A stretch of DNA of 52,866 nt from a virus (IMGVR_UViG_3300007960_000032:1-52866); one strand, 5' to 3'; counted from the stretch's first letter, positions 1 through 52,866 are shown. Made by a program: numbers and translations. The notes: generated by a model not told the origin, from the sequence alone.

Positions 1-1
1 A

Positions 2-199
2 CTTGCTGATCATTTATATGTTAGTGGAATAGAAACTAAATCTGTATATCAGCAACCAATTTGGAATTTACCAGGCGCTTGTAATAATTGTAACAGACAT
101 CTAGCATTGCCATGTGATCCTTATACCACAGACCAAGAATTACTTCATATCATACGTAGTGTTAAAGAATTCTTCCAGGAACTTCCACTCGCGAGTTAA
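2..199 (+). CDS. C-terminal end of a DegT/DnrJ/EryC1-like sugar aminotransferase (partial)
   Basis: An open frame enters from the left edge and stops at TAA 197-199, giving the last 65 residues. The segment CNNCNRHLALPCDPYTTDQE followed by a helix ending in VKEFF resembles the C-terminal end of the DegT/DnrJ/EryC1/StrS family. In those PLP enzymes a short region rich in Cys, Asn and Leu leads to an 'LPxxPYxTxxE' turn and a final amphipathic helix. Such enzymes transaminate keto-sugar nucleotides, which would suit the glycosyltransferase-rich island beside it. The PLP lysine and most of the fold lie outside the window, so this is a motif-level call. Its 3' end overlaps the convergent neighbouring gene by 60 nt. 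Confidence 0.5.
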   Translation, partial: LADHLYVSGIETKSVYQQPIWNLPGACNNCNRHLALPCDPYTTDQELLHIIRSVKEFFQELPLAS

Positions 200-1384
200 G
201 TTTAAGTCCTGCCCTGAATCAATAAACCTCTGTGCATCATTAGCGCCACGCAAACTCCACTCAGCAAAATCACCTTCTGCTACAGTACACCATTGTTTAA
301 GTCTGTATCGACTTTCTATGTCATTGTTTTGTGCGAGCTTAATACACTCACGAAATGCTGTACGCCAGGTTGCATGTTTGTCTGTATTAAACTCTGCAAT
401 GCTACCCACAACAGGAACAACACCGTGTCTGGCGCTCAGTGTAAAGTCTAGTCCCCATTCATCTTGCTCTAGTACAAGTTTTTTATTGTATGCAATAATA
501 CCCATGTGGCCATATTCTAAACCTGTAACAGGATTGCGAGCATGGAAGATCCAATGTTTGTCTCCTTGCAGCCAATCTGGTTGCCAGTCGAAGTCAAACT
601 CAGGCAGTGTAACACACTTGGCAAATACATTAAAGAACCAAGGGGTATCACTAACCTCTGCGCATGCCTTGTATGCTTGTGCTCTGCCAGTAATTCCATC
701 AATTCGCTTTGCTCTAGGGCATATATCTTTTAGTATCTCCCAGTTTCTTTCAGCGTTTTTTTCACCATTTGAAAGATACACAACATCCAGTGGTTTTTCT
801 GCTATATTATGGGTATTATGACGCAAGATGTATGGGTAGTCGTAGTATTGTTCTTTAAATTGCGTTTTACAGTCCCTGGGCACTAGTAGTACACTTCCGC
901 TTTTATTAAAAACGTGTAGATTGCGTTCTTTCCACAAATTGGGGTCATAAGCTATACTTGTAGGGGTATTTTTAATCCATGCATAAAGTGTGCTGATTTC
1001 ACTCACATTCTTAACCGTAGGCCACGGTTTACGAGCTATTTCTGGCTGATTATGCCAGTTTATGTGCTCGTACCACTCAAGTAGTTTAAGCTCTTGTTCT
1101 TGCTTCTTAAAAGCACTGACAGGCACCAGGAAAGTATCGCCAAACTTCTGATCACCACTGGCCCAGCAATGTATTTGATCGGCTTCCCAGGGCACGGGTT
1201 GCCAAGTAAAGTCAAATGTTGCATAATTGCAACAGTCTGCTACAATCCACACATACTCCGTTCTAGCACGGTTAACACACCTGCGTATGGTATCCAGGTG
1301 TGTTCCGTTCCAGCGAGTGTATTCTGTGTGTGCAGGTAAGTCTACTGGTTCGTCAGTAATTTGCATGCAAAAGATATCAAACAT
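140..1384 (-). CDS. Putative glycosyltransferase-like protein with an internal domain duplication
   Basis: This 414-residue protein has no textbook motif but contains two related halves. The N-terminal part (about residues 1-110) has 'YVWIVADCCNYATFDFTWQP' followed by DQIHCWASG. The C-terminal part (about 200-320) has ERNWEILKDICPRAKRIDG, then WFFNVFAKCVTLPEFDFDWQP and HWIFHARNPVTGLEYGHMG. The second half also matches the 306-residue protein encoded at 11896-12816 (WAKRVDG, then RFILIDGDN, then FRWKARNSVNGLMYGNGG). The pattern of a sugar-nucleotide-like beta-alpha unit, an acidic strand end and a downstream HARN/KARN segment suggests a GT-A-like fold, but the DxD-type acidic pair is weak here, so catalysis is uncertain. 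ATG 1384 overlaps the stop of the upstream small gene by 8 nt. It is the last gene of the dCMP deaminase operon. Confidence 0.5.
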   Translation of the reverse strand: MFDIFCMQITDEPVDLPAHTEYTRWNGTHLDTIRRCVNRARTEYVWIVADCCNYATFDFTWQPVPWEADQIHCWASGDQKFGDTFLVPVSAFKKQEQELKLLEWYEHINWHNQPEIARKPWPTVKNVSEISTLYAWIKNTPTSIAYDPNLWKERNLHVFNKSGSVLLVPRDCKTQFKEQYYDYPYILRHNTHNIAEKPLDVVYLSNGEKNAERNWEILKDICPRAKRIDGITGRAQAYKACAEVSDTPWFFNVFAKCVTLPEFDFDWQPDWLQGDKHWIFHARNPVTGLEYGHMGIIAYNKKLVLEQDEWGLDFTLSARHGVVPVVGSIAEFNTDKHATWRTAFRECIKLAQNNDIESRYRLKQWCTVAEGDFAEWSLRGANDAQRFIDSGQDLNLTREWKFLEEFFNTTYDMK

Positions 1385-1541
1385 CTTTTATGTCTGTTCT
1401 CACAATCACTTGTCGACAGTCTTCATTATACAAACCGTATACTCGCATATGTCCACAATACAACCCAGCACAGGATCCATATCCAGAGTTCTCAGGAACA
1501 CTTTCGACTATCTCTCTATCGCAATACTTGCATGTTTCCAT
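1377..1541 (-). CDS. Small Cys-rich (zinc-ribbon-like) protein, 54 aa
   Basis: A 55-codon frame fits exactly between two genes. Its ATG shares one base with the dCMP deaminase stop (TAATG at 1541), and its TGA (1379-1377) lies inside the start region of the next gene. The product begins METCKYCDREIV and continues with GYGSCAGLYCGHM and a final cysteine near residue 42. The CxxC at residues 4-7 and the later C24/C29/C42 suggest a small metal-binding knuckle. No family was recognised. The tight overlaps at both ends and the clear coding character argue that it is real and translationally coupled to both neighbours. Confidence 0.6.
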   Translation of the reverse strand: METCKYCDREIVESVPENSGYGSCAGLYCGHMRVYGLYNEDCRQVIVRTDIKDV

Positions 1542-1951
1542 TAAATAGACATCTGCTCAACTTTAATGCCGCACTTTTCTAGAAAGTCAACGCCGTGTGT
1601 TAGGCGATATTCATGTACATAATAAACTTCAGTGATTCCGCTTTGGTAGAGTAGTTTAGCACAATCCATGCAGGGCTGATGAGTCACAAATGCTGTTGCT
1701 CCAGTGCCATTTTCGCTGCTACGAGCAAGTTTACAAATGGCGTTCGACTCTGCATGAAGTACCTCAGGTTTGGTTACATTATCATCTGTCTCGCACTCAT
1801 TTGTCCAGCCACTGGGCATGCCATTATAGCCAATACTAATAATGCGATTGTCTTTGACGATTACGCAACCAACTTGAAGTCGTGTTGCGGTTGAACATTC
1901 TGCATAGTTAAATGCAGACTTCATGTGTGCTTGTTTATGTTTTTGTTTCAT
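1541..1951 (-). CDS. dCMP deaminase (deoxycytidylate deaminase)
   Basis: This 136-residue zinc enzyme converts dCMP to dUMP, supplying dTMP synthesis during phage DNA replication. The cytidine/deoxycytidylate deaminase signature is complete: HAESNA at residues 66-71 gives the zinc histidine and the catalytic glutamate, and PCMDCAK at 93-99 gives the two zinc cysteines. IVKDNRIISIGYNGMPSGW is the usual strand-and-loop before the active site. The length is slightly short for the family (T4 Cd is 193 residues), as in many marine T4-like phages. A sigma70-type promoter lies so close upstream (-10 ending at 1958) that transcription should start at or next to the ATG, and no Shine-Dalgarno sequence is visible. 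It leads a three-gene operon. Confidence 0.93.
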   Translation of the reverse strand: MKQKHKQAHMKSAFNYAECSTATRLQVGCVIVKDNRIISIGYNGMPSGWTNECETDDNVTKPEVLHAESNAICKLARSSENGTGATAFVTHQPCMDCAKLLYQSGITEVYYVHEYRLTHGVDFLEKCGIKVEQMSI

Positions 1952-1957
1952 TTTAAT

Positions 1958-1986
1958 ATTATATAATTAAACACTCTATAAGTCAA
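1958..1986 (-). promoter_or_regulatory. Sigma70-type promoter of the dCMP deaminase operon
   Basis: On the minus strand, TTGACT (1986-1981) is followed by a 17-nt spacer and TATAAT (1963-1958). Both boxes are near or at consensus. The expected start of transcription is about 1951, which coincides with the ATG of the deaminase gene, so the transcript may be leaderless. Confidence 0.75.
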
Positions 1987-1989
1987 CTA

Positions 1990-2463
1990 CTAACCAAACC
2001 TTCCTAAGAACCTACCAATATGATGAATAAATGGCATTAAAGTTGCTGCCATAAACAGATTTACTCCAGTGTGCGCTAACGCAATCCTTAGTGTATCGCC
2101 CTTTGGCATACCGTCGGACACCAATGCTCCAGCAATCCATATAGTACCTGTTGTGCCAATGTTTGCACCCAGGACTGCCGCTATTGCCGCTGGCAGTGGC
2201 ACCGCACCACTTGCTACAAGAGCAATAATTGCAGTCGTAGACAATGACGAAGATTGCCACAACAATGTCATAATAATTCCACCTAAAAACATCCAATATG
2301 GATTATGAATAAAATAGGATAGATGATCTAAATTACCCATGGATTTCATTCCACCTGAAAACATCTTTAAACCAATATAAAAAATTACCAGCCCAACAAG
2401 GGTGGTAATTACAGGGTTACTTAATTCCATCTTTTTTACCTTTTTAATTAACTTATTTTTCAT
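1990..2463 (-). CDS. One-repeat Na+/phosphate cotransporter-like membrane protein
   Basis: This 157-residue hydrophobic protein carries the hallmark of the Na/Pi cotransporter (NptA/SLC34) repeat: a QSSS motif in LWQSSSLSTTAIIALVASG (about residues 69-87), followed by LGANIGTTGT (about 98-107). Membrane segments are apparent near residues 17-36, 57-88, 92-113 and 127-147. Cellular members have two such inverted repeats, often with a PhoU-like tail, and are about 300-550 residues long. Here only one repeat is present, so it would need to form a homodimer, act on the host transporter, or have lost transport function. Its ATG follows directly on the stop of the carbamoyltransferase gene (TAAATG), so it is the last gene of the radical SAM/glycan operon. 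Confidence 0.75.
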   Translation of the reverse strand: MKNKLIKKVKKMELSNPVITTLVGLVIFYIGLKMFSGGMKSMGNLDHLSYFIHNPYWMFLGGIIMTLLWQSSSLSTTAIIALVASGAVPLPAAIAAVLGANIGTTGTIWIAGALVSDGMPKGDTLRIALAHTGVNLFMAATLMPFIHHIGRFLGRFG

Positions 2464-3948
2464 TTAACTGCATACCTTAACATTATATCGTTGTTGAAAT
2501 CTGTCTGCGTCTGCGCGGTCATTTACTACAGGCTCACCTCTAATGTTTAGACTAGTGTTTAATATAATAGGACAATCTGTCATTACATACCACATCTCTA
2601 ATAACTGCCTGGCACCTGTTTTGTCGTCTTTACCCACTGTTTGTACACGACTTGTTCCGTCAGCATGCACGATAGCAGGAAATTCTTTTGGAAACTTGCA
2701 CTCGTAGACACTCTGCATATACGGTTGATTGTCAAACTTAGGCATATCAAAATAGTCGTGTGCATGTTCTTCTAGGATCATTGGCGCAAATGGCCTAAAC
2801 TTTTGTCTGCGTTTAATTTCATTAACACGATCTTTAATGTCATCGCCTCTTGGATCAGCAAGTAAACTTCTATTACCCAATGCCCTGGGACCAAACTCTG
2901 CCCTGCCACTGGCAACGCCTACAATTTTATTTTCTATTAGTTCGCTTACTAGTTCCTCACAAGGATAGTCCCCAGGTATGTTAGTTCCTAAATAAGGACC
3001 TTGCCAGTTTAATTTCTTGCCGTAGGTCAATGCCGCCGCCCCTAAACTTGATCCACAGTCCCCAGGGTTGGGCATAATCCAAAGTCTATTCCAGATACTT
3101 CTTATCTGTGCGTTTGCTACACAATTAAGAGCAACCCCGCCCATAAACACACAAACGTCAATGTCTGGATTGCCTTCTGCTAGTTGACGCATTAGTGTAG
3201 TTAAACATCGCTCAACTACTAGTTGCCCAGCAATGGCTAAGTCTTCAGCCGGTGCATCTTTAAGAAACTCAGGATCCATACCTGCATGGAAATTCTGTGT
3301 CCAGGTTTGTTCATAATCCTCACATACAAACTCGTCATATACTTCTCTGTATTTGCTGGGATTTCCATAAGCAGACATTCCCATAAGGATATATTCTTCT
3401 TCCATGGGCTTTAATCCCACACGCTGAGTCATTGCACTGTAGAACAATCCCAGGCTATGTGGATAACGCTGGCTCATTATGCGGGTGTATTGTGCTTTTC
3501 CTCTGTTGTCATACTCAGCACGGTATGCGCTGTAAGTATCCCATTCACCAATGGCATCAACAACGACTACAATAGCCCGCTCGTAAGGACTTGTTTGAAA
3601 TCCAGCAGCGGCATGACTTAAATGATGTCTGTGATATTGGATGGGTCGGTTAACGCCTACTTCACTTAAATGCTGTTTAGGACTCTTATCAGTGAATGCC
3701 TTACGGAACTCACCGCTGTATATCTGTCTGGTTTTCTTAAGCCAGGGAGTTTCGTACCATGCTACTCTAGCAATCTCACCATGACTTAATGCTTCGTCGA
3801 TAATACCTTGATTTAAGTTAGCGTCGTTTTTTACACGACTATATCGTTCACTGTGAGCAGCAAAGAGTATATTGCCCCTGCTGTCAACAACACTAACTCC
3901 AGCGTCGTGGAACCCTGCACTCACACCTAATATATTACCTAATTTCAT
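2464..3948 (-). CDS. Carbamoyltransferase, NodU/CmcH family
   Basis: This 494-residue protein has the two-domain layout of O-carbamoyltransferases, which transfer a carbamoyl group from carbamoyl phosphate, through carbamoyl-AMP, to a sugar or antibiotic hydroxyl. The N-terminal Kae1/ASKHA-like domain shows ILGVSAGFHDAGVSVV (residues 6-21), AHSERYSRVKND and the metal-binding HHLSHAAAGF (108-117), then GGVALN near 270. The C-terminal domain shows FGPRALGNRSLLADPR (near 353) and NTSLNIRGEPVV near the end. The length is slightly shorter than NodU (about 560-600). Start and stop abut both neighbours (TAAATG each side). Co-transcription with glycosyltransferases and radical SAM enzymes points to decoration of a sugar. 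The acceptor is unknown. Confidence 0.92.
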   Translation of the reverse strand: MKLGNILGVSAGFHDAGVSVVDSRGNILFAAHSERYSRVKNDANLNQGIIDEALSHGEIARVAWYETPWLKKTRQIYSGEFRKAFTDKSPKQHLSEVGVNRPIQYHRHHLSHAAAGFQTSPYERAIVVVVDAIGEWDTYSAYRAEYDNRGKAQYTRIMSQRYPHSLGLFYSAMTQRVGLKPMEEEYILMGMSAYGNPSKYREVYDEFVCEDYEQTWTQNFHAGMDPEFLKDAPAEDLAIAGQLVVERCLTTLMRQLAEGNPDIDVCVFMGGVALNCVANAQIRSIWNRLWIMPNPGDCGSSLGAAALTYGKKLNWQGPYLGTNIPGDYPCEELVSELIENKIVGVASGRAEFGPRALGNRSLLADPRGDDIKDRVNEIKRRQKFRPFAPMILEEHAHDYFDMPKFDNQPYMQSVYECKFPKEFPAIVHADGTSRVQTVGKDDKTGARQLLEMWYVMTDCPIILNTSLNIRGEPVVNDRADADRFQQRYNVKVCS

Positions 3949-4143
3949 TTAACGTCTGTCTTGCAGTATGCGCTTTATAACTTCAGTTGCTGTATGAGTA
4001 AACAACCCTGGCACAATACTATGTACGATAAGTGCAGGCACCAATAGTTGAAATTTTATTGCCACTGTCAGTGCAACTATCATATGCTGCAATCCTGATT
4101 CATTTACTTCTGCTAAGTGTTTTTTACATTTTTTACTAAACAT
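3949..4143 (-). CDS. Small membrane-associated protein, DUF6356-like
   Basis: A 64-residue protein with a charged N-terminus (KKCKKHLAEVNESGLQH), one or two hydrophobic stretches (residues 21-49) and a final HTATEVIKRILQDR helix. The order 'HLxEVxExxxQH', hydrophobic core, 'PxLFxxTA' matches what I recall of the DUF6356 family of small membrane proteins found in bacteria and marine phages. No biochemical function is known to me. AGG lies 9 nt before the ATG. It sits between the 33-residue peptide gene and the carbamoyltransferase in the same operon. Confidence 0.6.
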   Translation of the reverse strand: MFSKKCKKHLAEVNESGLQHMIVALTVAIKFQLLVPALIVHSIVPGLFTHTATEVIKRILQDRR

Positions 4144-4151
4144 GTTTCTGC

Positions 4152-4253
4152 CTATTTGTAAATAAAAGGATCTCTTTTTTTCAATTCTTTTAACCGTTTG
4201 CGGTATTGTATTTCCATTTTAATTCTGTTAATAATATTCTTAAGCCATGTCAT
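4152..4253 (-). CDS. 33-aa basic amphipathic peptide
   Basis: A 34-codon frame starts at ATG 4253, inside the end of the upstream radical SAM gene (14-nt overlap), and stops at TAG 4154-4152, just before the next ATG. The product starts MTWLKNIINRIKMEIQYRKR and ends in KKRDPFIYK. It is strongly basic, probably a single helix, and has no cysteine. The 'RxKxLKEL+KRDPFIY' ending looks like a short protein that recurs in marine T4-like phages, from memory rather than from a search. The position directly after a radical SAM gene also leaves open a role as partner or substrate, although nothing in the peptide proves that. Confidence 0.6.
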   Translation of the reverse strand: MTWLKNIINRIKMEIQYRKRLKELKKRDPFIYK

Positions 4254-5523
4254 CTGATATCTCTCCCCACCATGTAGATAACGCCTCATTGTCCAGGATG
4301 GTTTCTTCAAAAGTCATTCCTCCTCTAATAGTGTCTAATTTTTTAATTCTTTGCTTGCCCTGTATTCTTGCCTCTTGGAATGAATCAGGAAACTCTTCTT
4401 CAAAAGTAGGGCGTGTTACAAGGTTATTTAACACATCCTTTAGCGCCCTGTGATTTATTTTTGGTAGTACACTATTAATTATGCTTTCAAGAATGTCTCT
4501 GGGTAGAAACAATGGACTCATTGCTATGCTGGGATCAAAAGCAAAACACACTTTGGCAAGAATGTCCACATTAAGATCGTCTGCTAGTTTGCACATATTT
4601 TCCAGTTCAAATAGTCCTGGTGTGGTTAATGTAAAATCTAAGCGCATCTGGCGACGGTGACGGGCATGAGTTATACCTTGTTTAAAGTTTTCTAACCATG
4701 AATCGTATTTTAATCCAGTACGTATATACTCTCCTACCGGACCAGTGCCGTCAATACTAGCACATACCTGCCAGTCTCTAATGTTGTCTAATATGTCAGT
4801 GTATAAGTTAATGCCTTGATAGTCTACACGGCTTAGGTTTGTATTGTATCTAGCATATAACCCAGGGCCGTCTCCTAGTTCAATAATACGTTGCATGTAT
4901 CGCCAGTGTTGTTCGTACATCAGAGGCTCGCCACCAACCCAGTATATTTCCTCTATGCGATGTTCTTCTACAGCCTGACTAAACTCAGCCTCTATTTGTG
5001 TATCTTGATAGTTGCTAATTTGTTCTTTTACTGCTGGCTCCATCCAAGGTTCTATTTTACCTTGTTTACGAGCTTCTGTTTCCCAGCTACTTGATAACAT
5101 AGGGCCACACATACGACATTTAAAGTTACACAGGTTACTGAAACGATAGTCCCAGCTAATGGGCTTCATTGTAGTATATCCAGTTTCGTCTGTAGTTTTT
5201 AAAATTTGATCATACTTGTGACCAAACATTTGCCAGAAGTAACTGCGATATACATCAGTGTTCAGTAACTTGTTATTACATACTTCACATTCGGGAGGCA
5301 CAATGTTGTTTATCATATCACGCCTTACTCTACGGATACGTTCACTATTCCAATACTCATCTAAACTTTGCGGAGTGTATACGTTATCACCAGCATCTGT
5401 GTCAATGTATTGTGTAAAACTCTGTGCAGGTTCTCTGCTCGCACAACATAGACGTCTTTCTGTGACAGGTGACAAATACGTGTGAACCCAAGGTGCCATG
5501 CAGAGGCTATCTGGTTTATTCAT
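4240..5523 (-). CDS. Radical SAM protein with N-terminal twitch-type domain (array member 1, group A)
   Basis: 427 residues from ATG 5523 (an upstream in-frame TTG at 5529 is less likely). The radical SAM cluster motif CNFKCRMC (C132, C136, C139) binds the [4Fe-4S] cluster that cleaves S-adenosylmethionine, and WVGGEPLM near 196 is the usual GGEP SAM-binding element. The N-terminal region has CMAPW (C8), LCC (C26-C27) and CEVC (C79, C82), the pattern of a twitch domain carrying an auxiliary cluster. SIDGTGPVGEYIRTGL is the barrel strand seen in all six paralogues. It is the last of the six radical SAM genes to be transcribed and overlaps the preceding one by 8 nt. The substrate is unknown. 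BtrN-like sugar dehydrogenation or peptide modification are both possible for this superfamily. Confidence 0.9.
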   Translation of the reverse strand: MNKPDSLCMAPWVHTYLSPVTERRLCCASREPAQSFTQYIDTDAGDNVYTPQSLDEYWNSERIRRVRRDMINNIVPPECEVCNNKLLNTDVYRSYFWQMFGHKYDQILKTTDETGYTTMKPISWDYRFSNLCNFKCRMCGPMLSSSWETEARKQGKIEPWMEPAVKEQISNYQDTQIEAEFSQAVEEHRIEEIYWVGGEPLMYEQHWRYMQRIIELGDGPGLYARYNTNLSRVDYQGINLYTDILDNIRDWQVCASIDGTGPVGEYIRTGLKYDSWLENFKQGITHARHRRQMRLDFTLTTPGLFELENMCKLADDLNVDILAKVCFAFDPSIAMSPLFLPRDILESIINSVLPKINHRALKDVLNNLVTRPTFEEEFPDSFQEARIQGKQRIKKLDTIRGGMTFEETILDNEALSTWWGEISDDMA

Positions 5524-6703
5524 AGCCAATCATTTTTGCTACTTCAGGATGAGTTTCAGCGAATACAACACCACGTTGAATATCAGTCTGATCTAACTTC
5601 TTTCTCAGCGCCTCTCCTGTGTTTGCGTTGTCGTCGTTTAAACTAGTCATTGCAAACTCTTTAAGACTAATGATCCGATCCTTGTATTGCGGATGCAGGA
5701 TCTGACATTTTTGTAATACTAACATTAACGGTGATACCATGGCCTTGGGTAACTTGGATAAACTAAACTCCTCTGGGTCGTGCATTAGATTAAAATGTAT
5801 GTCGTCAATGCCACTGGTTTTTGCCCAGGTTAAGAAATCGTTCATATAAAAAATGTTTTGAACATTCCAGGTAACGCAGATCTGAAAACTTAGTGGATAC
5901 CCTTGTTCTTTTAATGCTAGGAATTTCTTAATATTACGGTTAACTGTAGCCCACTTTGCTCCGTCGCGTTCATATTCAAACCGTTCACCTACATTGTCAA
6001 TGCTAAACGCAATCTGAACATGTTTAAAGTTTTTCCATACTTCAAGTTGCTTGGGGTATTGTGTACCGTTTGTGTTATAGTGAATATCAATATCTTTAGC
6101 ATATCCCGATTTAGCAGCACGTTCTAGTAAATCAAAGTGTTGCTTGATTAGAAATGGCTCACCGCCGGTAAATTCAAAATATTTAATATCAGGCAGAATA
6201 CTGTCAACATGTTCCCAGAACTTCTTGCTCTTGCGGGGCCATTGTCCTTGTTTAAGCCATTGGCTGGCAATATTTTCTTTACCATGTTGTGCTATTTCTT
6301 CCTGGGCCCACTTACTTGAACTCCAGGATCCGCAAATACGACATTTTAGATTACATATGTTTCCTAGCTTTAAGTCCAGGAATTGTAGTGTTTCACCTTC
6401 TAAATTGGTGTAGTCAACTTCCACATGTTTAAACTTTTCCAACATGTATTCACGCTTGCTTTTCTTGCCAGCCTTCTCTTCTGACCAGCACCGTTGACAC
6501 TGCCCAGGTAGTTTATCTTCGCTAAATGCTTTCCTCAGTGACTTCATATAAGGACTGCGGAATGCTTCTTCAAGTGTATTTTTATTTAAATCAATATCAG
6601 GAACTTCACCAACTGCTAAACAACAAGGCCTAACTTGGCCCAGGGGTGTCGTCTCTAAACTAATCCAGGGAAGAATACATTTTCCTCCATACTCTCTAGC
6701 CAT
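5516..6703 (-). CDS. Radical SAM protein with N-terminal twitch-type domain (array member 2, group A)
   Basis: 395 residues, the shortest of the six. The radical SAM motif is CNLKCRIC (C117, C121, C124), with FTGGEPFL following near residue 177. The N-terminal cysteines are CILPW (C9), RPCC (C27-C28) and CQRC (C69, C72), with the same 18-residue step from first Cys to CC as its group A sisters. SIDNVGERFEYERDGAKW corresponds to the substrate-side strand. ATG 6703 lies 8 nt inside the upstream gene. The C-terminal segment (…RGVVFAETHPEVAKMIG) parallels 'ENFFEVFPELARL' of member 3, so the two are clear paralogues rather than one frameshifted gene. The substrate is not predictable. Confidence 0.9.
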   Translation of the reverse strand: MAREYGGKCILPWISLETTPLGQVRPCCLAVGEVPDIDLNKNTLEEAFRSPYMKSLRKAFSEDKLPGQCQRCWSEEKAGKKSKREYMLEKFKHVEVDYTNLEGETLQFLDLKLGNICNLKCRICGSWSSSKWAQEEIAQHGKENIASQWLKQGQWPRKSKKFWEHVDSILPDIKYFEFTGGEPFLIKQHFDLLERAAKSGYAKDIDIHYNTNGTQYPKQLEVWKNFKHVQIAFSIDNVGERFEYERDGAKWATVNRNIKKFLALKEQGYPLSFQICVTWNVQNIFYMNDFLTWAKTSGIDDIHFNLMHDPEEFSLSKLPKAMVSPLMLVLQKCQILHPQYKDRIISLKEFAMTSLNDDNANTGEALRKKLDQTDIQRGVVFAETHPEVAKMIGYE

Positions 6704-7988
6704 GTTCTTTTAACCTCGCTAATTCTGGAAATACTTCAAAGAAATTTTCGTTTCTAAACTTATCCAAGTGATTTAATTTTTCCAATAATTCAGGAATCAG
6801 ATGACTGTTGTCCTGTTGTGTCATATAATTAACCGCTGCCATATATCCTTTGCTTGCTCTGCTAAACTCATCAATGGGAGTAAGGTATTCAATGTGAGCG
6901 TTAAACTTCTCAACTACTTCTTGTTTCATTGCTTCTGGTAATACATCGATTCTATAATACTCTGGGCTTTGCAATATATTAATATTCCAATCCATGGGAC
7001 GCAATAATCCCAGTTCAACCCATTCCTTGTGGAAGTCTGGAATGTGAAAGCTGTTCATAATACTTAACGTTGAGCTGACGTAAAAGTCTACAGTAGGGCA
7101 TACTTTCAGCATCTCTTCTCTGTTTTTAACTGTCTGTGCCCACTTAGTGCCTTTACGCATGAGCTCTGCTCGCTCGTGGCTAGCATCTAAACTTGCGCCG
7201 ATGCTAACACACTCAAACTCATTCCACAACGGAAGAACACTGCTACCTTTGAATACCAGTTCTGTAAAGTTGGTGTTATATACTAGTTTGACGTCTGTGC
7301 GACCTTGCCTCAATAACTCATTCAATAAGTCGTAGTGCTCTTTCATCATCAGCGGTTCACCACCGGCGAAATATACTTCTTCAATATAAGGAATATGCGG
7401 CAGTAGTTGTTCCCAGGCATCTGTTTCAGTCTTACCAGCATAACTTACATTTGGTGCGTCCTTAGGCAGCCAGTTCATTAATTTGGCTTCTTTAACCCAA
7501 TTACTACTAAACACATCGCCGCAACTACGACAGGACAAGTTACACAAATTACTAAATCGGACATCATAATAACGAATTTTAAACTCGTCATCGTCTATTG
7601 TTTTAATGTGATGTCCAAATGTTTGGTTACTGCTATTTCGCATACTAAAGAACCCTGATTCTTCTTGCTCATAGCATTTGTTACACACTTCGCTCTTGCA
7701 TTCAGTAACCATGTTCTTACGAAGATCTTGCATGGGTTTATCACGCCAAATCTCTTCCATGGTGTTTTCTCGCAATGAGCCAACATGGTTCTCATACTTT
7801 GCCAAACAACAAGGATAGGCTCTGCCGTCTGGATATGCATGCAAGTGTATCCAGGGTAGAATACAAAAGACATCACTTTTGACCAGGAGATCTCGTTCTT
7901 TGTCAGTAAGTTCTTCAGGTTTGATTTTAAGTGGCATTCTCTGCCCGTAATCATAATCACTGTAGTAGTTTTCTAGTTTATCTGTCAT
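6696..7988 (-). CDS. Radical SAM protein with N-terminal twitch-type domain (array member 3, group A)
   Basis: 430 residues. It differs from its sisters by a 30-odd residue N-terminal lead rich in Tyr and Asp (YYSDYDYGQRMP). The twitch-type cysteines follow: CILPW (C42), YPCCLA (C60-C61), and C102/C105 in VCNKC. The radical SAM motif is CNLSCRSC (C149, C153, C156), then YFAGGEPLM near 208. SIGASLDASHERAELMRKG is the conserved internal strand. The start forms an ATGA overlap with the upstream gene, typical of translational coupling. All expected cluster ligands are present, so it should be catalytically competent. The reaction is unknown. Confidence 0.9.
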   Translation of the reverse strand: MTDKLENYYSDYDYGQRMPLKIKPEELTDKERDLLVKSDVFCILPWIHLHAYPDGRAYPCCLAKYENHVGSLRENTMEEIWRDKPMQDLRKNMVTECKSEVCNKCYEQEESGFFSMRNSSNQTFGHHIKTIDDDEFKIRYYDVRFSNLCNLSCRSCGDVFSSNWVKEAKLMNWLPKDAPNVSYAGKTETDAWEQLLPHIPYIEEVYFAGGEPLMMKEHYDLLNELLRQGRTDVKLVYNTNFTELVFKGSSVLPLWNEFECVSIGASLDASHERAELMRKGTKWAQTVKNREEMLKVCPTVDFYVSSTLSIMNSFHIPDFHKEWVELGLLRPMDWNINILQSPEYYRIDVLPEAMKQEVVEKFNAHIEYLTPIDEFSRASKGYMAAVNYMTQQDNSHLIPELLEKLNHLDKFRNENFFEVFPELARLKEHG

Positions 7989-9238
7989 GTTTTTTCAATC
8001 ACTAATTCAGGCCATAATGTTCGCCAACTTGTATTTCTTCTTCTATCTATCTCGTCGTGGTATCCATGTAGTTTTTCTATTGCCTTGTAATTATTCTCAG
8101 TATTAGTTTGCATAACATCTTGCAATCCAGTAAAGATTTTTACCGTTTCCTGTTGTTGAAATGTGTCTGTTTTCAATTCTTTAAATATCTCTTTCCAAAC
8201 TGGTTCCCAGATTTCATACGCAAAAATCTCAGGACGCATGAAAGGATATCCGTCTACTAACATTGCATAATGACCAATGTGTCTATTAGTATTATACTTG
8301 TTAATCATACGGATTAAATCAGGCATAGTTTTCATGGTTAAGCTACTTACGGTTTGATTTGCAGATAAGAATAAAAATTCTTCTGGAAAACTTGCAGCAT
8401 ACGCAAAGTTCTCTTCAAACTCTGTACAGTTTAATCCAAATCTAACATATTCTGCATGCGCCCCCCAACAATCAATACTAGCTGTTAGATCAAATCTGCC
8501 AATGCATCCTTTTTTCCACAGCTCATATATAGCGTTAATGTATTTTTTAAAATATTTCTGCGGGGGATTAAAGTTGCTAAAGATATTAAGTTGCAGGTTA
8601 GGACAGGGTTTTCTTTCTACTAAATCTAAAACTCTAGTTATCAAATCATGCTGAATAAAAGTTTCTCCGCCTAGTAGGTGGAGCCGCATAAGTCCCTGTA
8701 TATTATCTTCTAACCATACAAAGAAATCTTCGTACCTCTTATCAACTACGGCATTGTTTAGATCTTTTACAGGACTAAAAAGTGCATGATCGCCAAAACT
8801 TCTACTTTCTTGTTCAATTCTGCTACTTAACATTGGGTTGCAGTATGTACACTTAAAATTACAAGTATTATGGGCAAATATCTCCACAATAGTAGGCTTT
8901 ACATTGGTTAATGTCTGGTCATCTTTAAGTTCAGTGGGAGCATATCCTGGCAAATCGTTATTATGCATCCTGTCACTAAACCCTCCAGCATCTTCAATTA
9001 CTTTACAATATTCGCAGCCTTGGCCTGGCCACTCTCCTTTAAGCATCTTTTCACGGTGGACAATCTTTTCAGGCAAGTTATGAAAACTACCAAAATTATC
9101 CTCGGGTATCTTAAAGTCATCTACTCTATGACAACTACTGCTAGTTCCAGAATTAAGCCATATAGTACTCCAGGACCATTTGCTCTGACAGGCAGTCTCT
9201 GTCTTTATTGGAAAATAATAATCTAAATCCTGTGTCAT
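7985..9238 (-). CDS. Radical SAM protein with variant N-terminal cysteine domain (array member 4, group B)
   Basis: 417 residues from ATG 9238, which overlaps the upstream stop as ATGA; a TTG at 9253 is a weaker alternative. The radical SAM motif is CNFKCTYC (C126, C130, C133) and the GGEP element is altered to LLGGETFI near 190. The N-terminal ligands follow a second pattern shared by members 4-6: CxxKW (C17), SCH (C36) and CEYC (C75, C78), a 19-residue step to a single Cys instead of 18 to a CC pair. TASIDCWGAHAEYVRFGL is the conserved barrel strand. The Cys pattern and CNP after the motif place it with members 5 and 6. The substrate is unknown. Confidence 0.88.
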   Translation of the reverse strand: MTQDLDYYFPIKTETACQSKWSWSTIWLNSGTSSSCHRVDDFKIPEDNFGSFHNLPEKIVHREKMLKGEWPGQGCEYCKVIEDAGGFSDRMHNNDLPGYAPTELKDDQTLTNVKPTIVEIFAHNTCNFKCTYCNPMLSSRIEQESRSFGDHALFSPVKDLNNAVVDKRYEDFFVWLEDNIQGLMRLHLLGGETFIQHDLITRVLDLVERKPCPNLQLNIFSNFNPPQKYFKKYINAIYELWKKGCIGRFDLTASIDCWGAHAEYVRFGLNCTEFEENFAYAASFPEEFLFLSANQTVSSLTMKTMPDLIRMINKYNTNRHIGHYAMLVDGYPFMRPEIFAYEIWEPVWKEIFKELKTDTFQQQETVKIFTGLQDVMQTNTENNYKAIEKLHGYHDEIDRRRNTSWRTLWPELVIEKT

Positions 9239-10563
9239 AGTGTCATGTACCAATCTTTTAACTCTGGAAATGTTGTTTCAAAGTTTTTGTTTCTTCTTAC
9301 ATCATATTGTTGGTAGAATTGTTTAAAATCATTGTGTAGTTTAGGCATTTCAAATGCTTCGTTGTGTGGTGTCTCTACTGTGTGCAAATATTCAATAAGT
9401 CTCTCAACTTGCCCTCGTTCAAAATCATGTAAGTCCCAGGATAGTATCGCTTTTAACCTGCCTGCACATGTGTTTTTAACATTCTGTGGTAATACTAAAC
9501 AACTTTGAAAACTAGGAAATCTAAGAATATTTAAACTAAACACTGCAAAGTCTTTGTTTAACTCTTGTCTAGCATGCAGTATTTTAAATATTAAGTCTGG
9601 GAGTGTGTCCAAACAAAGTGCATTAACTGTCATCATGCAATGTGTATCTATACCAGCTTCATGTAGTCTTACTAAGTTATCCCACCAGCTATTAAAGTCT
9701 AATCCATCTCTAATGTACTCTGCTTTAATTCCTGTAGACTCACAACTAGTATATACATCCAGACTAGGCAAGTGTGTTCTTGCTTCAACTAACCGATCAA
9801 TTAACTCTGGTTTACCACCTAGGTTGCTGTTAATAGCGATACGGCAATCTGATGTATTACCCTCTTTCTTAAACCAATCCAATAACTTCCAAAGCTCAGG
9901 GCTCATAATAGGCTCACCACCAGTAATGCGTAGTTCACGCAATGTAAGGTGTAAGTCACTGTCCCACCATTTAAAGAACGCTTCCACATAAGGATTGTAT
10001 TCGTTTAATCCAAATAGTTGGTTGTTATCATGACTATGAGTAAAATGATTGCGTCCGTCACTAACAAGATCAGTATAGCCGCCATTGTTCTTTAAATCCT
10101 TTACCCAGGTAGTACTAAAAGCAGGATTGCAATAGCTACAAGCAAAGTTACATGTTCTGTCAAAGGCAATCTCTAGTGTGCGTAGATTGACATCTTCTTC
10201 ACTATCAGTTTTATAAAACTCTTGCAATTCTTGTTCAGTATAAATCTTTGACTTGTACACACGGTCGCTTATATATTTAGGGCCCATGTCTTCAATCTTC
10301 CAGCAGTATTCACAACCCGCAGGACGCTCGCCACATTGCATTTGTCTGCGCTGTTCTTTTTTCTCTGGAGTATTGTGTAGGAGTTTAGGATTAGATTGCA
10401 CTGCTATTGGATCAATCTTATGAGGCAGTGGATGATGACAACTAGTAGTCATACCACTGCCCAACCAAATAGTAGCATTGCCCCATTTCGCTCCGCAAAA
10501 ACTCGCACTCTTAGTATCAAGTACTGTTTGTTTGTATTTAAGATCTGTTAGCTTTGTATTCAC
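9235..10563 (-). CDS. Radical SAM protein with variant N-terminal cysteine domain (array member 5, group B)
   Basis: 442 residues from a GTG start at 10563, 26 nt inside the upstream gene. N-terminal ligands: C23 in CGAKW, C42 in TSCHHP, and C84/C87 in GCEYC. The radical SAM motif is CNFACSYC (C138, C142, C145), followed by RITGGEPIM near 218 and CESTGIKAEYIRDGL. The N-terminal block 'TIWLGSGMTTSCHHPLPHKI' aligns residue for residue with member 6, showing recent common ancestry. The C-terminus has RRNKNFETTFPEL, matching RRGTNFLKTFPEM of member 6. All cluster ligands are intact. The reaction is unknown. Confidence 0.88.
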   Translation of the reverse strand: MNTKLTDLKYKQTVLDTKSASFCGAKWGNATIWLGSGMTTSCHHPLPHKIDPIAVQSNPKLLHNTPEKKEQRRQMQCGERPAGCEYCWKIEDMGPKYISDRVYKSKIYTEQELQEFYKTDSEEDVNLRTLEIAFDRTCNFACSYCNPAFSTTWVKDLKNNGGYTDLVSDGRNHFTHSHDNNQLFGLNEYNPYVEAFFKWWDSDLHLTLRELRITGGEPIMSPELWKLLDWFKKEGNTSDCRIAINSNLGGKPELIDRLVEARTHLPSLDVYTSCESTGIKAEYIRDGLDFNSWWDNLVRLHEAGIDTHCMMTVNALCLDTLPDLIFKILHARQELNKDFAVFSLNILRFPSFQSCLVLPQNVKNTCAGRLKAILSWDLHDFERGQVERLIEYLHTVETPHNEAFEMPKLHNDFKQFYQQYDVRRNKNFETTFPELKDWYMTL

Positions 10564-11902
10564 ATGTACTCCAAAATTCTGTCATCTCTGGAAACGTCTT
10601 TAAAAAGTTAGTGCCTCTTCGGCGATCATGTTCGCTAAAGAAACGATAAAAGTCTGCTTGTTTGCGTTCAACGTCTGTTGTTCTATGGAGCATCCAGTCT
10701 AAGTCACGTTGCATCTTTAAAACTTCATAGTCCTTAAATCCATGCATTTCGTGAAGATTGCTATTCATATATTCTACACACTCCTTGAGACAAATGCTAT
10801 AACTTTCTGGTAAGATTTGCAGGCTTTGCCATTCTGGAGTGTACAGTAAGGGTGTATCAAACCAAATCCGCTGATAAGTCGTCGTGTAAGTCTGACGAAG
10901 ATACAGGATATGCTCTAGTAACTTTTTAAGGTTTATAATGTTAAGATTGCTCATTGTAATAATGAACGTTAAACTTGACCGACTGGGAATATCTCTAACA
11001 AACTCTTCACATCTATTTATTGCCAAATTAAAATCTAACCCGTGTCGTATATACTCTGCTTGCTTTCCCCAGGTATCTAAACTAACAAACTGCATGAAGT
11101 GTTCTATTTGTTCACCTTTACATAACTCTTGCACATACCCTTTGTACTTGTCCCAGACCATGGGATCAACACTAAAGTTACTGGTAGTGTTTAAATGCAA
11201 GTCAGGTTTAGGATTTTCGAGTACATAGTCAAATACACGATAGGTGTTTGGGTCCATGGTAGGTTCACCACCTGTCATACGGAAATGTTTTAGATCTTTG
11301 TATAGGTCAGGCCACCAACGCCAGAATGCTTCGCGGTAAGGATTGTCCTCCCTGTTAGGAATAGCACGTCGAGATCCTGTAAAGTGTACAGGGTCATTGT
11401 GTGGAGTACTAGTAGGCCAAGCACCGTGTTCTTTTGCTTCTTTAGTCCAGGTGCTGCTAAATTGTGGACTACAATAGCTACAACTAAGATTGCAAGCATT
11501 GTTAAAGTTTACTTCAACATAACTTGGGTTGACATCTGCTTGTGGGTTATTTACAATGTCCTCAAATGAGTCCATAGCCCAGGGTTCACCGCTGCGATAA
11601 TGTCTGTCACTCATGTTATCTTGTGCTTCAATATTCCAACAGTAGTTGCAATCTGTACACTTTGTACCAGACATCATTTCCAGACGACTTTGTTTCTTGT
11701 GTGCAGTGTTATGCAAGGCACTGGGATTATCCGCCAATGGCTCAACAGGTATGCGATGCAAAGGAGGATGATAACAACTGTTGGTATGCCCAGTTGTTAA
11801 ATGTAGACTAACTTGTTTCCATTTAGCTAAACAAAAACTATCACTTACTGTGGCAAGTTTTTCTTTTGCTAACTGAGCATCATTAAAATAATCGCTCACC
11901 AC
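10538..11902 (-). CDS. Radical SAM protein with variant N-terminal cysteine domain (array member 6, group B)
   Basis: 454 residues, first of the six to be transcribed. The start is one of two adjacent GTG codons (11902 or 11899; the second gives a GTGA overlap with the upstream stop). Ligands: C24 in CLAKW, C43 in NSCYHP, C85/C88 in CNYC with an extra C82, and the radical SAM motif CNLSCSYC (C137, C141, C144). FRMTGGEPTM follows near 210 and SLDTWGKQAEYIRHGL is the conserved strand. It follows a glycosyltransferase-like gene with no gap. Complete ligands suggest an active enzyme with an auxiliary cluster. The substrate cannot be read from the sequence. Confidence 0.88.
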   Translation of the reverse strand: MVSDYFNDAQLAKEKLATVSDSFCLAKWKQVSLHLTTGHTNSCYHPPLHRIPVEPLADNPSALHNTAHKKQSRLEMMSGTKCTDCNYCWNIEAQDNMSDRHYRSGEPWAMDSFEDIVNNPQADVNPSYVEVNFNNACNLSCSYCSPQFSSTWTKEAKEHGAWPTSTPHNDPVHFTGSRRAIPNREDNPYREAFWRWWPDLYKDLKHFRMTGGEPTMDPNTYRVFDYVLENPKPDLHLNTTSNFSVDPMVWDKYKGYVQELCKGEQIEHFMQFVSLDTWGKQAEYIRHGLDFNLAINRCEEFVRDIPSRSSLTFIITMSNLNIINLKKLLEHILYLRQTYTTTYQRIWFDTPLLYTPEWQSLQILPESYSICLKECVEYMNSNLHEMHGFKDYEVLKMQRDLDWMLHRTTDVERKQADFYRFFSEHDRRRGTNFLKTFPEMTEFWSTCEYKANRS

Positions 11903-12816
11903 CCTTCGACCTTTCTAATAACTTCTAGTTCTGTAGTCATTGGGTCATGTTCATGATAGGTCTGACTGTAATAGTGTTTAAAGAATCGACTCACGTCTCC
12001 GGTATAGTCAACAATGGGGAGCAATAATTTTCGTCTAAGAATTGCTCCCCATTCCTGGTATTCATCCACTGTGTAATCATGTTCTTCCCAGAGACGATCC
12101 AACGCTGCAAAGTCTCTGACTTCATGCCAATCCCAATCGGTACACATTAGCTTGTAGGTGCCATACCTTGCACCCACCATTGCTTCGAACCCGTATTCGC
12201 TATCTTGACCCACACTTTGCCAAATACACAATTTGTCAAAGTTCTTAGCATGAACTTGTTTGTGGAATTCTTCTAGAGTAGGCTTGTATCCTTTGTTAAG
12301 ACACATCTTAACACCTTCTCTAAATCCTGCTCGCCATGCATGTCGTGCACTGCCATTAGGATAGGTAGTTGAGTAAACATTATTCATGGGAATGTATTTG
12401 CTGTCAAAGCAAAACTCAACTACTGTTTCGTGTGAACCATCAGTTGCTTCGTGTGTTTGCATGTTATTGATAAACTCACGAGTCCAGCAACTAAGTCCGC
12501 CGTTGCCGTACATAAGTCCGTTAACTGAATTACGAGCTTTCCAACGGAACACACAATCCTCGTGCTCAGGCTTAATATCTAACTGTAAGTTAAAAAAGCT
12601 AGCATCGGGAATATTATCGCCGTCAATGAGAATAAAGCGTTCAGTGTCACTGGCTGCGGCTGCGGCTTTGTGTGCTGCATCTGAACCTTCAACTCCGTCT
12701 ACTCGTTTAGCCCAGGGCACAATGTTTTGTATTTGAACCCAGAACTCTTCTTTCTTTGGTTCATCGTACGTCAAAAAAATCGTGTCCATATCCGCTGTGT
12801 CAATCAGCATCGTCAT
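11896..12816 (-). CDS. Putative GT-A-like glycosyltransferase
   Basis: 306 residues. The N-terminal half has MDTIFLTYDEP, WAKRVDGVEGSDAAHKAAA and RFILIDGDNIPD. The IDGDN segment at the end of a hydrophobic strand is a good DxD-type metal/nucleotide-sugar site. It continues with FRWKARNSVNGLMYGNGGLS. These blocks match the C-terminal half of the 414-residue protein at 140-1384, which has lost the DGDN residues, so this copy is more likely the active form. ATG 12816 has GAGG upstream; an internal ATG at 12789 is possible. It overlaps the upstream gene by 17 nt and is followed directly by the six radical SAM genes. Confidence 0.6.
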   Translation of the reverse strand: MTMLIDTADMDTIFLTYDEPKKEEFWVQIQNIVPWAKRVDGVEGSDAAHKAAAAASDTERFILIDGDNIPDASFFNLQLDIKPEHEDCVFRWKARNSVNGLMYGNGGLSCWTREFINNMQTHEATDGSHETVVEFCFDSKYIPMNNVYSTTYPNGSARHAWRAGFREGVKMCLNKGYKPTLEEFHKQVHAKNFDKLCIWQSVGQDSEYGFEAMVGARYGTYKLMCTDWDWHEVRDFAALDRLWEEHDYTVDEYQEWGAILRRKLLLPIVDYTGDVSRFFKHYYSQTYHEHDPMTTELEVIRKVEGW

Positions 12817-13144
12817 TTAGTTCCTCTATACAAAAATATGGATTATTTTCTAATACTAGTGCAGGCGGCGGATCTTGCCAGTGTGTTTGTACACTAGTAT
12901 CAATCCAGGTAATCTTGCCATCAATAATTCTATGATCGATAGGATTGTGCAGGGCTGTGTCTTGTGATATTATAATGTAGTCTTCTTCCCAGACTTCGTT
13001 AACAGGAACAGTATTAGCATCTTCAATCTTATACTCACCAGTTTCTACATTATATTTTAGTCTTCGTTCAGTTTCAATAACTGGATTAGATTCCACAAGC
13101 GCAAATGCTTGTAAAAATGGATTAGATTCCAAGTCGTTGTTCAT
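12800..13144 (-). CDS. Hypothetical protein, 114 aa
   Basis: An acidic, soluble protein of 114 residues without a recognised family. It is rich in predicted strands, with 'VETGEYKIEDANTVPVNEVW', YIIISQDTALHNPI and IIDGKITWIDTSVQTHW. The N-terminus (LESNPFLQAFALVESNP) repeats an 'ESNP' element, and a third copy-like segment, ENNPYF, lies near the end. No Cys cluster and no membrane segment. It overlaps both neighbours (23 nt and 17 nt), both glycosyltransferase-like, so it is probably co-translated and may serve the same pathway. Function unknown. Confidence 0.75.
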   Translation of the reverse strand: MNNDLESNPFLQAFALVESNPVIETERRLKYNVETGEYKIEDANTVPVNEVWEEDYIIISQDTALHNPIDHRIIDGKITWIDTSVQTHWQDPPPALVLENNPYFCIEELNDDAD

Positions 13145-14018
13145 ATCTACCTATCAGTTCTTCAGTGCAAAAATCTTTCTGGAAATAGTGGAAGGGGTAA
13201 TGCTGTGCGTATCCGCCTACTACAAAATCAAAGTCGTTGGTTAAAGTCCATCTAACAGAGTTGCGCCAATCCCAGTCTGGTTTCCAACCATTAATAGCAC
13301 CTTTCATGTGGGCAAAGGTTGGATAACTCATTGGCCCGATAGGCTGTTGAGCGATCCCGGTTTGCCGGGCATGGGCATGGTCACTGATGTTATTTCCGCT
13401 GGCCCAGATGGTTCCAGCAATGCCAAATATAACATCAGTATCAGGTGTGTCATAAAAACAATGATCAAGCACCCCATCTCTAAGAGCAGTAAAGTTTTCA
13501 AGAGTCCTGGTTGCAAGATTAAAAAACTCTTTGCTATCCCTGGAATAACGAAAATACATAAAACCGTTATAAACATCAGCCAGATTATTAGCATCAAAAA
13601 ACTTCCTGTAATACCTAGTATTACTTATTTTTCCTTGATAATTTCTCACCTTGGATGTCATTACTACATCACTTGTTCTACAGCCAGCCCACCAATGATC
13701 AATGTTTCTGGGGATCAGCATATCTGATTCTACCTTAAACGTTTCTGTAAAAGGAGTTAAACTCCACGCCTGGCATTCGATTGCGAAAGGATTTTCTTGC
13801 CTGGGCACTTCAATAATATAATCAAATACCCGGCGCTGGGTGTCTGTTAGTGTTTGTGCAGAGTCATGATCTATTACTACTGCAAACTTATTTATAGTGC
13901 AGGTAGCCTTAACACTCAACGCCAGCAAGTATGCTTGATTAACATAGTTAACTGTGTCACTGTTCTGTGCAAATGTTAACCAGCCCTGCGGTTCTACTTT
14001 TTTCTTAAACATCAGCAT
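13122..14018 (-). CDS. Putative glycosyltransferase (GT-A-like)
   Basis: 298 residues. The N-terminal part has the alternating strand/helix order of nucleotide-sugar transferases: WLTFAQNSDTVNYVNQAYLLALSVKATC, then FAVVIDHDSA, then a YIIEVP strand. The centre has ETFKVESDMLIPRNIDHWW, where the ESDM residues sit at the place of a DxD motif. The C-terminal part is rich in aromatic residues (GWKPDWDWRNSVRW, FDFVVGGYAQHYPFHYF). ATG at 14018 or 14012 lies within the end of the upstream gene. Neighbours on both sides point to sugar transfer, but neither donor nor acceptor can be assigned. Confidence 0.55.
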   Translation of the reverse strand: MLMFKKKVEPQGWLTFAQNSDTVNYVNQAYLLALSVKATCTINKFAVVIDHDSAQTLTDTQRRVFDYIIEVPRQENPFAIECQAWSLTPFTETFKVESDMLIPRNIDHWWAGCRTSDVVMTSKVRNYQGKISNTRYYRKFFDANNLADVYNGFMYFRYSRDSKEFFNLATRTLENFTALRDGVLDHCFYDTPDTDVIFGIAGTIWASGNNISDHAHARQTGIAQQPIGPMSYPTFAHMKGAINGWKPDWDWRNSVRWTLTNDFDFVVGGYAQHYPFHYFQKDFCTEELIGRYEQRLGI

Positions 14019-14787
14019 ACCGTTCTAACTCGCCCCTGATCTCTGGATCCATTAAACAGGCTTTGTTCATTATGTGCAGGTTTGTATCCTTGATCTTTAA
14101 TGCATTATAAGATCCATGATATTGATATTTGATAAACAACTCACTGCCATGTACTTTATAGATTGTATCCATGGTGCTTAAACTTGGCAAGGGATGATTA
14201 AATGTTGTGCCTTGATCATATCCCTGCATGAGTTGATGAGCGAGTGTAAGACTAAAATCGTTACGATATTTACTTCCTGGAAATCCCCAAAATTTACAAT
14301 GGTATCGCCAGTTAGTTTGTATATTCTTCATCATTTCAAATATGTTGTATGCTAGTTCACACTTGCGGAAATAAACAACAGTTGCCCATAGCATGGGATG
14401 GCCTGCTCGTGTCATATATCTTTCATGCTTCATACTGTCGGTATGTGTAACGTCCCAGACACGGTCATAACACAAAAACTCGTGATTACCTCCAAAGTAA
14501 TCTTTGAGTTGATTATTAAAAGTCATATAGTCTACGTCTATTAACAGTGTTTCTTCAAAGGGCGACAAATCATACGCCAGCGGACGATCTGAGTTAAACC
14601 ATTGCACACGGTCTATTGTACCATCGTGCCATTTAAACGCACGGATGTTTCCAGGCCGTGCTTCACCGATGTGTATGTGCGTGTCAATACCCAGATGCTT
14701 TTCCACTAGTTTTGCAGCAAGTTTAGCAAAACCTATATAATCTATAGTATCATGTGGCGTGGCAAGTAATAGTGCGCCTTTACTCAC
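14005..14787 (-). CDS. Putative glycosyltransferase (GT-A-like)
   Basis: 260 residues from a GTG start at 14787 overlapping the upstream stop. The N-terminus ALLLATPHDTIDYIGFAKLAAKLVEKH is a strand plus helix that would hold the nucleotide. LSPFEETLLIDVDYM (about residues 76-90) has a hydrophobic strand ending in DVD, the classic metal-binding DxD placement, and HIMNKACL near the end could supply the C-terminal His of such folds. ERYMTRAGHPMLWATVVYFRK is the expected central block. Together with the next gene it makes two adjacent glycosyltransferases near the head of the operon. Specificity unknown. Confidence 0.6.
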   Translation of the reverse strand: MSKGALLLATPHDTIDYIGFAKLAAKLVEKHLGIDTHIHIGEARPGNIRAFKWHDGTIDRVQWFNSDRPLAYDLSPFEETLLIDVDYMTFNNQLKDYFGGNHEFLCYDRVWDVTHTDSMKHERYMTRAGHPMLWATVVYFRKCELAYNIFEMMKNIQTNWRYHCKFWGFPGSKYRNDFSLTLAHQLMQGYDQGTTFNHPLPSLSTMDTIYKVHGSELFIKYQYHGSYNALKIKDTNLHIMNKACLMDPEIRGELERYADV

Positions 14788-15106
14788 TAAGTTGACCTAC
14801 TCTACGAACTTTTTTAAGTTCCTGATATTGATTATGCCAATCGTTCATTACTTCATACCAGCGTTGTCTACATGCTACCAGCATATCAGTAGCATCTACA
14901 ATCTCTACAGGATTTTCATATGAATCTACTAGATATAGGATGTCATTCTCTGGCCAAGTAGCAAGTAACGCCATTAGTTCAGTGGTTACAAGAAACATTC
15001 CACCAGCATATGCCAGTGTTAGACGTTGCTCTTGTTGTTCTTTAAGGGCTAGCCGTTGTCTATTATGATCAAGTCGTTGTCGTGCAAACTCTTCAAAGTT
15101 TTCCAT
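14780..15106 (-). CDS. Small hypothetical protein, first gene of the accessory operon
   Basis: 108 residues, first gene after the operon promoter, with AGGGA 8 nt before ATG 15106. The N-terminal half is a charged, probably coiled helix (RQRLDHNRQRLALKEQQEQR), followed by MFLVTTELMALLATWPENDI and VDATDMLVACRQRWYEV. The layout loosely resembles short tail-fibre assembly chaperones of the DUF4376 type that follow fibre genes. The fibre module ends just upstream, so such a role is possible, but no diagnostic motif is present. Its stop overlaps the GTG of the first glycosyltransferase gene. Confidence 0.65.
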   Translation of the reverse strand: MENFEEFARQRLDHNRQRLALKEQQEQRLTLAYAGGMFLVTTELMALLATWPENDILYLVDSYENPVEIVDATDMLVACRQRWYEVMNDWHNQYQELKKVRRVGQLSE

Positions 15107-15143
15107 ATTAAAAGTCCCTAATAAAGATTAGTATCATGCACTC

Positions 15144-15172
15144 AGTATAACAGGGCCCGTAGGCCCTGTCAA
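15144..15172 (-). promoter_or_regulatory. Sigma70 promoter of the glycan/radical SAM operon, with palindromic spacer
   Basis: On the minus strand TTGACA (15172-15167, perfect consensus) is separated by 17 nt from TATACT (15149-15144), with an A-rich stretch upstream that could act as an UP element. The spacer together with the last bases of the -35 box is a perfect inverted repeat, ACAGGGCCTACGGGCCCTGT (15169-15150): 8-bp arms around TACG. This could be an operator bound by a repressor. It precedes the 15106-1990 operon. Confidence 0.75.
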
Positions 15173-15195
15173 CTTGTTTAAGTTTTTTTTATTAT

Positions 15196-16170
15196 TTAGG
15201 ATTCACTGTTCGCAGTCTGTGACCAAGTAGGTGATCCCCACGTGCTTGTAATATAAGTTGTTGCTGCTGGTGTTGCAGTAAATGTTGATGTTTTTGTTCC
15301 ATCAACAATATCAAGAACGTTATAAAAGTTTTTATCGAAAGCTGTTTGATCAGCAGCATCGTCTTTCCATGTGCTTGTAAAAGTAAGAACTGCACCCGAA
15401 ACACTGCCATAAACCTCAATATAGTTGGCTGTATATGGTCCAGTGTCTTCCAGTTGTTTGAAGATCGAAGCCGGTGTGCCGGTAAGACCATCAAAACCAG
15501 TTGTCATCTGTGTTGGAGTGTTTCCACCGCCACCAACTTTGCCACTGGTTCTACCAAACAATGTATATGTACCACAATCTGAAGCAAGTGTTACCCAGTT
15601 TTGATACTTTGTATCCTGGAAAACTGGTCCAGTTGATGGACTTGATGCTGGATCAGTTGGACCTACTGATGTAGTTCCGCCAGCAAGCCCCCAACTAAGT
15701 TCAATTTTACCACCTGCGTTAAAATAGTAACGCATTTCGTCTGCACTAGCAAAAGTAAATGTTTGTGTGTGGGTAATTGTGTTGGTGAAGTTACCGCTTG
15801 ATGTACTGGTAGCTGTAATTGGTGTACCAAAACCAGCAGCATTTGTTCCTGCGGCCGCACTGGTATCAAGTGTAGCAATATCTGTTGCCAAGTTAGCAAC
15901 AATTGCAATAGTGTCAGTAGCACTTGGGTTAGTTACACTGTCAACAGTGATGTTGCCATTGTTTCCCTGGTGGTTACTAATGCTTTTAAGTCTGGTTAAC
16001 AGTGTTGCCCATTGTGAAGCTGTAACTGTGTTACCAGCTGACACTGAGCTAAGTACAGTGCTTTGTCCTAATCCACGAACACCAGTACCTGTACCCCAAA
16101 TTGCGTTAACACTAGTTACGAAACCGTTGTAGTGTGCGTCGAGGATTGTATCCCCAGCTATATATGCCAT
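15196..16170 (-). CDS. Virion structural protein (fibre-associated, putative)
   Basis: 324 residues, last gene of the late fibre module. The N-terminus 'MAYIAGDTILDAHYNGFVTS' resembles the start of short structural proteins next to tail fibres in marine T4-like phages. The middle is rich in Ser, Thr, Gly and Ala (NPSATDTIAIVANLATDIATLDTS), and the C-terminal half alternates aromatic strands (TFTFASADEMRYYFNAGGKI, YTLFGRTSGKVGGGGN), typical of a beta-rich virion protein. AAAGGAAT precedes the ATG. The assignment rests on composition and position; no enzymatic motif is visible. Confidence 0.7.
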   Translation of the reverse strand: MAYIAGDTILDAHYNGFVTSVNAIWGTGTGVRGLGQSTVLSSVSAGNTVTASQWATLLTRLKSISNHQGNNGNITVDSVTNPSATDTIAIVANLATDIATLDTSAAAGTNAAGFGTPITATSTSSGNFTNTITHTQTFTFASADEMRYYFNAGGKIELSWGLAGGTTSVGPTDPASSPSTGPVFQDTKYQNWVTLASDCGTYTLFGRTSGKVGGGGNTPTQMTTGFDGLTGTPASIFKQLEDTGPYTANYIEVYGSVSGAVLTFTSTWKDDAADQTAFDKNFYNVLDIVDGTKTSTFTATPAATTYITSTWGSPTWSQTANSES

Positions 16171-16184
16171 TTATAATAATTCCT

Positions 16185-17627
16185 TTAGTTAATTGTTACA
16201 AAGGCCTCTACCGTGCCTTGCTCAAATGTTAATTTTGTTTGAATTGCGCGGCCGATTACATTGAATGAGGTTGCTTCCCCTGGCTGTGCTGCTCTAGCTA
16301 GACCGTTGCCTGCGCTAACAAGTCTATCACCTTTATTTATCTGACCAACTACTTGAACTGGTACTCGTCCAGCAACAGCAACCGCTGTTCCGTCAAGTGC
16401 AGCGTTCATCAAATATGCTGGCCTGTCTGAGACAACACCAAAGACGTTGTCCGCAAGTTCATCGTTTACACGAGTAATTTCTTCTACGCCGCCTAGTGCA
16501 ACCACTGTACCTGGTGTATAAACTGCATCAGCACTAAAGTTTTCCGCAACGTCAGCGTATTGTGCTGAAGATGCAGTACCGTTAAACGTTGTTGCATAAA
16601 CAGTTGCATAACGTAGTGAACTTGTTCCAAGGTCACGTGTGTTGTTCGCATCTGGGCTTAGAATACCAGCTAGTGCAACACTGCCATCTGCTGCTAGAGC
16701 GCCGGCGCTACTAACTGTAGTATCAACATATGCTTTTGTTGCTGCATCTGTGCTAGCTGTAGGAGTTGCTAGGCTAGTAATTTTCTTACTACTAACGTCA
16801 ACTGTACCAGTTCCGTTAGGAGCAAGTACAATACTACCATTTGTGTTGGTGTTTGTTAATACTGGATTACTTGAACCGTTAATATTAATTGTTAAATCAC
16901 CGTCTGCACCAACAATAAGCGCAGTGTCATTAACAATACTCAATGTGCCTGTTGTGCTGTCACTAGCATTGCTACGGAGATAGTTTGCTGCTGCTACGCC
17001 GCCAAGTGCGTCTGCATCAGTTGATGTTCCTTGTAGTTTAGCACCAGTTACTGTTGAACTAAGTTGTAAACCAGGGTTTACTGTCGTAAATCCTGAAATT
17101 GCACTCTGTGGAGTAAATGCTGTGTCTTTGCTAACAATACCAACAACTGTGTTACTAACGTAAAGTTTAATTACAACGTGATCAGTTGCACCGGTATCAG
17201 TAACAACTTCAACAATAGCACCACTAGTACCTGTGCCACTTGTGAATGCTGGTCCAATGGTTGTAAAAGATGAACCGTTATAAACTTTTAGCTGCCCGTT
17301 AGTGGTATCCCACCAAAGGTCACCAGTAACACTGTTACTTGGTGCACTGCCTGAAGCTGTACTTGAACTAACAGTTTTAAATGCTGTTCCGTTATAAACT
17401 TTAAGTAGGTTACCACTGGTGTCCCACCACATCTGTCCAGCAAGCGGTGCTGCTGGTGCAGTTGTATTTGCAAAGTTTTCTAGCAGTTTTACGTAGTTCT
17501 CGTTTAGGAACTCACCGTAACCTGCGTAGTTCTTACCTACTAATACGAGATCAGTAGTAGTATCAATAGTACCGTCTGATACTGTTGCTAACACTGAACC
17601 GTTTGTTTTATTGACTGTGTATGCGAT
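16185..17627 (-). CDS. Tail fibre-like virion protein with an apparent ATC start codon
   Basis: 480 residues if started at ATC 17627, which lies 8 nt after a strong GGAGG; the first conventional start is a GTG at 17594. The N-terminus AYTVNKTNGSVLATVSDG followed by VLVGKNYAGYGEFLNENYVK is, from memory, a conserved opening of T4-like cyanophage fibre proteins, so the GTG would cut off 11 conserved residues. Two copies of a 'MWWDTSGNLLKVYNG' element (residues about 65-110) form a small repeat. The C-terminal ~130 residues (AQYADVAENF, PAYLMNAAL, VAGRVPVQVVG) match the end of the 1037-residue fibre. Late promoter motifs lie upstream. Confidence 0.85.
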   Translation of the reverse strand: MAYTVNKTNGSVLATVSDGTIDTTTDLVLVGKNYAGYGEFLNENYVKLLENFANTTAPAAPLAGQMWWDTSGNLLKVYNGTAFKTVSSSTASGSAPSNSVTGDLWWDTTNGQLKVYNGSSFTTIGPAFTSGTGTSGAIVEVVTDTGATDHVVIKLYVSNTVVGIVSKDTAFTPQSAISGFTTVNPGLQLSSTVTGAKLQGTSTDADALGGVAAANYLRSNASDSTTGTLSIVNDTALIVGADGDLTININGSSNPVLTNTNTNGSIVLAPNGTGTVDVSSKKITSLATPTASTDAATKAYVDTTVSSAGALAADGSVALAGILSPDANNTRDLGTSSLRYATVYATTFNGTASSAQYADVAENFSADAVYTPGTVVALGGVEEITRVNDELADNVFGVVSDRPAYLMNAALDGTAVAVAGRVPVQVVGQINKGDRLVSAGNGLARAAQPGEATSFNVIGRAIQTKLTFEQGTVEAFVTIN

Positions 17628-17656
17628 GACTAAATCCTCCTAAAATGTCTTAAATA

Positions 17657-17664
17657 TATTTATG
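17657..17664 (-). promoter_or_regulatory. T4-type late promoter (proximal)
   Basis: CATAAATA on the minus strand, about 30 nt upstream of the fibre start at 17627. It matches the NATAAATA late -10 element recognised by gp55-type sigma factors. Confidence 0.55.
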
Positions 17665-17675
17665 CTTGTTAGATA

Positions 17676-17683
17676 TATTTATA
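17676..17683 (-). promoter_or_regulatory. T4-type late promoter (distal)
   Basis: TATAAATA on the minus strand, an exact match to the T4 late -10 element. It overlaps the stop codon of the HNH endonuclease gene, so it reads into the fibre gene. Confidence 0.6.
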
Positions 17684-18251
17684 TATAATAATAATCAGGA
17701 AAATTATTACTTTTTAATCGATAGAAAACAAATGCTTGAGAATAACCCAACTTCCTTGCTGCTTCCGTTTGAGAAATGTATTTCACACCCTCGACCATAA
17801 CTGCTTTGGAACCATATGTGTTCCCTTTCAAATGGTTAGTCATCTTTCTTTTCCACTCTTCACTGAATGGCTTGCGTTTCTTACCTTTGAGTCGTTCGGA
17901 TAGCATCTTGTTATGTTTTGCCTTAAGTTGTTCGTATAATCTGGAATTTATCTTATAACGATTCTGCTTGTTGTTGTGACCCCACAACATTAAACTCAGT
18001 GCGTTTATCATCTGCCATTTATGTTTTTTCTCAGAAACCATTTTGGTTAATAGCCAATGGCAAATGAAATGCTGACGCCCAGTTAAACGCACCATGTTAG
18101 AGTCTTCGTCTAAACCTCCCAAACATTTTGGAATAATGTGGTGATTTTCTGTGTATTGGTCATAGGGTTCTCGGTCAAATACTGGTTGACGAGCGTGTTC
18201 TATTATGCTATAATATATTTTAGTGTATTTGTTGTCAATAAATAATGTCAT
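17679..18251 (-). CDS. Free-standing HNH homing endonuclease
   Basis: 190 residues. The N-terminal third carries the HNH core: ENHHIIPKCLGGLDEDSNMV gives the paired histidines and the Gly/Asn turn, then RLTGRQHFICHWLL gives the final His. The middle (FSEEWKRKMTNHLKG) resembles a NUMOD-type DNA-binding element, and the C-terminus (KYISQTEAARKLGYSQAFVFYRL) is a helix-turn-helix as in many SPO1/T4 homing enzymes. Such proteins cut alleles lacking them and spread by repair. It is wedged between two fibre/virion genes in the late operon, its reading frame is intact, and no intron boundary is evident. No good Shine-Dalgarno sequence precedes the ATG. Confidence 0.88.
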   Translation of the reverse strand: MTLFIDNKYTKIYYSIIEHARQPVFDREPYDQYTENHHIIPKCLGGLDEDSNMVRLTGRQHFICHWLLTKMVSEKKHKWQMINALSLMLWGHNNKQNRYKINSRLYEQLKAKHNKMLSERLKGKKRKPFSEEWKRKMTNHLKGNTYGSKAVMVEGVKYISQTEAARKLGYSQAFVFYRLKSNNFPDYYYI

Positions 18252-18324
18252 TGCTGTAACTCTTGCTAGTTATAGAGAAGGCGGATGCACAAACATCGCG
18301 ACCTTCACACTATTTAACAAACAA

Positions 18325-18990
18325 TTACAGACTAGTTAAATTTGTTAGAGTTTGAATACGGATTGTATAATCTATTTGTATCAATCTGTTCAAACTTTTT
18401 TGCACAGGATGGAAAACAACATGAGTAAGTAACTTACCAGTGTTAACAGTTCCAATCCAACTTTTTAGTCCTAGCTCATCAAATGTATATGTATCATTAA
18501 AATTACTAGTATTGTCAAATGCCTGTTGGTCATTTGGTTCACCGTAGTCTAGTAAACAACTAACTACGATATCACTGTAGATATTTCCACTAACGTGGTT
18601 TACTGTGATTTTATTTCTTCCTGGGTCGGTGTTGAGACTTGAATTGTCATCAATCACTTTATAATATGTTTGGTTATAAAGACTTGCATTTTGTCCTGTT
18701 GAGTTAGCTGGCAAATATGTAATAACGCCAGTTGGATCAACGTTGGTGCCGCCATTGCCAAATGCAATCTCGTGTGCAAATCCGGTTGTCTTGTTAGCCA
18801 CACTCAGCGCCAATGCTTCACTCATATTCTCATAATGAATAGCATTGCGTTTGTTTACAATATCTTCTCCAGTTTCTGGATCAAAGATACGAATGTGTCC
18901 TTCCATCATTACGCCGCCTTGTTCTTTAAGCGGAGATGTAGGTTGCTGGTTTTCTAAATTTTCCATGTTCTTTTTTTCATTCTCTTGCAT
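18325..18990 (-). CDS. Virion structural protein (putative)
   Basis: 221 residues. After a charged N-terminal lead (about 26 residues, Gln/Glu/Asn-rich) comes GGVMMEGHIRIFDPETGEDI and NAIHYENMSEALALSVANK, a block I associate with a virion protein common in T4-like marine phages. The remainder is beta-rich without catalytic motifs, ending in QIDYTIRIQTLTNLTSL. The start lies 4 nt after the stop of the large fibre gene, so it belongs to the same late transcript. An internal ATG at the 'MEGHIRIFDP' position is a possible alternative start. A role in the distal tail or fibre is inferred from position only. Confidence 0.75.
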   Translation of the reverse strand: MQENEKKNMENLENQQPTSPLKEQGGVMMEGHIRIFDPETGEDIVNKRNAIHYENMSEALALSVANKTTGFAHEIAFGNGGTNVDPTGVITYLPANSTGQNASLYNQTYYKVIDDNSSLNTDPGRNKITVNHVSGNIYSDIVVSCLLDYGEPNDQQAFDNTSNFNDTYTFDELGLKSWIGTVNTGKLLTHVVFHPVQKSLNRLIQIDYTIRIQTLTNLTSL

Positions 18991-18994
18991 TATA

Positions 18995-21900
18995 CTATAC
19001 CTTTAACATGCATTCAATAAGTTTTTCGCCAGTATTGTCACTTGATTCAAGAGCAATGCCCACACGTTCACCATCTGCTGTTGCGCTTGCTACCCCGTTA
19101 AGGTCTGCTTTAACAACTTGTCCTTTAGTAACTGCACCAACAACTCTAACTGGCACTCGACCAACTAGTGCAACAGGTGCGCCGTTTTCTAATTTACTGT
19201 TCATCAAATACGCCGGAGCAGTTGAAATAACGCCAGCTGGAATATTAGTTGGCGTACAATATGTAATCTCTGCTCCTCCCCCAATAGTAACTACTGTGCC
19301 AGCTGGATATGCTGCATCTGGAACGTACATTTCTGCCAAGTCAGCGTATTGTGCCGATGTTGCTTGACCAGCAAAGTTTGCGGCTGTTAGTGTATTGGTT
19401 CCAGGATTATAAGTAAACTCGCTGGTGCCTGAGTCAATTTGAGCTGTAAATGCGCCACTAGCATCACCAGTGGTGCTGCTGAAAAGAACTTTGAAATCTG
19501 AAGATCCACTCTGTGCTGTTTGGCGAATTTCGTCTGTCCAACTTAGTACACCACTGGCATTACTTTTTAGTAGATACCCAGTACTAGAAGCATCTGCTGC
19601 TGGCAGTGTCCAAGTTACATTGCTTGCAACCGTTGGTGGTGCTTGGAACGCAACCCAGTTACTACTGTCTGCATCTGCAAATCTCAAATCGCCTTGTGCT
19701 GACAATTGAACATTACTCTGCATGTCAATAACACCAGTACCGTTTGTCAGTAACTCAATATTAGCATTACTGTCTGTAGAATTAATTTTATTACCACTAA
19801 TAGTTAAACTTCCAGTTTTATATGATCCGGCTTCGACCGGTCCATATTTAAAACTAGAATGGGCTGTATTAATAGCACCAGTGGGTTCTAAATCATATTC
19901 ATTTACAAATTTCCAGGTTCTATCAGTAACATCAAAGAATAGGCCAACGTGCGTGTATCCTGGGGCTGATGTGCCTGTGTTTTCATTACTCCATAAACCA
20001 GTATCTTGTGAAATTGGTGCCGCTGTACCAACCCATTTGTCACCAATTGTGTGACCAGTTGTTGCCAGGAAACGTATGGTAATATTACTATCTAATGCTT
20101 GCGCTGTGCTATCAATAGCGACACCAGTTGCTTCTGTACTAGCAAAGTTATCTTTACTCCACTCAAATGTATCAGGAGTTCCTGTGCTGTCAATTCTTAC
20201 ATAATATGTTGTAGTTGTACTACCTTCAAAATAACCTTCAAGCACCCCGTCGTCTAGACCGCTGCCCGTAAAGATTGTATTGTCGTCACCAATAGCATCA
20301 CCTGCATTTAAGTAGATGTACTGATCAGCAACACTCAAGTTTGCTGCACCAACGGTGTTAGTAGAACCAGTTACTGTTAAGTCACCACCAATGGTAACGT
20401 TGTTTCCAACAGTTAAATTATTAGAAATAGTTACACTGTTGGGTAATCCAATTGTAATAGTGTTGGATGCCACACTAGTGTTAATTTCGTTTGATGTTCC
20501 AGAGAAGGAAACAGTATCACCAATAGCAATAGTATCACTGCCAGTGTCGCCTGTTGCGGTAAAGATTGTTGCACCGCTGCTTGCTCTTGCATCAACATAC
20601 GCTTTAGTTGCAGCGTCTTGTGCTGCGGCTGGGTCTGCAACATTAGTAATTCTGTTCGAAGATGCACTAATCTGGCTTCTAACTTCAACAATACCAGTGC
20701 CACTTGGGTCTAATACTATATTAGCATTAGTAATATTTGATCTAATATTATTATCAGCAACAGTAATGTTATCAATAACAGCAGAACTCACTGTTAATGC
20801 CCCGCCACTAATTGCACTTGCTCCAACATCAATGCTACCAAAATTACTGGTAATACTGCCAGAGTCAAGCGCACCAGTGGTTACAATACTAGCAAGATTG
20901 CCTGTAGTAATTATTGTACCAGTTGCATCAGGAAGTGTATGGATTCTATCAGAACTTGGATCTGCTATTACTAGTGTAGAAGTATTACTAGATCCTGTAA
21001 ATACTAGGTCATATGTATTTGCTAATGTTAAGTTAGCAGCAAGTGTTCCCAAACTTGTAATATTTGTTTGCGCGGCTGTTGTTAGTGTGCCTGCTAGTGA
21101 CGTCGCTGTAACTGTACTTGCAGTTAGATTACCTACTACTTGTACAACACCGGTACCACTTGGATCCAGTACTAGGTTGTCGTTGCTTCGTGTTGTACTA
21201 ATATTGTTGTCATTAATAGTAATACCGTCTGTAGTAAGACTAGTAAATGTTGGAGTTGAGCTAATTGCTATTTCAATGTCATTGGTATTCTGTGTTAGTG
21301 TAACCCCAGTACCAGGAGTTAAAGATCTTAATCTAAAATCAACGCCAACTTTGTTGGAAAAAATTTCTCTGCCAGTTCCTAGGTTAGTAATTGTGTTTGC
21401 TTCACCACCACTAGCACCTGGGGCCGCTGCTGGCATCCAATATCCCTGAGAATTATCCCAGGTTAACACATAACTGTTTACAGGAGCAATGGCTGTAGTA
21501 TTAACGTCACTTAGATCATCAATACTAGCGGCAGCAATTCTAGCGTCTGCTCTTACATCTGTGTAGTACAAATTTGTTAGTTCAGGAATGTCAGCAGTAT
21601 TAACCTGATTTGTTCCTGTACCAAAATCAATTAATGTATCGTCAATACCGTTTGCAAGCAAGGTTACGGCGCCACTTGTAACACTGAAGTGATCTGTGCT
21701 AAAACTAGCAATACCTTTATTGCTGGCTGTTGCATCTTCAGCACTAATAACACCAGTTGTAATATCAATGCCTTCACCAGCACTAATGTGTGCTCTAACT
21801 TCACTAGCACTAGGACCAGTGTATGTTATTACGCCAGTAGTGCTATTGTAAGCTAGACTACCGTCACCACCAGCATCAGTAATACTAATACTAGCTCTTG

Positions 21901-22108
21901 ATCTAGTATCTGTGTAATATAAGTTAGTGCCTTCTGTAATATTTGTAGTGCCAATAGTAAGTGCATTATTAGAAGCACTGACGCCATTCACTGTTTTCAC
22001 ATAGTTTGCTTCTAGTGTAGTAGTTCTGGTGTTCAGATCAGTAAAGTTCCCATCTACTTCTGCGTGGGTTAACGGAACACTTCTGCTGCTTCTAAGTATA
22101 ATAGCCAT
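18995..22108 (-). CDS. Large tail fibre protein
   Basis: 1037 residues. The N-terminus SVPLTHAEVDGNFTDLNTR is typical of phage fibre attachment regions. The shaft contains repeated blocks such as 'NLVLDPSGTGVVQVVGNLTA', 'NIVLDPSGTGIVEVRSQISA' and 'NIELLTNGTGVIDMQSNVQL', interleaved with GITINDNN-like strands, suggesting a trimeric beta-rod. The tail (AQYADLAEMYVPDAAYPAGT, PAYLMNSKL, LVGRVPVRVVG) is shared with the 480-residue fibre. It should act in host recognition. Two late promoter motifs precede it in the gap after the giant virion gene. Confidence 0.88.
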   Translation of the reverse strand: MAIILRSSRSVPLTHAEVDGNFTDLNTRTTTLEANYVKTVNGVSASNNALTIGTTNITEGTNLYYTDTRSRASISITDAGGDGSLAYNSTTGVITYTGPSASEVRAHISAGEGIDITTGVISAEDATASNKGIASFSTDHFSVTSGAVTLLANGIDDTLIDFGTGTNQVNTADIPELTNLYYTDVRADARIAAASIDDLSDVNTTAIAPVNSYVLTWDNSQGYWMPAAAPGASGGEANTITNLGTGREIFSNKVGVDFRLRSLTPGTGVTLTQNTNDIEIAISSTPTFTSLTTDGITINDNNISTTRSNDNLVLDPSGTGVVQVVGNLTASTVTATSLAGTLTTAAQTNITSLGTLAANLTLANTYDLVFTGSSNTSTLVIADPSSDRIHTLPDATGTIITTGNLASIVTTGALDSGSITSNFGSIDVGASAISGGALTVSSAVIDNITVADNNIRSNITNANIVLDPSGTGIVEVRSQISASSNRITNVADPAAAQDAATKAYVDARASSGATIFTATGDTGSDTIAIGDTVSFSGTSNEINTSVASNTITIGLPNSVTISNNLTVGNNVTIGGDLTVTGSTNTVGAANLSVADQYIYLNAGDAIGDDNTIFTGSGLDDGVLEGYFEGSTTTTYYVRIDSTGTPDTFEWSKDNFASTEATGVAIDSTAQALDSNITIRFLATTGHTIGDKWVGTAAPISQDTGLWSNENTGTSAPGYTHVGLFFDVTDRTWKFVNEYDLEPTGAINTAHSSFKYGPVEAGSYKTGSLTISGNKINSTDSNANIELLTNGTGVIDMQSNVQLSAQGDLRFADADSSNWVAFQAPPTVASNVTWTLPAADASSTGYLLKSNASGVLSWTDEIRQTAQSGSSDFKVLFSSTTGDASGAFTAQIDSGTSEFTYNPGTNTLTAANFAGQATSAQYADLAEMYVPDAAYPAGTVVTIGGGAEITYCTPTNIPAGVISTAPAYLMNSKLENGAPVALVGRVPVRVVGAVTKGQVVKADLNGVASATADGERVGIALESSDNTGEKLIECMLKV

Positions 22109-22129
22109 TATTTCAATATCTCACTAGTG

Positions 22130-22138
22130 TATTTATTC
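22130..22138 (-). promoter_or_regulatory. T4-type late promoter (proximal, large fibre)
   Basis: AATAAATAC on the minus strand, 21 nt before the ATG of the large fibre gene. Confidence 0.6.
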
Positions 22139-22141
22139 TTG

Positions 22142-22150
22142 TATTTATGT
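22142..22150 (-). promoter_or_regulatory. T4-type late promoter (distal, large fibre)
   Basis: CATAAATAC on the minus strand, 12 nt upstream of the proximal motif, making a tandem late promoter in the 59-nt gap between the giant gene and the fibre gene. Confidence 0.6.
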
Positions 22151-22167
22151 GGTATTATAATCAACAT

Positions 22168-25100
22168 TTATAAGTCCAAATCTGCTACGTAGCCTTCATC
22201 AACATATCCATCTACCACATACCTAGGACTCTGGAATTCTTGCAAGTAATTAGGAACAAATGCCTCACATGCTTTAAGGAAGTTAGCATTTGTTGTTGTT
22301 GCGCTCTGAATACCATTGCCGTCTGCCGCTGTCGACACACCTGCTGTGTACCAGGTTTGTGTATGTGTGTTAGTTGCTGGCAATCTCTGTGCATCAGTTG
22401 TGTCATATACTTCTGTTCCGATTAGATGTGTCCCTGCAAATCGTGTTCCGTTTGTAGCACGTCTAATCTGTGTAATATAATTATTAGTGTAATCAATACT
22501 CCAATACGTAATACGCTCGTTACCTACATATACTACACCTGGTTTATTAGAATTTGGACTAGGCTGTGGTAGTTTGCTTGCATCCTGCACATAAATCTTA
22601 GTATCAGTTGGTTTAACCTCTTGTGTAAGTTTAGTGGCTCCGTCTGTGCACAATCTAAAGTATTCGTAGTTGCCCAACATGTCGTTAACCATTCTGTAAC
22701 CTACAGTTGGTTCTATGTTTCTTTCACTAAAGTGTGTAACAATAATTTCACTTGTTACTGTTAGTGATTGTGAAGTTAAATCAAGTCTTCCATTTTCGTC
22801 AATATTGTAATCACCAGCATGTAATCTTACACCATCCAGTGTAACCCAAAGATTGTTTGTGTTAGTTGGAATACGATCTAGTACAAATTTGTTAACAGCC
22901 TGGCCGCCTTGAGCTAACAGATCAAATCCAACACTGTCAAATCCGCTGTTGTCAAAGTCATCGATAGTCTGTGTAACTTGTGATCCTGTGCCAATATAAA
23001 CTTTTGTGTGTACACGCAATGGATCATAGTTGTTAAAGCTGGTTACATGCAGTTTGTCGTTAGTAGCAAAAATTACACCACTGCCTAATCTAATTTCATT
23101 GCTGCTATTAATGAAATATTCATTAGCATTGGCAACTGAAACTATCAATGTGTCGCCACTGTTATAAGCACTTAACAAGTTTATTCTATAATAAAGAGTA
23201 CTGTCAACATCTTCTTGACTTGTTACAGTATAGTCTTGAACATTGAGCAAGTTGTATGTAATATTAGTTGCTGCATCAATTCTAGTTACCTGGATGTCAC
23301 CTGTTGCAACATTGGCGACTGTTTCGCCAGCAGTAACCGGAGTTCTATAAGCAAGTGTGGATCCGTCCAATGTGTAATATTCAGCATTAGCGGGACGTAG
23401 TCTTGTTCCGTTTAACTCAACAATAGCATTGCCTGTTCTTGGATTACTAAATCCTGTAAATGATTCAGTTAAGTTGTAAATCAGTGTTCCGCTAGTAAGT
23501 GTAATCTCTTGTGTTTCACCGTAAGTAAATGCAGCTTTGTCTACAGCACGATTACTGATAATAACATGAATTAGCGACCCGTTGGGGTTAGCATCGTTGG
23601 TAGTAAGAACAATTCTTCCATCTGTTCCGTCAGTAATAGTATGTGCTACACTTATGCCATCTCTAAGCACCAAGCTCTGTGTATATCTAGTATAGTTAAT
23701 ACCAAGTGTAAACTGAACTGTACTAGCATCACCGATAAATGTCTGCTCGTACGTGATCTTTTCACCAGTAACTCCATATCCATAAATGTAAACATTGGTG
23801 TTTGCTGCTGGTGCACTAGACAACGACACTGTTCTATTTTCATAGTCAGCAGTAAAGTCATAAACTCTGGTGCTTCCAGTGTATACTACCAAGTAGTCAA
23901 CTAGATCACGCTGTGCAGATCCTGCATAGGAGAATGTTTGTTGTGTTCCACTAGCAGTATATACACGGGATACTGTAGTAAAGCTATTACCGTCACCAGC
24001 ATAATCGTCACTAGGATCAGTGTAAACTTCCATGTCCAGGTTGTCAAATACAATACCAGGCACTACTTCTTCTGGAGCGTGGCTTGAATATACATCAACA
24101 AATCCACCGCCGTCTACGTTAATATCTTCTGGGCGGGTTCCTAGTGCAATGTCAGTAAATGTACTTGAGATAGTAGTGTCAAGAGCACTTGCGCCGCTGA
24201 GTACTGTTAGCCCGTTTGCATCAACATCAAAGTCATCAAAGCCCAAGTTGTCAAAACTTGCTTCATCAAATCCTGGCTCTCTGTCAAAACCAATACCACT
24301 TACTTTGTTACCCAAGTAGTCTGTTCCTGATTGTAACAATGACAAATCATCGCCAATCATTCCAGCAGTTGGGGCATAGTAGGCTGCAATTCTATCAGCA
24401 GCACTTGCTAAATTAGCACCATCATAAACTACAAGAGCAACTGCACCAGTGGTATCTTCAACACTGAATGTTGTTCCGCTAGTAAATCCACCTGAAACGT
24501 TAACCTGGTATACATCTTGCTTGCCAGTATTAGGGTTGTTGTATGATACCAAGTCCAAGTAGTTATAAGCAGTATTTGCAGCCCAGTCCAGGACTGTTGA
24601 ACTATACGTAATTCTGTCAAACTTAATAGTTGTATCAAATTCTCTAATAGTATCGTTCTTAATTCTTGGTAGTAATCTTAATCCAGTTCCATTGCCCTTA
24701 ACGGTAATAGTTGGTGTTTTGGTGTAGCCACTGCCTTTGTTAGTAACTCTAACACGGATAATAGAATCGCCGTTTGTAACCGCAGTAACAGTTGCCTGTG
24801 TTCCTGACTCTAAATCAGGCGCACTAACTGTAATAACAGGATTGTCAGTAAATCCAGTACCTGCTGCATAAATTACAACACTGTCTAGGTAGTAACTGTA
24901 GTTGTCTGCCCAGGGCTTATCAACTGTGTTTCCTGTGGTTCTCGAAACTTCATCGCCAGCAAAATCGCCACTGTACTTTCTAAAGTAACCAGTACTGCTA
25001 TCATAAAATGCATGTAAATCAAAGTCAGTAACATCGCCCTGGAACTGGTCATCACCGTCATACTTTGCTGTGTACTCACGAATGTTAGTGTGGTATGGCT

Positions 25101-28100
25101 TAACTTCATTGATAAACTCTTCAATAAAGGTTGAGTTATCAAGTTGATATGTTGGGTACTGTGATAAGTTTCTAACCTTGTGTAGTACTTTTAAGAAACT
25201 AGTTTTAATAAGCCAGTCCAATCCACTGCTATGTAACTCGTGCATTGAGAACTCAACCATTCTAAAGAATAGTTCATTGCGTTTACTTGCTAGATTGTCT
25301 TTAAAGATATCAGTGAAGATTGCTGTTGCAATATTTCTAACTTCCTGATGCGGCACTCTGTCAAACTTTTCAAAGTCAAATACGCCACTGTCAAATCCAA
25401 TATAACTTCCGCTTGCTGCATTAGCATAGTCGTATATTGTGCTCTTGAGTTCAATAGTACCGTTCTCAATAATAACTTCCTGCCAAACGCCAGTGTCAGT
25501 GTACTGGAAGAAACTAAAGTTTCCGTCATCGTTACTGCGGACTTTGGCTAGTTCATTAGTGCTGGCAGTTAACCTTGCCAAATCTGGCTCAGTTGCTACT
25601 GTATATGTTGGAATAGTTGTACTGTCAAATCCAGTTGCATACCAGTTTGAATAATTCCAGTATCTTGATGTATTATATCCTTGGACCCGTAACAAGAACC
25701 AGTATCTGAGTCCTGTGCTAGTTGCTCTTAGTTCGTAAATAGTCCAATCACCGCCAACCGTACTGTCTGAATTAACTAGCACTTTATAACCAATTGCAAA
25801 AGTTAACTTGTTTAAGAAGTCTCTGGTAGTAATGTCGGCTACTTTTTTGTCCCAAGCACCGCTTGCTTTTGTTGGTACAGGGTCGCTTAGGAATAGTGTA
25901 TCCAAGGTATACTGTCTCGCAATTGGGGTTGTCTTAAACACCTTATTACAATAATCAATAAATGTCTTTAGTGCCTGCTGTCTGTCTTCAAACATTGTCT
26001 GGCGTGGGCGTGTGTTAATGCCATAACGCTCGCCAATGCTTAATGTGGTATCAGGTACAACAGCACCAGTTAAATCTGCACCTGCTAAACTATCAATTAG
26101 TTTGCTTTGTATTCTTGGTGGAATAGCCTGTGCAGGGTCGCCTTCACTGACTAAGTCAAATTCTGTGTGTAGTATTCCTTCGTTCTTGACAACATCATAG
26201 TTAATACTTACCACAGTATTTTTATCAGCAAAACTGTCTACCATGTTGTTGAGGACAAATGTATTTTGCGCTACAATACTCAAGTATTTGCCGCCTGTAG
26301 AGATTGGATTTTCAATCAGTTGACGAACACTTTCTGTGCTAAGTTGTCTACGCTCATCATTGGGGAACCCATTGAGACCAGTAACCCAGTAATAGTATTT
26401 GGTTACTGTTGTATTTGTAGAACTGTTATATCTAAGTGAAGTACTATAATTGCTGTCGTCAGTAAATTTGGGAGTTCCTGGCAAGCCACTGTCTGTGTGC
26501 TGACTTGGCGGAACATCGCTCTCCGTCCACTCATAAATGTCAATACTTGAACCTGGGAAGAACTGATTCCAATGTTGAACACGGTAGTCAATATCACCTT
26601 GTTCGTATTCTATTACTCTGCAAGTAGACAAGTCCCACCAAACTCTGCCAATCTTCTCATTGTTCCAGCCGCCTGTTTGTGAGAATGTTACAGCATCAGG
26701 TGTTGAACTTACATTGTAAGTTGCTGGATCGATGGGTAGAATGTAGTCAAGTTCTTGTTGTGCAAGACCAGGTAGTTTGTTTTTAAAGATGTCAACAGTA
26801 TCAACAAAATCAATTATCTCGTTGTTTACTTTGTTATAGGTAACAATGCGGTTAATAACCGTAGGGTCTACTTTAGGTGTTTGCACACGGGTCTTTAACC
26901 AGGTACTGTCATTATTGGTATTTTGGAAATAATAAAAACTTCCTGCATTTGAAGCCCACACATCGTCTGTTGGGCTGCCAACAAATAGTTTAGTACGGCT
27001 TAGTACCATGCTGCCACCAAACTGATCTAATTCATCAATCTGTGTATTTTGCATCTGTTGTCCAAATGCAAACTTTGGCGGGTTAGCAATGCTTTGTGGA
27101 ACACCAGGTGTTGCACTACTGTCCAGTAAATCATAAATGTATGCTGCGCCACTTTGTGTAACTCTGTCAATAAACTTGGTGCTATCAGCATCAAATGTAG
27201 TTGTGAACTCGTTGTAAGTAGAGCTAGTAGTAACTGTGTCACGATCCATGCCCATGCGCAATTCTGTGCTTGCTCTATCACTGCTAATAACCATTCTTTG
27301 TTCAGCAACTGCATTAATGGGAATGTGCTTGTCAAATGCAATTACTCTACCAAAGTTTTCGTTCTCGGCTAGCAGTGGATGGTTTATCTTTTGCGTAAAC
27401 TTAAATGGCTCTACCTGTGCTAGGGTTTGGAATGTAGTTCCAGTTCCTGGGCGTACCTTGAGCTTCTTGTTAACAACTCCAGCACTGCCAGTAATAGTTA
27501 GGTTAGTAGTACCTACCGCCACTGCACTTACTGTAGTGATGGCAGCATTGTTAATTTCGCCTGCTAGTGTAGTTGCATCTGCACTGTCATTGAGAGCTAT
27601 TGTAATTTCATAATCATCAATGAATATGGAATCAAACTGTGCACTGAATGTTGACGCATCTGTACTTGCTGTAGTAACACTTCCAAAGCGTAGTCCTTCA
27701 TCAATAAAGATACTTGCAGACCCAGTGTTAGGATTAAGTTCATCTTCGCCAGGGCCACCAACAGCAACAATAGCACCGTAGGCGTCAATGCCCACGCTGT
27801 ATCCAAAGTTCTCATTGTCGGTTGGTTGGTTGCCAGTACTAAGTTGATTTAATCTCTGCATCTCTACAAAGTTACCAGTGTAAATCTTAACAACACTTCC
27901 GCTGGTAGGAATATATCTAAATGATATTGTGTTACCACTTACTGTATAGCGGTTTGCACTACTATCACTATCAAATCCGCCAAAAGATCCCGACGTAGCA
28001 ACTTGTTCTACGCCGTCTACTTCAACATAGAAGTTACTGGGTAATGTGTTACTGGTTGTAAACTGATAATCTGTTCCGTTGGCAGTAAACTTTTCTGCAA

Positions 28101-31100
28101 TATGGTGGAATACATACGCTTCACCAGCATCTGTAATAACTGTGCTATCAAGGTCAGGTACATCTGCATACGGTGCACCAATAACCAGTGTCTCGCCTGC
28201 TGTGTCTGAATCAATACTAAATCCAAACTCATCTCCTGCCATTGAATCACTGCCAGTAATAGTGTCTACTAGCACATAGTGACTGTTCTGTCTAATTACA
28301 ATGTCCAATCCGTTAGCAGGAGCGGTAGTAAATGTTAGCACTGCACCACTTAGGGTGTAATCTAAATATGGGATATACTGCTTGTCGTCTTCGTCAACAA
28401 CATGAATGCTGTATATGCTACTTGGCGTAAAGCCAAGTGTATAGTTTGTTTCTGATCCAGTACCAGCAACTGTTTCTGTGTATTCATTGTCTGTGCCAAC
28501 ATTAACCAATGTGTAGCAATAAACAGTGTTTGTGCCTGGTGCTGTTGCAAACAAGTATCTATCGTTTTTACTAATAGCTACCTTAAAGCCAAACTTATCT
28601 GCGCCTGCGGGACTAGCAATTCTTAAATTCTGTTTGATCTCATAAAGTCCACTGGGTGATCTCTTGTAAATTACAACAAATCCCTGACTGCTATCACTAG
28701 CCGGCGCCCCTACTGCTAACCATACATTACCAGCAGCAACTGAAGTACCAAATTCAGATATATCGTTACCAATAGTCACTGGCACTAGCGTAGAAGCAGG
28801 ATTATAAATTCCATTTTCGTCTTTTAAGTATGGATAAACAACACCATTGCCCTGGTTTGGTGCACCAGAAACAACTGATAGTTCGTCATCAGCAACAGCA
28901 ATACTATAACCATTGTTGGCATTGCCAGAACTTTCAATGTTGTAGATTAGTTTGTCAAAATCCCAGGGCTCTTGTTTTTTAAACGCTGCCCAGTTCTGAT
29001 TTTCATCGTAGTCAATCCATACAATTTCGTTTTCATCCCAGCCATAAAGCGGAGTAGTATCAGCAATACTTGATAGATTGGTGAAGCGTGAGCTTACTAG
29101 TTTAAAAATAGGTAACCTAAGATTTGTTATATCATCTATTTCTAGTTCACCAACACTTATGTTAAATGTTCTAGGCGAGTCAACACTGTCAACAAACTTA
29201 AATCCACGCACAACTTGGTTACTTGTTTTAATAAGAACAATGTCGTTCTCAACAAGTCCGTGGTTAGCAGTAGTTGTTAGTGTGATAAACCCATTTGCGT
29301 CTTGCTTTGCTTCGCTGACTTCCACACCAATTTCTGTAACTCTGTATACATTCCAATCAAAGTCGTTCTTGGCTGTCCAAATTGTTGCGCCGCGACCAAT
29401 GCGATCTATGTTAGCATCAAGTGACGCAATATTGTTTAAATCAAATAATGTGTAATTTACGTCATCAAGTCTTGGATGTCCGGCACCAACAATGTCTGTT
29501 TTCTTAGCATTTGTGTCTCTGGTAAGGAAGATGTTTTTGCTAAAGTTGTTGGGTAACTTATGGATATCCTTCTTTTTAAATGTATAATAATCTGAATCTG
29601 CTGTGTCGCCGTTATCTAACAGTTGAACCACTGTTTGATTTTCCTGTGCACGAGCTTCATCAATGATTAGTTCAATGACCTGATTACTGTCAATGCTGCC
29701 GTATTCGCCAACTCTGAAGCCCCACTCTTCGTAGAAGTTAATTTCTTGATCTAAGTTATTGAGATCAGCACCAATTAATTTGTCAATAGCGTTGGGTGTG
29801 CCCTTGGTCTTAATCATGCCCTGATAGAACTTGACCTGACTAACGTCATCCAATCCAAGTTGATCCAGGTAATCTCTTTTTCTAAATCCAATCTGTCCTT
29901 TGGCTGCAATATCAACACTATCTTCAAGATTACTTTCATTAAAGTCATAGAACTTGTTGAATCTATCAGCTTTTTGTGTTAAGTTTGGCAACATGCCAGT
30001 CTTCATGTCATCCACTGGGCGCCAGTCTTTGAAGTCAAACTTAGACTTTCCTTCGTGATTATCTTTTGCAACATATAATTTTGTGTTGTGACTTACTACA
30101 TCAGCTTTTTTATAATCAGTGTTTTGATGCCAAATGTCAAAATTATTTCTGTTAATAATAAATCCAGGAGCGTGTAATGTGCCATTCCAACCACCTGACT
30201 TAGAGCCAATAAATTTAACTCGGGCCTGTCTGTTTCCTAGTTCAGGCTGATAAATGATGTCATTAAAGATTGTTGTGTTGTCTAACACAATGTAATGTTC
30301 GTATTGGATTGGATCAACTTGTGCTGCATAAAGATAGTTTTTACTGTCATCAACTGTGATAGTAGTTCTGTTGTCAATTCTTTCTACATTATATTGTGTT
30401 GCTCTAATTGCTTCACCATCAGTATTTTTAAGTGATCCGGTTTTACTTAAATCATCGATAGTGGTTAATGCTCTGTCGACCACCAGTGTTTCATAAGCAG
30501 GACTTGCACCAAACACTGAGTTATTGCCCCAGCCTTGCTGTGTCCAGAACAAGAATTCTGAAACAGTGTTCTCAAAGTCAACTGTACTGCCAGCACTGTT
30601 AACAGTTTCAAATTTAAATCCTTTAACTTTTAAATATCTTGAATAAGCAACTAGGAAGTCGCAAACCTGTTGAACACTAGAAATAACAGTGCCATAAGGA
30701 ATGCTTGTAATATAGTTTTGACTGTCTGCATAAACTACTGTGCTAGTATTTCCCACTGTAATTATTGTTTGCTTGTCACTGCGAAGACTAGGAACAATTT
30801 TAAAGAAAGGATTCTTTGAATCATAACCGCGTATCTCGTACCCAAGCGGTCTTTTAATAATACTCACACCACTGTAAAATACTCGCTCCAGTGGGGTACT
30901 CTTATTAAGATAAATCTTCATGTTTTCGTCTGGAATAAAGATATTATTGCCAGTGCTTGATGGGCTAGTAGACTCAATGATCATCTTGGACAATGATAAG
31001 TCAGTAAAGCCTCCAACAGGATACATTAGTTTAAGTTTTAGATTTTGTACTGTTGACTTTAAAGTTTCTAGACTTAAATTCTTGTACTTGTAGAAATTAG

Positions 31101-34100
31101 CAATAAACTGGTTATACCCTTCAACTCTATCAACAGTTGTTGAGTTCGCAGAAGTCAATCCGTTAACTTTAAAGTCAGCAATATTAGGTCTATAGCTCTT
31201 GTAACGACGAAGAATTTGATCATACTCTGCACTATACTCAAATAGATTGGTATCCCAGAGCAAGGTCATGTACTTGGCTGGACGTTTTAGAGCAGCAATA
31301 ATCTGCATTGCAAACGGCCACTCGCTGCTTCGTCTCCAAGCTGTTTCTACAGGAGCATAATCACCAATTCTCCAACTTCTTTCTGTGTTAGTGGATAGCG
31401 CACCTTTAGTTAAAAACTGGTTAGGAGCAAGAAGTTGGCCTTGTTCGTTGGTTGGAATAATGTTTGTTAAGCCAGGGCGCACACGATATGGATCAACAGT
31501 AAATGTTGCGTTTCTTCCTGCTGCATTATAAATTTTACCAGCTTCTAGGTCTTCCCAGAGAACACGGTTACCGCGAGTATATGGCGCGGCACCATAGCGT
31601 TGATCCCACCAGTCTGGCTTCTGATAAATGCCCAGCATTTCCCAGGGAGTTAGATGCGGTGTTTCAGTGTCATAAATCCACTTGTAAATGCCTCTCCAGA
31701 ACCCTGGCATACGTGAGTCGCTGTCAACAGTAGTGGCATTACTGTAATTCCAGGTAAAAGAATTATTCACTTCATGAATAGTGTTTGTAGTAATATCTAC
31801 AGCATTTTTATATGCCCAACTTGAAATGTATTGTGCATAAATCTGTGTTGTTTGCTCTAGGTCAGCAAAAGTGCTTCTGAAATAACCCGGAACTACTTCA
31901 GCAAGATCAAATGTAGCTGGATCATACTGAGTTTTTATGTTGTTATACACACGCTTTTCAAACTCAATTAATATGTTATCTCTGCGATCCTTATACGCAA
32001 TCCAGCGACTGCCGTCATGACCCTGGATAACAGGAGTATAGTTTGCATATTCAGTATATGCATCACTGTTCACTGCACCGTGGCTCTGTGTAGATGCTGG
32101 CATATAAAATAATCTGTCACTGCCTACAAACTTATGTGGATGAGCTTCACCACTAACGTCTGCTGCTTGCGCAGAAGCTAATGTTGTGTATAATGGATAA
32201 AACCAACCACTAACCCCTTGTGCTCGCTGTTCATATCTTGAATCTGCGGTAGCATACAATTTAAACGGACCAGTGCCAGTGCTTGTACCAGTCTGGTAAG
32301 TGTCATCAAGCGTAATAGCAGGTTGGAACTTAGGGTATAAACCCATCTTTGTGGGTGTTGGTGGAACAAAACTACCATCCGTATTTGAGTATTCGATAAT
32401 CTCAATGATGTCACCAATAGATAAAGAGACCGCTGTGTTTAGTGTAACAGCAGGCTCAACAGTATCAAAAGTATAATCAAGACCCTCGGTTAATTGTGTC
32501 TTGTTTGTATTGCTCTCTGTAAGGTAAACGATAACACCACGATTACTAATTTCTGTTAAGTCGAACTGAGTGGTGAACTCAAACACTCGTTCAGTTGTTT
32601 GATCTAATGTGTATGTTGTAGTCGATGTCTGACTTCCCCAGGGCAACATATCGGAATAGTAGAAAGGAAACTCACTGGTTTTTACGCCAGCCATAAATGT
32701 TAGGATAGTGTCTAGTGCAGTCTCTGGACTTCTTAAATCAATGTCAAGTTGATTAACATTGTCAATCAATCTATTCTTAAATCTGGTATATTCCTCCATG
32801 CTAAATCTCATGGACTCAATCAAGTTATTGCTTTCCTGAGCTAGCAAGAAGTGCGGAAGAGTTACACCAGCACTGTGCTGCTGAATCTTTCCAGGATATT
32901 TTTTATAGTCAAGATCTCTTGCATTGTTTGTACCCAGGCTGTTTCCAGTAAAGGTTGGAATTTCTCTGGTAATATCAACAAAGTGATTTCGTAATTGTCC
33001 TAGTGTTAGACTAGCAAAGTCATCATTGTTAGCATTGTTCTCAAGGTTTGCAGGAGTTTCATAAAACCCCAGTGGTGTTATACTGTCGCTGTAAACTCTA
33101 ATAAGAACAACGTCATCCTGTGCAAGTGGTGCGATAAAGCTAATGTAATATTTGTCATTGGTTGTTAGTTGTACATACTTGTCAGTGGTTTGGAACACCC
33201 CGTTAACGAACACTTTTAATGTTACTTGGTTGACATCTGTTTTAGGCTGGGCGCCAATTTCAAAACTGTATAGTTCAGCATCAACAATGTATTGTACTTG
33301 CTGCCATTGTCTGCTTTCGCTGATTACTTTTGTCCACCCGTTCTTGAGTTCCCTGGTAACAACACCAGCAATCTCAGTATTTCTATGAACATGACCACTT
33401 CTAATAATAACATCTACAGCACCAACGTCACTCTTTGTGTAAGTGAAAGTATCAGTAACATAGTTATTATCAAACAATATGTCGCCAACATTGTTGATGT
33501 TTTTATAACTTAGTCCAAATCCCAATATAGTGTCTGCGCTAGCGGCTGTGTTTTTCTTATAACTAAACAATTTGCTACCAGCAAATGCAGTACTTGGATA
33601 CTTGGTTGTATCACTAAAACTAACATGCTGTGGATCAAATATATCAAACAATGGCTCTTGGTTAACAGATGTTTTTTGTTGCGCTGTAGTCCAAGAATTA
33701 GTTAAACTAGTGTAGTAATATACCTTGCCCTGATTATTTCCACCTAAAGTGCTTAGTAGACAATCGCCGTCCCCTACTGTACCAACAAGTGTTAGGTTGA
33801 TGATTGGATCAGTCTGTGTGTCGCTATCCTGATCAATATAACTTACCTGGTAAATGTTCTGTTTGATGTCTGGGTCAGCCGTAAAGCAAATAGTTAACCC
33901 TGGTGTTAAATTAACGCCGTCTGAAAAATATCCGATCTTGCCATTAACGTTACTAAATGCGTCTGTTTGTGTTGTATCTACAACGCTAACCGGAGTTTGA
34001 CTGGTAACGCCCATGTTGAAAAGTTTTAACCCAGCATCAAATTCGATGATAGGACGTTTTGCACGTTGATTGTCGTCAATAACTGTAGTAAAATTATTGT

Positions 34101-35847
34101 AAGCGGCAGTTGCTGTAAGAACTGAACGGTGGAACCAACGGTTGCCGCGGCTCCAAGCATTTAAGTCTGGGCTTGCACGGTTAATAACAATATAATCCTG
34201 TGTTATTGGACTGTTTAATGATGCTTCAAATCCACCAACATCAAAGTTCTCTGAATCATAGGGTTCTACTTCACTAATCGCATATGTTTCTGGTGTCACC
34301 AAGGAGGTTTCAGCAACAAGTCTAATACTAGTTCCTACACCCTCAACATAGTAAATATTATTTTGATAACTTGCCGGGGTAACACTTGAGTCAAACTCAA
34401 TTTTAAGGCCATTAGTGAACACTACACCATTAGGACTGGTGTATGTTGACATGCCAATTATTTCCTGATCAACATCAATAGTAGTGCTTGCGCCTTGATC
34501 TACTAGAAGAATTCTACCAAATCTAGTTGCATCCTGGCCATCCTGATAAAAGAACTCAGTTTGACTAGCAGTAATATGTGGAATTAGCTCAAGTTGTCCG
34601 CTTGCATTTTTCCAGAGTTCGCGGTTAGCGTAAACACTACCCTGTTTAACTTTTACTTTGTTGCCTGATGTAATATCTTGAATTTTACTTAATACAATAG
34701 TTTCAACACCAGCAATAGTTTGGATTGCAATTTTAAAAACACTGTATCTGTCAGCAAGTGATAATGACACTGTTGGGTCAAATGTTCCATCGCTGCCTTC
34801 AGTAGCACCGCTATCAAATGCGTGACCATCATAAGGTGCGCCAGCATTCCAGTCTCTTTCGTCTAAACTCTGGTTAGCAAACACCAGTGTTTTACCATCG
34901 AATTCTGTTAATCCGTCGAGTCCAGTTGAGTATGTCGCTAGGAAAGCACTCAATACCTGATTGTGAATATCTTTGTATGGCAAATCTGTAGCAAAATCAA
35001 CTTCTGCGTCAACAGTCATACTTGTAAAGCGGTCCTGGTCGTCTGCTAGTGGCACACGCCAAGTAACAGTTCCGTCGTCCTCGCCATTATTAACTACTCC
35101 GATAACATCTCTGGTGCTGATATTTTTCTGTGATACGCTTACACCAGAATTTCCTGATTCAGTTTGAATCCAAAAAGGTATACCAGGCTGATCAACTTTA
35201 AATGTATATTCACCGCCGCGAGCCAAGTATAAAACTGGGTTAGGAGTAGAGCTAGCATCATCAAACCTATAATTAAATCCACCAGTGTTGGCTGCGTCTG
35301 TTCTCTCGTCGTACTTGCTTTCGTCATATGCTGTAGTGTCGTATGCAATTTGACCGTAGGTTGTTCCTTCTCTAAGTACCGTAAAGTCTTGAGTTGTATC
35401 AACTTCGTTTGCAAAAACCTGAACACTATCTGGACCACTGGGCAACCAAAAATATTCGCCATAGTTAATTAACTTGTCTAAATCAACAAACCCACTCCAG
35501 TTGTAATACTGCTGTCTATAAAGACTGTCTTGGTTTGCAGTGGATCCGTTGTTGTATCTAATAGTATTGAGTGCGTCATTAATACTGCTCACACTCTGAA
35601 TAGTACCATTGACATCTTCATATACCACACCGGGCTCAAGCTGGTAGTTCTGTCTGAACGCTGAAGATTCAACTAGATAGTTGTCACCCTTTTGAAAGTT
35701 TTCAGCACTCTTCCTGCCAATAAAGCCATTGACTTTTATTTTATTGTCTTCGCTGATTAATTGGTCAACTGTGGCATTTAAAAATTTAGAGTTTTTACTG
35801 GTACGGAATACTTCAGGTAATAACTGTTGCGCTTTTCTTGTAGCCAT
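22168..35847 (-). CDS. Giant virion structural protein, 4559 aa (probable baseplate/tail component)
   Basis: A single intact frame of 13.7 kb. It follows gp6 directly (TAATG overlap), the place of baseplate wedge gene 7 in T4, so a wedge-related N-terminal part is plausible. The centre (about residues 2310-2990) has repeated FG-GAP-like units: 'NGYSIAVADDELSVVSGAPN', FGTSVAAGNVWLAVGAPASD, DKFGFKVAISKNDRYLFATA, FGYSVGIDAYGAIVAVGGPG and FGGSMVLSRTKLFVGSPTDD, consistent with a beta-propeller. Many modules of the form 'VFVNGVFQTT … YISFIAPLAQDDVVLIRVYS' recur along the chain, and 'GFD' repeats (REPGFDEASFDNLGFDDFD, DDFDNSGFDSVGFD) occur near the C-terminus. The reading frame has no interruption. 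It is probably a multi-domain arm contacting the host surface. Confidence 0.85.
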   Translation of the reverse strand: MATRKAQQLLPEVFRTSKNSKFLNATVDQLISEDNKIKVNGFIGRKSAENFQKGDNYLVESSAFRQNYQLEPGVVYEDVNGTIQSVSSINDALNTIRYNNGSTANQDSLYRQQYYNWSGFVDLDKLINYGEYFWLPSGPDSVQVFANEVDTTQDFTVLREGTTYGQIAYDTTAYDESKYDERTDAANTGGFNYRFDDASSTPNPVLYLARGGEYTFKVDQPGIPFWIQTESGNSGVSVSQKNISTRDVIGVVNNGEDDGTVTWRVPLADDQDRFTSMTVDAEVDFATDLPYKDIHNQVLSAFLATYSTGLDGLTEFDGKTLVFANQSLDERDWNAGAPYDGHAFDSGATEGSDGTFDPTVSLSLADRYSVFKIAIQTIAGVETIVLSKIQDITSGNKVKVKQGSVYANRELWKNASGQLELIPHITASQTEFFYQDGQDATRFGRILLVDQGASTTIDVDQEIIGMSTYTSPNGVVFTNGLKIEFDSSVTPASYQNNIYYVEGVGTSIRLVAETSLVTPETYAISEVEPYDSENFDVGGFEASLNSPITQDYIVINRASPDLNAWSRGNRWFHRSVLTATAAYNNFTTVIDDNQRAKRPIIEFDAGLKLFNMGVTSQTPVSVVDTTQTDAFSNVNGKIGYFSDGVNLTPGLTICFTADPDIKQNIYQVSYIDQDSDTQTDPIINLTLVGTVGDGDCLLSTLGGNNQGKVYYYTSLTNSWTTAQQKTSVNQEPLFDIFDPQHVSFSDTTKYPSTAFAGSKLFSYKKNTAASADTILGFGLSYKNINNVGDILFDNNYVTDTFTYTKSDVGAVDVIIRSGHVHRNTEIAGVVTRELKNGWTKVISESRQWQQVQYIVDAELYSFEIGAQPKTDVNQVTLKVFVNGVFQTTDKYVQLTTNDKYYISFIAPLAQDDVVLIRVYSDSITPLGFYETPANLENNANNDDFASLTLGQLRNHFVDITREIPTFTGNSLGTNNARDLDYKKYPGKIQQHSAGVTLPHFLLAQESNNLIESMRFSMEEYTRFKNRLIDNVNQLDIDLRSPETALDTILTFMAGVKTSEFPFYYSDMLPWGSQTSTTTYTLDQTTERVFEFTTQFDLTEISNRGVIVYLTESNTNKTQLTEGLDYTFDTVEPAVTLNTAVSLSIGDIIEIIEYSNTDGSFVPPTPTKMGLYPKFQPAITLDDTYQTGTSTGTGPFKLYATADSRYEQRAQGVSGWFYPLYTTLASAQAADVSGEAHPHKFVGSDRLFYMPASTQSHGAVNSDAYTEYANYTPVIQGHDGSRWIAYKDRRDNILIEFEKRVYNNIKTQYDPATFDLAEVVPGYFRSTFADLEQTTQIYAQYISSWAYKNAVDITTNTIHEVNNSFTWNYSNATTVDSDSRMPGFWRGIYKWIYDTETPHLTPWEMLGIYQKPDWWDQRYGAAPYTRGNRVLWEDLEAGKIYNAAGRNATFTVDPYRVRPGLTNIIPTNEQGQLLAPNQFLTKGALSTNTERSWRIGDYAPVETAWRRSSEWPFAMQIIAALKRPAKYMTLLWDTNLFEYSAEYDQILRRYKSYRPNIADFKVNGLTSANSTTVDRVEGYNQFIANFYKYKNLSLETLKSTVQNLKLKLMYPVGGFTDLSLSKMIIESTSPSSTGNNIFIPDENMKIYLNKSTPLERVFYSGVSIIKRPLGYEIRGYDSKNPFFKIVPSLRSDKQTIITVGNTSTVVYADSQNYITSIPYGTVISSVQQVCDFLVAYSRYLKVKGFKFETVNSAGSTVDFENTVSEFLFWTQQGWGNNSVFGASPAYETLVVDRALTTIDDLSKTGSLKNTDGEAIRATQYNVERIDNRTTITVDDSKNYLYAAQVDPIQYEHYIVLDNTTIFNDIIYQPELGNRQARVKFIGSKSGGWNGTLHAPGFIINRNNFDIWHQNTDYKKADVVSHNTKLYVAKDNHEGKSKFDFKDWRPVDDMKTGMLPNLTQKADRFNKFYDFNESNLEDSVDIAAKGQIGFRKRDYLDQLGLDDVSQVKFYQGMIKTKGTPNAIDKLIGADLNNLDQEINFYEEWGFRVGEYGSIDSNQVIELIIDEARAQENQTVVQLLDNGDTADSDYYTFKKKDIHKLPNNFSKNIFLTRDTNAKKTDIVGAGHPRLDDVNYTLFDLNNIASLDANIDRIGRGATIWTAKNDFDWNVYRVTEIGVEVSEAKQDANGFITLTTTANHGLVENDIVLIKTSNQVVRGFKFVDSVDSPRTFNISVGELEIDDITNLRLPIFKLVSSRFTNLSSIADTTPLYGWDENEIVWIDYDENQNWAAFKKQEPWDFDKLIYNIESSGNANNGYSIAVADDELSVVSGAPNQGNGVVYPYLKDENGIYNPASTLVPVTIGNDISEFGTSVAAGNVWLAVGAPASDSSQGFVVIYKRSPSGLYEIKQNLRIASPAGADKFGFKVAISKNDRYLFATAPGTNTVYCYTLVNVGTDNEYTETVAGTGSETNYTLGFTPSSIYSIHVVDEDDKQYIPYLDYTLSGAVLTFTTAPANGLDIVIRQNSHYVLVDTITGSDSMAGDEFGFSIDSDTAGETLVIGAPYADVPDLDSTVITDAGEAYVFHHIAEKFTANGTDYQFTTSNTLPSNFYVEVDGVEQVATSGSFGGFDSDSSANRYTVSGNTISFRYIPTSGSVVKIYTGNFVEMQRLNQLSTGNQPTDNENFGYSVGIDAYGAIVAVGGPGEDELNPNTGSASIFIDEGLRFGSVTTASTDASTFSAQFDSIFIDDYEITIALNDSADATTLAGEINNAAITTVSAVAVGTTNLTITGSAGVVNKKLKVRPGTGTTFQTLAQVEPFKFTQKINHPLLAENENFGRVIAFDKHIPINAVAEQRMVISSDRASTELRMGMDRDTVTTSSTYNEFTTTFDADSTKFIDRVTQSGAAYIYDLLDSSATPGVPQSIANPPKFAFGQQMQNTQIDELDQFGGSMVLSRTKLFVGSPTDDVWASNAGSFYYFQNTNNDSTWLKTRVQTPKVDPTVINRIVTYNKVNNEIIDFVDTVDIFKNKLPGLAQQELDYILPIDPATYNVSSTPDAVTFSQTGGWNNEKIGRVWWDLSTCRVIEYEQGDIDYRVQHWNQFFPGSSIDIYEWTESDVPPSQHTDSGLPGTPKFTDDSNYSTSLRYNSSTNTTVTKYYYWVTGLNGFPNDERRQLSTESVRQLIENPISTGGKYLSIVAQNTFVLNNMVDSFADKNTVVSINYDVVKNEGILHTEFDLVSEGDPAQAIPPRIQSKLIDSLAGADLTGAVVPDTTLSIGERYGINTRPRQTMFEDRQQALKTFIDYCNKVFKTTPIARQYTLDTLFLSDPVPTKASGAWDKKVADITTRDFLNKLTFAIGYKVLVNSDSTVGGDWTIYELRATSTGLRYWFLLRVQGYNTSRYWNYSNWYATGFDSTTIPTYTVATEPDLARLTASTNELAKVRSNDDGNFSFFQYTDTGVWQEVIIENGTIELKSTIYDYANAASGSYIGFDSGVFDFEKFDRVPHQEVRNIATAIFTDIFKDNLASKRNELFFRMVEFSMHELHSSGLDWLIKTSFLKVLHKVRNLSQYPTYQLDNSTFIEEFINEVKPYHTNIREYTAKYDGDDQFQGDVTDFDLHAFYDSSTGYFRKYSGDFAGDEVSRTTGNTVDKPWADNYSYYLDSVVIYAAGTGFTDNPVITVSAPDLESGTQATVTAVTNGDSIIRVRVTNKGSGYTKTPTITVKGNGTGLRLLPRIKNDTIREFDTTIKFDRITYSSTVLDWAANTAYNYLDLVSYNNPNTGKQDVYQVNVSGGFTSGTTFSVEDTTGAVALVVYDGANLASAADRIAAYYAPTAGMIGDDLSLLQSGTDYLGNKVSGIGFDREPGFDEASFDNLGFDDFDVDANGLTVLSGASALDTTISSTFTDIALGTRPEDINVDGGGFVDVYSSHAPEEVVPGIVFDNLDMEVYTDPSDDYAGDGNSFTTVSRVYTASGTQQTFSYAGSAQRDLVDYLVVYTGSTRVYDFTADYENRTVSLSSAPAANTNVYIYGYGVTGEKITYEQTFIGDASTVQFTLGINYTRYTQSLVLRDGISVAHTITDGTDGRIVLTTNDANPNGSLIHVIISNRAVDKAAFTYGETQEITLTSGTLIYNLTESFTGFSNPRTGNAIVELNGTRLRPANAEYYTLDGSTLAYRTPVTAGETVANVATGDIQVTRIDAATNITYNLLNVQDYTVTSQEDVDSTLYYRINLLSAYNSGDTLIVSVANANEYFINSSNEIRLGSGVIFATNDKLHVTSFNNYDPLRVHTKVYIGTGSQVTQTIDDFDNSGFDSVGFDLLAQGGQAVNKFVLDRIPTNTNNLWVTLDGVRLHAGDYNIDENGRLDLTSQSLTVTSEIIVTHFSERNIEPTVGYRMVNDMLGNYEYFRLCTDGATKLTQEVKPTDTKIYVQDASKLPQPSPNSNKPGVVYVGNERITYWSIDYTNNYITQIRRATNGTRFAGTHLIGTEVYDTTDAQRLPATNTHTQTWYTAGVSTAADGNGIQSATTTNANFLKACEAFVPNYLQEFQSPRYVVDGYVDEGYVADLDL

Positions 35848-38800
35848 TAGTAGTTAGAACCCCCAGTGATAGCTGTTGTTGTTGACGTTGAGTTGTTCGT
35901 CGTTGTTTCAATTACTGTTGCACTACCAGTGCTACTGACACTTTCGGTGGTAGTAATATCACTAGTGGTATTTACCACATTTCCACTTGCTTGGATTTGA
36001 GCGGCAGTAATAACATCAATTATCTCTACATCATTAACTGTGGCTGCACTAATAAAGATTTCATCTCTGCTACTCGCAATCTGGTACAAACTACCAAAGC
36101 CACTTGTACTGGATTTAGGAACAACAATAACACTCAATACATCAGGAGTTAGTGAGTTATGCAGGTATGCTGCAAGTTCACTGAAGTAAAATGTGTCCCC
36201 AAAGTCCCAGTTTTCTACTGCAAAGTATTTGTTAACTTGTTCAATAATACGGGCTTTAATTTCGTTATCACTGATTAATGTTGCTGTATTCTTTACTACT
36301 TTAAACGTTGCTTGCAATTCTGTGTCTGCCTTGTCACCAAATAATGGACGGTATTTTACACTGTTAAACACAATAGCATCACTGACACTCTTGTAATTTT
36401 CCAGATCACCGTATGCATCTCTTAATTCGTTTGTGCTTGGCTTTGTAGGCTTTGTTACTGTGCCTGTGATATCTGTAATCCAGTTTCTGTAGTCAGTGTC
36501 ATAAACTTTTGTTAACAAGAACAAATCAATAATGTTACTTGGGCTTGGGTCAATGCGTCTGTTGTTTGGACTGTTATGTGTGTACTGGAACAGTAGATTG
36601 TCTCTGCCAACCTTGGTTACATACTCTGTTGTCTGTGTTAAGATTTTCTGGTTAACACTGTTTACTGACAGAATGTAAAAACTACCAGTGCTGGATGCAT
36701 AAAAGATTTGTCCGCTACTGTATGTGTCTTTAACCGCAGTAATTGCAGTCAATGTAGTATAACTGCTTTCAACACTAGAGCTGACCACTGGCTCGTATCT
36801 GGTATAGCCACTGTTATCTAAATATGTTTTATAAAAAACAATTTTAGTTGATGATGAAGTATCAGGTGACACTACTACATCAAAAACATCTGGGTCATCG
36901 ATGACGCCGTCGCCGTCCTGGTCAGGGAATGTTACTTTAATTCGCTCTGTTAGAATATAGCCGTCATCTTCAATTACTGTGTCGTCTACATTCATAATAT
37001 AGTCCTGACCAAATGCAGTATTTGAATCTGGCAAACTGTTAACTTTGAGTATAACAATTTTATCTCTGATAGTTTTGCCTGTTCTTGGATCAAAGATTTT
37101 TAAGTCTTTGTCAAAGTAGAATCTTGTTTCAAGATAACTTTCAAAGATATACTCCAAACTTCTATGTGATACTGTATAAGTTTCACCATCGTTTGTGAAC
37201 AAGAACAACCAACTTGCATCCTGGTTTAATCCAGTTGTATCTCCAGCATTTTGTAAACTAAACGTTGTTGTTTGGTTAAGATTGGTTCCTGTAATAACTG
37301 TCCAGGCTTGTGTATCTTTGTCATACCTTAACCCAAAGGTTTTATAGTTACTGATATTGTCAATAATTGTTTGTCTAACAGTGCTAGTAAAACTGGTATT
37401 CCAGGGATAGATAATTTGTTCTAGTTGTGCAGTATTTGGGATAACTTCAGTGAGCGTTACTGGGCCCACGCCTGATGCTAGATTTCCTGCACCCTGGTTT
37501 GTTCCATCATTAAATAGGTTACTGCAACTTGTCCAGATATAACTTTTTGTGTTTAATGCACCAGAAACTCCAGGTATTAGATTATTGTTTACATCAAATA
37601 CATACCCTGTTGGGGCAGTAAACTTAGCAAGTGTTCCTTCTTTAAAGTACTTTAAGTTACTGCTGGTATAACTGCTGACAGTCTGTGGATTGCCGGTGCT
37701 ATTTTTAAGATATCCAGTGCAAACACCAGTGCCAATTGTTGTCTGATTCCAGGTAACACCAAGGCTACTTAAATCAATTCTTTCATAGTTTTCCAGAAAG
37801 TAATGATACATTGGTTTGGCTTGCATTACAGTTTCAACTCTGGTTGATAGTGTATTGCTGATGTCACTGTCAGTTACAAAGGTAAAGCTAAATGTAGGTC
37901 TGGTGTCTTCTCTATAAAATATTCCGTCCTCAGCAAAGATGTTGGTTGAGCTATACTTGCCAGTTGTATCTCTAACATCCAAGTAACGACTAACGCCACT
38001 GCTGGTTCTGTTAACTGCTTTACTCTTAATAACATTGTTATAACTAGTAAAAGGATAAATCTGATAGTCTTCACCAGTAACCATACGGTCCTGTGTGTAG
38101 TATTGCTGTTGTGCTCTAGCTTTAACATCGTTTAGGTTTTCTCTAGCACTAGCATTTGCTACAGTCTGTTTTAAACTCATGTTCACTGTAAGTGTTTCAA
38201 CCTGTGAACTATGACTTAGATACGGAATACTTAATGTAACATTGTCCATGTCTGCTGGGCTAATCTTATATGTAAATCCATTACCAACACGGAAATAAAC
38301 TCTGTAGTTACCTTTGGGAATATTTGAAAATACCCCGTCACCAAATACAAGACTAATTCTATCTGCACTACGGCTTTGTACGCTGTACAGTGTTTTAATG
38401 TCTTTGTTTAAGCTGTTAAAGATAGCATTGTTGCCAGTAACAGCAGGAATCTTTGTCCATCTAGTGCTTTCGCGACCATTGCTATCAAGTTCATATAACC
38501 ACACATCGTTGTTTTCAATTCCATTAACATCAACTTCAACAACACGGTTTGGTAATGCTTCATCAATACTAAAATCCAGTGTCTGTAATGTACCTTGTTT
38601 AAAGTAGAAGAAGAAGCCAGTGTTAACACTGTTAAATCCACGAGTGTCGTTTCTATAGATTGTATTAATAGTACTACCAGGTTTAGGTGGAACCTCGTAC
38701 AAATAATCTGTGCCACTGTAGGTACCGTTAACAATTTCAAAAGGAAACTCTTGTGTGCTCACATCGTTTCTAAAATCGTACACTGGGATGGTATTAGGCA

Positions 38801-39374
38801 CTGTGCTAATATTGTATTCTTGAATCTGAATTCCGCCCACAGTAGTTTTAAGAGCAGGATTGCCGAATCGCTGTGTCTTAACCATGCTAGCGTTCATAAT
38901 AGTAGTAAACTGTTCTAGGAAGTCTGGATTGGTTTCATCGCCCCAAAAAATCTCTGTATTCTCAAGACTGTTACCATTGCTGTCAATGATAACTTCTGTT
39001 GTAGATACACTATCAATCTTCAGTAGTCCGCGGGCAACTTGGCTACGCTTGGGGAAGTAGTTGAGCATCTTAGCAAGACGGAGAATACTGTCTCTACGCT
39101 CTGCTGTCTCAAGGAAGTTTTCTCTAGCGTTTAAATCTGTTCTAAAACTCAAACTCTGTGCAACATAAGCAATCATATCAATGAGTGCTACATATTCACT
39201 GGATTCAATGTAATCATTAAAATCTTCTGGATAGTAGTTGCGCAGATAGTCAACCATGCTCTTACGAATAGTCTGGAAATCGTAACTCTGAAAGTCGATT
39301 TCTTTGAATGATTCGTAAACTTTTTTCCAGTCTTCAGTAGCAAACAAATTGCTTGATCGTGTAGTATGTGCCAT
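35847..39374 (-). CDS. 6: Baseplate wedge protein gp6
   Basis: 1175 residues. The N-terminus is characteristic of T4 gp6: EDWKKVYESFKEIDFQSYDF, then DYLRNYYPEDFNDYIESSEY, VALIDMIAYVAQSLSFRTDL, ARENFLETAERRDSILRLAK and MLNYFPKRSQVARG. The C-terminal region (ARIIEQVNKYFAVENWDFGD, YFSELAAYLHNSLTPDVLSV) is also family-like. gp6 forms the inner ring of wedges that drives baseplate expansion at contraction. T4 gp6 is 660 residues, so this copy carries several hundred extra residues in the middle and a Ser/Thr-rich tail (TTTESVSSTGSATVIETTT). A late promoter lies just upstream, and gp25 precedes it as in T4. Confidence 0.92.
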   Translation of the reverse strand: MAHTTRSSNLFATEDWKKVYESFKEIDFQSYDFQTIRKSMVDYLRNYYPEDFNDYIESSEYVALIDMIAYVAQSLSFRTDLNARENFLETAERRDSILRLAKMLNYFPKRSQVARGLLKIDSVSTTEVIIDSNGNSLENTEIFWGDETNPDFLEQFTTIMNASMVKTQRFGNPALKTTVGGIQIQEYNISTVPNTIPVYDFRNDVSTQEFPFEIVNGTYSGTDYLYEVPPKPGSTINTIYRNDTRGFNSVNTGFFFYFKQGTLQTLDFSIDEALPNRVVEVDVNGIENNDVWLYELDSNGRESTRWTKIPAVTGNNAIFNSLNKDIKTLYSVQSRSADRISLVFGDGVFSNIPKGNYRVYFRVGNGFTYKISPADMDNVTLSIPYLSHSSQVETLTVNMSLKQTVANASARENLNDVKARAQQQYYTQDRMVTGEDYQIYPFTSYNNVIKSKAVNRTSSGVSRYLDVRDTTGKYSSTNIFAEDGIFYREDTRPTFSFTFVTDSDISNTLSTRVETVMQAKPMYHYFLENYERIDLSSLGVTWNQTTIGTGVCTGYLKNSTGNPQTVSSYTSSNLKYFKEGTLAKFTAPTGYVFDVNNNLIPGVSGALNTKSYIWTSCSNLFNDGTNQGAGNLASGVGPVTLTEVIPNTAQLEQIIYPWNTSFTSTVRQTIIDNISNYKTFGLRYDKDTQAWTVITGTNLNQTTTFSLQNAGDTTGLNQDASWLFLFTNDGETYTVSHRSLEYIFESYLETRFYFDKDLKIFDPRTGKTIRDKIVILKVNSLPDSNTAFGQDYIMNVDDTVIEDDGYILTERIKVTFPDQDGDGVIDDPDVFDVVVSPDTSSSTKIVFYKTYLDNSGYTRYEPVVSSSVESSYTTLTAITAVKDTYSSGQIFYASSTGSFYILSVNSVNQKILTQTTEYVTKVGRDNLLFQYTHNSPNNRRIDPSPSNIIDLFLLTKVYDTDYRNWITDITGTVTKPTKPSTNELRDAYGDLENYKSVSDAIVFNSVKYRPLFGDKADTELQATFKVVKNTATLISDNEIKARIIEQVNKYFAVENWDFGDTFYFSELAAYLHNSLTPDVLSVIVVPKSSTSGFGSLYQIASSRDEIFISAATVNDVEIIDVITAAQIQASGNVVNTTSDITTTESVSSTGSATVIETTTNNSTSTTTAITGGSNY

Positions 39375-39394
39375 AGATTTACCTTCCTATAATG

Positions 39395-39402
39395 TATTTA
39401 TA
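39395..39402 (-). promoter_or_regulatory. T4-type late promoter of gene 6
   Basis: TATAAATA followed by C on the minus strand, 21 nt before the ATG of gene 6, with AGGAAGG as ribosome-binding site between. Exact match to the T4 late -10 element. Confidence 0.7.
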
Positions 39403-39429
39403 GATGTAATAAACTACTACTATTAAAGG

Positions 39430-39801
39430 TTAACTTACTGTGCCGTCTTGTCTATCAAAATTAATAACCAGAGTCTCAGATTGGTTAGTTTGCACATAAA
39501 CTAGGTTTATTTGTGCTTGAAGCCCGTTTTCGTACTCATCAATAACAAGTTGTTGTAATGCCACCCTGGGATCTTGTTTAATAGTTGATGTAACTTCCTC
39601 AATAAGTAAATTTTTTACTTCTTCAGTCAATGGCTCCATGACCAGGTCTAGAACTCCACTGCCATATGCTGGAGATCCGACTTTCTCACCCTTGCGTATA
39701 GCAAAAGCGTTAAGCAAGTCACGTTTAATCAAGTCTCCGTCCACTACTCTAGTAGCTGCGAAACTTCCTTGTACTGTACTAAAACCTCTATACATTGCCA
39801 T
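39430..39801 (-). CDS. 25: Baseplate wedge protein gp25
   Basis: 123 residues, close to the T4 length (132). The fold of gp25/TssE is shown by the N-terminal RVVDGDLIKRDLLNAFAIRK, the conserved GEKVGSPAYGSGVLDLVMEP (the 'R.GE....P.YGS.L...' sheath-anchoring element) and the EEVKNLLIEEVTSTIKQDPRV helix. gp25 links the wedge core to the tail sheath and starts sheath polymerisation. AAAGGAG lies 9 nt before the ATG. It sits between gp5 and gp6 in the usual wedge cluster order of marine T4-like phages. Confidence 0.93.
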   Translation of the reverse strand: MAMYRGFSTVQGSFAATRVVDGDLIKRDLLNAFAIRKGEKVGSPAYGSGVLDLVMEPLTEEVKNLLIEEVTSTIKQDPRVALQQLVIDEYENGLQAQINLVYVQTNQSETLVINFDRQDGTVS

Positions 39802-39815
39802 TTTATATCTCTCCT

Positions 39816-42242
39816 TTAAAAGGTAATTCTTCCGCTACGCACTTCGTTGTTAAATGCACGGATCAACGCACCGCCTGACAACCCAGATGATCTTCTAAAA
39901 TTATCTATTGCTGCCTGTCTTCTCTGAGCAGTGTCTGCTTGTTGCTGAAGGCCAGCTACTCTTGCTGCTTCTTGTTGTGCTGAGGCACTTACGGTTGTAG
40001 ATTCACCACCAGTAACAGTTGTATTATTTGTAGAGCTAACGACATCCCATTCTTCTTTTACATCATCTTGACTAATATCACTGTACCAGTTGTCTGTATA
40101 ACCAACGCTGTCAGTACTTTTTGACATATTAGAAGCCGCAGCTCCTTTCTGGAACCAGCCAGTTAGTTCTTTAGACATGTCTTTGTCTTGTGTGACATTT
40201 ACTGTTCCTACAATTGGCCGAGGTTCAATAATTCTACCTTCACGAAAGTCTCCGGCAACTTCTGCGTTAGTGGCGCGGGTAACCATGACCATCCCAGCAA
40301 TAGTATCTTCATCATCGTCATCCTGGATTGCACCGCTGAATACTGCATCCTGGTAATCATCCACAACATCTGTTAAGAATAAATCTTCCTGGATATTCTC
40401 TGCATCCATGAAAGAATCCAAACTGTCAATGCCGAGTTTGCCTTGCCACATACGGGGGTTAGCAAGTTCACCGTTAAAGAATGTTTCGGGTTTTACAAAT
40501 CCGTTCTTAACCAGTGATGCTGCACTGGTGCCATATTTGCCAACCGCGCCAGTTACTGAATCAACAAAGTCTAGAGCGCCGCCGCTGCCTACCTTTTCAA
40601 CTGTAGCAGCGGCTACATTTTTAATAGTATTACTGAGTAATTTACCTACATTGATACCAACATCCGGCTGTTTTAAAATTGTTGCAGCGGATACTGTTTC
40701 TTTGTTTGCAACTTGTTTAGTTTGCTCAATACCAGTGCTTGCGGTTTTTATAGGCTGTTTAGGCTTGTCAAGTTCAACAGTTCCGCTTGTAGGAATTTTA
40801 CCAACTTGCACTGACCTTAACACTGATTCCTGTGTAGTAACTTTATGTTCAGCAAAAGGCTCGTGTGTGGGAACTCTGTCCACTGTAGTCTTAAGTGTGC
40901 CTGTGGATTCCCAGAAACCCTGTGCATTAATCTTTGTGTCTGCTTTATCAAGTTTAGGAGCAGCGGTTTGCTTTGCGGCGCCTGAGGCAGTCCCTTGTAA
41001 TGCCAAACAACTTGCTTGTAGATCCATGTTGCCACTTGCTTTAATTCCTACTTTACTGCCTTCTACATTTAATGTTGACCCACTTTTAATGTCAATGCTC
41101 TTGGCACCATACATTTGTGCTTGCCCATCACTGTACATGTGAGCAAGTGTGCCACCTTCTAGTTGCAGTGTTTTTCCTGCTACTAGTTGAATATTATTTC
41201 CGGCATGCATCTTAATACTGGAGTCAGCATGCATGTTAATGCTTTTACTTCTCAGGTTAATATTAGTCTGACTATAAATGTCAAGCTGGCCTGATGCATC
41301 CATTTGCACCCAGGAGGTACCTTTACTGTTGCCAATGTAGATTAAATCTTCTGTGTCGTGCAATAATATCTGATGACCAGCGGCAGTTCTAAATCTTATA
41401 AGGTTGTTGTTACCTTCAATATCACCATCGTCCATTACAAAACTGTGGCCATGTTTCCTAGCAACTCTTCCTTCAACTGCATCTGCTTCTGATTTAGTTA
41501 AGTCAGTATTGTTTTTTAACTTGCCAATAATATTTTTATTGTCTGCAACATCGGTACTATTTTTGTCAATGCGTCTGCCCTTGGTTGTAATACCAAACAG
41601 CTCACTGGGAGTTTCACGCATATAGTTGCTGCTGGTTAATCCTCTGATCTGATCTTCGTCTAAACCTTGTGTTTTTAAAATTCTGTGTATATTACTATCA
41701 AAAGATCTTTTAGGAGTTAAATAATTTGTTATCTTGTCTGTAGGGTTATCTTTGTCGTTAAATTCACCACCTGGTGCTAGTTTGCCTCTGATTTGACCTG
41801 CTTGTGTGGTAATATTTTCTGTCATAGCAGGCTCAGGGATACTTTGCATCATGTAAGTGTCAGGCGCACAAGCAAACCAGAACCCGTCCTGGTTTCTACC
41901 TTCTGGGAAGAAGCATAAAACTTTAGTTCCTATATCAGGGCAAGGATAAACCATACCAGCAGTATTTTTTGTGGTTACGGAACTATCACCAGATCCTTGT
42001 ACTTCTGTTCTGCTGTAAAATGGGGTGCAGTATTTTACTTGACGCCACTGAGATTTATCGTTTTCTCTGCTTCTATCAGCAAAGGTAGGAACAAAAACCA
42101 TAAGGTTACCCATGCTAGCGGGATGCGCATTTACTTTAACCTCGCCAATAACAATGCCTCGTTCTTCCCTAACACCACGAACGTTTTGTGTTTGGAAATC
42201 CTTATCACCGCCCTTGCTATTATTTGCCCATGTATCTGCCAT
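39816..42242 (-). CDS. 5: Baseplate central spike protein gp5 (without lysozyme domain)
   Basis: 808 residues. The N-terminal OB-fold is visible in RGIVIGEVKVNAHPASMGN, YPCPDIGTKVLCFFPEGR and GFWFACAPD. Later come GHSFVMDDGDIEGNNNLIRF and HQILLHDTEDLIYIGNSKG, followed by a beta-helical needle with repeats such as SQTNINLRSKSINMHADSSI and KMHAGNNIQLVAGKT (about residues 320-420), as in VgrG/gp5 spikes. No T4-type lysozyme domain is present between OB-fold and needle, as in other marine T4-like phages. The long C-terminal region (from about residue 450) is low in recognisable motifs and ends in a Gln/Ala/Arg-rich helix. A TTAAATAC element upstream may be a late promoter. Confidence 0.88.
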   Translation of the reverse strand: MADTWANNSKGGDKDFQTQNVRGVREERGIVIGEVKVNAHPASMGNLMVFVPTFADRSRENDKSQWRQVKYCTPFYSRTEVQGSGDSSVTTKNTAGMVYPCPDIGTKVLCFFPEGRNQDGFWFACAPDTYMMQSIPEPAMTENITTQAGQIRGKLAPGGEFNDKDNPTDKITNYLTPKRSFDSNIHRILKTQGLDEDQIRGLTSSNYMRETPSELFGITTKGRRIDKNSTDVADNKNIIGKLKNNTDLTKSEADAVEGRVARKHGHSFVMDDGDIEGNNNLIRFRTAAGHQILLHDTEDLIYIGNSKGTSWVQMDASGQLDIYSQTNINLRSKSINMHADSSIKMHAGNNIQLVAGKTLQLEGGTLAHMYSDGQAQMYGAKSIDIKSGSTLNVEGSKVGIKASGNMDLQASCLALQGTASGAAKQTAAPKLDKADTKINAQGFWESTGTLKTTVDRVPTHEPFAEHKVTTQESVLRSVQVGKIPTSGTVELDKPKQPIKTASTGIEQTKQVANKETVSAATILKQPDVGINVGKLLSNTIKNVAAATVEKVGSGGALDFVDSVTGAVGKYGTSAASLVKNGFVKPETFFNGELANPRMWQGKLGIDSLDSFMDAENIQEDLFLTDVVDDYQDAVFSGAIQDDDDEDTIAGMVMVTRATNAEVAGDFREGRIIEPRPIVGTVNVTQDKDMSKELTGWFQKGAAASNMSKSTDSVGYTDNWYSDISQDDVKEEWDVVSSTNNTTVTGGESTTVSASAQQEAARVAGLQQQADTAQRRQAAIDNFRRSSGLSGGALIRAFNNEVRSGRITF

Positions 42243-42271
42243 TTTTAATATTTCTTCACTTTCATATAAAA

Positions 42272-42279
42272 GTATTTAA
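42272..42279 (-). promoter_or_regulatory. Possible late promoter of gene 5
   Basis: TTAAATAC on the minus strand, 30 nt before the ATG of gene 5. It resembles the NATAAATAC elements seen elsewhere in the window but differs at the second position, so it is a weaker call. Confidence 0.35.
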
Positions 42280-42290
42280 CTGTAATGAGA

Positions 42291-45155
42291 TTAGTCGTCA
42301 ACTGGCTCTTCGCCAATAAATTCCCCTGCTCCGCCAAATGCATCAAGCAAGACATTGTTATTAAGTTGATCAGCATTGACAACAGTGTTAGTATCCAGTA
42401 TATCAACAGGCGGTTCTTCGTCGCCTATGCCTTCTTCAAACCTTCCTTGGTCTGTTTCATCAGCTAGTCTTTGAATCCTGCCAGCCTGATAACCAGTTAC
42501 TAGACTTTCTCCAAAGGTAGTTATTGCGGCTGTGCCTTTGCTTATTACTTGTTCTAGAGGATTAACTCCGGATACTAAACTTGCAAAAAAACTTTCAACT
42601 AAGTTATTAGTTAGTGCTGCCTTTTGTTCTCTTTCTTGAATACTCTGTACACTTCTGCCTATTTTTCCATCGATAGGCTGCATTTTTTCTCTGATAGCAT
42701 CCAATCGTTGAGTAAACTGTCCACCACTAAAGGTAGAATTAGTTTGTACGACACGATAAACTCCACTTAACTCGCTACTAGTATACTTGCCTTGACCAGA
42801 AAGGTCAACAAGACCAGTAAGGTCATCATAATCAGTGGGAGTTTTTAAATTTAACTGAATGTATGGTGGGGTTAAGTCATAGTTTATTGTTCCATCAGGC
42901 AGAAATGCCTCAGTGTATATTGCACCACGGTTGCCCTGTGGTTGGAAAAATGCGTCTCCCACTGGCAAGAAGGCAGGGTCACCCAAAATAGCCATGTCAA
43001 TTTGAATCATGTCGGAGCCCTTGAACATTATATTAGACATTAAATCTTTGCTTCGTTTTTTTGTAATGGTTTCGTCGTTAATAACTCCCTGCCCTTGAAC
43101 ACTCTGTGGCAAGGGCTTAACCTGTGGTGCAATATTAGATTTGTCTTTGTCGCCATCAGGAATACCAGTTCCGATAGTATGAGCTTGATAATAAGCACTA
43201 TCGAACTGCAAGGTTAGGTCAGTTACTTCAGTGTTATTCCCACTGAAAATATAATCATATATTTTGTGTACACCTTCACCCTTGGGTTTAGATTTAGGCG
43301 CCCATGGGAAATCACTGTAAAATATATCTTCTACTGTTATAGTCCATTGTATATGGAACTTATATCTTCCTGCTTTTTTATCCCAGCCTTGGAACCCAAC
43401 AATTTGCGGTATAACTTTGTACCATGAAATTTTTTTATTTTCCGGAGGGTCATCAGTGCCAATCCTGTTAATTTCATCTACATTAGCGTCAATATAGTCA
43501 CTTGCTACAATAATATAGTTAATTAAAGAAACTATATTTGTGCCAGCATTAATTTTAAACATATTTGTAGTTGAGTCTAAGGTTGGCTTTTTAGCAAGTC
43601 CAGCTGCGGCTTGTTTATATAACTTGTTAGTTTTTTGTGGAGTGTTAAGGGCATCAAATTTTGACCCTACCAACTTAGCATTTTTAATCTCAGGCGCAAT
43701 AGCAAAACTCCATTTATCAGCAATCTGAGAACTTGCTGGAACTTTTTTGCCAGGGTCGTTTTTATCAACTGTTGGTTTTGTTTGTGCTATTAAGAAATTA
43801 TTAACTGCACTGGCGAGAGTCGATGCTGGTTCTCCTAGAGTTGTTTTTTTAATTGTAGTACCTTCGTCTTCAGCAAGCTCTTCATCATATATTGTTTCTG
43901 TTTCATAGTTAACTTGTTGGGCAGTGCTTCCAAAGATATCGTTAACTGTGCCTGCACTTACTTGAATGTTGATTGGGATAGTACTATTTAATGAACTAAA
44001 CACATCCTGATGATACGGTACAGCTTTAGCTTTATACACAGTGCCAGTGCTTTCAATCCTAAATGTTAAGCCAGTGATTTTAATTGGAATATATTTAGGT
44101 TTAATTGCTCCTGACATTTCATGTCCATTGTCGTCATAACCCTTAAACGTGATCTCCAAGAGATACGGAGTTTTGATATAGTTTTCCGCTTCCTCAAGAC
44201 TATTTTTTGCTTCATTTTTTAGACGCTCGATGAGTGTAACACCCATGGGTTCAGTAATGTCAAAACTAACATCAACCGCATTTGTATTTGTAGTTCTAGT
44301 ATTAGGGCTAACCCCAATGTTGGTCATTTGTAGGTTATCAATAAAAAAATCTATATCAAAATTCTTGCCGCCGTCTGAGCCTATGCCGCCGCTTCTTGCA
44401 ATTAACTGTTTGGGAATCTGTCTGACACTAGCAGGTGCTTTTAGCATTTTTACATATTCTTTGGGTGACATCATGTAAAGAGCAATATTGTATGTATAAC
44501 TAGCAAAGTCACTGATCTGATTTGGTCTCGGAGAAATTTCAATCTTTTTATTACCTGTGCTCAATCCAGACTGAGGATCGTTAGCAGCCGCTTTTTGCAC
44601 TGCTCCGTCTGCAACAACAGTATTTGATGAGTCCTTGGGTGCAGCAACTATACTGTCCTCACCCCCATCATCAAATCCATCAGGACCTGCAATCTGTGCA
44701 GAGGCTGGTGGCTCTGGATTTAAATAGTCATCACCGTAATCACCAGTGCCCACACCGTCATCTGCTTGAGCATTTAATTCTGCTCTATTTTCAGCAATAA
44801 ATTGTTGGTTGAGCTCGGCAGCAGTTAACGGAGTATTGGCAACCTGCACCGCTCTTAGCTCGGCAGCAGTTAACGGAGTATTGGCAACCTGCACCGCTCT
44901 TAGCTCGGCAGCAGTTAACGGAGTATTGGCAACCTCTGGAGCAGGATCTGGTTCTGGTGTGAACACATCAGGGTCTGGTGGGGTAGGATTATTTGTTCCT
45001 CCTGCTTTTTCTATAGGAGTTCTATTGTAAGATTGTAACGATCCGTCTAAATCTTCATAATAAGTGCCAGTTTGGGCTACAACTTGTTCATATACGTCTG
45101 GTGGGATGTCACTAACTGGCTTACCAATATATTGGCTAGGAAATCGGCGTGCCAT
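42291..45155 (-). CDS. Baseplate hub-like virion protein (gp27 position, putative)
   Basis: 954 residues. An N-terminal linker rich in Pro, Asp and Glu contains nearly three copies of the 15-residue unit VANTPLTAAELRAVQ (about residues 74-115). The folded part has YTYNIALYMMSPKEYVKML, FDIDFFIDNLQMTNIG, VDVSFDITEPMGVTLIERLK and a C-terminal 'GVYRVVQTNSTFSGGQFTQR LDAIR' block. The last resembles the end of gp27/late-control-D hub proteins, where a strand pair closes the hub barrel. Adjacency to gp5, its usual partner, supports a hub role. It is much longer than T4 gp27 (391 residues), so other domains are fused. Stop and next ATG are separated by 1 nt. Confidence 0.65.
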   Translation of the reverse strand: MARRFPSQYIGKPVSDIPPDVYEQVVAQTGTYYEDLDGSLQSYNRTPIEKAGGTNNPTPPDPDVFTPEPDPAPEVANTPLTAAELRAVQVANTPLTAAELRAVQVANTPLTAAELNQQFIAENRAELNAQADDGVGTGDYGDDYLNPEPPASAQIAGPDGFDDGGEDSIVAAPKDSSNTVVADGAVQKAAANDPQSGLSTGNKKIEISPRPNQISDFASYTYNIALYMMSPKEYVKMLKAPASVRQIPKQLIARSGGIGSDGGKNFDIDFFIDNLQMTNIGVSPNTRTTNTNAVDVSFDITEPMGVTLIERLKNEAKNSLEEAENYIKTPYLLEITFKGYDDNGHEMSGAIKPKYIPIKITGLTFRIESTGTVYKAKAVPYHQDVFSSLNSTIPINIQVSAGTVNDIFGSTAQQVNYETETIYDEELAEDEGTTIKKTTLGEPASTLASAVNNFLIAQTKPTVDKNDPGKKVPASSQIADKWSFAIAPEIKNAKLVGSKFDALNTPQKTNKLYKQAAAGLAKKPTLDSTTNMFKINAGTNIVSLINYIIVASDYIDANVDEINRIGTDDPPENKKISWYKVIPQIVGFQGWDKKAGRYKFHIQWTITVEDIFYSDFPWAPKSKPKGEGVHKIYDYIFSGNNTEVTDLTLQFDSAYYQAHTIGTGIPDGDKDKSNIAPQVKPLPQSVQGQGVINDETITKKRSKDLMSNIMFKGSDMIQIDMAILGDPAFLPVGDAFFQPQGNRGAIYTEAFLPDGTINYDLTPPYIQLNLKTPTDYDDLTGLVDLSGQGKYTSSELSGVYRVVQTNSTFSGGQFTQRLDAIREKMQPIDGKIGRSVQSIQEREQKAALTNNLVESFFASLVSGVNPLEQVISKGTAAITTFGESLVTGYQAGRIQRLADETDQGRFEEGIGDEEPPVDILDTNTVVNADQLNNNVLLDAFGGAGEFIGEEPVDD
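44813..44935 (-). repeat. 45-bp perfect tandem repeat, 2.7 copies, in the hub-like gene
   Basis: The unit beginning GCTCGGCAGCAGTTAACGGA (plus-strand sense) occurs at 44813-44857, 44858-44902 and, for its first 33 bases, at 44903-44935, with no mismatch. It encodes a 15-residue helical linker unit in frame. Lack of even synonymous differences points to recent slippage. Confidence 0.95.
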
Positions 45156-45156
45156 A

Positions 45157-45459
45157 TTAGATCCCCAGTGCTTTAGATAGTGTCGCCTGTTTAGGAATAT
45201 AGATTTTTTTACCTACACGAAAATCCCAGATTGGGTCTTCGATTGCGTTGGGGTTCCTAACTGCAAACACCCACCATAGATTCTGATTGCTGTACAGGTC
45301 ATAAGCTAAAAGATCAGGTCTGAACTGGTATGTTGCATTGATGGTAAACAGAACATCATCAGCATAACTGGGAATAGGTCTAGGCTCGTAGATATCTAAA
45401 TATGTTCCCTGCATCCTTGTCTGTGCATAGGGACTATCTTGTCTGTATTCTACAGTCAT
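45157..45459 (-). CDS. 53: Baseplate wedge protein gp53
   Basis: 100 residues. PDLLAYDLYSNQNLWWVFAV followed by RNPNAIEDPIWDF and GKKIYIPKQ is the characteristic LysM-like stretch of gp53 and related baseplate proteins ('LaydlYgn..LWWvia..N…dP.dl..G..i.IP'). gp53 joins neighbouring wedges in the assembling baseplate. It is shorter than T4 gp53 (196 residues), as is common in marine relatives. The gene shares one base with the stop of gp48 (TAATG) and is 1 nt from the hub gene. Confidence 0.82.
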   Translation of the reverse strand: MTVEYRQDSPYAQTRMQGTYLDIYEPRPIPSYADDVLFTINATYQFRPDLLAYDLYSNQNLWWVFAVRNPNAIEDPIWDFRVGKKIYIPKQATLSKALGI

Positions 45460-46319
45460 TATGGCATCCCTCCCTTGCCTGAAGCTTCACCAATAAGCTC
45501 GCCTCTTGCATATTTCTCTAATCCAAACTCAGTTTGACGCTTTCTGCTGATAACTGGTAACAATGTTACATTTATAGTAATTAATGATGGAACTCGAGTT
45601 GTTGAATCAACACCGTTGTTGCCACCAGCAACTTTAGCATTAATGTAATCAATACCTTGTTCAAAATCTTGTGTAGTGTTAGAAATTACCACTGGAACGC
45701 TGTTAAACATATAAGGGCCATGAGCACTAAATCTTAGCACAGGCGGTGGTGTGCCGCGATTTGTGTCTTGACCAAAGAAGCTCTTGGTAGCACTTTTTAA
45801 GAAATGCAGGACACTCAACAAATATTCTGCTTCTGCAGGAGTATTAGCAGTAAATTGTCCAGTGCAGGTTATCTGTTCTATCGTACTTTGGCCATAGCTC
45901 TGACTAGCATAGTTATTGTGGATAACCTGGTTGCCAGTATATGCGGCGCTGTATCCTACGTTAATACTAGGAGTATAAGGCCACACAACACCGTCAGTAG
46001 TTGTTAATGGTCTAAGCAATTCATTTGATGGATCTCTGTATAAAATATTGCCAGCGCCAGGGCTAAGTGCTAGTCTTGCTCTAGTATCAATGTCGCTGCC
46101 AAATCTTGCAGTTGCAACACTGCCATTGGGAAGAACACTGTTTGCTCCTCCAGGGTTAAGTTGACTGTTAATTAGTCTGTTTGCCTGAGAACCAAGATAT
46201 CCCCTGGCAGCCTTAGAAATAAATCCATCGCCAGGAATAGCTTTGCTCAAACCTTTTTGAACTGCACTACTAGTTGCGTCCTGAACCGCTTCAGTTATAT
46301 TGTTAAAATTAAAAGCCAT
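45459..46319 (-). CDS. 48: Baseplate tail tube cap protein gp48
   Basis: 286 residues. The N-terminal half is a Gly/Ala/Asn-rich lead, followed by GVVWPYTPSINVGYSAAYTG, HNNYASQSYGQSTIEQITCT, AEYLLSVLHFLKSATKSFFG and PPPVLRFSAHGPYMFNSVPV. The final block RVPSLITINVTLLPVISRKR matches the C-terminal strand pattern of gp48/gp54-type tube initiators. gp48 caps the hub and starts the tail tube. AAGGAA precedes the ATG, and a late promoter motif lies 28 nt upstream. It is the first gene of the minus-strand late module here. Confidence 0.82.
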   Translation of the reverse strand: MAFNFNNITEAVQDATSSAVQKGLSKAIPGDGFISKAARGYLGSQANRLINSQLNPGGANSVLPNGSVATARFGSDIDTRARLALSPGAGNILYRDPSNELLRPLTTTDGVVWPYTPSINVGYSAAYTGNQVIHNNYASQSYGQSTIEQITCTGQFTANTPAEAEYLLSVLHFLKSATKSFFGQDTNRGTPPPVLRFSAHGPYMFNSVPVVISNTTQDFEQGIDYINAKVAGGNNGVDSTTRVPSLITINVTLLPVISRKRQTEFGLEKYARGELIGEASGKGGMP

Positions 46320-46337
46320 AAATACTGCATTCCTTAA

Positions 46338-46366
46338 TTGCTATTTGTATTTATTGGTTGTATAAT
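46338..46366 (+). promoter_or_regulatory. Sigma70-type promoter of the gp55-gp47-gp46 operon
   Basis: TTGCTA (46338-46343, 4 of 6 consensus bases) with a 17-nt spacer and TATAAT (46361-46366, perfect). Transcription would begin near 46373, 20 nt before the gp55 ATG, with AAAGGGAG as ribosome-binding site. Confidence 0.6.
46347..46355 (-). promoter_or_regulatory. T4-type late promoter of gene 48
   Basis: AATAAATAC on the minus strand, 28 nt before the gp48 ATG. It lies inside the spacer of the opposing early-type promoter, so the divergent early and late start sites overlap. Confidence 0.6.
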
Positions 46367-46392
46367 AGTAGTATATTATAAAAGGGAGTGCT

Positions 46393-47259
46393 ATGAGAAA
46401 ACGTAAATATCTAAGCAATCGAGACATTTTAGCAGAAATACACAAGAGTAAAACTACGTACTGTAGTTACCTTGATGAGTCTTTTAATCAATTTGACATT
46501 ATTTTACCAAATATTGAACGCATTAACATTAGAACTATTGCACAAGCAAAACGCAATCGAGCTGCTCGGCTAAGTAGAGACGCATATGAGGAAACTTATA
46601 TGAGCGGCGATACCAGTGTTAAGCAGGCAGAATTTCTAATTGATTGGAAACAAATTCCAAAAACAGACTTGATCTTTAGAATTATGACGTTTGATCATAT
46701 CCCACTTCAGCCAAGTAGAAAGAAAACCCCTAAAACAGTTGCTGACCATCACACACAGTGTAATTTTCCTCCATTTCAACACTGGAAGTTTGACGAGAAC
46801 GATGAATTAATTTGTGTAGGCAAAAGTCACTGGGAAGGTGGATTACAAAACGGATCCTTTAACAAGGAACACGGAGCGATGACAGACAAACTTGCTATGA
46901 TGTTTATAAAACTGGTTGAACGATATGCAAGCAGAAGTAACTGGCGGGGATACACTTATAACGACGAAATGCAGGGTGCAGGATTACTTCAGCTGAGTCG
47001 CATTGGATTACAGTTTGATGAAAGCAAAAGTGACAACCCGTTTGCTTACTATACTGCGGCTATTACAAATAGCTTTACCAGGGTTTTAAACCTTGAAAAG
47101 AAGGGCCAGCGTATTCGTGACGACATCTTGGAACAAAATGGTTTAAATCCAAGTTATACTAGGCAAAACGAAAACGACGAAACGATGAAGGTACTTGCTG
47201 AATTACACGATACAACTCCAACTGAAACAACTACTATTGAAGTAAAACAGAAAAAATGA
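46393..47259 (+). CDS. 55: Late transcription sigma factor gp55
   Basis: 288 residues. NWRGYTYNDEMQGAGLLQL followed by FDESKSDNPFAYYTAAITN and FTRVLNLEKKGQ aligns well with the sigma region 2-like part of T4 gp55 (FSGYTQSWKQEM, NFDETKYKNPHAYITQA, RIKKERK), and the N-terminal YLSNRDILAEIHKSK matches T4's YVNNKELLQAI. T4 gp55 has 185 residues; here more than 100 extra residues lie between these two parts (about 35-160). The C-terminus (TTPTETTTIEVKQKK) lacks the hydrophobic SLDFLYE-type tail by which T4 gp55 grips the sliding clamp. It should direct host polymerase to NATAAATAC promoters. The stop overlaps gp47 as ATGA. Confidence 0.9.
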   Translation: MRKRKYLSNRDILAEIHKSKTTYCSYLDESFNQFDIILPNIERINIRTIAQAKRNRAARLSRDAYEETYMSGDTSVKQAEFLIDWKQIPKTDLIFRIMTFDHIPLQPSRKKTPKTVADHHTQCNFPPFQHWKFDENDELICVGKSHWEGGLQNGSFNKEHGAMTDKLAMMFIKLVERYASRSNWRGYTYNDEMQGAGLLQLSRIGLQFDESKSDNPFAYYTAAITNSFTRVLNLEKKGQRIRDDILEQNGLNPSYTRQNENDETMKVLAELHDTTPTETTTIEVKQKK

Positions 47260-48266
47260 ACCTATTTAAACGAGCAATATTTTTTACAGACGTGCATTTT
47301 GGTTTGAAAAGCAATTCTAGACTACACAACCAGGATTGCTTAAACTTTGTCGATTTTGTCATTAAAACTGGCAAAGAGCAAAACTGCGAAACCTGTGTGT
47401 TTTTAGGGGACTGGCATAACAACCGTGCTAGCCTTCAAATTGGCACACTAAACTATAGTGTTCAAGCTATTGATAAACTCAGCGCGGCGTTTGATCAAAT
47501 CATCTTTATCCCAGGCAACCACGACGAACATTACCGTGACACTCGTGAGATGAACAGTGTTGTTTGGGCAAAGAAGTATGACAACGTCAGAATATTTGAC
47601 GAGATTACAACTGTTGATGATGTTTGCATTACGCCCTGGCTAGTTGGCGACGAGCATAAACAGATCAAGAAGATCGAAGCCAAATATATGTTTGGGCACT
47701 TTGAACTGCCTAGTTTTTATATGAACGCTATGGTGCAGATGCCTGATGTTGGTGATTTGCGCCGTGATGATCTTAAATGTGAGACTGTGTTTACTGGTCA
47801 TTTCCATAAGCGTCAAACTAACAAGAACATTACATACATTGGCAATGCTTTCCCTCACAACTATGCTGACGTTGGTGACGACGACCGCGGCTGTATGATA
47901 TTAGATTGGGGCAAGGATCCGGTTTATATTGCTTGGCCTGATGCACCCAAGTATAGGAAGTTTCGACTCAGTGAGATACTTGAAGATACAGACCAGCTAC
48001 TGCAATCTAACATGTATTGTCGTGTTGAGATTGATGTCGACATTAGTTACGAAGAAGCAACATTTATTAAAGAGCAGTTTATTCCACAGTATAACTTGCG
48101 TGAGCTTAGTTTAATTCAGAGAACTGACATTGAAGAGCATTCCCAAACATTTGATGGCGAAGTAAACTTTGAAAGTGTTGATAGCATAGTAACTAGCCAT
48201 CTTACTCAACTTGAAACTGCTCAATATGACAGACAACTAATGCTAGACATTTACAGGAATCTATAA
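47256..48266 (+). CDS. 47: Recombination endonuclease subunit gp47 (Mre11-like)
   Basis: 336 residues, equal to the T4 length (339). All metallophosphoesterase motifs are present in order: FFTDVHFG (residues 9-16), FLGDWHNN (near 50), IPGNHDEH (near 88), MFGHFELP (near 147) and VFTGHFHKRQ (near 185). gp47 is the nuclease partner of gp46. Together they resect DNA ends for recombination-dependent replication and degrade host DNA. ATG overlaps the gp55 stop. In T4, genes 46, 47 and 55 also lie close together. Confidence 0.96.
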   Translation: MNLFKRAIFFTDVHFGLKSNSRLHNQDCLNFVDFVIKTGKEQNCETCVFLGDWHNNRASLQIGTLNYSVQAIDKLSAAFDQIIFIPGNHDEHYRDTREMNSVVWAKKYDNVRIFDEITTVDDVCITPWLVGDEHKQIKKIEAKYMFGHFELPSFYMNAMVQMPDVGDLRRDDLKCETVFTGHFHKRQTNKNITYIGNAFPHNYADVGDDDRGCMILDWGKDPVYIAWPDAPKYRKFRLSEILEDTDQLLQSNMYCRVEIDVDISYEEATFIKEQFIPQYNLRELSLIQRTDIEEHSQTFDGEVNFESVDSIVTSHLTQLETAQYDRQLMLDIYRNL

Positions 48267-48267
48267 A

Positions 48268-48972
48268 ATGCTTTGGGCTACTGGTTGCAGTCACACATAC
48301 GGCGACGACTTAGACGACAAGTTGTCTGCTTGGCCATACTTGTTGGCAAAAAAACTTGGCATGAGTTGCAATAACAATGCAGTGTCAGGAGGCAGTAACG
48401 AAAGAATACTATACGAATCAGTTAAATCTAACACAAGTGATCTTGCTGTAATTGCATGGACATACAAAGAAAGATTTACTAGATACGACAATTCAAATAA
48501 CTTTCAAATAAACTTTAACCCTGAATTAGCTCACAGTAAGTATAGTGACCTGTATTATTTTAACCAGTACGGAAAATTACACTATGCACATTGGTCTAAT
48601 ACGTTGTATGAATTTAAAATCTGGCTACAACAAATAATAGTATTGCAGAGGTATTTTGAATCTAAGTCACAAAGATACTTAATGTTAAATGCTGCACAAA
48701 ATAACTATAATGCATTTTCATCATCCTGGTTAGAGTTTAACAATAATATTAAAGACCTAGTATGCTTTGATGTTATGAATGACGAGCAACTATACCAAGA
48801 ACACCAAGAAATACAAAAATATATTGCTGAAATTGATATGACATGCTATTATAGTATTAATAATTTCCATATAACTGATCTTCATTCACAATATCCTGTT
48901 GGCGACACTAAGCATTTACTCGATGAGGGTCATCAACATCTGGCAGATAGGCTATACAATTGTTTCAGATAA
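48268..48972 (+). CDS. SGNH/GDSL hydrolase-like protein
   Basis: 234 residues. Block I of the SGNH fold appears as LWATGCSHTYGDDLDDK (residues 2-18), with Ser8 in the nucleophile position. A GGSN element (AVSGGSNERI, residues 39-48) fits the oxyanion block, and VGDTKHLLDEGHQHLADRL at the end supplies candidate Asp and His. This 'GCSxTYG … GGSN … GHxxLA' pattern recurs in phage-encoded SGNH-like proteins. Some relatives act as sugar O-acetyl esterases or transferases, but no activity is proven for this subgroup. The gene lies between gp47 (1-nt gap) and gp46 (13-nt overlap), so it is co-expressed with DNA-processing genes. Confidence 0.7.
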   Translation: MLWATGCSHTYGDDLDDKLSAWPYLLAKKLGMSCNNNAVSGGSNERILYESVKSNTSDLAVIAWTYKERFTRYDNSNNFQINFNPELAHSKYSDLYYFNQYGKLHYAHWSNTLYEFKIWLQQIIVLQRYFESKSQRYLMLNAAQNNYNAFSSSWLEFNNNIKDLVCFDVMNDEQLYQEHQEIQKYIAEIDMTCYYSINNFHITDLHSQYPVGDTKHLLDEGHQHLADRLYNCFR

Positions 48973-50729
48973 ATGCATTATCGGTAAAGAATTTCATGAG
49001 CGTGGGCAATCAGACCCAGGCTGTAGACTTTGACCGTAAAGACTTAACGTTAGTGCTTGGTGCTAATTATGATCAAGGAGGTGATGACTCTGGCGCCAGA
49101 AATGGCACGGGTAAAACCACAATCATCAATGCACTCAGTTATGCTCTTTACGGTCAAGCCTTAACTAACATCAAGAAAGATAACTTAATCAATAAAACCA
49201 ACGGCAAAGGCATGATGGTTACTGTTGATTTTGAAGTTAATGGTGTTGCTTATAGGCTTGAACGTGGACGTAAACCAAACGTCTTAAAATACTTTATTGC
49301 TAATCACGAACAGGAAAGCACTGAGTCACAACAAGGTGATAGTAGAGAGACACAAAAAGAAATTGAACGTATGCTTGGCATGAGCCATGACATGTTTAAA
49401 CACCTCGTCGCTCTAAACACTTACACTCAGCCTTTCCTGAGTTTGGGAGCAAATGATCAACGTGCTATTATAGAGCAGTTGTTGGGCATTACCTTGCTCA
49501 GCGAAAAGGCAGATTCTCTTAAAGAGATGACACGCCAGACTAAGGACTTGATTACCCAAGAAGAGTTTCGTATTAAAGCAGTGGAAGATGCTAACCGTAG
49601 AATTCAGGAGCAGATTGACAGTGCTAAAAAGAGACAGAAGCTCTGGCTACTAAAAAGAGACGAAGATGTTGTAAAACTTAAACAGGGTATCGACGACCTT
49701 GGTCATGTAGACATTGACAGCGAACTTGAAAATCATAAACTACTAGAAGAATTTTATGATAAACTAAAGGCTGTACAGGAAGCTGAACGCTGGATTACTA
49801 GTTTGGACCAGGATGACACAAAACAAACAAAACTAATTGAAAAATTAGACAAGGAAATCCAGTTGTTGTATGAGCACAAGTGTCATGCCTGTGGTCAGGA
49901 TATTCATGATGACAAACAACAGACTATTGTTGACAGTAAAATATCACAGCGCCAGGATGCCAGCAATCATGTTCTTGATAATGACAAGAAGCGTCAGGAA
50001 TATATTGCAGTAATCCAAGAGATTGGCGAAGTTGGTTCAGCACCTACAGTGTTTTATGATACGCTACAGGATGCCTACAATCATCGTACTAGCGTAGACG
50101 CACTTAAAAAAGAACTAGAGCAACGTGAGAATCAGGAAGATCCATACGACGAGCAAATTCAAGAGATGTCAGACACTGGTGTTGAAGAAGTGTCCTGGGA
50201 TACCATTAATGACTTAACTAGTATGCAGGATCACCAGGAGTTCTTGTTGAAGCTATTGACAAATAAAGATAGCTTTATACGTAAACGAATTATTGATCAG
50301 AACCTAGCGTTCTTAAATACTAGACTCACTTATTACTTGAACAAAATGGGCTTGCCACACAGTGTTAAGTTTATGAATGATCTATCTGTAGAGATACAAG
50401 AATTAGGCAGAGACTTGGACTTTGATAACCTGTCACGTGGTGAGCGTAATCGTTTAATTTTAAGTTTAAGCTGGGCATTCCGTGACGTTTGGGAAAGTTT
50501 ATACCATCCTATTAACTTGCTGTTTATTGACGAGGTTGTTGACAGTGGCATGGATGCAAGCGGAGTAGAAAGTGCCCTTGCAGTACTTAAAAAGATGGCA
50601 AGAGATAGAAACAAGAGCGTATGGCTAGTTAGTCACAAGGATGAACTAGCTGGGCGTGTTAATAACTTGATGAAGGTTATCAAGGAAAATGGCTTCACCA
50701 GCTACGACACTGATGTGGAGATGGTATAA
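48960..50729 (+). CDS. 46: Recombination endonuclease subunit gp46 (Rad50/SMC-like ATPase)
   Basis: 589 residues from a TTG start at 48960, 13 nt inside the preceding gene; the next ATG would remove the first beta strand (FQINALSVKNF). Walker A is GARNGTGKTTIINAL (about residues 43-57), the zinc hook is HKCHACGQDIH (near 309), the ABC signature is NLSRGERNRLILSLSWAF (near 495), and Walker B is NLLFIDEVVDSGMD (near 520). Two coiled-coil arms flank the hook. It forms the gp46/gp47 complex that processes DNA ends. Length and domain order match T4 gp46 (560 residues). Confidence 0.96.
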   Translation: MFQINALSVKNFMSVGNQTQAVDFDRKDLTLVLGANYDQGGDDSGARNGTGKTTIINALSYALYGQALTNIKKDNLINKTNGKGMMVTVDFEVNGVAYRLERGRKPNVLKYFIANHEQESTESQQGDSRETQKEIERMLGMSHDMFKHLVALNTYTQPFLSLGANDQRAIIEQLLGITLLSEKADSLKEMTRQTKDLITQEEFRIKAVEDANRRIQEQIDSAKKRQKLWLLKRDEDVVKLKQGIDDLGHVDIDSELENHKLLEEFYDKLKAVQEAERWITSLDQDDTKQTKLIEKLDKEIQLLYEHKCHACGQDIHDDKQQTIVDSKISQRQDASNHVLDNDKKRQEYIAVIQEIGEVGSAPTVFYDTLQDAYNHRTSVDALKKELEQRENQEDPYDEQIQEMSDTGVEEVSWDTINDLTSMQDHQEFLLKLLTNKDSFIRKRIIDQNLAFLNTRLTYYLNKMGLPHSVKFMNDLSVEIQELGRDLDFDNLSRGERNRLILSLSWAFRDVWESLYHPINLLFIDEVVDSGMDASGVESALAVLKKMARDRNKSVWLVSHKDELAGRVNNLMKVIKENGFTSYDTDVEMV

Positions 50730-50775
50730 TTCAGATTATCCAGATTAAAATAACAGATAGCATATATACTAGACG

Positions 50776-51231
50776 ATGACAAACTGGATAAAGTCTGACG
50801 GCGTATCACTAAACGAAATTACAGTATTGCCTGAAGACTGTGTAGGTTTTGTATACCTTATTACGAATACTAAATCTAATAGAAAATATATCGGAAAAAA
50901 ACTTGCAAAATTTGCAAAAACCAAGTATCGTATAGTTAAGTTAAAGAATGGCACAAAGAAAAGAAAAAAAATAAAAGAGAAAATAGACTCAGATTGGCAA
51001 ACATATTACGGCTCATCTAATGAATTATTGGCAGACATCGAAGCACTCGGCAAAAGCTGCTTTACCCGTGAAATACTCTACTATTGTTACAGCAAGGCAG
51101 AGTGTAGTTACTTAGAAGCAAGAGAACAGTTTAGGCACAAAGTATTAGAATCAGACGACTGGTATAACGGACAAATAAGAGTTAGAGTCCACCAAAGCCA
51201 GCACGTCATTAACGAAGCAAATCAAGACTAA
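50776..51231 (+). CDS. SegE-like GIY-YIG endonuclease-like protein
   Basis: 151 residues. GFVYLITNTKSNRKYIGKK (about residues 24-42) carries the GIY-YIG-type strand pair, here 'FVY … YIG'. The next parts are a Lys-rich insert (KLKNGTKKRKKIKEKIDSD), WQTYYGSSNELLADIEALGK, CFTREILYYCYSKAECSYLE and AREQFRHKVLESDDWYNGQI. This order matches the SegE-like GIY-YIG family widespread in T4-like phages. It may be a homing enzyme or a domesticated nuclease. A TATACT sequence ends 5 nt before the ATG, so a short or leaderless transcript is possible, although no -35 box is evident. It is the last gene before a long noncoding stretch. Confidence 0.8.
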   Translation: MTNWIKSDGVSLNEITVLPEDCVGFVYLITNTKSNRKYIGKKLAKFAKTKYRIVKLKNGTKKRKKIKEKIDSDWQTYYGSSNELLADIEALGKSCFTREILYYCYSKAECSYLEAREQFRHKVLESDDWYNGQIRVRVHQSQHVINEANQD

Positions 51232-51446
51232 ACAGGCTCACACAGAACCCTCATTATCAGCACATAAGATTGATCCGTCAGTTATTTTGGATTGTGGAAA
51301 ACGCAGGCGCTCCCTGCACACGTACACGTTGTTTCTGTGAACCCTGGGTTCAGCGTAGAATGCTCTGCTGACATTCGAACAACACATATTACTCATAAAA
51401 ACCCCTTAGCAACAGGAACGAAGCGGGGGATAGAATGTAATCATCG

Positions 51447-51474
51447 TGTTACGTTAATCGCTAATAACGTAACA
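51447..51474. repeat. Inverted repeat, 10-bp arms
   Basis: TGTTACGTTA and TAACGTAACA flank an 8-nt loop (ATCGCTAA). The arms are perfect. No U-tract follows, so it is not a typical terminator. Confidence 0.85.
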
Positions 51475-51482
51475 TAAAGCTG

Positions 51483-51518
51483 ACATTAACCAGGTTAATG
51501 TACAGTTTATAGTACATT
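51483..51518. repeat. Two overlapping, mutually exclusive hairpins
   Basis: ACATTAAC-CAG-GTTAATGT (51483-51501) shares its AATGT bases with AATGTAC-AGTTTATA-GTACATT (51497-51518). Only one of the two can form at a time in RNA. Confidence 0.75.
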
Positions 51519-51542
51519 TGATGTCGATGTAGGTTGGGAAAG

Positions 51543-51648
51543 GTCAGAGCCCAATGAGTAGTGTAAAATACCTACTTCCAATGTCTTGGCTGTGACATCT
51601 CACATGAAGTCAGAAAAGACGGAACCCTAAAACAGGTTCCGTCTGACT
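51543..51648 (+). ncRNA. Candidate structured RNA (two-stem element); strand assumed from neighbours
   Basis: GTCAGAGCC (51543-51551) pairs with GGCTGTGAC (51588-51596), with one G-G mismatch. Inside it AGTAG-T-GTA pairs with TAC-CTACT (51557-51576) with a single bulge. A strong hairpin follows: AGACGGAACC (51617-51626) with GGTTCCGTCT (51635-51644), extended by AGTC/GACT after a 5-nt bulge. Expression and strand are not shown by the sequence. Confidence 0.45.
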
Positions 51649-51776
51649 GAAACTATCTACATGAAGTATTCATCTATCATATAATATCACGATAAAATAT
51701 CTTATAATTACAGTAATTAAGACCTGGGAAATGGATTAGTAATAAGAAAAAGTAACACGAACGACAGTGAAGTGTT

Positions 51777-51795
51777 AGATGAACGTAGTTCATCT
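51777..51795. repeat. Hairpin with GTA triloop (related copy at 51661-51673)
   Basis: AGATGAAC-GTA-GTTCATCT has perfect 8-bp arms. ATGAA-GTA-TTCAT at 51661-51673 is a shorter version with the same core and the same GTA loop, which suggests two related protein or RNA sites about 110 bp apart. Confidence 0.7.
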
Positions 51796-51807
51796 CCTTA
51801 GTATCGG

Positions 51808-51835
51808 TTGACAGATAAATTTAACGTATTATAAT
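51808..51835 (+). promoter_or_regulatory. Perfect-consensus sigma70 promoter
   Basis: TTGACA (51808-51813), a 16-nt spacer and TATAAT (51830-51835), both boxes exact. Transcription should start near 51842 and read the two small genes at 51890 and 52068. Confidence 0.8.
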
Positions 51836-51861
51836 AGTTTATACAAGAGTTTAAATATTCG

Positions 51862-51881
51862 ACCACATTGTGTGGTGGAGG
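51862..51881 (+). promoter_or_regulatory. Leader hairpin abutting the Shine-Dalgarno sequence
   Basis: ACCACA-TTG-TGTGGT (51862-51876) forms a 6-bp hairpin that ends exactly at GGAGG (51877-51881), 8 nt before the ATG at 51890. It leaves the ribosome-binding site exposed and may stabilise the 5' end, or respond to a binder. Confidence 0.55.
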
Positions 51882-51889
51882 AAAACTTT

Positions 51890-52066
51890 ATGACAAACAA
51901 ATATGTAGTAGTAAGAGAAAAAGATGTTATGAATGCCAACTCAGAATCTGAGGCAAGTGAAATTATGGCAATTTTAAGTAGTCAACATCCTCAAGACAAA
52001 TATTGTATTTTAGAGGTTCATCCTACAAGACCCAAAGGCATGGGCAGAGATCCGGACTTACATTAA
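51890..52066 (+). CDS. Small hypothetical protein, 58 aa
   Basis: 58 residues from ATG 51890, chosen because GGAGG lies 8 nt upstream and a near hairpin ends at it; an in-frame GTG at 51872 lies within the hairpin and is unlikely. The protein is small and soluble: MTNKYVVVREKDVMNANSES, a helix SEIMAILSSQHPQDKYC, then a strand ILEVHPTRP and a Gly/Asp-rich tail. No family recognised. The strong promoter just upstream suggests high, early expression, a pattern typical of small phage proteins that interfere with host functions, although nothing proves that here. Confidence 0.7.
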   Translation: MTNKYVVVREKDVMNANSESEASEIMAILSSQHPQDKYCILEVHPTRPKGMGRDPDLH

Positions 52067-52067
52067 C

Positions 52068-52259
52068 ATGGATAAAAGAAAACAAGTAGAACTAGAAAGT
52101 GCTTTTTTATCATTTTGTAATGTAGCTAATGACCTTGGTTTTGAGTTTACTTATGATAGTAAAATAGAATGTTATCATTCTGGTGAGTCAGCTAATATTA
52201 TGTCTAATAGAGTTAAGTTAGACCCTAAAGAATTTATTAGCACCGATCCAGAAGATTAA
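52068..52259 (+). CDS. Small hypothetical protein, 63 aa
   Basis: 63 residues, ATG 1 nt after the preceding stop (TAACATG), so it is co-translated with it. Sequence features: an N-terminal helix (RKQVELESAFLSFCNVANDL), a short strand pair (GFEFTYDSKIECYHS) and an acidic C-terminus (DPKEFISTDPED). Two cysteines do not form a clear metal site. No family recognised. Its 3' end overlaps the convergent gene on the other strand by 4 nt. Confidence 0.65.
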   Translation: MDKRKQVELESAFLSFCNVANDLGFEFTYDSKIECYHSGESANIMSNRVKLDPKEFISTDPED

Positions 52260-52474
52260 AAAAAAGGCATTCCTGTTTTCTTTGTAGTTTCCAGGTTTCC
52301 TTCAACTACATCAGTCATTATTGGCATGTCTGATACTCCAAGTTGCATCATCTCGTTTAAAGTTATGCCTCCGCGCATATACCAGCACATTTCAAATATT
52401 CTCTTTTTAATTGTTTTCGCCTCTTGATCCATGCTTTCGAGTTTTTTTACAATCTCAGCATTAGATAAGGTCAA
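52256..52474 (-). CDS. Small conserved phage protein downstream of gp26
   Basis: 72 residues. The C-terminal half MCWYMRGGITLNEMMQLGVS followed by 'EGNLETTKKTGMPFF' has the 'WxxRGG(I/V)xxxE … ENxxxTxKxGxPFF' ending I recognise from small proteins that follow gp26-like or tail-assembly genes in T4-like and other phages. Function not established; assembly of the baseplate hub is an inference from position. Its start overlaps the gp26 stop (ATGA-type, 4 nt). Confidence 0.7.
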   Translation of the reverse strand: MTLSNAEIVKKLESMDQEAKTIKKRIFEMCWYMRGGITLNEMMQLGVSDMPIMTDVVEGNLETTKKTGMPFF

Positions 52475-52866
52475 GAGGCTAATGCGAAAAAATTTGATTG
52501 GTCAAATGTAAACGGAGTTTCGTATTCATGCTGGCAATCAGGGCACTTTGCGTTAACTGTTTTATTAGGCATCATCTCGTTAATCTTTGCCTGATGCTTT
52601 TCAATTTTCTCAAAAACTCCACGATCACTGTTGGTAATAAAATCGTCGATAAAACCAATGTTTGATACTCGTGTTCCGTCAGGCATCAAAATATATTCAA
52701 TGCTTCCGATGATATTTTTAACTGTTAAACTTGTCATCTTTTCAAAAATCTCATTAAACTTAGTTTGCTTTTGGTCAGCATCTAAAGTCTGATCATTAAC
52801 CAGAGTTATTAATCTTTGTTGCTCAAACACTTCCAAGTTTGTTGTGTTAGCACTCTTAAACGACTG
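52471..52866 (-). CDS. 26: Baseplate hub protein gp26, C-terminal part (partial)
   Basis: The frame is open to the right edge of the window, giving 131 C-terminal residues; a TTG at 52836 is in frame but need not be the start. MTSLTVKNIIGSIEYILMPD and VSNIGFIDDFITNSDRGVFE lead to a zinc-ribbon-like VNAKCPDCQHEYETPFTFDQ and an SNFFALAS ending, the pattern of the T4 gp26 baseplate protein family. gp26 takes part in hub assembly. The N-terminus and any further Cys ligands lie outside the window. Confidence 0.7.
   Translation of the reverse strand, partial: QSFKSANTTNLEVFEQQRLITLVNDQTLDADQKQTKFNEIFEKMTSLTVKNIIGSIEYILMPDGTRVSNIGFIDDFITNSDRGVFEKIEKHQAKINEMMPNKTVNAKCPDCQHEYETPFTFDQSNFFALAS

Follow-up and report, generated by a model that had tools for sequence, protein, structure and literature searches.

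The window analysed here is a 52,866-base virus fragment from IMG/VR with T4-like structural genes aboard, and on its minus strand, from 11902 to 4240, it holds six intact open reading frames lying head to tail, which we named A to F in transcription order. The first of them is A (10538-11902, 454 amino acids), followed by B (9235-10563, 442 amino acids), C (7985-9253, 422 amino acids), D (6696-7988, 430 amino acids), E (5516-6703, 395 amino acids) and F (4240-5529, 429 amino acids, with a TTG start at 5529 and a possible ATG at 5523), and the successive neighbours overlap by 26, 19, 4, 8 and 14 nt. All six pass NF033640 (N_Twi_rSAM, an N-terminal twitch domain plus radical SAM) at 215.8-382.6 bits, that is, 312 for A, 304 for B, 216 for C, 383 for D, 333 for E and 288 for F, where the curated NCBIfam cut-off is 170 bits. 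With PF04055 alone, F, E and B pass, D is borderline, A falls under the cut-off and C is silent, while PF13186 (SPASM) matches D, E and F at the N-terminus, not the C-terminus. Alignment of the six proteins shows that they have in common the CxxxCxxC motif, four N-terminal cysteines and the GGEP element, which is GGET in C alone. None of the three cysteines of the cluster or the four of the twitch varies in any group among about 400 homologues from the best 80 viral loci (100% conservation), indicating that the motifs are not due to chance. Thus, the open reading frames and the alignment confirm the original prediction of six complete head-to-tail genes with these motifs, extra N-terminal cysteines and overlaps of 4-26 nt, and its assignment to twitch-type radical SAM enzymes is upheld by the NF033640 scores and by the invariance of the four N-terminal cysteines.

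The AlphaFold models of A and D (mean pLDDT 94.0 and 93.7, respectively) agree with this assignment. The nearest PDB folds to the A model are the radical SAM enzymes viperin, anSME, BlsE and AprD4, and those to the D model are CteB first and then anSME, with BlsE also among them, so that both models have the partial TIM-barrel radical SAM fold; the query-normalised TM-scores, mostly 0.25-0.38, are low, which would be expected of matches spanning only part of the protein. A lack of the SAM-cleaving barrel, which would have spoken against the original prediction, is therefore not what the models of A and D show. The PDB matches include both peptide modifiers (CteB, anSME and SkfB) and sugar enzymes (BlsE and AprD4), and the fold thus cannot choose between a peptide and a sugar substrate. 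Viperin-like nucleotide chemistry was rejected despite the sequence and fold matches to viperin, as the prokaryotic viperin model gave 15-30 bits against a cut-off of 180. Judged by sequence, A-F are radical SAM enzymes with an N-terminal twitch, and they are predicted to cleave SAM.

The T4-like genes of the window include those for the baseplate wedge, hub and virion proteins, the late sigma factor and SbcCD-like proteins. Because the nearest wedge proteins are those of giant myoviruses, Sinorhizobium phage Phosso and Agrobacterium phage Atu_ph07 among them, and the contigs of relatives sharing the cassette reach 347 kb, the source is probably a jumbo phage. A DNA search of the window against GenBank phages gave no match.

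The phage operon of paralogous genes that had been predicted was borne out, and the transcription unit is larger than 4240-11902, extending upstream to about 15150, ahead of its first gene, f8 (14780-15106, minus strand, found in 42 of the 47 relatives described below that are anchored on A). On the same strand, f8 is followed by two glycogenin-like glycosyltransferases of one family, f4a (14005-14787) and f4b (13122-14018, GT8-type), by a small variable protein of 114 amino acids (12800-13144) and by f0 (11896-12816), which resembles a glycosyltransferase by a DxD-type motif only. The f4 assignment comes from a weak profile match (19 glycogenin sequences at E 0.003-0.02), with no Pfam family at E 0.01, and f0 found no match in PDB, Pfam or PHROG; no characterised family was matched by f0, f2, f3 or f8. 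A second f0-family protein of 414 amino acids, which clusters with the first, is encoded at 140-1384 (minus strand). The small protein has positional homologues in 32 loci including the window, most of them with a YRxYYDxxG-like core, but it is poorly conserved and not obviously RiPP-like, in a comparison of open reading frames of at least 80 amino acids in relatives. The median junction gap from f8 through f3 is -4 to -19 nt, indicating translational coupling. Beyond F, the window encodes an O-carbamoyltransferase of the NodU/TobZ/NovN type (2464-3948, minus strand) with both the Carbam_trans_N and Carbam_trans_C domains (PF02543 and PF16861), whose PDB matches are the novobiocin carbamoyltransferase (E 1e-47), TobZ (8e-35) and also GdmN.

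Upstream of f8 we found a sigma70-type promoter (15144-15172, minus strand; TTGACA-17-TATACT with an extended -10, 11 of 12 matches), which we propose as the driver of f8 to F. Of 82 relatives, 49 have an equivalent site with at least 10 of 12 matches, in most cases spaced by 17 bases, where shuffled sequences lead one to expect about 1.5; in a stricter scan, 39 of 90 f8 starts had such a promoter, versus at most 2 of about 145 A or B starts. Many relatives have TTTACT as the -35 before f8, resembling the T4 early element GTTTAC (PMC1524935). Within the promoter spacer lies a GC-rich inverted repeat (15150-15169), at the place where many relatives have a terminator hairpin after f9, the conserved gene of the tail-fibre block (15196-16170, minus strand) that forms the upstream boundary outside the operon; f9 and the tail-fibre-like f13 stand directly upstream of the operon. 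A GC-rich hairpin with a T-rich tail was present at 35 of 79 f9-f8 junctions (1.5 hairpins expected from shuffles) and at none of nine other junction types. The T4 late promoter TATAAATA (PMC1524935) occurs 8-110 bp before 20 of 104 f13 open reading frames and almost never before radical SAM genes; within the window alone its count was not above chance. Since the terminator and the sigma70/T4-early-like promoter set the cassette apart from the late virion genes, f8 to at least F probably form one transcription unit that is expressed early. Co-transcription with the late virion genes, which the fixed link to f13 and f9 had suggested, was accordingly dropped on finding these two elements at the f9-f8 junction.

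Two viral samples were used for the comparison with relatives, one from a search with the six-sequence alignment (best 80 loci, 405 usable homologues) and one anchored on A, for which there are at least 600 confirmed matches in IMG/VR. The samples overlap somewhat, and both are skewed to near relatives because they comprise the best 80 matches per search, but even the closest orthologues have reached saturation at synonymous sites. The six-sequence alignment was too divergent for a genome scan. In the tree of the 405 homologues, two superclades, A/B/C and D/E/F, were recovered, with A and B as sister groups and each window gene within its own group, mostly at one copy per locus among the best 80 loci. 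The outer boundaries of some groups, particularly that of E, had modest support. The mean identity between groups is 19-32%, and on this tree A-F are ancient orthologous groups. Recent tandem duplication was ruled out by the low identity between groups (about 20-32%) and by the orthology of each group across phages.

Among the 47 A-anchored contigs with enough flank, B and D were found in all 47 and E and F in 46 each, and the upstream f13, f9, f4 and f0 were likewise present in 47 of 47. C is an optional member, found in 3 of these 47 contigs and represented by 14 homologues in the best 80 F-anchored loci. A-B-D-E-F is the commonest order, with a recurring A-B-D-F-E variant; in most relatives f3 and the O-carbamoyltransferase come after F, so the conserved order with a neighbourhood of glycosyltransferase and carbamoyltransferase genes, which the original prediction suggested looking for, is indeed found in viral relatives. 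Its view that six such genes in one phage are remarkable needs correction: five or six is the usual number in this phage group, members of the NF033640 family number 19-21 on some contigs, and 12 radical SAM genes are reported, together with an A-type Fe-S carrier, for the T4-like marine genome TARA_ERS488813_N000010 in the part of PMC5332604 that treats it. Extra copies come and go between loci. The six genes are under purifying selection: against the closest orthologues pN is 0.10-0.34 and pS is saturated at 0.74-0.83. Pseudogenised copies in relatives, another finding that would have weakened the original prediction, did not turn up, as the listed matches from 36 relatives have no internal stops; with the invariant cysteines and pN far below pS, this ruled out pseudogenes. 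The identity matrices of the radical SAM proteins correlate at 0.64-0.87 with one another and at 0.56-0.80 with that of the carbamoyltransferase, and these are their best correlations. The cassette is therefore a real and widespread phage set that occurs in at least hundreds of contigs.

Other genes beside the cassette in relatives encode a DegT/StrS sugar aminotransferase, an NAD-dependent epimerase, an amidinotransferase nearest to inosamine-phosphate amidinotransferase and, by sequence inspection only, a UDP-glucose-dehydrogenase-like protein. The aminotransferase, epimerase and amidinotransferase were seen in relatives and not in the fragmentary window. The relatives also carry genes for iron-sulphur supply. 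A protein of the A-type Fe-S carrier family (PF01521) was found in 10 of the 26 relatives searched, among them every one of the six cassette-bearing contigs in this set that reach 220 kb, and IscU/NifU_N was found in five of these six, with one IscU gene in two pieces; a 239-kb contig with only D-type copies at the fetched locus had neither. These assembly genes of the large relatives agree with the A-type carriers and IscU described for T4-like marine genomes, one of them the genome with 12 radical SAM genes, in the relevant part of PMC5332604.

The only GenBank phage matches to D were the cultured Vibrio phages K566 and K567, which have three copies each, and a short contig from a single cell; A had no match to phages by tblastn. 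By inspection, K566 has a GT8-like gene between two of its three copies and a GT-B-like gene beside them. Cellular homologues occur in Bacteroidota, Bacteriovoracaceae, Elusimicrobia and others, and many of the Elusimicrobia copies are fused to TPR-like repeats (by consensus). Contigs L086-L090 of the genome set resemble phage contigs binned into MAGs; these aside, the only cellular members of the A/B/C superclade were in two Oligoflexia/Bacteriovoracaceae contigs. Close to the cellular genes lie GDSL hydrolases (9 of 116), GT2, carbamoyltransferases and sugar-nucleotide genes, but in a control, cellular genes at least six places off were also rich in GT2, PhyH and epimerases, and so the close linkage in cellular loci is non-specific, except perhaps for GDSL, which is missing from the 25 commonest families at that distance.

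Because membership and order are fixed, the promoter is single and evolution is correlated, a joint pathway is favoured over six unrelated auxiliary genes, and the glycosyltransferases, carbamoyltransferase and sugar-tailoring enzymes alongside make a glycan the likeliest substrate. A multi-step radical pathway on a glycan, as the original prediction had it, is our best inference, and its other suggestion, that the six enzymes serve different substrates, may also apply. We put at about even chances the reading that the locus encodes a dedicated early phage pathway in which the radical SAM set remodels the sugars of a phage-directed glycan. One early operon would express f8, the two glycogenin-like glycosyltransferases, the small protein, f0 and A-B-(C)-D-E-F, and in each radical SAM enzyme the [4Fe-4S] cluster of CxxxCxxC would cleave SAM and abstract a hydrogen, while one auxiliary cluster, presumed to occupy the N-terminal twitch, would handle the electron. 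The five or six non-redundant enzymes might work on successive or different sugar positions by dehydrogenation, epimerisation or deoxygenation, like twitch/SPASM-type enzymes in aminoglycoside-type pathways, on a glycan that the adjacent glycosyltransferases would build and the carbamoyltransferase would decorate. The likeliest target would be the host surface polysaccharide early in infection, where a change could, for instance, keep out rival phages; with early expression, the host surface is a likelier target than the virion. Glycan substrate, surface target, early timing, reaction types and occupancy of the auxiliary cluster are what we infer. More tentatively, it is possible, and somewhat doubtful, that the five or six enzymes of this phage-specific pathway rework the glycan sugars serially to give a sugar structure not known from cells. 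If true, this would mean that a viral pathway has an unusually large fixed set of radical enzymes and brings along an Fe-S supply from the phage itself. With five core members and a single regulatory region shared by at least hundreds of uncultivated phage contigs, the observation of many radical SAM genes in marine phages becomes one defined pathway, expressible and testable. If the glycan reading is right, there would be a large unexplored radical sugar chemistry for remodelling host surfaces, which would help to explain why such phages carry their own Fe-S assembly genes.

The main rival of the glycan reading, which we consider rather unlikely, is that the six enzymes modify proteins, for example of the tail fibre or the host, like RiPP maturases or anSME, and that together with the glycosyltransferases they decorate a virion protein encoded just upstream. 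The best PDB fold of D is the sactipeptide maturase CteB, followed by anSME, the block always adjoins f13 and f9, some relatives have the late box before f13, the Elusimicrobia homologues are fused to TPR-like repeats, and a small protein is conserved in place just upstream. However, an early-type promoter of its own precedes the operon, which a terminator separates from f13 and f9, the small protein shows neither good conservation nor an obvious RiPP-like character, and the set is accompanied by genes that tailor the sugars of small molecules. Those same companions could speak for a diffusible product, an aminocyclitol/antibiotic-like compound or a nucleotide-like signal, made against rival phages, rival bacteria or host defence: carbamoyltransferase, amidinotransferase, sugar aminotransferase and radical SAM genes together resemble aminoglycoside gene sets, and viperin-like enzymes and AprD4 are among the fold matches of A. 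Nevertheless, the window showed neither a recognisable scaffold synthase nor a dedicated exporter and the paired glycosyltransferases fit a glycan better, and we regard this as improbable.

We give a similarly low probability to phage DNA hypermodification, in which glycosyltransferases and radical enzymes would act on a base or its attached sugar as protection against nucleases. T4-like phages glycosylate DNA, radical SAM enzymes take part in some base-hypermodification pathways, and the early timing would fit, but 11 of 16 large contigs bearing the cassette, which are fragments, lack the thymidylate synthase/dCMP hydroxymethylase family (PF00303), the other five score at the thymidylate-synthase level (E 1e-96 or better), and no base-modification genes were recognised among the window genes scanned. 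Hydroxymethylcytosine modification in particular is disfavoured by the absence of PF00303 from most large relatives. The idea that the genes are unrelated auxiliary functions for separate host substrates, assembled by chance and retained side by side, would suit the low identity between groups and the coming and going of extra copies; we hold it to be very improbable, as essentially all A-anchored contigs have the same members, A, B, D, E and F, in a fixed order, the genes are translationally coupled and their identity matrices evolve in correlation.

Researchers have noted multi-radical-SAM phages and cassettes in host-recognition regions before (PMC5332604, PMC7029224, PMC7150976), and the host-recognition cluster of pelagimyophages has cassettes of radical SAM genes in the vicinity of those for tail fibres and glycosyltransferases (PMC7029224). 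In the parts that concern these genes, PMC5332604 and PMC7029224 give counts or mention cassettes, without orthologous groups, fixed order, an operon boundary or a hypothesis of joint function. In the open-licence literature we found no description of the orthologous quintet, its occurrence in at least hundreds of contigs, the operon boundary, the early-type promoter or the function, and a literature search found no paper on NF033640. A-F share with that family the N-terminal twitch and the radical SAM barrel; the model is named by domain alone, whereas in the phage operon described here a fixed cassette is made up of five or six different members. BtrN, AprD4 and BlsE share the radical SAM core, and AprD4 and BlsE are among the fold matches, but the sequence match to BtrN is weak (E 0.006 and 0.027, identity under 20%), and its matched twitch is C-terminal (chain residues 163-238) and aligns to the N-terminus of the proteins here, which thus do not belong to a BtrN-type sequence family with a C-terminal twitch. 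The SPASM peptide maturases (CteB, anSME, SkfB), two of which, CteB and anSME, head the fold matches of D, carry a C-terminal SPASM domain with seven or eight cysteines (PMC5682303), in contrast to the N-terminal set of four cysteines here. No precursor peptide gene was recognised beside the cassette among open reading frames of at least 80 amino acids in relatives. To our knowledge, no radical enzyme takes part in the known O-antigen conversion systems, which add sugars or acetyl groups. The outcome that we propose for the cassette is the same as that of the O-antigen-converting phage glycosyltransferases, namely a phage-directed change of the host surface glycan.

The spacer of the sigma70-type promoter that precedes f8, the first gene of the radical SAM operon, is occupied by a perfect inverted repeat (window 15150-15169), which could serve as an operator. 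A perfect inverted repeat was found at the same spot in the relative L169 and an almost perfect one at the matching position in L168, and many relatives have a terminator hairpin slightly upstream of this position.

Some radical SAM paralogues appear to be fused in relatives, because the open frames L022 7438 (851 aa) and L027 8834 (818 aa) each apparently contain two radical SAM units. In bacteria, the Elusimicrobia MAG MJ-2014_bin-0981 (L093-L116) holds dozens of N_Twi_rSAM genes within one bin, fused to long TPR-like arrays and often forming tandem runs that span entire contigs. The bacterial contig L111 (Bacteriovoracaceae UBA6144) carries 7 near-tandem N_Twi_rSAM genes, including members of the A/B/C superclade, which is otherwise viral.

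Elsewhere in the window, one minus-strand ORF of 4559 aa (22168-35847), a short way downstream of the baseplate wedge gene, encodes an exceptionally long protein that is presumably structural. There are two homing-endonuclease-like genes (17679-18251 and 50776-51231), one of which has the gene for the f24 protein on one side and tail-fibre gene f13 on the other. An SGNH-hydrolase-like gene (48268-48972), recognized by inspection from its GDSFT and HPxxxxH motifs, is flanked by SbcD-like and SbcC-like genes, and its family reappears within the radical SAM cassette of relatives. The carbamoyltransferase gene is followed by a Na/Pi-cotransporter gene (PF02690; 1990-2463), whose 157-aa product is smaller than known phosphate transporters.
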